From a virus, in IMG/VR virus record IMGVR_UViG_3300032053_000312, positions 1-31,987 of that record: DNA of 31,987 bases. One strand, given 5' to 3'. Shown here in pieces: positions 1 to 31,987 of the stretch. The notes beneath the pieces are model-generated. The model was not told the origin of the DNA. It made no database searches and was given only the letters and a program-made list of their open reading frames with translations. Position 1 is the first letter of the stretch, and each line of letters opens with the position of its first letter. Both the position numbers and the translations under genes were made by a program.

Positions 1-1
1 C

Positions 2-448
2 TTGAAATCAGACTTGTTCACAGATAATAAGCCTATGAGCCTGTCTGTCAAAGATTGGATTATTAGGAAGCTGGCTCCCAAGATGCTTATTAGTGAGAAG
101 ACTATTGAGGCTGTTATTAATTATCAGTTTCAGGAGGCCAACCAGGCGCTAACAAAACATAAGAGCTTAGAGATCAGTGGGTTTGGGAAGTTTTTCTTTA
201 ATGAAGGGAAGGCAGTAAAGCAGATGGAGAAATACGAGAGTCAGAAAGCCTTGTTCACAAAGAAGCTAGAGGACGTTAGCTTAACAGAACAGAAGAGGAA
301 GTCTTACGAGCTTAAGCTTCAGATAGCTTTGGATGGTATAAGAGATTTAAAACCAAGAATGTATGCTTTCACAAATTTACGAGGGGTGGAGGAACAACCT
401 AATCCCCCCAGACAAGTTGAAGACAGCGATATTAGAGACGAGCAGTAA
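2..448 (+). CDS. HU/IHF-like DNA-binding protein, 5' end uncertain
   Basis: The predicted protein has an N-terminal helical region (KDWIIRKLAPKM onward) followed by ISGFGKFFF. The GFG-F signature marks the beta turn leading into the DNA-binding arms of HU/IHF proteins. After it comes a lysine/glutamate-rich helical tail instead of the usual arm. Family knowledge: crAss-like phages carry two IHF-subunit-like genes in the structural block, and a second GFG-F protein lies at 17776. Inference: a nucleoid-like or virion-associated DNA-binding protein. The open frame begins with TTG at the window edge, so the true start may lie upstream. The first ATG inside is at 35. The 3' end overlaps the next gene by 86 bases in another frame. 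Confidence 0.65.
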   Translation: MKSDLFTDNKPMSLSVKDWIIRKLAPKMLISEKTIEAVINYQFQEANQALTKHKSLEISGFGKFFFNEGKAVKQMEKYESQKALFTKKLEDVSLTEQKRKSYELKLQIALDGIRDLKPRMYAFTNLRGVEEQPNPPRQVEDSDIRDEQ

Positions 449-653
449 GAGAATAAGCATCTGTAAGCAGTGTGAATATCATTCAGCTAACAGAAAGAAT
501 TATAAAACCATTCGTCTTGATGCTCATTGCACCCATTGTGGATGTACGTTGTCTGCTAAAACCAAATGTCTTTCATGTGCCTGTCCATTAGAGAAATGGA
601 TGGCAGAGGTTACGCAAGAACAAGAAGAGCAAATTGAAAAAGATGGAAAATAA
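363..653 (+). CDS. Small zinc-ribbon protein (eight cysteines)
   Basis: This 96-residue protein has cysteines at 34, 37, 56, 59, 61, 69, 72 and 74, arranged CxxC, CxxCxC, CxxCxC. That is enough to bind two zinc ions. The N-terminal third (QIYEGWRN onward) is helical, and the C-terminus is a Glu/Gln-rich helix. No enzyme motif is visible. It starts inside the end of the HU-like gene, and its own 3' end overlaps the next gene by 11 bases, which suggests coupled translation. The cysteine pattern shows it is a real coding frame. Function is unknown; DNA or protein binding during packaging is an inference from position only. Confidence 0.7.
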   Translation: MLSQIYEGWRNNLIPPDKLKTAILETSSKRISICKQCEYHSANRKNYKTIRLDAHCTHCGCTLSAKTKCLSCACPLEKWMAEVTQEQEEQIEKDGK

Positions 654-903
654 CGAGGTGACGTTTAAGAAGATTCCGTTGAAGGTGTTTTTAGACATTC
701 TTCAAAATGCATGGGAAAATGGAGCAGACTATGTTGATATTGTAGGTGTTCCTGATGAAGTGCAGGACAATATAGCTGTAACCGTTCGAGAAGAATACAT
801 AAATGCAAATCCTGAGGATGAGGATGAGTTTGAAATAGATGTGGATGTGGAATACCCTGAAGACAAAAACCTATCGGACGAAGATTTAAACCAATTAATA
901 TGA
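643..903 (+). CDS. Small acidic protein of unknown function
   Basis: An 86-residue acidic protein: a basic N-terminal patch (FKKIPLK), a hydrophobic helix, then a strongly Asp/Glu-rich second half. I chose the ATG at 643. The frame is open from a TTG at 634, but ATG gives a normal start 11 bases inside the preceding gene. The stop (TGA 901-903) overlaps the next ATG at 900 in an ATGA arrangement, which supports it as a genuine operon member. I do not recognise a family. Such an acidic small protein next to terminase genes could be a regulator or DNA mimic, but nothing in the sequence proves this. Confidence 0.6.
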   Translation: MENNEVTFKKIPLKVFLDILQNAWENGADYVDIVGVPDEVQDNIAVTVREEYINANPEDEDEFEIDVDVEYPEDKNLSDEDLNQLI

Positions 904-1079
904 ATCCAGTAATAGAAGCGTGGATAGTTATTGAAAAATTAGCAGCCTTGATTGCTACACCTGATGTAAGCTCAGAGGTGAAAAAACTAGCTAATGATGA
1001 GATTGAGAAACTTCTCAGTTCTGTGATTCAGCCTAGCCTCACCAAGTTTACAGCAGCAAGCTCAGGTATTCTGCTCTAA
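900..1079 (+). CDS. Small hypothetical protein (59 aa)
   Basis: A short frame starts at ATG 900, overlapping the upstream stop as ATGA, and ends at TAA 1077-1079, ten bases before the next ATG. Without it this stretch would be the only coding gap among the tightly packed genes here. The protein starts MNPVIEAWIVIEKLAAL and looks like two amphipathic helices with lysine/glutamate periodicity and a Ser/Ala-rich end. No family is recognised. Evidence is its perfect fit between neighbours and a helical composition. Confidence 0.55.
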   Translation: MNPVIEAWIVIEKLAALIATPDVSSEVKKLANDEIEKLLSSVIQPSLTKFTAASSGILL

Positions 1080-1088
1080 ACAACAGAT

Positions 1089-1373
1089 ATGGGAAGACCC
1101 AACAATTATTATGGAGTGCTTGCACTTTTTCAGCAATTACATATTTCCTACCCTAATTACAATATAGGTAGACACATAGCCACTGCGCTAGATGAATATG
1201 GAGATGTATGGGGACTTAGTGATAGAGAGATACTTTTTGCTCTTGAGAAGTATAAATCAGAGCTTGACATGGACATTCCTCACACAGATGATAGCGAAAT
1301 TGATCAGATTATAAAGGAGGGGATGAATCTGGAGAACATTCTAAAAGAAGACGATGATGTCGAAGGTTATTAA
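1089..1373 (+). CDS. Conserved-looking small protein of unknown function (94 aa)
   Basis: The protein starts MGRPNNYYGVLALFQQ and carries aromatic and charged helices followed by an acidic tail (LKEDDDVEG). It has no cysteines, signal peptide or membrane segment. The start is an ATG ten bases after the previous stop, and the end overlaps the following gene by about 20 bases. The position directly before the small terminase candidate suggests a packaging-related role, but this is synteny inference only. I recall similar small genes upstream of the terminase in uncultured Bacteroidota phage contigs, without an assigned function. Confidence 0.55.
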   Translation: MGRPNNYYGVLALFQQLHISYPNYNIGRHIATALDEYGDVWGLSDREILFALEKYKSELDMDIPHTDDSEIDQIIKEGMNLENILKEDDDVEGY

Positions 1374-1692
1374 GAAAACTACATATATTAATACAGAGCT
1401 TGAATGGGCTGAGCAACAGCTTGCTTCTTGGAAGCAATATGTAGATGCTAATCCCCTGCATGAACTAAAAGACAGGATTGAATGGAAACCTACAGCCAAA
1501 GGAGGAGTGCTTCCTATGGTGATTGCAAGCATTGAGGCACAGGGTAAGTTTATACAGGAAACCATGAAAAATTACTTGGCCCTTCTAGAGGTGGTAGAGA
1601 AACTACGTGAGAAGGAAGAAGCTAAAGTGGAAATCAGAGGCAGTGGAGAACTATCTACCATGGCTGAAGACTTTCTTAAAAGCAGACGATGA
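1354..1692 (+). CDS. Candidate small terminase subunit (TerS)
   Basis: A 112-residue, largely helical, charged protein encoded immediately before TerL, with an ATGA overlap (1689-1692). Two consecutive ATGs (1354 and 1357) are possible starts; the second gives MSKVIKKTTYIN. Central residues include a conserved-looking WKPTAKGGVLPMV stretch, followed by helices rich in Lys/Glu that could form the oligomerisation part of a TerS ring. Small terminases diverge too much to confirm from sequence. The call depends on position, size and helical make-up. The alternative is another small packaging accessory protein. Confidence 0.5.
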   Translation: MMSKVIKKTTYINTELEWAEQQLASWKQYVDANPLHELKDRIEWKPTAKGGVLPMVIASIEAQGKFIQETMKNYLALLEVVEKLREKEEAKVEIRGSGELSTMAEDFLKSRR

Positions 1693-3716
1693 ATGATCTT
1701 ATAAGTATAGATTATAAAGACTGGTTCATTAATCAGGGAAGAATCCCTGACCGTGAGTCAGCTGAATATAAGTCATTCTTTAACTTTCATAAAGAGTTAT
1801 GTCTAAACGGATGCATGATGAATGGGACATATATTAACCCATTCCTCTATTGGCATTTAAATGTGTGGCACACAGAGGTGGATCTTGTTGACGAAAGAGG
1901 ACGCATCTACCAGAAATATGCCAACCCCCTGTTACGTGATAACGAATGGATTGTGACAAATGAGATTGACAGGGCACAACAAGAAAAAAAGGGCTTGGTG
2001 ATACTAGGAATACGACGTTTTGCCAAGTCTGTTTTAGAGGCTTCTTACATAGGGTGGGGCGCAACATTTGATGAAAACTCCCAGAATGTGATCGCTGGGT
2101 TAAATGCCCCCGACATAAAGCTGATCACAGATAAGCTGGACAAGGGCCTCAATTTCCTACCTGAAGCATGGCGATGGCAGAGAGTTGAGGACAATTGGAA
2201 AAACCAAGTCACCCTAGGTATTAAGACTCGTGGGGGAGAACGTATACCGTTCTCTCAAATCCTCATCCGTAACTTGGATGAAGGTAATAACGAAGAGGCT
2301 ATTGCAGGTACCAAACCTCGTAAACTAATTATTGACGAGATTGGTAAGGGTAACTTCCTCAGAGGCTTTCAGGCAGCTGTGCCTGGTTTCACCACTCCGT
2401 ATGGATGGGGATGTTCTCCTCTCCTGACAGGAACAGGTGGTGATATGAAGAAATTTATGGACGCTAAGTCCTTAATGTTTGACGCAGACAATTTTAACTT
2501 CCTTGCTTACAAGAATGAGAAAGATGAGAAACGTGTTCATGGCTTATTTATTTCGCATAAATATAGAATGGAAGCTAAGGAAGAGAGTACGCTGGGTGCG
2601 TTTCTTCAACAACCTGAAGGAAGCGATCTTCATAATGTCAAGATGCTTGTAAGCAATGAAGAAAAAGCTCTTGAAATAACCACAGCCAACCTTGAACGTC
2701 TGAAGAAAGCAGGAGACAGGGTGGCCTATCTAAAAGAAAAGATGTACTACCCACTTGAGGTGGATGACATCTTTCTGAATGAAGACACAAACATATTTGA
2801 TATAGAGTCGGCCAAACGCCAAAAGGGTAGGTTGCTTAACCAGGGGCGTACAGGCACTCCTGTAATTTTGTTTCATGACGGAGAGAAAATCAACCATGAG
2901 TTTACAGACAAACAGCCTATAACCAACTTCCCTCTAAAAAATAGCGATCTAAAGGATGCTCCTGTTGTCATATATGAGTTTCCTATTGAAAGTCCTCCAT
3001 ATGGATTGTATGTAGCTGGGGTCGATCCCTACAGACAAGGACAAGCTGCTTATTCTACATCATTAGGATCTGTGTACGTTTATAAGAGAATGCACGACAT
3101 AACAGGTGAGAAATATCAAGATATGTTCGTAGCTTCGTATTGTGCAAGACCTGATAAGAAAGACACTTGGGAAGAACAGGCTCGTCTACTTATTAAATAT
3201 TACAATGCACGTACGCTCTGTGAGAATGATGACATCTCCTTCATAGAATACATGAAAGCAAAAGGAGACGCACACTATCTTGAGAAACAACCTGATTGGT
3301 TGAAAGAGGTGGTGCCTGGTACAACAGTGAAACGTGAGTATGGTGTGCACAGAAGCTCTGATAAAATCAGAGACTACCTGCATAACTGTCTCAAGAAGTA
3401 TATGGAGGAAGTGGTGTACACCGAGAAGGATGAAAATGGTAACATCATCAAAGAGGTGCAAGGAGTGTCAAAGATATTTGATCCTGTACTGCTAGAAGAG
3501 ATTATTCAGTATAACGATCAGGGTAACTTTGACCGTATTATTGCTGCAGAACTTGCTATAGCTCAGGCTCTTAAAATGGATCCTATACTTGGTAGGGTGG
3601 GAGGATCTTCTGATCCTAGAGTGATTGCGATATTCAAACCCAATAAGAAGAACGTTCTGTTTACAGAATCTCGTGGGTTATTTAATAAAGTGAAAAAAAG
3701 TAAACTTTTTATATAA
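1689..3716 (+). CDS. terL: Terminase large subunit (ATPase and nuclease)
   Basis: The packaging motor protein, which translocates DNA into the prohead and cuts it. At 675 residues it has the usual two-domain length. The ATPase part shows a Walker A-like loop at residues 107-114 (GIRRFAKS, Ala in place of the usual Gly before Lys), a Walker B at 212-217 (KLIIDE) with the catalytic Glu next to Asp, and a motif III LLTGTGG near 245-251. The RNase H-like nuclease part shows GVDP (D446), an acidic ENDD patch (512-515) and NFDRIIAAELA (D615), which fit the three metal-binding acids. The start overlaps the TerS candidate and the stop overlaps the portal ATG (TAATG), so the three are probably translationally coupled. 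Confidence 0.9.
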   Translation: MNDLISIDYKDWFINQGRIPDRESAEYKSFFNFHKELCLNGCMMNGTYINPFLYWHLNVWHTEVDLVDERGRIYQKYANPLLRDNEWIVTNEIDRAQQEKKGLVILGIRRFAKSVLEASYIGWGATFDENSQNVIAGLNAPDIKLITDKLDKGLNFLPEAWRWQRVEDNWKNQVTLGIKTRGGERIPFSQILIRNLDEGNNEEAIAGTKPRKLIIDEIGKGNFLRGFQAAVPGFTTPYGWGCSPLLTGTGGDMKKFMDAKSLMFDADNFNFLAYKNEKDEKRVHGLFISHKYRMEAKEESTLGAFLQQPEGSDLHNVKMLVSNEEKALEITTANLERLKKAGDRVAYLKEKMYYPLEVDDIFLNEDTNIFDIESAKRQKGRLLNQGRTGTPVILFHDGEKINHEFTDKQPITNFPLKNSDLKDAPVVIYEFPIESPPYGLYVAGVDPYRQGQAAYSTSLGSVYVYKRMHDITGEKYQDMFVASYCARPDKKDTWEEQARLLIKYYNARTLCENDDISFIEYMKAKGDAHYLEKQPDWLKEVVPGTTVKREYGVHRSSDKIRDYLHNCLKKYMEEVVYTEKDENGNIIKEVQGVSKIFDPVLLEEIIQYNDQGNFDRIIAAELAIAQALKMDPILGRVGGSSDPRVIAIFKPNKKNVLFTESRGLFNKVKKSKLFI

Positions 3717-6301
3717 TGGCTATCATTAGATATACGAAAGATGCTACAATTAGATATGCCTATCTAAATATATTTCCTGACCAGTTTAAGACGGACAAGG
3801 AAAAGCAAGACGAAAGTTGGATAAAGAACACCATGGACTACTTTGCAAACAAGGCGTATGCTGAGTATGTAAAGAACCGTGACACCTTTGTCAAAAACTA
3901 CGACCTAATAAAAGGCATCCTGAGGATGGAAGACTTCTATCAAGAGCCTCAGGTGAGGAGCTTTACAGACATGATGACAGCTGATTTACAGCTTCCTGCA
4001 TATGTAAAGATGTATTCCATCATGACCACTCCCGTGAACGAGCTGGTGGGTGAAATTACAAAACGCCCTGACACATTCAGGGTGAAGGCATTTGATGATG
4101 ACAGTAAGGCTGAAGAGCTACAATTCAAGACAGACATTCTTCAAGAATATGTAATTAGTCAAGCTAAACAAAAGATTGTTCAGCAAGCTGCAATGCAGGG
4201 TGAAGAGATTGATGAGGAAGAATTGCAGCAACTTACCATGGATCAAGTGAAAGATGTGCTAGATAGTTATACATCTGTAGCCGAGAAATGGGCTAATCAT
4301 GTACTCACCTGTCAGAAGGCTGAGTTTAACCTGAAGGAAAAAAGTGAAGATGCATTTCGCGATTTGCTAATTTCTGGAAGAGAATTTTATCATATATATG
4401 AAGACAACTCAAAACTTGGATTTAATGTTGAGGTGGCTAACCCCAAGAACACTTGGTTTCTTACAACTCCTGATAGAAAATGGATTTCTGATCCTACAGG
4501 TAGAGCTCAAGGTGCTTATGCGGCTGGTACAGTACAGGTTATGGAACTTTCAGAAATTATTGAAAGCATTCCTGACCTCACCAAAGAAGAAATAGACCAT
4601 CTCAGAAGTTCTCTCCAAGACTATGGACTAATTAATGTTCGTGAATCTAATCTAGGTAATCCAAATGCTACGCCAGGTATTGACTCAGTTCAATATGATA
4701 CATTTGATCCACTGGTCCTTCAAACCCGTATGATTATCGAGAGTGAAATGAAGGAGAACAACGATGGTCTTAAAGATTTCTTAGGACTCACCTCTAATGT
4801 GTCTTCATTTGGATACAAATATGTGGTGGTGAGATGTTATTGGTTGAGTAAGAAGAAGATAGGCAAGGTGATCTACCTAGATGAAATGGGTAACGAACAG
4901 TCTGTTCTAGTAGATGAAAACTATAAGAGTGGTACAATCCCTACACAAGAATCTATTGAATGGGGATGGATCAATCAGTGGTATCAGGGTACAAAGATTG
5001 GACCAGACATATATCACATCAAACCGTTCAAGCTCCTAAACTATTGTCCAATCATTGGTACAACATTTGAGGTGAAGAATACAGAGGCAAAGAGTCTGGT
5101 TGACTTGATGAAGCCTTTCCAGGTGTTGTACAATGTATGTATGAACCAGCTTTACAAACTCCTTGAGAAGGAAGTGGGTAAGGTGTATTTGACATCCATC
5201 AGACATATTCCTATTCCTAAGGATGGTGATGCACAAGATGCTCTTGACATCTGGGAAATGGAGGCAAGAAACAGAGGGGTTATGTTTATTGACGATAGCC
5301 CTGAGAACCTGAAGAGTCCTTCTAGCTTCAACCAATTTAGAGACATTGACCTCACACGTACGCAGGAGATACAGTCTCGTTACACACTAGCACAACAACT
5401 CAAGAACGAATGTTGGGAGCTTATAGGTATGAGTAGACAACGTATGGGATCTGTGGCAGCTAGTGAGTCTGCTACAGGTGTTAATACAGCTGTACAACAA
5501 TCTTATTCTCAAACAGAACCTCTGTTTGTAGCACACGAATATATTATGGGTCAGCTATATCAATCTATTATTGATGCTGCCCTGTACGTAGAAAGCAAGA
5601 AGCCACAATCCACTCTCTCCTACATTACAAATGAGGGAGAATCTGCGTTTGTACAGGTGAACGGTTCTGATCTTAAGTTCCGTGACCTGAAGGTGTTCTT
5701 AACAAATCGTCCTGAAGATAAGCAAATGTTCGACGAGCTTAGAGGTTTGTCTCAGGCTATCATTCAGAACGGTGGAAGCTTGTACGATGTAATTGAGCTT
5801 TACAGCACCAAGTCCATGAGGGCTATGAAGAAGGTGTTTAAAGAGTTGAAAGACAGACAGATGCAATTGCAAGATCAACAAATGCAAACTCAACAACAGC
5901 AACTTGATCAACAAAGAGAGATTGCAGCTGCTCAGCTTCAACAGACTCAGCTTCAGAAAGAGCAAGAGATTGCTAACGATAACTATCAAAACGAACTGGA
6001 TAGACTCAATAAGAAGGAGATTGCTCTCATTGCTGCTGAGGCCAAGAACATGGGACCTCTCAGTGATGTAGATAATAGTGGCACTCCTGATGTTCTAGAG
6101 ATTAATAAAATTGCTGCTGAACAATCCCGTACAGCAAAAGACTATGAAATGAAAATGGCAGATATTCAGGGGAAGAATATCCAAAACCTTCAGAAACTTG
6201 ATATTGAAAGAGAGAAGTTGAAGGTGGATAGAGAAAATCAAAAGAACGACTTAGAAATAGCAAAGCTAAACGCTAAGAATCGAGCTACAAAATCTAAATA
6301 A
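3716..6301 (+). CDS. Portal protein with long C-terminal coiled coil
   Basis: An 861-residue protein directly after TerL, the usual portal position, with length typical of large crAss-like portals. The middle contains alternating beta/helical regions ending in the stem and crown. The last roughly 160 residues are Gln-rich then Lys/Glu-rich coiled coil, consistent with a portal barrel extending into the capsid. Residues 784-795 (DVDNSGTPDVLE) match an EF-hand/type-3-repeat-like calcium loop. No membrane segment is visible. The stop overlaps the SPFH gene start by one base. Identification rests on synteny, size and architecture; a P22-like barrel function is inferred. Confidence 0.82.
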   Translation: MAIIRYTKDATIRYAYLNIFPDQFKTDKEKQDESWIKNTMDYFANKAYAEYVKNRDTFVKNYDLIKGILRMEDFYQEPQVRSFTDMMTADLQLPAYVKMYSIMTTPVNELVGEITKRPDTFRVKAFDDDSKAEELQFKTDILQEYVISQAKQKIVQQAAMQGEEIDEEELQQLTMDQVKDVLDSYTSVAEKWANHVLTCQKAEFNLKEKSEDAFRDLLISGREFYHIYEDNSKLGFNVEVANPKNTWFLTTPDRKWISDPTGRAQGAYAAGTVQVMELSEIIESIPDLTKEEIDHLRSSLQDYGLINVRESNLGNPNATPGIDSVQYDTFDPLVLQTRMIIESEMKENNDGLKDFLGLTSNVSSFGYKYVVVRCYWLSKKKIGKVIYLDEMGNEQSVLVDENYKSGTIPTQESIEWGWINQWYQGTKIGPDIYHIKPFKLLNYCPIIGTTFEVKNTEAKSLVDLMKPFQVLYNVCMNQLYKLLEKEVGKVYLTSIRHIPIPKDGDAQDALDIWEMEARNRGVMFIDDSPENLKSPSSFNQFRDIDLTRTQEIQSRYTLAQQLKNECWELIGMSRQRMGSVAASESATGVNTAVQQSYSQTEPLFVAHEYIMGQLYQSIIDAALYVESKKPQSTLSYITNEGESAFVQVNGSDLKFRDLKVFLTNRPEDKQMFDELRGLSQAIIQNGGSLYDVIELYSTKSMRAMKKVFKELKDRQMQLQDQQMQTQQQQLDQQREIAAAQLQQTQLQKEQEIANDNYQNELDRLNKKEIALIAAEAKNMGPLSDVDNSGTPDVLEINKIAAEQSRTAKDYEMKMADIQGKNIQNLQKLDIEREKLKVDRENQKNDLEIAKLNAKNRATKSK
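6065..6100 (+). other. EF-hand-like calcium loop in portal C-terminus
   Basis: Residues 784-795 of the portal read DVDNSGTPDVLE. Acidic or polar ligands fall at loop positions 1, 3, 5, 9 and 12, with Gly at 6, as in EF-hand or thrombospondin type-3 calcium loops. Position 8 is Pro rather than a hydrophobic residue, which resembles type-3 repeats more than a classical EF-hand. The loop interrupts the coiled-coil tail. Confidence 0.5.
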
Positions 6302-6831
6302 TGTTCGATAGGCTAATTGACATAATCACAGGCTGGTTTGAACAATTGCTCCCTTTCTTTATCATTAGAGATTTTGAGGAAGCAGTTGTTCTACGCTTTG
6401 GTAAATTCCACAAGGTAGCTAAACCTGGTTTTCACTGGCGCATCCCATTTGTGGATGATGTTATGGAACAGCATGTTGTAGTTACAACTCTGAGCCTATC
6501 CCCACAGAGTCTTTACACTAAAGACAAACAGAACATTGTTGTAAAGGGATTAATCAAATACAAAATAGCTGACATTCAGACATTTATGTTAGAAGTGTAC
6601 GATGCTCAGGATGCTATATCAGATATGACACAATACATCATCAAGAACATCATCATGGGCAAAACTTTAGAGGAGTGTGTAGATGCTGAGATTGATAACA
6701 TCCTCACGAAGAAAGCTAGAGTGGAGGCAAGGAAGTGGGGCGTTGAGATTCAACAAGTTACACTCACTGACATAGCTCCAATCCGTTCATATAGGATAAT
6801 AAATGACACGGTGATAAACAAACTTGATTAG
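6301..6831 (+). CDS. SPFH/band-7 (stomatin/prohibitin-like) domain protein
   Basis: A 176-residue protein with a hydrophobic amphipathic N-terminus (residues about 4-22), then the recognisable SPFH pattern: E-x-AVVLRFGKF, a KPGFHWRIPFVD turn, a YTKDKQNIVVKGLIKYKI strand pair and helical segments ending in VEIQQVTLTDIAP. SPFH proteins assemble as membrane-associated scaffolds and often bind proteases such as FtsH. This copy lacks the long C-terminal coiled coil of flotillins, so it is little more than the SPFH core. It is coupled to the portal by TAATG and closes the first operon segment. Its phage role is unknown. Options include an inner-membrane platform for assembly or takeover, or protection from host membrane proteases (inference). 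Confidence 0.8.
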   Translation: MFDRLIDIITGWFEQLLPFFIIRDFEEAVVLRFGKFHKVAKPGFHWRIPFVDDVMEQHVVVTTLSLSPQSLYTKDKQNIVVKGLIKYKIADIQTFMLEVYDAQDAISDMTQYIIKNIIMGKTLEECVDAEIDNILTKKARVEARKWGVEIQQVTLTDIAPIRSYRIINDTVINKLD

Positions 6832-6889
6832 AGTAATTTATATTAATGCTATATTATATACGAAAATGGTGTATACAGATGCATAACTC

Positions 6890-6920
6890 TTTGCTATTCA
6901 ACAATCTCTGATTATTTTTA
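6890..6920 (+). promoter_or_regulatory. Candidate Bacteroidota-type promoter for scaffold and capsid genes
   Basis: TTTG at 6890-6893 is followed after 19 bases by TATTTTTA at 6913-6920. This matches the Bacteroidota consensus TTTG-N(19-21)-TAnnTTTG with one mismatch at the last base. It lies in the 121-base gap after the SPFH gene, and transcription would start about 25 bases before the ATG at 6953. Confidence 0.5.
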
Positions 6921-6952
6921 CACACGTATAAACCAATTTAAACAAACTACAT

Positions 6953-8233
6953 ATGGCTGAGAACCTAGATACCCCGTCATTCGGTAACTTTAGTATTGAA
7001 AATACTATGGAGATGGGACCTGGAAGTATAGAACTTCTTAATGATCTTATGTCTCCTGAGACATCAACAGGCGATCCTGATGATATTCAGAAGATTGTAA
7101 AAACTGTTGAACCTGCTACTCCAAGTCCAAAACCCGATGTTCCTAAAGGAAAAGAAATTGTTCCTAAAGTAGATGGTGAAGAATTCACTGGTCAAGATTT
7201 GATTTCAAGCTTCCTTGGTGATAACACTGGAGAAGAAGAAGAATCAGAAGAGGTTGATCCTCAACCAGTTAAGAAGAAAGCTCCAACAACTGAAGCTAAA
7301 CCTGCTGAAGAAGAAAACAATAATGAAGAAGGAGAAGGAGAAGAGCAAGTGAGTCAATTTACAGCTTTATCTCGTGACCTTTTCAAACTTGGTGTTTTTT
7401 CAAAGGATGAAGATGAAGATGATGTAAGCATATCCACTCCTGAAGAGTTTTTAGAGCGCTTCCAAAGTGAAAAGAAAAAGGGAGCTGTTGAGATGGTGCA
7501 AAACTTCATTAGTCAATTTGGCGAGGATTATCAACAAGCGTTCGAGGCTGTATTTGTAAAAGGTGTTAGTCCAAAAGAATATTTTGGTGCATTTAATAAC
7601 ATGGTTAATTTCTCTGAAATGGATCTTTCACAAGAAAACAATCAAGTGAGAGTGATAAGACAAGCATTAACTGACCAAGGTTTTGAAACCGAAGACGTTG
7701 ATACTGAGGTGGAAAGACTTAAAAACTATGGTGATCTTGAGAGCGTAGCTACAAAACATCACAAAGTGCTTGTTAAGAAGGAAGCCCAGAAACTTTCTCA
7801 AATGGAGCAAAAGGCTGAACAAGAGCTCCAACAAAAACAAGCAGTAAAAAATCAATACATCCAAAATGTTCAGGGAGTCCTTCAAGACAAACTGAAATCT
7901 AAGGAATTTGATGGAATTCCCATCAACCCTAAGTTGGCAAACGAACTACAAGACTTCCTGCTGGTAGATAAATACAAGACAGCAAGCGGTGAGACACTCA
8001 CTGATTTCGACAAAACCATCTTGGAATTGAAGAGACCTGAGAACCATACAACAAAGGTGAAAGTTGCCCTCCTGCTTAAAATCTTAGAAAAAGATCCCAC
8101 GTTATCTACCATCCAAAGAACAGGCGTTTCAAAAAAATCAAACGAGCTGTTTGGGGAAGTAGCTAGACAAGTGACTAAAACTAAGACAGGTGGTAACAGT
8201 CAACCAGCCAAACAAAATTCATGGTTCATTTAA
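6953..8233 (+). CDS. Putative capsid scaffolding protein
   Basis: A 426-residue, highly charged protein just upstream of the major capsid gene, where scaffolds are normally encoded. The first 150 residues are low complexity and Glu/Pro/Lys-rich (runs such as EEEESEEVD and EEENNNEEGEGEE) and probably disordered. The middle and C-terminal halves are helical with a Gln/Lys-rich coiled coil around residues 275-310. No enzyme motif and no protease catalytic site are visible. The leader ends AAACTACATATGG, identical over 13 bases to the leader of the gene at 9989. Alternatives are a packaged internal protein or a neck accessory. Composition and position favour scaffold. Confidence 0.65.
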   Translation: MAENLDTPSFGNFSIENTMEMGPGSIELLNDLMSPETSTGDPDDIQKIVKTVEPATPSPKPDVPKGKEIVPKVDGEEFTGQDLISSFLGDNTGEEEESEEVDPQPVKKKAPTTEAKPAEEENNNEEGEGEEQVSQFTALSRDLFKLGVFSKDEDEDDVSISTPEEFLERFQSEKKKGAVEMVQNFISQFGEDYQQAFEAVFVKGVSPKEYFGAFNNMVNFSEMDLSQENNQVRVIRQALTDQGFETEDVDTEVERLKNYGDLESVATKHHKVLVKKEAQKLSQMEQKAEQELQQKQAVKNQYIQNVQGVLQDKLKSKEFDGIPINPKLANELQDFLLVDKYKTASGETLTDFDKTILELKRPENHTTKVKVALLLKILEKDPTLSTIQRTGVSKKSNELFGEVARQVTKTKTGGNSQPAKQNSWFI

Positions 8234-8245
8234 ATTTTAATAAAT

Positions 8246-8259
8246 AAAAGGATAACAAA
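8246..8259 (+). promoter_or_regulatory. Shine-Dalgarno-like site of the capsid gene
   Basis: AAAAGGA at 8246-8252 lies seven bases before the capsid ATG in an otherwise A/T-only leader. Most other leaders in the window are simply A-rich with no purine-rich SD core, so this is unusual and fits high expression. Confidence 0.4.
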
Positions 8260-9813
8260 ATGGCAATTCAAACAATCCCAGGTCTAACTGGCTTCACGTA
8301 TGCTCGTGTCGCATCTATGGACAAGCGTGCTGTGGGTAAGCTAACTGACGCTAACCACCTGGAGAGCTTTCACTCAACTGAGCCTGCTGATTATGATAAG
8401 AAAATCATCAGCCTTTATACACAGAGCTCTCTGTACAGCAACGATTTCTTAGACATGATCAACAAAAGCACGCCTTATTACATTGATAATAATAGCGATG
8501 CTTGGAAATGGCAAGTGGCTGTTCCCTACAAATTCCCTAAGATTATCGACATCCCTGCTGCTACAGCTGAGCTAAGCAAGCCTGGTATCGATGGTCAAGA
8601 GTTCCAATTGGTAATTGACACAAACGAGTTCTCTAAGAACGCAATCGTTTCTGTTGGTTCTCGCCAATATGGTCCTCGTTTTTACGTTATTAAGGATCCA
8701 GTTCCTTGGAACATGGGCTTCCTTTACAGTTTCACACTTGTTACAGATAATCCAACTGTAGACTTCGTTAGCTCAACCTTCTTGCAAGTGGGCATCGAAC
8801 TTGAATTGGTTGATGCTGCAATTGGTGAATTCGATCAAGACTTATTGGGTCTTCCTCGTTTGGGCGAGCAAATCACAATGTTTGAATCTTTGGGTTCTGC
8901 ATATGGTTTCGAGCACAAAATCACTGAGTGGGCTGATGACAAAATGCTGCGTGATTCTTCTGGCAAACCTTTGGACATATTGGTTTACGCTCCACAGCGT
9001 AGGAACCAACTTCCTTTGACTAGGAATGATGTTAAATGGGAACCATTCATTGAGTTCTGGATGCGTAAGTCTATGCTTGAGTTGAAAGTTAAGCGTATGA
9101 TTTGGTCTCGTCCTGGTACTGTTAAAACTAACGGTAGCAAGCAAGAACTTAAGCGTACATCTGCTGGTGTTTATCACAGAATGCGTAATAACGGTAACCT
9201 TGTTCAATACAACCGTGGAGAATTCACTGCAAACCTGATTCGTTCTGTGTTTGGTGACTTGTTCTATCGTCGTGTGGATGTTAAGGACCGTCGTGTTAAA
9301 ATGTACACTAACGAAGCTGGATTTGACGTATTCCAACAAGCTTTGAAGAATGACGCTTTGAACAGCGGTCTTACCTTCATGGCTGATTCTGGAAACCGTT
9401 ACTTGCAGGGAGAAGGTCAGCATATCACTTATAACTTTGCATTCGATGCAATGGTTACTCGTGAGACTGGTCGTGTTGAGTTGATTCACTTGAAAGAACT
9501 TGACCTTCCACAATCTAACCTTGAATTTGGTCAGAACAAGAAGAGCACACCTGTATTCATGGTGTTTGACGTATCTCCTATGTCTGATGGTTCATTGGTT
9601 AACAACATCCGTGAAGTACGTATGAAGGGTGCACCTTCTATGACTTGGGGTTATATCGATGGAACTCGTCACCACTTAGGCTTTGCTAAGTCTCAGGGTA
9701 TGAGCTCTGCGAATAAATTCCCAGGATACGAAATCTGGATGAAAGACCGTTGTGATGTATTCATTGAAGATTTGTCTCGTACAGTTTTGATTGAAGAGAT
9801 CCCACAATTCTAA
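8260..9813 (+). CDS. Major capsid protein
   Basis: A 517-residue protein in the canonical place after the scaffold, of the size of crAss-like HK97-fold capsid proteins. It mixes beta strands and helices, has no cysteine cluster and no low-complexity tails, and ends in a compact strand (RTVLIEEIPQF). Codon choice is distinct: arginine is mostly CGT and glycine mostly GGT, while neighbours such as the scaffold use AGA/AGG. This is the pattern of a very highly expressed gene. It also has an SD-like leader and is followed by a strong terminator. The HK97 fold itself cannot be proved by eye; the assignment comes from synteny, size and expression signature. Confidence 0.82.
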   Translation: MAIQTIPGLTGFTYARVASMDKRAVGKLTDANHLESFHSTEPADYDKKIISLYTQSSLYSNDFLDMINKSTPYYIDNNSDAWKWQVAVPYKFPKIIDIPAATAELSKPGIDGQEFQLVIDTNEFSKNAIVSVGSRQYGPRFYVIKDPVPWNMGFLYSFTLVTDNPTVDFVSSTFLQVGIELELVDAAIGEFDQDLLGLPRLGEQITMFESLGSAYGFEHKITEWADDKMLRDSSGKPLDILVYAPQRRNQLPLTRNDVKWEPFIEFWMRKSMLELKVKRMIWSRPGTVKTNGSKQELKRTSAGVYHRMRNNGNLVQYNRGEFTANLIRSVFGDLFYRRVDVKDRRVKMYTNEAGFDVFQQALKNDALNSGLTFMADSGNRYLQGEGQHITYNFAFDAMVTRETGRVELIHLKELDLPQSNLEFGQNKKSTPVFMVFDVSPMSDGSLVNNIREVRMKGAPSMTWGYIDGTRHHLGFAKSQGMSSANKFPGYEIWMKDRCDVFIEDLSRTVLIEEIPQF

Positions 9814-9822
9814 GGATCCTAT

Positions 9823-9843
9823 TCTAGGAATACTATTCCTAGA
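9823..9843. repeat. Perfect inverted repeat after the capsid gene
   Basis: TCTAGGAAT (9823-9831), a three-base spacer, then ATTCCTAGA (9835-9843) form a perfect 9-bp dyad ten bases after the capsid stop codon. No U-tract follows directly, so it may be an mRNA-stabilising 3' hairpin or a protein site rather than a terminator. Confidence 0.7.
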
Positions 9844-9852
9844 CCCTATATC

Positions 9853-9895
9853 GAGAAGAGATTGCCCCCCACATCCCCGTGGGGGAGCTCTTTTC
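9853..9895 (+). terminator. Rho-independent terminator-like hairpin after the capsid gene
   Basis: An inner stem CCCCCAC/GTGGGGG (9866-9872 with 9879-9885, loop ATCCCC) is extended by an outer eight-pair stem GAGAAGAG/CTCTTTTC (9853-9860 with 9888-9895, one G-U) across a small internal loop. The 3' arm carries the TTTT run. It is by far the most GC-rich spot of this spacer. Confidence 0.7.
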
Positions 9896-9900
9896 ACTTA

Positions 9901-9959
9901 CAGAGTGGTTGGACTGGGGTGTCTCCCAATCGCTATTCTCTTCGATGAGAATCACTCTG
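9901..9959 (+). ncRNA. Possible structured RNA leader (three-stem fold)
   Basis: CAGAGTG (9901-9907) pairs exactly with CACTCTG (9953-9959). Inside, GTTGG (9908-9912) can pair with CCAAT (9926-9930), and ATTCTC (9935-9940) pairs with GAGAAT (9947-9952) around TTCGAT. The result is a closed three-way junction of 59 bases, located 29 bases upstream of the ATG at 9989. It does not match tRNA or any riboswitch I know. It could be a leader element of the downstream gene or an RNA processing product. Confidence 0.35.
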
Positions 9960-9988
9960 CAAAATAAACCAAATAAAATAAACTACAT

Positions 9989-10957
9989 ATGGGTAAGTCA
10001 GGTAAAATCTCAACCATTAAGAAGGAGTATAATAACTCACAACTTCAAACAATGCAAGGCGGTCTTTCACTTAAAGGCCTAACACGTATTCCTGGTACAG
10101 GGGTATTTAAGTATCCTTACAAGGAATTAGACGGACAGTACAGAACAGGACTTGATCCTACTGCTGCATACATTCGTAGAATCTCTGATTCTCTTGAGAA
10201 AGAAATGGAGATCGAGCGTGTTACAAGGCTAAAAGAAAAACTTCAAACTGCTCTTGGTGATGTTGACTTGAGTCCTCGTTCTAGTTTCTGGAACTACGGA
10301 TTGTCTACATCAACAAGTGACGTATTGCATGTTCAGCCTGTAAAGTTGCTGGACGGAGATAACTTCTTTGATCTTAATATTGCTTTTCAGGAAATAGCCT
10401 TTTCATGGCTTCGTGTTCATCCTACAATTGCAAGCTCTTATCAAGCTTGGGAGCGTGGTGAATATCCTGCTGAAACTCAGTTCTACGTAGCTGATGATGA
10501 AATCGAGAATGCTGTTCTCTTCAAAAAGAAACAAATGATTAACAAAGCTATTGTTAAGTTTGACAGCATGACTCCTGAAAGAAAAAGAAAAGTGGCACGT
10601 TTGTTGGGATTACCTGTAACTGATGATACTAAAGAGGAAGCAGTTTACAATCTTGTAGACAATGTCCTCAAACAAACCGAATTTAAAAACGGTAAGTATC
10701 AAGGGTTAAATCCTGTTGAAGTGTTCACTCGCTTTGCAGATATGAAAGATAACTTACTCCATATTAAAGACTTAGTGAAACAATCTCTTCTTCACTCAAT
10801 ATATAGATCTAAACCTAACGGTAAAATCTATGAAGGTGAGTTTGAAATAGCTAAGGACGAAGATGATTTAATTAAATTGCTTGTTGATGATGATAATCAA
10901 GACTTGCTCTTGATTCTCGAAAGCAAACTAAAAACTAAGAAATTGGCTGCAGTATGA
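9989..10957 (+). CDS. Virion structural protein downstream of capsid (322 aa)
   Basis: The protein begins MGKSGKISTIKKEYNNS and is mixed helical/strand without cysteines. A segment near residues 195-230 (MTPERKRKVARLLGLPV and on) looks like a small helix-extended-helix unit of the kind seen in SAP/HeH folds. The C-terminus is very acidic then basic. The leader shares AAACTACATATGG with the scaffold gene. The gene couples to the next by an ATGA overlap at 10954. Position after the capsid suggests a head completion or head-tail adaptor role, but I do not recognise a named family. A frame at 9879-10082 overlapping its 5' end is a shadow. Confidence 0.65.
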   Translation: MGKSGKISTIKKEYNNSQLQTMQGGLSLKGLTRIPGTGVFKYPYKELDGQYRTGLDPTAAYIRRISDSLEKEMEIERVTRLKEKLQTALGDVDLSPRSSFWNYGLSTSTSDVLHVQPVKLLDGDNFFDLNIAFQEIAFSWLRVHPTIASSYQAWERGEYPAETQFYVADDEIENAVLFKKKQMINKAIVKFDSMTPERKRKVARLLGLPVTDDTKEEAVYNLVDNVLKQTEFKNGKYQGLNPVEVFTRFADMKDNLLHIKDLVKQSLLHSIYRSKPNGKIYEGEFEIAKDEDDLIKLLVDDDNQDLLLILESKLKTKKLAAV

Positions 10958-11685
10958 TACCAGTAGATAGTTTATTATATAAGATAGACCAAAAACTAAA
11001 TAAACTATCAACTAATATACACCAGCAAATTAACTTGGAAGATAAAATTCTGGCTCTCAATGAGGCCCAGATTAAGCTGATAAAACAAAAGGTTGATGGT
11101 TTTAGTGTGGTAAGTGGAATGGGACTCGATGCTTTTAAGAAGCGTTATGAGGACCTCCAAAGCTTGGTCATAACATATAACCATCAACCTCTTGAACTTA
11201 CTCTCAAGAACGAAGAACTAAATCAATGGTTTGCTAATCTGCACCTGCTTGTTCCTAAGTACATGTTCTACATTGATAGTTATGTACTAGCTGACAAAGG
11301 GGTGTGTAAGGATAGAAAGATCTGGATTAACAGAGACTTAGCTAAACATGGTGACCTTCAGTTCATTCTGAACAATACACATTATAGACCGTCTTTTGAA
11401 TACCAAGAGACTTTCAACTTCCTCTCGACAGATGAAATATCCATCTTCACAGATGGTACGTTCACTCCGAGCAAAGTGTACATGTCCTACATGCGCTATC
11501 CTGTATATATTAATAAACAAGGATATATCATGTTAGACGGTGAACCATCATTTGACCAAGACTGCGAACTTGAACTCTATCTAGAGGATGAGTTGTTAGA
11601 CTTAACAGTACAAAACCTAGCAATGTACACAGAGAACGCTGCTGCTGTTCAAAGTGCACAGTTCAGGATACAGACAAACGAATAA
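10954..11685 (+). CDS. Structural protein of unknown function (243 aa)
   Basis: The N-terminal 50 residues form a helical coiled-coil region (LLYKIDQKLNKLSTNIHQQ), followed by a mostly beta-strand body rich in Tyr/Phe and a short helical C-terminus. No enzyme motif, signal or membrane segment is visible. The start codon overlaps the previous stop, so it is likely made in fixed ratio with the 322-residue protein and may interact with it. The coiled-coil plus beta build is common in neck and fibre-adaptor proteins, but assignment beyond virion protein is inference. Confidence 0.6.
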   Translation: MIPVDSLLYKIDQKLNKLSTNIHQQINLEDKILALNEAQIKLIKQKVDGFSVVSGMGLDAFKKRYEDLQSLVITYNHQPLELTLKNEELNQWFANLHLLVPKYMFYIDSYVLADKGVCKDRKIWINRDLAKHGDLQFILNNTHYRPSFEYQETFNFLSTDEISIFTDGTFTPSKVYMSYMRYPVYINKQGYIMLDGEPSFDQDCELELYLEDELLDLTVQNLAMYTENAAAVQSAQFRIQTNE

Positions 11686-11713
11686 ATTTTTCAATCACTT
11701 AAAATAAAGCAAA

Positions 11714-12886
11714 ATGGCTGATTTTTCATTAACTACGCTGTTCGTGGTACCAGTAGGGCAAGCTGCGCTCCCTAGCTCTGGATCTACGCAAAATTTAACA
11801 GCAGGTCAGGTGGGTATATTCCGCAATGACTACACTATTGCAACAGCTGGTAACATCGCTGCTGCTCCCTATTTTTATATTGCGCAAGGCCGTACAAACA
11901 CTTATCTGCAAGGCTCTAAGCGTTCAGATAAAATTAAAGGCTGTCCTTCAGGATCTGGTTGTAACAGCAATGTAACTGAGTGGTACAAAGTGGACGGTTG
12001 TCCTACTGCTATTACTCAAATTACAGATGTTGTTAACTGGACTGCACAGTGTGGTGATGTTATCACTGTAACACTTCGTGCTCACTCTAGCTACCTTGAC
12101 ACCTTGTACTTTAACGGTTTTACTCGTTCAGTAACTGTAAACGCACCTTGTTGTGATTGCGGTGGTGATCCTTGTACTGTTGTTGATGTACCTGCTTTGA
12201 TTGATGATGTTATTTATCACTTCAATCTTCAAGCTCCTGGTAACAACCCTGACAACATCACTTTCTCTGACTTCTATCAGTTCCAGAGAATTGGTAACGA
12301 CCAAAACGCTTTCTTGCGTATCACTGGTAAGCCTCTTACCAAATATGGTCAGCCTTGTGATGTGGCAGCATTTCCTTTTGAGTATGACAGAATGTGGTTC
12401 CGTACATTCGTAATCAGTGGGCCAGCAACTACAGCTGACTTCATTGTAGCTGATCCTTGTAACACTGTTGCTGATCCAGTAATTGTACAGCGTTCTTCTT
12501 ACGCTAGTGGTACTTCTGCTGAGATTGCACAATTGGAGAAAAACTTCTACAGCTACCAAGCTGGTTACTTGAAGCATCTCTACAGGATGAATGGTTACAA
12601 TGAGAACTTTGAAAGCTGGGTGAGTGATGGTACAACTTATACCACCTACTACATCAAGTTCAATGAGTATAACAGGTCTGAGTATCAGTGGGGCGATTAT
12701 ATCTATGAAGACAGCAGTGTAATTATTGCTCTTGAAAAGGATAGCGCTATGGAAACCGCTGTAGAAGCAGTTCTTGTGGCAGCTCTTGGTGCAGTTGTTT
12801 CTCAGAATGGTGTGTGTGTAACTACCACTTCTACAACAACCACTGTATGGCCTTCTACTAGTACAACATCAACCTTGATTCCGTAA
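11714..12886 (+). CDS. Cys-containing virion protein with poly-Thr C-terminal tail
   Basis: A 390-residue protein starting MADFSLTTLFVVPVGQ, beta-rich, with Cys pairs at CPSGSGC, APCCDCGGDPC and a final VC before a Thr/Ser-rich tail (TTTSTTTT, then TSTTSTLIP). Like the capsid gene it uses many GGT and CGT codons, implying high copy number. It has its own leader and is followed by a hairpin. Candidate roles are a capsid decoration or head-fibre protein, or a major tail component. No tape-measure gene is present, so a long tail tube is less likely. The Thr-rich tail resembles tails on other fibre genes here and may be a flexible or glycosylated surface linker (inference). Confidence 0.6.
   Translation: MADFSLTTLFVVPVGQAALPSSGSTQNLTAGQVGIFRNDYTIATAGNIAAAPYFYIAQGRTNTYLQGSKRSDKIKGCPSGSGCNSNVTEWYKVDGCPTAITQITDVVNWTAQCGDVITVTLRAHSSYLDTLYFNGFTRSVTVNAPCCDCGGDPCTVVDVPALIDDVIYHFNLQAPGNNPDNITFSDFYQFQRIGNDQNAFLRITGKPLTKYGQPCDVAAFPFEYDRMWFRTFVISGPATTADFIVADPCNTVADPVIVQRSSYASGTSAEIAQLEKNFYSYQAGYLKHLYRMNGYNENFESWVSDGTTYTTYYIKFNEYNRSEYQWGDYIYEDSSVIIALEKDSAMETAVEAVLVAALGAVVSQNGVCVTTTSTTTTVWPSTSTTSTLIP
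12826..12880 (+). repeat. Poly-threonine coding tract (gene at 11714)
   Basis: Repeated ACN codons encode TTTSTTTT and TSTTST at the C-terminus. The tract includes the 11-mer ACTAGTACAAC (12857-12867), which recurs exactly in the muzzle gene at 23516 and 23546. Confidence 0.7.
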
Positions 12887-12917
12887 CAGTAGGCAAGTAA
12901 TATAGATTATATAACCT

Positions 12918-12960
12918 AAGCCAGAGGTGAGAGGATACTACTCAATCCTCTGGCTTATTT
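12918..12960 (+). terminator. Terminator-like hairpin between two virion genes
   Basis: AAGCCAGAGG (12918-12927) pairs perfectly with CCTCTGGCTT (12947-12956), with a second inner TGAG/CTCA pairing, followed by ATTTATTT. It ends only 16 bases before the ATG at 12973, so it could also act as an attenuator or processing site for the next gene. Confidence 0.65.
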
Positions 12961-12972
12961 ATTTAAAGCAAC

Positions 12973-13536
12973 ATGGCAGATTTAAAACTAGACATATTAG
13001 TAATCCCAACATACAATGTAACAACTCTTGGGGTTGCTGATGCTTCCGTTTATCCAACTAATCCACCTGTTGTTTCTGGTGCTACAATTGAAATTACGGT
13101 TCCTGGGTTTGGAACATTCTTTAAACCATTCAGTGTTAACGACTTGAACATATTTACCACATCAAACTTAGGAATAAGCCCCGTAGGTGTAGATCAACCT
13201 CTGCCTGATGGGGTTTATCGTTTAAAATATTCTGTAGCTCCTGCATACATAAACTTCGTAGAGAAGTCGATTATACGTGTGGAGCAATTACAGGAGAAGT
13301 TTGATGGAGCATTTATGAAGCTTGATATGATGGAATGTGATAGAGCTATCAAAACACAAGCATTTGTGAATCTCAACTCTATCAACTTCTTTATGCAGGG
13401 AGCAATTGCTGCTGCAAACAACTGTGCTGATCTTGAAGCAACAAGGCTTTATACTCAGGCAGATATGATGCTGAATAACTTTATAAGAAACAATTGTGGT
13501 TGCTCTGGAACCAATTACGTAATAAACTTTTACTAA
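12973..13536 (+). CDS. Tail-hub-like structural protein (187 aa)
   Basis: The first half is beta-rich (DILVIPTYNVTTLGVAD, IEITVPGFG, LPDGVYRLKYSV). The second half is helical (RVEQLQEKFDGAFMKLD onward) and ends in a short Cys pair (NCGCSG). The combination of an N-terminal jelly-roll-like sheet and helical C-terminus, its size and its place before the fibre genes recall the conserved tail-hub/fibre-anchoring proteins of crAss-like phages. The match is from memory of the family's look, so the name is tentative. The stop is one base before the ATG of the tiny zinc-ribbon gene, so the two are probably co-translated. Confidence 0.55.
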   Translation: MADLKLDILVIPTYNVTTLGVADASVYPTNPPVVSGATIEITVPGFGTFFKPFSVNDLNIFTTSNLGISPVGVDQPLPDGVYRLKYSVAPAYINFVEKSIIRVEQLQEKFDGAFMKLDMMECDRAIKTQAFVNLNSINFFMQGAIAAANNCADLEATRLYTQADMMLNNFIRNNCGCSGTNYVINFY

Positions 13537-13537
13537 T

Positions 13538-13690
13538 ATGGCTATGTGTAAAAACTGTGGAGCTAAAGTTGGATGTGGATGTCAATTGATTAACGGTCTT
13601 TGTGCAGCATGTAATGGTGCTATAAAACAAGGAAGAAAACTTATAAGAAATGTTATCACCCAGACTTACAAGTTGTCCAGAATGCGCTAG
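13538..13690 (+). CDS. Tiny zinc-ribbon protein (50 aa)
   Basis: A short frame starts at ATG 13538, one base after the preceding stop, and ends TAG 13688-13690. It encodes MAMCKNCGAKVGCGCQLING and onward, with cysteines at 4, 7, 13, 15, 22 and 25 arranged CxxC-x5-CxC-x6-CxxC, followed by a Lys/Arg-rich helix. The ordered cysteines make chance unlikely. It overlaps the next gene by 41 bases in another frame. The function is unknown; a small metal-binding virion or regulatory protein is plausible. It is below the size most gene finders report. Confidence 0.7.
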   Translation: MAMCKNCGAKVGCGCQLINGLCAACNGAIKQGRKLIRNVITQTYKLSRMR

Positions 13691-13916
13691 TATTCCAGCA
13701 CTGATTGCTGATATAGATTGTAAACTAGCTTCTCTTGCAAACAACTTATACAACAATGTTGTGTTTATGTTGAACCAGCCTGTACCTGGAGGGGCAATGC
13801 TGGCTCTTATAAACTACAGAAGAATACTTACTTATAAGTATTGTAACCCCGATTATGCTGCTCCATTCACGGTGAACATGATTGCGGGTAAAGTAAAACT
13901 TTTAAAATATAAATAA
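13650..13916 (+). CDS. Small structural-region protein (88 aa)
   Basis: The protein starts MLSPRLTSCPECASIPALIAD, with one CxxC pair near the N-terminus and then a hydrophobic helical stretch (IDCKLASLANNLYNNVVFML), and ends KLLKYK. It begins within the tiny zinc-ribbon gene and its TAA lies exactly at the ATG of the tail fibre gene. This tight spacing supports it as real. It could be a fibre chaperone or small tail component; no family is recognised. The single CxxC could pair with the upstream zinc-ribbon protein, but that is speculation. Confidence 0.55.
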   Translation: MLSPRLTSCPECASIPALIADIDCKLASLANNLYNNVVFMLNQPVPGGAMLALINYRRILTYKYCNPDYAAPFTVNMIAGKVKLLKYK

Positions 13917-15020
13917 ATGTCCAACATTTGTTCAAATTGCTATAACGGTTGTGTAGAAACAACCTCTGATCAATGTGTAAGATATACGGGTGTAGATGTT
14001 CCTATTTTGGGAATCAAGACAGGAGACTCTCTTTCATATGTTGAGCAAGCATTGATTACATTTCTCACATCCACTCTCGATGGAACTGGCATAGTCTTAT
14101 CCATCAACCCTCAAATTATTTGCGAGATTGTAAGTAAGAATCTTGTATCATGTGAAGACCTTAGTCTTCCAAATGTAGTTAGTGCAATCATAGAAGCTGT
14201 ATGTGAACTCGACACACGTGTAACTGCTATTGAGGGTGACCTTGCTGCTTTGGAAGGACCTTACACGATAGGATGTCTTACAGGTGTAACATCAACCTCT
14301 GGAACACACGCAATTCTGCAAGCTGTTATTACAAAACTTTGTGCTGTAGAGGTTACTCTAAATGCCCTTGCTCTTAACGTAAGTACAAACTATGTTAAGC
14401 TTTCTGATCTTAACTCTTTGATTGCTGCCTATCTAACTAGCATTGGAACTAGCACCAAGTATTACAACCGCATGGTTCCTTATGGTGTTGTAGAATACTA
14501 CGGATCTCTTACAGGTAACTTTGATGCAACAGGTGCTGGTATTGTTTCAACTGATTGGGAGAAAATCTACCTCTGTAATGGTAACAATGGCACTCCTGAT
14601 AAAAGAGGACGTGTACCAGTTGGTGCTACAACAGGTATGGGTGGAGGAGCTTTCAACCCTGCAGTGGACCCTGGTATAGCTGGTAACCCTAGCTATGCTC
14701 TATTAGGAACTGCTGGTTCTAACAACGTAACTCTTTCACCTACAGAGATTCCTGCTCACTCTCACTCAGCTACAGCCATTGTAACTGATCCTGGACACTT
14801 GCATACAATTGCATATGCCCATGGAGAAGCTGATCAGAATGAGCCTGGTACATCAGGTGACCTTATGGATATGAATGGTGTAAAGAGTTCGTCCACTAGT
14901 ACAAACACAGCATTCACATTAGTTTCTGTGGCAGTCAGTGTTGGTTCTACAGGAGGCGGATTAGCTCATGCTAACTACCAGCCTGGTCTGGGATGCTACT
15001 ATATTATGTATATTCCTTAA
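13917..15020 (+). CDS. Tail fibre with phage tail collar (receptor-binding) domain
   Basis: A 367-residue protein. The N-terminal 50 residues form a Cys-bearing anchor (CSNCYNGCVETTSDQC), then come helical repeats with TRVTAIEGDLAALEG-type coiled coil. The C-terminal half is a tail-collar domain like those of short tail fibres and microcystin-dependent proteins: WEKIYLCNGNNGTPDKRGRVPVGA, a glycine-rich loop, EIPAHSHS, and a final ANYQPGLGCYYIMYIP strand. The HSH and HLHT histidines are typical of metal-binding fibre tips. Known role of such domains: trimeric receptor binding at the fibre tip. It heads a fibre pair with the Thr-rich gene that follows. Confidence 0.8.
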   Translation: MSNICSNCYNGCVETTSDQCVRYTGVDVPILGIKTGDSLSYVEQALITFLTSTLDGTGIVLSINPQIICEIVSKNLVSCEDLSLPNVVSAIIEAVCELDTRVTAIEGDLAALEGPYTIGCLTGVTSTSGTHAILQAVITKLCAVEVTLNALALNVSTNYVKLSDLNSLIAAYLTSIGTSTKYYNRMVPYGVVEYYGSLTGNFDATGAGIVSTDWEKIYLCNGNNGTPDKRGRVPVGATTGMGGGAFNPAVDPGIAGNPSYALLGTAGSNNVTLSPTEIPAHSHSATAIVTDPGHLHTIAYAHGEADQNEPGTSGDLMDMNGVKSSSTSTNTAFTLVSVAVSVGSTGGGLAHANYQPGLGCYYIMYIP

Positions 15021-15041
15021 CAGTTAAACTCTTTATATAAA

Positions 15042-15614
15042 ATGTTATTCCTTCCACAAAATCCTTGTTGTACAACGGTTCCACTTGTAACACCTGTTGC
15101 ATGTGGATGTGACCCTTGTACCGCAGCCCCTGTACCAACTAACAATGTTTCATACAGCGGGCCCAATCTTGCTTGTACGTTAATTGCAACATGTGACTCA
15201 GCAACTGTGGCTTTCCAAAAGATTGACACCCAGATTTGTAGCCTCAAACAACAGATCTACAATCTTCAAATTGCTTTGGCTAACTGTTGCCCAACTACTA
15301 CAACAACATCAACTTCTACAAGTTCGACAACAACAACAACCACAACAATAGCTTGTCCTTCTTGCGAGTTCTACTCTGTAACCAATTCAACTGTTTCACC
15401 TGTTAATATATCTTACTATCAGTGTGGAGGAATTCTTGTAAACACTTCTGTAGCAGGTCCTAGCACCATCTACGTATGTGCTTGTACAGGAACATTAGTG
15501 GTGCCTCCTACACCAGGTGTGTCATCAGCTAATCTTGGAGTGTGTCCTACAACAACTAGCACAACCACAACAGTGGCGCCTACAACAACAACCACAACCA
15601 CTACAGCACCGTAA
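15042..15614 (+). CDS. Cys/Thr-rich fibre-like protein (190 aa)
   Basis: The N-terminal 80 residues resemble a fibre anchor with cysteine pairs (NPCCTT, CGCDPC) and a short coiled coil (ICSLKQQIYNLQIAL). Then come a poly-Thr linker (residues 85-103), a small beta domain with CPSC and CACTG, and a second poly-Thr tail ending TTTTTTTTAP. The design of anchor, linker, compact domain and linker suggests a surface-exposed accessory fibre. The small beta domain (FYSVTNSTVSPVNISYY) resembles the FYITNSSTNSTITNITV domain in the gene at 24426, hinting at shared modular domains. It is the last gene before a double-hairpin terminator. Confidence 0.6.
   Translation: MLFLPQNPCCTTVPLVTPVACGCDPCTAAPVPTNNVSYSGPNLACTLIATCDSATVAFQKIDTQICSLKQQIYNLQIALANCCPTTTTTSTSTSSTTTTTTTIACPSCEFYSVTNSTVSPVNISYYQCGGILVNTSVAGPSTIYVCACTGTLVVPPTPGVSSANLGVCPTTTSTTTTVAPTTTTTTTTAP
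15294..15350 (+). repeat. Poly-threonine coding tract 1 of the accessory fibre
   Basis: ACN/TCN codons encode TTTTTSTSTSSTTTTTTT between the coiled-coil anchor and the cysteine-bearing beta domain. Confidence 0.75.
15549..15611 (+). repeat. Poly-threonine coding tract 2 of the accessory fibre
   Basis: The tract encodes TTTSTTTTVAP and TTTTTTTTAP as the C-terminus, matching the end style (TTTTTTTIAP) of the muzzle gene. Confidence 0.75.
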
Positions 15615-15625
15615 AGTAATAAAAA

Positions 15626-15684
15626 AACTCTGTTTTTTGGTTTTACAGAGTTCTCCCTGGGGTTTCTACCCTGGGGAGTTTTTT
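15626..15684 (+). terminator. Tandem-hairpin terminator
   Basis: Hairpin 1 is AACTCTGT/ACAGAGTT (15626-15633 with 15645-15652). Hairpin 2 is CTCCCTGGGGT/ACCCTGGGGAG (15653-15663 with 15668-15678, two G-U pairs, loop TTCT), followed at once by six T. It is the strongest terminator in the window and marks the end of the first structural transcription unit. Confidence 0.85.
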
Positions 15685-15686
15685 AT

Positions 15687-15705
15687 TTATAACTAAGTTA
15701 GTTAG
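15687..15705. promoter_or_regulatory. Candidate operator (dyad element A)
   Basis: TTATAACTAAGTTAGTTAG contains the dyad TAACT-A-AGTTA (15690-15700). Its reverse complement matches the element at 30859-30877 at 17 of 19 positions. It lies 27 bases upstream of the candidate -33 box. Confidence 0.5.
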
Positions 15706-15732
15706 AATGGATAACCAGAAAGGTTAAAATAA

Positions 15733-15765
15733 TTTGGAAAATATCAAAAAACCTTTGTACCTTTA
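15733..15765 (+). promoter_or_regulatory. Candidate Bacteroidota-type promoter of the second structural unit
   Basis: TTTG at 15733-15736 and TACCTTTA at 15758-15765 are separated by 21 bases, fitting TTTG / TAnnTTTG with one mismatch. It sits between the strong terminator and the metallophosphoesterase ATG at 15794, in an A-rich stretch. Confidence 0.55.
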
Positions 15766-15793
15766 GGGCAATTTTAATTTAAAAAAGTTGCAA

Positions 15794-17044
15794 ATGCCTG
15801 AAAATCAATCTCTTCTGCAACAATTGGAGAAAATGCTCCATTGGAAAAAGAGCAAAAAGTTCTATGCAGACAAACTAAACATCACAGAGAATGAGGTGGA
15901 TGAATTGATCAAAGAGCTTCGAGGGTCACAAGAAGCACAAGAAGATGCGGAAGTTGGAAATTACATTGGAGAACTTGAAGATCACGTAATAAGGTTTTTT
16001 GAAGACGTTTATAAAGGAACAGGTGAGGTGGTCTTCAATAGCGAAGAGAAAATCAAAACTCTAGATGAGTTAATTGATAAGTGCAATATTGACACAGAGA
16101 AATGGGAAATAACTAAATACATTCAGAACTATTGGGGCAATAGTGATAAACCTTATTACCAAGTGAAAGCTTGGTTGGGTAAGAAGAAGAATGAGCAAGT
16201 GTTTCAAGATAGTTTCATATCTTTCTTAGAAAACTATCAACCAATGTCTCCAGAAGTAATGGCTCCTAAGTATGAGAAAAGCAAGAAAGATGCTTGCCTA
16301 ATCATCAACAAACAGGATTCCCATTTAAACAAGCTGGACATAGGGGGAGAGAATGATATAGACCAACGCTTTGGTGATTTCATCCATAGGGTGGAAATAA
16401 TTCTAGACCAAGCCTCTATATCTAACAATCTCACAGACATCAAATACATCATTGGTTCTGATGAGTTTAACAGTGAGTTTACCAATACAACTACAAAAGG
16501 TACTCCTCAACAAAACATTCTTTCATATCACGATTCTTTTCATGCAATATGTGATCATGAGGTGAGTGTGATAAACCTGCTCCTTCAGAAAGGAGGGGAT
16601 GTAGATGTTGTGTTTGTATCTGGTAATCATGATGAATATGTAGGATGGCATTTAGCCAGTTGGTTACAAACCTACTTTAGAAATGAAGAGCGTGTATTCT
16701 TTGACATCTCTCCAAGGTATAGAAAGTATGTAAGCTATGGTACATCAGCATTAATGTTTAACCACGGAGATGCTCTAAAACCTGCAAAGCTTGCTGGCTT
16801 GTTCCCTATGGAATTTAAGAACGGATGGTCAGAACACGATAATTTCTACATATTCACTGGTGACAAACACCATGAAATGAGTCTTGATTTTAATGGTATT
16901 AAATTCTATCAACTACCTGCATTCTCTACAGCCAAGAGTTCTTGGGATGATAAGAATGGATACACCATGACCAAGGGTGAGGTGACAGGATTCTTGATAG
17001 ATCTCCAAGATGGAATAACAAACATATTCAAACAGTATTTATAA
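15794..17044 (+). CDS. Calcineurin-like metallophosphoesterase
   Basis: A 416-residue protein (ATG at 15794; an in-frame TTG at 15788 is less likely). Residues 1-60 form a helix-turn-helix-like segment (KLNITENEVDELIKEL). The catalytic region follows the family order: D175-x-H177 in KQDSHLNK, GSDEFN (D223, N226), GNHDEY (N278, H279, D280), NHGD (H324) and GDKHHE (H359/H360). These are the two-metal site residues, although the last motif lacks the usual GHxH first His. The substrate is unknown; nucleic acid or nucleotide phosphoester hydrolysis is the family activity. It is the first gene of a transcription unit and couples to the ring gene by TAATG, so it may be made with the tail apparatus. 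Co-packaging is possible but unproven. Confidence 0.8.
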   Translation: MPENQSLLQQLEKMLHWKKSKKFYADKLNITENEVDELIKELRGSQEAQEDAEVGNYIGELEDHVIRFFEDVYKGTGEVVFNSEEKIKTLDELIDKCNIDTEKWEITKYIQNYWGNSDKPYYQVKAWLGKKKNEQVFQDSFISFLENYQPMSPEVMAPKYEKSKKDACLIINKQDSHLNKLDIGGENDIDQRFGDFIHRVEIILDQASISNNLTDIKYIIGSDEFNSEFTNTTTKGTPQQNILSYHDSFHAICDHEVSVINLLLQKGGDVDVVFVSGNHDEYVGWHLASWLQTYFRNEERVFFDISPRYRKYVSYGTSALMFNHGDALKPAKLAGLFPMEFKNGWSEHDNFYIFTGDKHHEMSLDFNGIKFYQLPAFSTAKSSWDDKNGYTMTKGEVTGFLIDLQDGITNIFKQYL

Positions 17045-17772
17045 TGTCAACTTTTAGGAAGCTAGTTTCAGATGCGCGCGCTATGCACAAGTTGCTCTCC
17101 ACGGACAACTTGATCACGGATAGAGCTGTCATGTCTGAAATTAGAAACAATGCCTTTCTCTTAATTAAGCGTGAGACTAATCTGAGAAAGTTATGGGCAA
17201 CCGATACAGTTTTTACCACCATCCCCTGCTTGGAGACGGTGGAAGTTCCTATTTCTGAATGTTGTGATTATGTTGATCCTTGCACAGTGGCTAGAACAAG
17301 ATTCAAGCTACCTAGGATTACAGAGGGTAATTATCAATATGTCATTCAGGGTGTTTATTCAATTAATGCCATGAGTGGTCAGGGAAAGAAACTTAAGGAA
17401 ATAACCATCAACCGATACGTGAACTTGCTCAAGCTTCCTATAATTAAGAAAGAGGAATACTATTGGATTTCTAACGGATATCTGTATGTGAACAATCCAC
17501 TCTTAAAAGCAATAAGACTTGTTGCTCTTTTTGAGGAAGATATTCCAAATGAGATAATGTATCCAGAATGTGGATGCGGAACTCCTAGTTACACACCAGA
17601 ACAACTGTGTGTAAATCCTTTAGATAGAGAATCTCCAGTTCCTGGCTATTTAGAAAAGCAGGTGTTGGAGCTCACTTCTCAGAAGCTTCTATCTACGTAT
17701 TTCAAATTGAAGACAGACATCACAAGTGATGGAGTTGATGGTCAAGCACCTAACGCTCCAAACTTGAGATAA
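17044..17772 (+). CDS. crAss-like tail ring (connector) protein
   Basis: A 242-residue protein with an N-terminal helix pair (FRKLVSDARAMHKLLSTDN, LLIKRETNLRKLW) and a cysteine-bearing strand region (TIPCLETVEVP, ECCDYVDPC), then a beta-rich body. The phrase LPRITEGNYQYVIQGVYSI fits the conserved core of a crAss-like structural protein that lies between the fibre and muzzle genes and is placed in the tail ring stack below the portal. Its neighbours, the IHF-like protein, second ring protein and muzzle, are in the order expected for that module. Which of the two ring positions it occupies cannot be told from sequence alone. Confidence 0.65.
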   Translation: MSTFRKLVSDARAMHKLLSTDNLITDRAVMSEIRNNAFLLIKRETNLRKLWATDTVFTTIPCLETVEVPISECCDYVDPCTVARTRFKLPRITEGNYQYVIQGVYSINAMSGQGKKLKEITINRYVNLLKLPIIKKEEYYWISNGYLYVNNPLLKAIRLVALFEEDIPNEIMYPECGCGTPSYTPEQLCVNPLDRESPVPGYLEKQVLELTSQKLLSTYFKLKTDITSDGVDGQAPNAPNLR

Positions 17773-17775
17773 AAT

Positions 17776-18252
17776 ATGAGAGTAAAGATAGATTGGAGAA
17801 GCGCCAGCAAAGAAAACTACAGCAGTTTCTGTAAGAAACATCCTTCCATAAAGCTCACCTTTGACCAATGGAGAAACATCGTTTATTCTTTTAACGATGC
17901 ATTTAAAGAATATATTCTTGAGACAGGAGAGAAAGCAAAGCTGCCTTTTGGTTTTGGTGAGTTTGCCATAAACAAGAAAAAGCGTAAGAGGGTAAAAGAC
18001 ATTCATGGAAAAGAGTTTGTCAACCTTCCTATTGACTGGAAAAAGACAAAGGAGAAAGGTAAACGTATTTACAATTTTAACTTTCACACAGAGGGCTTCT
18101 TCTTTGGATGGGTGTGGTTTAAGTCAACAGCTAGATTCAGACAATCACCGTTGTGGTATTTTAAACCTTCCAGAAACACGTCTAGACTTCTCTCTCACTA
18201 TATAGGGGCTAACGATAAATATCAACATCTCTATCACGAATGGAAAAAGTAA
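17776..18252 (+). CDS. IHF/HU-like conserved phage protein
   Basis: A 158-residue basic protein. The N-terminal half is helical (FDQWRNIVYSFNDAFKEYI) followed by LPFGFGEFAINKKKRKR, which carries the HU/IHF-type GFG-F turn and a basic arm-like stretch. The C-terminal half is rich in Trp/Phe/Arg (FFFGWVWFKS, SPLWYFKPSRNTSR) and is not part of canonical HU. crAss-like genomes have two such IHF-subunit-like genes, one within the tail block. This one sits between two ring protein genes with 3- and 5-base gaps. The aromatic C-terminus suggests a structural adaptation, perhaps binding DNA or protein in the tail connector (inference). Confidence 0.6.
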   Translation: MRVKIDWRSASKENYSSFCKKHPSIKLTFDQWRNIVYSFNDAFKEYILETGEKAKLPFGFGEFAINKKKRKRVKDIHGKEFVNLPIDWKKTKEKGKRIYNFNFHTEGFFFGWVWFKSTARFRQSPLWYFKPSRNTSRLLSHYIGANDKYQHLYHEWKK

Positions 18253-18257
18253 AATAG

Positions 18258-19229
18258 ATGTCATACTATTACAAATATAATTTCATCAGCCCTGAGCCTG
18301 TATATGCTACAGTTAAGGAGGAATTCAAAAGCTATTTTGATACAGGGGCAGTTGATGATTTGCTGTTCCCTACCTATCTAGACAAGTGTCTAAGAAAGTT
18401 GGGTAGAACCACTTATGTGATTTCTCAGGAAATCCTACACATCAATGATTATCAAGCTAGACTTCCAGACAACTTCTTTGCTGTAAGAGAGGCTTGGATG
18501 TGTACAGCTGTAAATGGTTTTCCTTATCAACAGGCTAACTCATTCTACTCTCAAGCTGCTAGTTCTACAACAATTCAGGTGAGTCCTGTAATTGTGTGTG
18601 GTAATCCTTGTGAAGAAGGTAATTGTGCTCAGGAGTTTTGTCCTAAATGCATGCCTAACTTAGTGCAGGCTGTGTACAAGACAAACAACGAAGCAGCTGT
18701 TACATATCGGAAGGAATATCTTCTCAAGCCTGGTAATATCTCCGCACAGGGTAACTGTGGTGTAGACTATACCAACAATTGGGAATTCTATCAACAGGCA
18801 CCTCCTTTTAATCAATTCACTCCTGGTTCCTCTTCGTATGACTCATTTGATGTAAGAGACAATAAGTTTGTTACCAATTTCCGTAATGGTGTTGTGCATC
18901 TGCTATTTTATGCTACAGAATATGATGCTGGTGGAAATCAGTTGATTCCTGACAACTATCGTATTAGGGAATATGTTGAAGCTTTTATAAAGTATAAAGT
19001 GATAGAAACGCTTACCAATCAAGTGAATGATGAGACGTATAATCAGCTAGAAAGGAAGATGGTGAACTACAAACAGATGTCTGATGAGGCATTCATCATG
19101 GCTGATATTGAGGTTAAGAAACAAGATCCTTGGACTAAGCAACGTAGGATTAAGAATGACTTGAACAGATTTAACATGTATGAACTCCCCAATCGTAGCA
19201 ATAGCTATGGTCGGAGACGTAATAATTAA
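18258..19229 (+). CDS. Second tail ring/tubular protein
   Basis: A 323-residue protein starting MSYYYKYNFISPEP, with an N-terminal helical region (YLDKCLRKLG) typical of P22 gp4/T7 gp11-like head-tail adaptors. An inserted cysteine cluster (C114, C118, C123, C128, C131) may bind a metal. The C-terminus is helical and basic (MVNYKQMSDEAF, then RRIKNDLNRFNMYELP). It lies directly before the muzzle gene with a 5-base gap, as in crAss-like phages, where the second ring protein joins the ring stack to the muzzle. The assignment is from synteny and adaptor-like architecture. Confidence 0.62.
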   Translation: MSYYYKYNFISPEPVYATVKEEFKSYFDTGAVDDLLFPTYLDKCLRKLGRTTYVISQEILHINDYQARLPDNFFAVREAWMCTAVNGFPYQQANSFYSQAASSTTIQVSPVIVCGNPCEEGNCAQEFCPKCMPNLVQAVYKTNNEAAVTYRKEYLLKPGNISAQGNCGVDYTNNWEFYQQAPPFNQFTPGSSSYDSFDVRDNKFVTNFRNGVVHLLFYATEYDAGGNQLIPDNYRIREYVEAFIKYKVIETLTNQVNDETYNQLERKMVNYKQMSDEAFIMADIEVKKQDPWTKQRRIKNDLNRFNMYELPNRSNSYGRRRNN

Positions 19230-19234
19230 TACTA

Positions 19235-22200
19235 ATGGCTGAACAGGAACAAGGTAATATTAGGCAGGAGTATAATAATGCTACCACAGGTCTTAACATG
19301 GACCAAACCCCTAACCAAATTGCGAAGGGGAAATTAACGTATGCATTAAATGCTGCTGTTGAAAACTACGATGCTAATTCTGTAAACTATCAGAATGAGC
19401 CAGGGAACGAACTATGTGTTACGTTCCCTTCTGGCTTTGTGCTTATAGGTAACCACTTCATCCAAGAGAAGAACAAACATATATTCTTTATCACCAATCC
19501 TGATACAGGAGCTAGTCAGATTGGATATATGGAGAACAACGATTGTCTATATCGTGTTGTTGTAAATGCTCCTTGCCTCAACTTCAATACTAACTATCCC
19601 ATCCATAAAGTGGCGCATAAGATAACTAATTGCACCACAGAGATTTATTGGACAGATGGATTTAATCCTAGAAGATATTTAGATATTGATAATATTCCAA
19701 AAGTTCTAAAATCTGGAACTCCGTTCTGTGATCCAGAATATACAGATGACCTAGACTGTAATCAACTTAAGATTCAACCTAATTTTAACATTCCTCAACT
19801 GGAGGTAATTGATGTTACTAGCACAGGTAACCTGATTGCTGGTACATATCAGTTTTCTGCGCAATACTCTGATGCTCAGGGTAATCCTTACACGTCCTAC
19901 TATTCTGTTACCAATCCAACACCTATTGCTGATAAGTTCATTACATCAGTGAACTTCAACTATCCTGTTGGGAAATCTATCATCCTCAATATAAGTAATC
20001 TTGAGGACACGGGTCTTTACCAGTATTTCAACTTAGCGGTGATTAAGACAATCAATGACATCACTTCTGTTGAGCTGGTGGGTACATATTACATTGATGC
20101 TCTTCAAAAGGAAATCCCATACACTGGTCAGAACGTAACACAAATCAGACTGACCATCAATGATATATTTGAGAAGTTCCCTTATTACGATATTGCTCAA
20201 GACCTTACAACAGCACAAGATGTTTTGATATGGGACAATCTTATATCTATTGATCGTATTAACTACCAAAGCATTGCTAATCAAATTCCTCTGTTATGGG
20301 AAAGCTGGAGAATTCCTGCTGACCAAAACTATTCAGATGAGTTGAATGCCACCAACCTCAGAGGTTATTTGAGAGATGAGGTGTATGCTTTTGAGATAGT
20401 GTTCTTGCTTAAGAATGGTAAGCAGACAGATGGGTTTCATATTCCTGGTAGAATCAAAGGTCCTACAGAGAACCTACAACCTGATGTACCAGATACCAAC
20501 CCAGACTTTATAGGCGTTCCTGATTACACATCTGGAGGAATAGGATATAGCTCATATTGGAAAATCTACAATACAGGATTTGTAATTGGTACAAGTCCTG
20601 GATATTCTCCAGCTCCTGAATACAGAGGTCCTTATCAGTATGGTGAGTTTGGTTATTGGCAATCAACAGACACCTACCCATGTAACAAAGATGTATGGGG
20701 TGATTTAGCTGGTCAGCCCATCAGGCACCACAAGTTCCCTGACATCAATGTAAGTCCTGCTTACGAATCTAAGATATTCTTAGGTCCTAGTGCGATGGTT
20801 CAGGGCAATGATGCTGTGTTCCCTATTGGTGTACAAATAGATGTACAACTAGTGAGCACACTCATCCAGACATCCACTCTTACATCAGAGCAGAAAGATG
20901 ATATTGTAGCATTCAAAATCATCCGTGCTGATCGTGGTACAAACAAATCTATTGTTGCTAAGGGCATCCTTAGGAATGTAAATACGTATGAGAGAGAAGA
21001 GGAAACCTACTACTATCCTAACTACCCATACAATGATATTAACGCAGATCCGTTTCTTAATACAACTAACAATGCCTACTCACAAATCTGTGATGGGTAT
21101 AGTATATTCATAGACACACTTGCTGTAGATCCTACTGGTGGACCTTCTTTTGCTGAGGTGGAATATACTGATTGCAATACGAACAAAGTAACAAAGAAGA
21201 AATACTTTGCAATTGGTCAATATCCACTTTGCTCAATAGGTAAGCCTACAATCCTTGGTCCTGCAACAGGAAGGGTCGGGCTTTCTACATATGAGATATG
21301 GACAGCTCAGGTTTGTAATCCTGGTCCTCTTTCATTTGCCAGAGGTGGTAGAATTGAATGGAATGACATTTATACAGGTATCACTACACAATGGGTAAAT
21401 GGATGGCCTACCTCTCCAGTGTATACATTATATGTAGTTCCTGGCACAGGTGGTCCTGTACAGATTGAAGGTCCTGGTGAAATCTGTTTTACTGGTCCAA
21501 CACTTGTCACAGGTGAAAACTGTAAAGCTGAGAATCCTCAACCTGGATTTACAGAAAAATACAGACAGATATTTAACTCTCCTGAAACTTCTTTTGGGCA
21601 GCCATTTTTAGGTGGTGTTCTGAAGCTTGAGAGTGTAATGTTTGGTAGAGGTAGAGGTCACTTTGTTGAGGTGAGAGATAACGCTAAGTATAAACTCTTA
21701 ACAGAGGAAGCTCAGCGTGATGCTCTTGAAAGTGCTGAAGAACTAGGTGTTGTAACCACACCATTCAATGCCACTGCTATGTTTACAGCATATCAGGCGT
21801 ATTTAACCATATATGTAAATGGTATTACAAGGAAGAACTATGCCTACTCTTTCAACTCTATAGGAGATTATAACTATGGTGTAGGGGTTCCTGATGATCA
21901 AGGGATTAAGCAACGTAACCTTGACATCGCTAGATATTTGATTCCTGGTGTACAGAATGTTGGTGATATATACAACATCAACAACTTCCAAAGAGAATCA
22001 TCTGTCTATCTAAGAACTGACCTAGATAGACCAGGCCTTCCCTTCCCAGACCAAAGTCCTAACATGTTGTCTGCAGGAAGTCCAATAGTTACAGACATAT
22101 CAAGATTCACTATATCAGAAAGAAGCAAGTGTCAAGCTCCTGCTAAGGAAGAAGACATGTCTGTTGTTTCTTATTACGCATCTCTTAAGAATGTATTTGT

Positions 22201-24406
22201 TAATCAATACGGACAAATCTATTCTTACAGCACGGTGGACACTGGTTTTCAAGTGCTTGTGGATGATCTTACTCCCGACATACAAACAGTTTTTGGTGGT
22301 GATACGTTCATCAGCAGGTTTGCATTCAAGACCAAGCTTCCATTCTTTATTGACAACCGTGTGAATGCTCCTGATGATAGTGATATATTCTATGATGAGA
22401 TAGGTAACATAGCCTATCCAAAATACTGGCACTCAGCACGTTCTATTCTTAGAGACTACACTATTACAAGTGTAGGTGTGTTATCAAACATTATTTCCTA
22501 CAAGGCTCACAACTTTGACTGTCCTAATAGTCAGTTTGTGGCTCCTTTACAACCTAAGGATAGCAATCCTGGAAGAACTTTCTACGATGGATACTTCTAT
22601 CTGTTTGCATATGGTATTCCTAATTTCTATTGTGAGAGCTCTTATAACGTAGACTTACGTCAAGCTTTTAACAATAGAGAAGGTGACTTCTGGCCTCATG
22701 TGAGCTCAGGTATTCCTGATGACTGGGTGCAGCAAAGTTATGTTCCTATTGTTCAGGATAACACCTACTTCTATAATGTCACCTATTCTAAGCAGAACAG
22801 AGAGAATACATTTACAAATCTACCTATTGACTGGGATACACCTTGCTTCACTTATTATCCTTTCAGAGCTATCTATTCTGATTCTCAGAACATTGACTCT
22901 GATAATAGGGTAAATAGCTGGTTAATTTACAGAGCCATCTCTTATTATGACTTCCCTCAGAACTATGGAAATCTTGTATCTCTAGATGGAATTCAGAACA
23001 AGGCAGTGCTTGCTCGTTTTGAGAACAAGACACTCATGTACAACAACCTCCTTACGATAGATACAAGCAATCCTCAGGCAGCGTATGTTGGCAATCCTCA
23101 ATTCTTCAGATCAGCTCCTCCGATTGATTTTGCAGAAACTGATTTGGGATATGTAGGAACCCAAAACAAGATGTTGTTAAAGATTCCACAAGGACAAGTC
23201 TCTGTGGATGCTAAACGTGGTCAGGTGTTTTTGATCTCTGGTACACAGGCTGTAGACCTATCATGGTTTGGTTCAGGACTTAATAGGTTCTTTACAGACC
23301 ACCTAGCATTTGAAATCCTGCGTTACTTCCCAGATGTACCTACAGATAACCACTTCACAGGAATTGGTCTGCATGGTGTATTTGATAGCAAGTATGACAG
23401 GGTGCTTATCACTAAGCTTGACTATGTTCCAAAGAGCAAAGATGTTAAATATGATGCTGTTAATGGAGAGTTTTATGTTGAAAAGACATACCAACAAATC
23501 GCTTATAGCACCACCACTAGTACAACCACTTCTGCTGGCACTACTACTAGTACAACAACATCATCTGGATTAACCACTACAACTACCACCACCACCGCTC
23601 TTAAACCAATCATTATACGTGAGAGAGTGTATCTAACAGATGAAGTCTATTTCTGTAATAAGAGTTGGACAGTGTCTTTCAACTTTAATACTAAGAGTTG
23701 GATAAGCTTCCATAGCTACATCCCTAACTGGTACATTGGTGAGAACAACTTCTTCTATTCTGGCATAAATGGATGTTGTGATGACTTTGAAGTGATAGCT
23801 GGTGTTCCTGGACCTGTTCCTACAACCACCACTACATCTAGTACATCTACCACTTCTACAAGTAGTACAACTACAACCACTACAACATTGAACTGTAATC
23901 TTGTAGGAACTGTTACAGAAACAAGTTGTACATTAGCAGGAACAGCTGTGGTAACAGTACCACCACCAATACCTCCTTGTGAAAGACCTGAAGATTTGAT
24001 ACAAGATGTGTTCTTTACAGGATATAACATTACATCTCCTCCAAGCAGTGTTGTTTCTACAGGAAGTCAATTGGACGCATGTAACGCTGTTGCCTATCTG
24101 AATACATTTGGTGAATCATATATAAATGTTGTTCCTACATTCCTCACTATTGAATATCAAGGACTCTATCTTGGATCTAGAGTGTTTGTAACTAATGGTA
24201 CAACTGATTGTACAACAATACCAGATGGTTGGTATTTTACAGGAGCTTCTCAGTCTGTTGACACAGTATTCCAGGTGATAGGTGGATTGATTGTATTTAT
24301 TACTAGTTGTACAACCACAACAACAAGCACCAGTAGTAGTACAACTACAACGTCATCTACTAGCACATCGTCTACAACAACTACCACTACAACCATCGCC
24401 CCTTAA
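19235..24406 (+). CDS. Muzzle / tail stabilisation protein with poly-Thr insertions
   Basis: A 1723-residue protein. The N-terminus (GLNMDQTPNQIAKGKLTYAL) and following beta-propeller-like repeats (YWTDGFNPRRYLDI; LEDTGLYQYFNLAVIKTI) fit the crAss-like stabilisation/muzzle family, which closes the short tail and holds ejected proteins. Around residues 1465-1510 a WTVSFNFNTKSWISFHSYIPNW segment begins, with poly-Thr linkers just before it (about 1425-1455), after it (about 1529-1552) and at the C-terminus (about 1692-1723, TTTTTTTIAP). Between the last two sits a Cys-bearing beta domain. Muzzle proteins usually continue into a further C-terminal region; here that material seems to be encoded separately at 25076. 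Expected location is the tail tip. Confidence 0.7.
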   Translation: MAEQEQGNIRQEYNNATTGLNMDQTPNQIAKGKLTYALNAAVENYDANSVNYQNEPGNELCVTFPSGFVLIGNHFIQEKNKHIFFITNPDTGASQIGYMENNDCLYRVVVNAPCLNFNTNYPIHKVAHKITNCTTEIYWTDGFNPRRYLDIDNIPKVLKSGTPFCDPEYTDDLDCNQLKIQPNFNIPQLEVIDVTSTGNLIAGTYQFSAQYSDAQGNPYTSYYSVTNPTPIADKFITSVNFNYPVGKSIILNISNLEDTGLYQYFNLAVIKTINDITSVELVGTYYIDALQKEIPYTGQNVTQIRLTINDIFEKFPYYDIAQDLTTAQDVLIWDNLISIDRINYQSIANQIPLLWESWRIPADQNYSDELNATNLRGYLRDEVYAFEIVFLLKNGKQTDGFHIPGRIKGPTENLQPDVPDTNPDFIGVPDYTSGGIGYSSYWKIYNTGFVIGTSPGYSPAPEYRGPYQYGEFGYWQSTDTYPCNKDVWGDLAGQPIRHHKFPDINVSPAYESKIFLGPSAMVQGNDAVFPIGVQIDVQLVSTLIQTSTLTSEQKDDIVAFKIIRADRGTNKSIVAKGILRNVNTYEREEETYYYPNYPYNDINADPFLNTTNNAYSQICDGYSIFIDTLAVDPTGGPSFAEVEYTDCNTNKVTKKKYFAIGQYPLCSIGKPTILGPATGRVGLSTYEIWTAQVCNPGPLSFARGGRIEWNDIYTGITTQWVNGWPTSPVYTLYVVPGTGGPVQIEGPGEICFTGPTLVTGENCKAENPQPGFTEKYRQIFNSPETSFGQPFLGGVLKLESVMFGRGRGHFVEVRDNAKYKLLTEEAQRDALESAEELGVVTTPFNATAMFTAYQAYLTIYVNGITRKNYAYSFNSIGDYNYGVGVPDDQGIKQRNLDIARYLIPGVQNVGDIYNINNFQRESSVYLRTDLDRPGLPFPDQSPNMLSAGSPIVTDISRFTISERSKCQAPAKEEDMSVVSYYASLKNVFVNQYGQIYSYSTVDTGFQVLVDDLTPDIQTVFGGDTFISRFAFKTKLPFFIDNRVNAPDDSDIFYDEIGNIAYPKYWHSARSILRDYTITSVGVLSNIISYKAHNFDCPNSQFVAPLQPKDSNPGRTFYDGYFYLFAYGIPNFYCESSYNVDLRQAFNNREGDFWPHVSSGIPDDWVQQSYVPIVQDNTYFYNVTYSKQNRENTFTNLPIDWDTPCFTYYPFRAIYSDSQNIDSDNRVNSWLIYRAISYYDFPQNYGNLVSLDGIQNKAVLARFENKTLMYNNLLTIDTSNPQAAYVGNPQFFRSAPPIDFAETDLGYVGTQNKMLLKIPQGQVSVDAKRGQVFLISGTQAVDLSWFGSGLNRFFTDHLAFEILRYFPDVPTDNHFTGIGLHGVFDSKYDRVLITKLDYVPKSKDVKYDAVNGEFYVEKTYQQIAYSTTTSTTTSAGTTTSTTTSSGLTTTTTTTTALKPIIIRERVYLTDEVYFCNKSWTVSFNFNTKSWISFHSYIPNWYIGENNFFYSGINGCCDDFEVIAGVPGPVPTTTTTSSTSTTSTSSTTTTTTTLNCNLVGTVTETSCTLAGTAVVTVPPPIPPCERPEDLIQDVFFTGYNITSPPSSVVSTGSQLDACNAVAYLNTFGESYINVVPTFLTIEYQGLYLGSRVFVTNGTTDCTTIPDGWYFTGASQSVDTVFQVIGGLIVFITSCTTTTTSTSSSTTTTSSTSTSSTTTTTTTIAP
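23507..23598 (+). repeat. Poly-threonine tract 1 in the muzzle gene
   Basis: ACN-codon run interrupted by SAG and SSGL. It contains ACTAGTACAAC twice (23516-23526, 23546-23556). Confidence 0.8.
23819..23890 (+). repeat. Poly-threonine tract 2 in the muzzle gene
   Basis: The tract encodes TTTTTSSTSTTSTSSTTTTT and a short further run, separating the conserved muzzle segment from a cysteine-bearing beta domain. Confidence 0.8.
24310..24402 (+). repeat. Poly-threonine tract 3 (C-terminal) in the muzzle gene
   Basis: The tract encodes a Thr/Ser-only tail ending TTTTTTTIAP just before the stop codon. Confidence 0.8.
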
Positions 24407-24425
24407 CTTTTAAATACTATATATA

Positions 24426-25064
24426 ATGACAGTATTAATAACATTAACAACAGCTGGAACAGATACAGGTCCTTTTGATCTTTACTCAAACGTAGATGGT
24501 TATGTTTCAGCATTTGAAATAGGGGTGTCTAAGGCAGCTCTTGTAGCTGGTTATTCTTCTGCGCTTGTACCTAATGGTGCAACAATTATAAGAATAAAGT
24601 CTACAGGCACTTGTGTAAACTACATAGATGTTAACGTGGTTACTACCACTACAACTACAACTACAGGTACACCAACCACTACTACTACAACTACAAGCGC
24701 ACCACCGCCTACTACAACAACCACAACAAGTCTTCTTGGAGATACGTTCTACATAACAAACAGTAGTACAAATAGTACAATAACTAACATTACAGTTTCA
24801 GCAGCTTCTTTCTACTTCCTTAATGTAGGAACACTACCTGTAGGGCCTAGTCAAACTGCTTCGGGTACACAATCTTCATTAACTTCAGCAAATATTGATG
24901 TAGATGTTACTCAGTCTCTTGGTAATGCATGTCTTAAACTTTATGTAAATAATATAGTTGTTTCACAATTAAACGTAGGTTCAACAGGGATTTATACCTT
25001 CACTACAATAACTTTTGGAACAAGTGATTTGGTAGAGTTTGAGATTGTAGACGGAACTTGCTAA
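24426..25064 (+). CDS. Modular Thr-rich tail protein with a domain shared with the next gene
   Basis: A 212-residue protein. Residues 1-70 form a small beta domain (VLITLTTAGTDTGPFDLY, IGVSKAALVAGY, IRIKSTGTC). This is clearly homologous in pattern to the first 75 residues of the next protein: both share LT-x2-G-x3-GPF, GVSK-x2-L-x2-G and STG-x-C. Then follow poly-Thr linkers (about 72-102) and a second beta domain (FYITNSSTNSTITNITV onward, with one Cys near the end). No muzzle core is present. It looks like a free-standing accessory or decoration unit derived from the muzzle/fibre modules. It starts 20 bases after the muzzle stop and ends 11 bases before the next ATG. Confidence 0.65.
   Translation: MTVLITLTTAGTDTGPFDLYSNVDGYVSAFEIGVSKAALVAGYSSALVPNGATIIRIKSTGTCVNYIDVNVVTTTTTTTTGTPTTTTTTTSAPPPTTTTTTSLLGDTFYITNSSTNSTITNITVSAASFYFLNVGTLPVGPSQTASGTQSSLTSANIDVDVTQSLGNACLKLYVNNIVVSQLNVGSTGIYTFTTITFGTSDLVEFEIVDGTC
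24640..24730 (+). repeat. Poly-threonine tract in the accessory tail protein
   Basis: The tract encodes TTTTTTTTGTPTTTTTTTS, then APPPTTTTTTS, linking two beta domains. Confidence 0.8.
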
Positions 25065-25075
25065 AATAAATAAAC

Positions 25076-25942
25076 ATGGCTAAGACAATCATCATAAAAT
25101 TAACTAGCTCAGGACCCACAGCGGGACCCTTTACAATCATTGACCAACTTGGAAACATTCTAGCAACGGGTGTTTCCAAGGAGGAACTGATTTCTGGGGT
25201 GAGTTATGTTGTAGATGATGCTGTTGATGTCATCACTGTAGAATCCACAGGTAGGTGTAAGAACAAGAAAAACTTCCCTGTCACTACAGTTAATCCTGTG
25301 AGTTTAGCAGCCACCACGTATAACCAAATATCAACTGCTTGTATCTGGAGGCACCTGAAGAATCCAGTGGTGTATAACTACTTCTATGGAAACATAGAAC
25401 CATACATCATCGAGTATCCTTTTGCCTATCAGTATCAGGATGAAATCCTTCAGAGTGTACAGGATTATACCAAGGCATACAGATACTTCTCTGATCCAGA
25501 TGGTATATCAGATGACAACCGTAAAATAGAAACCGACAATGCTTGGTTTAATAAGGCTGTCCTTTACAATGGTCAACAGAGTACAGGTGTGCTTGAGTTG
25601 GTTCCTAAACCAATTAACAACCTAAAGGACTACTTGAAGTATCCTTTGTATAACGCTGAGAGTAAGACAATTACATTCACTAAGAGTGATAACTTCTACC
25701 AGTATAATACATTCTGGTCATTGGTAAAAGACAAGCAACTACCTCTCTTCGTGCGCACGTGCGAGTCTCTGTCTTTGGATAAGGTGGTAAATCAGGTGAA
25801 TATGGACTATGGAAAAAGATCCTTTAAGAAGGAACCTCTACGTGCTAAGGAATTAAAGGTGCGACACATCCTAGACAATCGCTATGATGCACACCTAGTA
25901 TCACAGTTTATTTACACACCTGCTCAAATCTCTTACAAATAA
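25076..25942 (+). CDS. Separate muzzle-C-terminus-like protein
   Basis: A 288-residue protein. Residues 1-75 repeat the beta domain of the previous gene (IIIKLTSSGPTAGPFTII, GVSKEELISG, VESTGRC). Residues 85-288 are different: CIWRHLKNPVVYNYFYGN, IEYPFAYQYQDEILQSVQDY, an LELVPKPINNLKDYL stretch and a basic end with AKELKVRHILDNRYDAHLVS. This part reads like the C-terminal region of large Bacteroidota-phage tail/stabilisation proteins (surface-localised, then an Arg-rich final sheet). I infer that the muzzle is divided over several ORFs here. The start and stop are clean, with a one-base overlap to the next ATG, so this is not a sequencing frameshift. Confidence 0.6.
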   Translation: MAKTIIIKLTSSGPTAGPFTIIDQLGNILATGVSKEELISGVSYVVDDAVDVITVESTGRCKNKKNFPVTTVNPVSLAATTYNQISTACIWRHLKNPVVYNYFYGNIEPYIIEYPFAYQYQDEILQSVQDYTKAYRYFSDPDGISDDNRKIETDNAWFNKAVLYNGQQSTGVLELVPKPINNLKDYLKYPLYNAESKTITFTKSDNFYQYNTFWSLVKDKQLPLFVRTCESLSLDKVVNQVNMDYGKRSFKKEPLRAKELKVRHILDNRYDAHLVSQFIYTPAQISYK

Positions 25943-27576
25943 TGGCTAACAACATTAACTGTACATGTGGACATTCTTGGAGCAAGACAAGCTCTAGCAA
26001 GAAAGATATGAACGTGTGTCATATATGTGGAAAGGATAACACTATGAAAAATGGTGGTTGGTTAAATAAGTTTGAGCAAGGAGGGATGGTCTTAAAACAA
26101 AAGACTCAAGATAATTATGGTAAGAAAGCTAACCCAAACAATCCTGATGTATCACTTCCTCCAGGATTCAAGGGATTGGCATACAACACCAAAGGACGTA
26201 ATTATAGTCCTGCATGGGGTGGCCAGTTTGCTATGGGAGGATCTCTTCCTGGTGCTGTAGGATTCACGTACGCACGTACAGCAGGAGCTGCTCCTAGTAA
26301 TGGTCCTTATGCTAAGAAGACAAAGGCTAGTGCACAGAATGGAATGGAGATGAAATTCTACCAAGAAGGACTAGACTTCAAACCTAAGACCATTAGTCAA
26401 GATGGCAGTGAGATACCTATAGATTCCATGGGCTATTGGAACCCTGAGAATGTAGGCAATCCTGTAATCATCCCATCCAATGAAATCACTATGGAGGGAG
26501 TGGATGTTCCATTGATTGGCATTTCTGATACAGGAGACACACAAATGATGTATCCTGGAGAAGACTATACATTTGATGGAGAATCAGTTACAGAATACCC
26601 TGTAATGCAAAAAGGTGGTTCAGTTCCTACAACAGCAGACAGTCTTAAGTTATTTAATGCTCAAATAGCTTTGAATAATTTTTATGATAAAGAAGTAAAA
26701 GCTGGGAGACTTAAGAAAGATGTATTTAACGGAGCATATGATACAAATCTAAATGAATTAAAAGATGAAAATCTTAGATTCTATCGTGATGCAATTTATA
26801 CTAGACCTCTTGTGGGTGGTTCATATGACAAAATGTATAACAAATATTTTAACCTTACACCTGAACAGGTTAGAGTATTAGAATTAAAAGGGTTAGCTCA
26901 AACTAAAGCAGGCAATGCTAATCAACAGTATTATAGGGATCTTATTACACCATTGCAAAATTTAGGTGCTCCTTTTGCAATGATAGATAGTCGTATAAAA
27001 CCTCAACGAATGATAGATTATGATGCAATTGAGGGTACAAAAAATTATCCTGGTGGAAGTGTTTCAGTGTATGACTATGACCCATTAGCAATTAAGCCAT
27101 ATAACATGAGAACTCCCAAAGAAAGAGAAGAGTGGAAGAAAAAATATGGCAAACCAAAACCAAAACCTACACAAAAGACCACTAAACCACAACCAAAGGT
27201 AGAACCTAAAAAACTAGAACCTATCAAGAGGGAAGAACCCATTAAAAAAGTAGAACAACCCAAACCTGTTGAGAGGAAACAAAATATATACGAAGGTTCT
27301 CCTGTATATTCTCCAGGAGCAGGAATAGGGGCAGGAAGCACTCTTGTAGGATTTGCTAATCAGAAAGGAGACACAACATATGTCAAACCTGAAGACTACG
27401 AAAGGTTTGCTGTTCCTAAATACGGAAAAGAATTTATTGAAAGCAAAATGGAGAGACAGAGAAATGGTGGTGTGAATAATGCTGATGCTCAACCTATTAA
27501 AAAGTTAGACCAATCACTTAACTTTACAAACTATAACAAACCAACCAAGGGTGGCTGGTTAGATAAATACAACTGA
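25942..27576 (+). CDS. Zinc-ribbon protein with repeated GG motifs (candidate cargo)
   Basis: A 544-residue protein. Residues 7-29 hold a zinc ribbon (CTC at 7-9, CHIC at 26-29). At 38-44 comes GGWLNKF, and the extreme C-terminus repeats this as GGWLDKY (537-543). Between them are other doublets (EQGGMV, AMGGSL, QKGGSV, RNGGVN), an AQNG site at about 131, and a PGAVGFTYAR stretch sharing GFTYAR with the capsid protein. Residues about 230-390 form a helical domain in AT-rich DNA, followed by a Lys/Pro-rich linker (about 395-445). No catalytic motif is recognised. It is probably a virion protein, perhaps ejected cargo, since it follows the muzzle. The GG pattern is of unknown meaning. Confidence 0.6.
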   Translation: MANNINCTCGHSWSKTSSSKKDMNVCHICGKDNTMKNGGWLNKFEQGGMVLKQKTQDNYGKKANPNNPDVSLPPGFKGLAYNTKGRNYSPAWGGQFAMGGSLPGAVGFTYARTAGAAPSNGPYAKKTKASAQNGMEMKFYQEGLDFKPKTISQDGSEIPIDSMGYWNPENVGNPVIIPSNEITMEGVDVPLIGISDTGDTQMMYPGEDYTFDGESVTEYPVMQKGGSVPTTADSLKLFNAQIALNNFYDKEVKAGRLKKDVFNGAYDTNLNELKDENLRFYRDAIYTRPLVGGSYDKMYNKYFNLTPEQVRVLELKGLAQTKAGNANQQYYRDLITPLQNLGAPFAMIDSRIKPQRMIDYDAIEGTKNYPGGSVSVYDYDPLAIKPYNMRTPKEREEWKKKYGKPKPKPTQKTTKPQPKVEPKKLEPIKREEPIKKVEQPKPVERKQNIYEGSPVYSPGAGIGAGSTLVGFANQKGDTTYVKPEDYERFAVPKYGKEFIESKMERQRNGGVNNADAQPIKKLDQSLNFTNYNKPTKGGWLDKYN

Positions 27577-27577
27577 T

Positions 27578-30500
27578 ATGAAAGCAAAAATGCTCAAAAT
27601 TGCTGGTGTTAAGTCTGAGAAGGAATTCTACAAGAAGTTTCCTAATGAGGCATCTTTTATGGCTAAACATGGTGGTGCTTTTAAGAAAGCACAAATAGGT
27701 GCTTACATTGGAGGAGAGCAAGGTGCTGGTTTCCAGCCAGTCAACTTCAAAGATGTATATGACCAAGCTGATTATGCAGTGACAGGTTCTACAGATGATC
27801 AGCGTAAAGAAGATGCCTATAGAAAGGCTGAACTTGCTGCTGCTCAAAAGCAATCTGGTGGCGGTGGTGGAGGGCTTGGCGCAATTGCTAACGTTCTTCA
27901 AAGTGAAGAACTTATGACTGCACTTGGTGGTGCTAGGAGAGGTAAGCAGATAAAGAAAGCTCAAAGTGGAATGCGTGGATTAATATCTATGCCTAATCCT
28001 GTACAAACTGCACAAGCTGATGCTGCTATAAATCAACAGTTTGCTAGTCAAAATATAGGAGGGTTTGATATAGAAGAGAAACCAGGAGGAGATGCTCTCA
28101 AACAAATATCTAAGTATGCAGGTCCTGCAGGAAAGGTTGTAGGAGGGTTTCAACAATTGAAAGAGGAAAAGAGAGCTTTGGAAAGAGCTGAACAAATGAG
28201 AGATGTGAGCGGTCTTGTAAGGAAAGCTGCTAACACACGTCCTGAAGAAACCCAACGTAGATATGTTCGTCCTGAGGATGCAACGAATACAGGAGAAGAG
28301 CTATTCCCAATATATGGTGTAGGTACAAATGTACTTGCTAGAAATGGTAAGATGGTAGGTGGAATCCCTGGTGAGATTGCTAATACATTTGCTCCTAATA
28401 CACTTTACGATGATCTTGGATATGAACCTTTGAATGATAGTGAACGTTACAAACAGTTTATGCATGGCGGTAGAATGCACAGAGCTCAAACTGGTTTAGA
28501 AATGTTTGCTGGAGCTGGTGGTGATGATGTTACTAGTCAACTGCTTACAGGAATCACTGGTGAAAACGCTGGTGGTAATCTAGGTGGAACTCTTGGTGGA
28601 ACAGTTGGTTCAGTTTTTGGACCTGTAGGAAAGCTAGTGGGTCAAACAGCTGGTCAGCTTATTGGAACAGCTCTAGACAGAAAGCCACAACAAATTAAAA
28701 AAGCTAAAGAAGCTACACAACAAAACATTAAAGCTACAGCTCTTCAATCAGGATTTCAGAGTGGACAGGCACAAAATTCATCATTCATGGAGAATGGTGG
28801 AACAACCTCGCCATACGAATGGATGAGTCATACATGGCAACCCCAAACAATCACTAAGTTTGGAGAACACAATCTTAGAGACTTGCTAAGATCTCCAAAG
28901 GATGCAGACATGCTAAGAGCTGGTGGTCACTTAAAAGAATACACTCCTCCTAGTGAAAGAGCTATGTCTACAGAAAGACCTGACTTCCAGATGGGTGGAG
29001 AACTTCAAACACACTGGGGTGGATATGCTGAGTCTATGTCTCAGAATCCATACCTACCAGATGGTGGAGAAACAATCATGTTCAGAGGTCAGTCTCATGA
29101 TGAGAGTGATGGTAAGGGCAACACAGGTATAGGTATCACCTATGGTGACAACCCTGTAGAAGTGGAAAGAGGTGAACCAGCATTGAAGTTAAAAGATGGT
29201 GGAGGTGCTCCTGGTGATAGTAGTCTTGTAGTGTTTGGCAACCTCAAGATACCTAAAGCTTATGTTCCATTGCTTGGTAAGGAAGCTGAAGGTAAGAAGT
29301 TCAAAACCTACGTAGCTGGTTTGTCTAAAAAGGAAAATAAAATCAATAAGAACATTAGCAAAGCTGTAGAAGAACTTGATGAGCTTGATGTACAAACTCC
29401 TTTTGATAAGTTGAGATTCAACTCTTTAGATCTTACAATCAATGGTGGTAGTGCTACATTAAAAGAAATTGCTGACAACAAAACTTCAGCTGCTTCTTTA
29501 CAGAACGCTATTAATGATACAGCTGAGGAGTATGGATTGGTTGCTGATGATCTTGCTAAAGGAAAAATAAAAACTGCTAAATTTGGTAAGATGATTAAAG
29601 CACAATCTGGATATACAAGTAAATATGGACTTGATCCTTGGACTGGAGATAAGACCACAGGTATTAAGAATGCATCTGCATTCACTGCAAAAGAGTGGGA
29701 TGAGATTGCTGAGCAGATTGGATTTGATAAAACAGGTAAGAAAGGAAACAAAGCTTTCCAGGAGTATCTGTTCCAAGATCCTGAACTAAAGTCAATGATT
29801 ATCAACAACCACCAACAACTATATAACTCAGATCCTACATCTACTAAGAAGAACTGGTTTGATAATAAGCTTGGTGCTGGATGGGCTGCTCCTGGATTGA
29901 AGAAGAAAGACATTCCTGAAACTCCTTCTACATTCCAAACAAGAGAGTTCAAACCTATCATTCCTGAGGTTGGTGCTCCACCTAAAAAAGATGTTCCTTC
30001 TATTGAATACAAGAGAAGTGGTTTAGTGGATGTTATTGGACAGGTGCTTCCTTACGTTCGTCCTACAGACCAAGAACAACTTGACCCTACACAGCTTATG
30101 GGTGAGATGTACGCAATGGCTACTAACCAATTGGAGCCTGTACAAGCTCAAACCCTACAGCCTCAACTTAGCGTTCCTTATGACATCTCTCTTCAGGATA
30201 TTCTGAATGAGAACAGGGCTTCCTTGAGATCACAACAAAGGCTTGTGGGATACAATCCTGCTTTACAAAGTCAACTTGGGGCACAAGAATATGCTGCTAA
30301 TCAGAGAGTGCTAGGTGAGCAATTCCGTATGAACCAGGCCATGAAGAATCAGATTTACAAAGAGAATAGGGATAAGCTTGATCAGTTTGGCTTGAAGAAT
30401 CTTGAGATTCTTGACCGTCAGTATGTTCGTCAGGCTGAAGCTAAGAGTAAAACAAAGGCTGTTGGACAGGCTGTTGTTAATTCTATTTCTGATAAAATGG

Positions 30501-30862
30501 CTAAGAATCAATTGGAAAACAGAACATTAGCTACAATGGAGAACCTGTACAACTACCGCTTTGACCCACGTTTCAGAGCTATTAACATGAATGCTCCTTT
30601 TCAGCCAGTGATTCCTACAATAGCTGGAACCAGCTCACAGAGAGTTCCTGTATTAGACCAGAACGGAAACATCCTTTACTATGAGCAAAAGGTTGGAGAT
30701 CAATCTACAGCCGTTGTATCTAGCCCTGCTACTACTCCTGGCACTCCTCAGACCTTTTTGAAGAAGAGTAATAAGGAGGAAATAGAAGGGGCAAGGAAAG
30801 GAACTTCTATTAAGAAAAAGAACCTGAACAGCTCAATTGTAAAGGCTTTAAAAAATATCTAA
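27578..30862 (+). CDS. Large Gly/Gln-rich candidate cargo (ejection) protein
   Basis: A 1094-residue protein starting one base after the previous stop. It contains repeated sites KKAQIG (about 36-41), KKAQSG (about 127-132), HRAQTG (about 301-306) and IKAQSG (about 673-678), and many GG doublets. Residues 324-367 are a glycine zipper (GGNLGGTLGGTVGSVFGPVG), suited to membrane insertion. Around 510-545 a GQSHDESDG ... NPVEVERGEP domain, and around 690-760 a helical FDKTGKKGNKAFQEYLF module, resemble recurring units of crAss-like late proteins. The C-terminal 250 residues are Gln/Arg-rich helices. The zipper and helices favour an internal protein ejected with DNA. Function is inferred, not shown. 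Confidence 0.62.
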   Translation: MKAKMLKIAGVKSEKEFYKKFPNEASFMAKHGGAFKKAQIGAYIGGEQGAGFQPVNFKDVYDQADYAVTGSTDDQRKEDAYRKAELAAAQKQSGGGGGGLGAIANVLQSEELMTALGGARRGKQIKKAQSGMRGLISMPNPVQTAQADAAINQQFASQNIGGFDIEEKPGGDALKQISKYAGPAGKVVGGFQQLKEEKRALERAEQMRDVSGLVRKAANTRPEETQRRYVRPEDATNTGEELFPIYGVGTNVLARNGKMVGGIPGEIANTFAPNTLYDDLGYEPLNDSERYKQFMHGGRMHRAQTGLEMFAGAGGDDVTSQLLTGITGENAGGNLGGTLGGTVGSVFGPVGKLVGQTAGQLIGTALDRKPQQIKKAKEATQQNIKATALQSGFQSGQAQNSSFMENGGTTSPYEWMSHTWQPQTITKFGEHNLRDLLRSPKDADMLRAGGHLKEYTPPSERAMSTERPDFQMGGELQTHWGGYAESMSQNPYLPDGGETIMFRGQSHDESDGKGNTGIGITYGDNPVEVERGEPALKLKDGGGAPGDSSLVVFGNLKIPKAYVPLLGKEAEGKKFKTYVAGLSKKENKINKNISKAVEELDELDVQTPFDKLRFNSLDLTINGGSATLKEIADNKTSAASLQNAINDTAEEYGLVADDLAKGKIKTAKFGKMIKAQSGYTSKYGLDPWTGDKTTGIKNASAFTAKEWDEIAEQIGFDKTGKKGNKAFQEYLFQDPELKSMIINNHQQLYNSDPTSTKKNWFDNKLGAGWAAPGLKKKDIPETPSTFQTREFKPIIPEVGAPPKKDVPSIEYKRSGLVDVIGQVLPYVRPTDQEQLDPTQLMGEMYAMATNQLEPVQAQTLQPQLSVPYDISLQDILNENRASLRSQQRLVGYNPALQSQLGAQEYAANQRVLGEQFRMNQAMKNQIYKENRDKLDQFGLKNLEILDRQYVRQAEAKSKTKAVGQAVVNSISDKMAKNQLENRTLATMENLYNYRFDPRFRAINMNAPFQPVIPTIAGTSSQRVPVLDQNGNILYYEQKVGDQSTAVVSSPATTPGTPQTFLKKSNKEEIEGARKGTSIKKKNLNSSIVKALKNI

Positions 30863-30877
30863 CTAACTCAGTTATAG
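30859..30877. promoter_or_regulatory. Candidate operator (dyad element B)
   Basis: CTAACTAACTCAGTTATAG includes the dyad TAACT-C-AGTTA (30864-30874) and overlaps the stop of the cargo gene. Reverse complemented, it matches element A at 15687-15705 at 17 of 19 positions. It lies about 26 bases upstream of the candidate -33 box. Confidence 0.5.
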
Positions 30878-30901
30878 CGAATTACCAAAACTCGTTATAG
30901 C
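30867..30901 (+). repeat. Direct repeat pair upstream of the last promoter
   Basis: CTCAGTTATAGC (30867-30878) and CTCGTTATAGC (30891-30901) differ by one inserted base and start 24 bases apart, about two helical turns, just before the candidate -33 box. The first copy overlaps dyad element B. Confidence 0.5.
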
Positions 30902-30902
30902 T

Positions 30903-30934
30903 CTTGGAAATTATAATTATTCATATTACATTTG
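30903..30934 (+). promoter_or_regulatory. Candidate Bacteroidota-type promoter of the last gene
   Basis: CTTG at 30903-30906 is followed after 20 bases by TACATTTG at 30927-30934, a full match to the -7 consensus TAnnTTTG. The expected start of transcription falls less than ten bases before the ATG at 30950, giving a very short leader. Confidence 0.55.
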
Positions 30935-30949
30935 CTAACTTGACATACC

Positions 30950-31987
30950 ATGGCTTCATTTACAGACATCATACCACAATTTAACCCCTATGTCCAGCAG
31001 CTTCCTGTGGAAGCTATGGTGCAGGTGGGTATGGAGAAACAGAAGCGTTACGATGATGGTATCCAAAAGATTCAAACTCAGATAGATAACATTGCTGGAC
31101 TAGACATAGCCCAAGATGCTCAACGAGTATATTTGCAATCTAAACTGAATGAACTTGGAAACAATCTAAAAACTGTAGCCGCTGGTGACTTCTCCAACTT
31201 CCAACTTGTCAACTCTGTAGGAGGTATGACTAGTCAGCTTGTGAAAGACCCTCGTATTGTTAATGCTTTGTCTTCTACAAAAGCTTACAGAAAGGGACTA
31301 GAGGATATGACTACTCTTACCAAAGAAGGAAAAGCTTCTGCTTCTAGAACATGGGAATTTAAAAAGGCAGCCAATGCTTGGTTTAATGGGGATGTTGATT
31401 CTTCATTTAGTACATTGTACAAACCTTACACCAACTACAGAAAGAACGCTGCAGAGATAGTCAAAGGACTCACTGGAGATAGCACCATCAGAGATGATGC
31501 TTTTGACGTTGATGCTAATGGTAATCTTGTAATGAAAGACGCAATGACCCGTTTAATGAATAAAGGTATTTCTCCAGAGAAAATTCAACAAGCTCTTCTT
31601 GTAGGACTTTCTCCTGATGACTGGGAACAAATATCAGTGGATGGTAGATACAATTATTCCAACACTACACCCACATCTTTCGCAGAATCATTAAATGCTT
31701 CTTATAAGGGGAAGTATGATGCCTTTGCTCAGCAAAGAACCATTCTTGAGAATGCAAAATCTTCCACATCTTCTGCTGTAGAAAAGCAAAAGATTGACCA
31801 AAAGATTGGAGAACTTACTAAGATGTTAGGTAGTGTTCAGGAAGAATACAACAGTGTTTCAAGAACTTTTGATGATGGGGATGCTGAATCTGCAAAAGCA
31901 AGATTGTTCACAGCTAACTTCATGAATGGTTTCTCCAAAGCTTTCTCATACACAGAAACTGCTCAGACTTACGAAACTAGTCCACTT
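30950..31987 (+). CDS. Putative internal virion protein, 3' end outside window
   Basis: An open frame starts at ATG 30950 and stays open for 346 codons to the window edge. The protein begins MASFTDIIPQFNPYVQQLPV and is mostly helical: a QVGMEKQKRYDDGIQKIQTQ heptad-like stretch, GLDIAQDAQRVYLQSKLNEL, then charged helices with few aromatic residues and no cysteines. The length and helical, Gln/Lys/Asp-rich make-up fit the large ejected cargo proteins that follow the muzzle in crAss-like phages. No catalytic motif is seen in the visible part. It has its own candidate promoter although it follows another cargo-like gene, implying separate timing or a higher dose. Confidence 0.65.
   Translation, partial: MASFTDIIPQFNPYVQQLPVEAMVQVGMEKQKRYDDGIQKIQTQIDNIAGLDIAQDAQRVYLQSKLNELGNNLKTVAAGDFSNFQLVNSVGGMTSQLVKDPRIVNALSSTKAYRKGLEDMTTLTKEGKASASRTWEFKKAANAWFNGDVDSSFSTLYKPYTNYRKNAAEIVKGLTGDSTIRDDAFDVDANGNLVMKDAMTRLMNKGISPEKIQQALLVGLSPDDWEQISVDGRYNYSNTTPTSFAESLNASYKGKYDAFAQQRTILENAKSSTSSAVEKQKIDQKIGELTKMLGSVQEEYNSVSRTFDDGDAESAKARLFTANFMNGFSKAFSYTETAQTYETSPL

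Follow-up and report, generated by a model that had tools for sequence, protein, structure and literature searches.

Known and proposed phage regulators at host-type promoters

The crAss-like phages rank with the most abundant known. In the literature found, mostly non-subscription papers, no late operator has been described for them. MotA of phage T4 is a winged-helix protein which, together with AsiA, acts just 5′ of host-sigma promoters through one short box located around -30. The promoters analysed here likewise carry their sites just 5′ of host-sigma elements, differing from the MotA arrangement in having two dyads with 22-bp phasing above an intact -33 box. Protein C of phage Mu, a late-gene activator (PMC4461284), offers a likeness in layout, with dyad-like operators before several late promoters through which units would come on together; the present case departs from it in host, promoter type and tandem layout. 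MarR-type regulators provide a further parallel, with dyads of ~15 bp and half-sites one helical turn apart.

It has been inferred that the late genes of crAss-like phages depend on the host polymerase for their transcription (PMC10136315, PMC8375218), and a block of terminase, portal, capsid and IHF genes together with RNA polymerases carrying a DxDxD motif has been described for the group (PMC7886860). The flavobacterial sigma-A -7 consensus is TAnnTTTG, located at -12 to -5 (PMC9723704). The stretch of DNA analysed here, 31,987 nucleotides of the viral record IMGVR_UViG_3300032053_000312 (hereafter the window), carries such a crAss-like block, with PHROG matches for terminase, portal and head proteins and a Pfam match for an IHF/HU DNA-binding protein. 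A nucleotide search found no related isolates, and a search of bacterial genomes for the host found no relative.

Architecture of promoters A and B

A sequence-only reading of the window had proposed that a 19-mer element recurs upstream of two promoters 15 kb apart. Direct inspection located TTATAACTAAGTTAGTTAG at 15687-15705 (+) and CTATAACTGAGTTAGTTAG at 30859-30877 (-), identical at 17 of 19 positions with two mismatches as had been reported; 0.06 such matches are expected in shuffles, bearing out the view that the match is unlikely by chance, and apart from a palindromic self-match the window holds no third copy at ≤3 mismatches. The element is real, only one member of a tandem pair having been recognised and the second dyad missed. 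Likewise the TAACT-N-AGTTA dyad placed at both sites exists as two exact copies of TAACTNAGTTA (15690 and 30864) in the wrong register as a unit, being the inner overlap of TAAC-N7-GTTA and falling in different registers at A and B, while the unit that aligns in promoter orientation is the 15-bp dyad TAAC-N7-GTTA. TAACT-N-AGTTA was rejected as the real unit, with a spacer of 3 weakly enriched through overlap with the true site and a spacer of 7 standing out. Copies of TAACTNAGTTA at ≤2 mismatches in the window are at background level (22 found vs 27.7 expected), so the short motif alone is uninformative.

At both promoters the full composite comprises five elements, TAAC-N7-GTTA-N7-TWAC-N7/8-GTTA-N6/7-TTGG, followed by a Bacteroidota -7 box (Table 1). 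Dyad 2 begins exactly 22 bp 3′ of the start of dyad 1 at A and B alike, such that the half-sites fall at positions 0, 11, 22 and 33/34, followed by the -33 box at 44, with about one helical turn between each. Seven bases separate the two dyads at both promoters, and 7 (A) or 6 (B) separate dyad 2 from TTGG. The distance from the centre of dyad 1 to the -7 box is 61 bases at A and 60 at B, within the 58-63 first estimated. The -7 box of B, TACATTTG, agrees with the TAnnTTTG consensus of Bacteroidota sigma-A and that of A, TACCTTTA, deviates in its last base; the TTG of the -33 element is present in both TTGG boxes, about 19-20 bp before the -7 box. By the -7 spacing rule (PMC9723704) transcripts are predicted to start near 15770 (A) and 30939 (B), which would centre the dyads near -73/-51 and -72/-49, respectively. 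A role for the dyads as RNA hairpins was set aside because they lie 5′ of the -7 box.

Table 1. Coordinates of the promoter elements, neighbouring genes and further element sites (strand left empty for the dyads; sites in relatives carry the genome label).
Feature	Position	Strand	Basis
Winged-helix candidate gene, last 8 codons and stop, cut by window start	1..27	+	LEIRLVHR and stop, agreeing with the 115-aa family C-terminus
IHF/HU-like DNA-binding protein, 5′ end cut, head operon gene 2	2..448	+	Pfam Bac_DNA_binding, E 8e-07
Intrinsic-terminator-like hairpin and T run, ends preceding unit, immediately 5′ of promoter A	15653..15686	+	Sequence
Promoter A dyad 1, TAACTAAGTTAGTTA, perfect palindrome	15690..15704		Sequence and relatives
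Promoter A dyad 2, TAACCAGAAAGGTTA	15712..15726		Sequence and relatives
Promoter A -33 box TTGG	15734..15737	+	Fixed +44 from dyad 1; alignments
Promoter A -7 box TACCTTTA	15758..15765	+	TAnnTTTG consensus, PMC9723704
Unit A first gene, metallophosphoesterase/DNA-repair-exonuclease-like	15794..17044	+	PHROG 704, E 3.7e-48
Promoter B dyad 1, TAACTAACTCAGTTA	30860..30874		Sequence and relatives
Promoter B dyad 2, TTACCAAAACTCGTTA, 8-base spacer	30882..30897		Sequence and relatives
Promoter B -33 box TTGG	30904..30907	+	Fixed +44 from dyad 1; alignments
Promoter B -7 box TACATTTG	30927..30934	+	Sequence and alignments
Unit B first gene, cut by window end	30950..31987	+	Relatives
CATAATATAGCA, further locations	G003 6877, G014 8815, G002 73157, G012 24918, G006 78179		

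Promoter A opens a metallophosphoesterase/structural/tail unit, the first gene of which starts at the ATG at 15794 (TTG 15788 in the ORF list). The terminator-like hairpin preceding this promoter is retained among relatives with both arms changed. The protein encoded 5′ of promoter A has threonine-rich C-terminal runs (window 15540-15613), a feature also of small structural paralogues encoded by relatives. Unit B consists in relatives of a gene for a ~870-aa protein followed by one for a ~4000-aa protein, the latter in a region beyond the window end. This giant protein has no PHROG match; the region carries GSDFDIDKL or GLDFDFDKM in 8/10 relatives, in keeping with the DxDxD motif of crAss-like polymerases (PMC7886860), and the DFDID motif by itself suggests that the protein may be RNA-polymerase-like. 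Both units encode virion-type proteins.

Conservation and placement in relatives

Protein-guided searches with the gene downstream of each promoter gave 80 loci per gene, many of them near-identical contigs, with 41 (A) and 56 (B) distinct upstream sequences. The composite precedes the metallophosphoesterase/tail unit in 79/80 loci, the exception (L016) retaining both dyads and having lost the core promoter. At unit B a strict match was found in 61/80 loci. In seven of the 19 misses a GIY-YIG-type homing-endonuclease gene is inserted between promoter and gene, which accounts for the failure to match, with the whole promoter intact 711-729 bp upstream in six of the seven and the contig of the other, L101, ending too early. 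In the remaining 12 misses, examined by eye, dyad 1 is retained, and either dyad 2 is degenerate or the -33 box is unlike TTGG. The inserts (L101, L124, L132, L133, L134, L136 and L147) each hold a free-standing GIY-YIG-type endonuclease gene of ~205 aa, whose position would put its expression under promoter B of the phage.

When the B sequences were aligned without motif selection, near-invariant TAA, TTA, TTA, TTA, TTG and ATTTG blocks emerged with variable bases between them, and across the alignments of relatives the -33 TTG is invariant and the -7 box nearly so. Dyad 2 is often imperfect among relatives, which counts against the reading preferred below. Paired CG/TA changes in dyad 1 of A exceed the column expectation at two positions (0.87 vs 0.76 and 0.60 vs 0.45), and those at B do not.

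The placement of the composite is nearly exclusive, with just two copies (A and B), ~15 kb apart, in most large relatives and likewise only two in the window. A position-weight scan of ten large relatives gave one strong A and one strong B match in nearly every genome, with scores of 41-72 against a reversed-sequence control maximum of 3.9, the matrix having been trained on sites that include some from the same scanned genomes; G019 has a weaker A site in which dyad 2 is degenerate. In a search at ≤1 mismatch, 26 of 29 records match the composite, mostly at two sites 13-18 kb apart, and the reversed pattern gave a single match; nine of the 29 records had already come up in another search, one of these nine being among the ten large relatives. 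An exact 16-mer scan across viral contigs was excluded from the statistics, as the matches listed include chance ones.

Rather than lying at random in coding regions, TAAC-N7-GTTA is over-represented between genes and keeps fixed distances to -33 boxes, with 32 sites in 144 kb intergenic (0.222/kb) vs 31 in 931 kb coding DNA (0.033/kb), and among the spacings of inverted half-sites compared solely N7 stands out between genes. For 480 TTG/TAnnTTTR pairs resembling promoters, the kind of site that had been suggested as a check, the strict dyads upstream end chiefly 7 bp (nine cases), 29 bp (19) or 20 bp (eight) away. The 20-bp group forms a third class, C, in which variant dyads precede a gene for a tail-type protein starting IPSRQIGW, the two dyads lying farther upstream than at A and B, a different distance that counts against the preferred reading. 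A gene for a small protein (MKFINYLVRWI...) likewise has dyads at its promoter, at G006 114901 (-) and G019 51417 (-), the latter overlapping the -7 box in a position that would repress.

The tandem dyad was absent from the scanned half of crAss001, from the scanned parts of phi17:2 and phi14:2 and from the whole genome of Lbo-JY46, the closest named relative (terminase 39% identity). Lbo-JY46 (PP438436.1; L337-L339), a Leptolyngbya phage deposited with a cyanobacterial host, has promoters that look Bacteroidota-like, e.g. TTTTG...TATCTTTG at 118518, and its host label may deserve checking; a divergent match to the winged-helix protein discussed below heads its structural block (E 0.007).

A winged-helix protein as candidate regulator

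The first gene of the head operon in relatives encodes a highly conserved 115-aa protein; the IHF-like gene comes next, with terminase and portal later. The same gene order is found in crAss001, where gp13 (annotated as a regulator) and gp14 (HU) precede terminase and portal; the sequence similarity of gp13 to the 115-aa protein is not significant (E 1.6). The 115-aa protein has weak winged-helix matches in Pfam, and its predicted structure is that of a winged helix (pLDDT 77). The first PDB match of the model in Foldseek is the activation domain of T4 MotA (1bja, E 2.2e-3, TM 0.54), with nothing below 1e-3 and MarR proteins scoring nearly as well. Pfam gave no MotA match, and the MarR_2 score, 14.1 bits, is far below the cut-off of 27, setting the protein apart from MarR-type regulators despite the similar fold. 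Other small conserved genes considered for the regulator were rejected, encoding an HNH-like endonuclease or having no family match.

In a related clade TAAC-N7-GTTA directly abuts the -33 TTTG of the winged-helix gene's own promoter, in 21/56 distinct upstream sequences vs 0.04 expected in shuffles. In the window's own clade this promoter is without the dyad and carries another element instead, which counts against the candidate. The link of the 115-aa protein to the dyads is suggestive, and the protein is the leading candidate for the dyad binder.

A second conserved element

No copy of the dyad element is present at the capsid promoter near 6890, as had been noted; a different conserved element, GCTATATTAT, is present there, upstream of the capsid-module promoter, as GCTATATTATA at 6848-6858 of the window, with equivalents in nine relatives. 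In ten relatives GCTATATTAT also precedes another virion-gene promoter, downstream of a 972/713-aa gene, and TAACTC-(T/A)TTG is common to both promoters at the -33 region. The reverse form, CATAATATAGCA, precedes the winged-helix gene in 79/79 loci (L340-L419), as does ATAATATAGC when all clades are taken together, and CATAATATAGCA is also found 5′ of the gene for a ~1138-aa protein (sites in Table 1). Its distance to the -33 box is ~30 or 40 bp in two clades, one turn apart.

These observations bear on who binds what. It is conceivable, if doubtful, that some other phage regulator binds the dyads and that the winged-helix protein binds the CATAATATAGCA element. In keeping with this, ATAATATAGC stands before the winged-helix gene in every locus and the dyad in one clade only, and the reverse element is present at the capsid promoter; against it, no better conserved DNA-binding candidate emerged from the subset of small genes tested. 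A two-branch late programme may also be tentatively suggested, in which a hitherto undescribed MotA-like winged-helix protein, the product of the first gene of the late operon, would bind the exactly phased dyads as tandem dimers and direct host polymerase to a tail/RNA-polymerase subset of the late genes, with the second element serving the capsid genes.

Mode of action

The reading that we prefer, and hold to be somewhat probable, is that the dyads are tandem operators for a dimeric, probably phage-encoded activator recruiting the host polymerase to late virion genes. Two dimers of one DNA-binding regulator would lie next to each other on one face of the helix, immediately 5′ of the sigma-A promoters of Bacteroidota type, and bring in the host RNA polymerase. 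Units A (tail/cargo) and B (RNA-polymerase-like) would in this way be switched on together, along with a tail-gene unit of variant geometry (C). The regulator would probably be encoded by the phage, with the 115-aa winged-helix protein next to IHF as candidate. The initial suggestion that one regulator coordinates the two units is well supported, with the correction that the second gene, taken to be merely the last cargo gene, opens a further unit. The dyads end at fixed distances of 7 and 29 bp before the -33 boxes, which places them on one DNA face and outside the core promoter. Activators usually sit outside the core promoter, and the obligate phased upstream position fits activation better than repression.

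Palindromic tandem sites are typical of repressors too, and at the winged-helix candidate's own promoter the dyad touches the -33 box; even so, it seems unlikely that the dyads are repressor operators silencing units A and B early in infection, since the A and B sites end 7 or 6 bp before the -33 box and the core is never covered. Less likely still, the same operators might be bound by a transcription factor of the host that the phage puts to use, the genes then following host physiology. The core promoters are host-type, in keeping with this, but the element persists at its two promoters in phages with as little as 36-40% identity between their unit B proteins, and in a related clade a phage regulator gene has the dyad at its promoter as well. 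Chance resemblance in AT-rich intergenic DNA, for which the background level of the short motif at ≤2 mismatches might speak, can be dismissed given the shuffles, the conservation in relatives and the fixed spacing to the -33 boxes.

Implications for the phage group

A phage activator at host-type promoters, as preferred here, would be of a known kind; the novelty would lie in the phased tandem arrangement of the operator, in its target genes and in the candidate protein. The composite is specific enough to flag such promoters in metagenomic contigs from the same uncultivated clade. With the operator sequences and the genes behind them defined, a candidate protein named and another element at hand for the remaining late units, the switch can be tested directly. 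Given the retention of the layout across dozens of relatives, these phages probably possess a dedicated switch that would turn on the tail and polymerase-like genes together.
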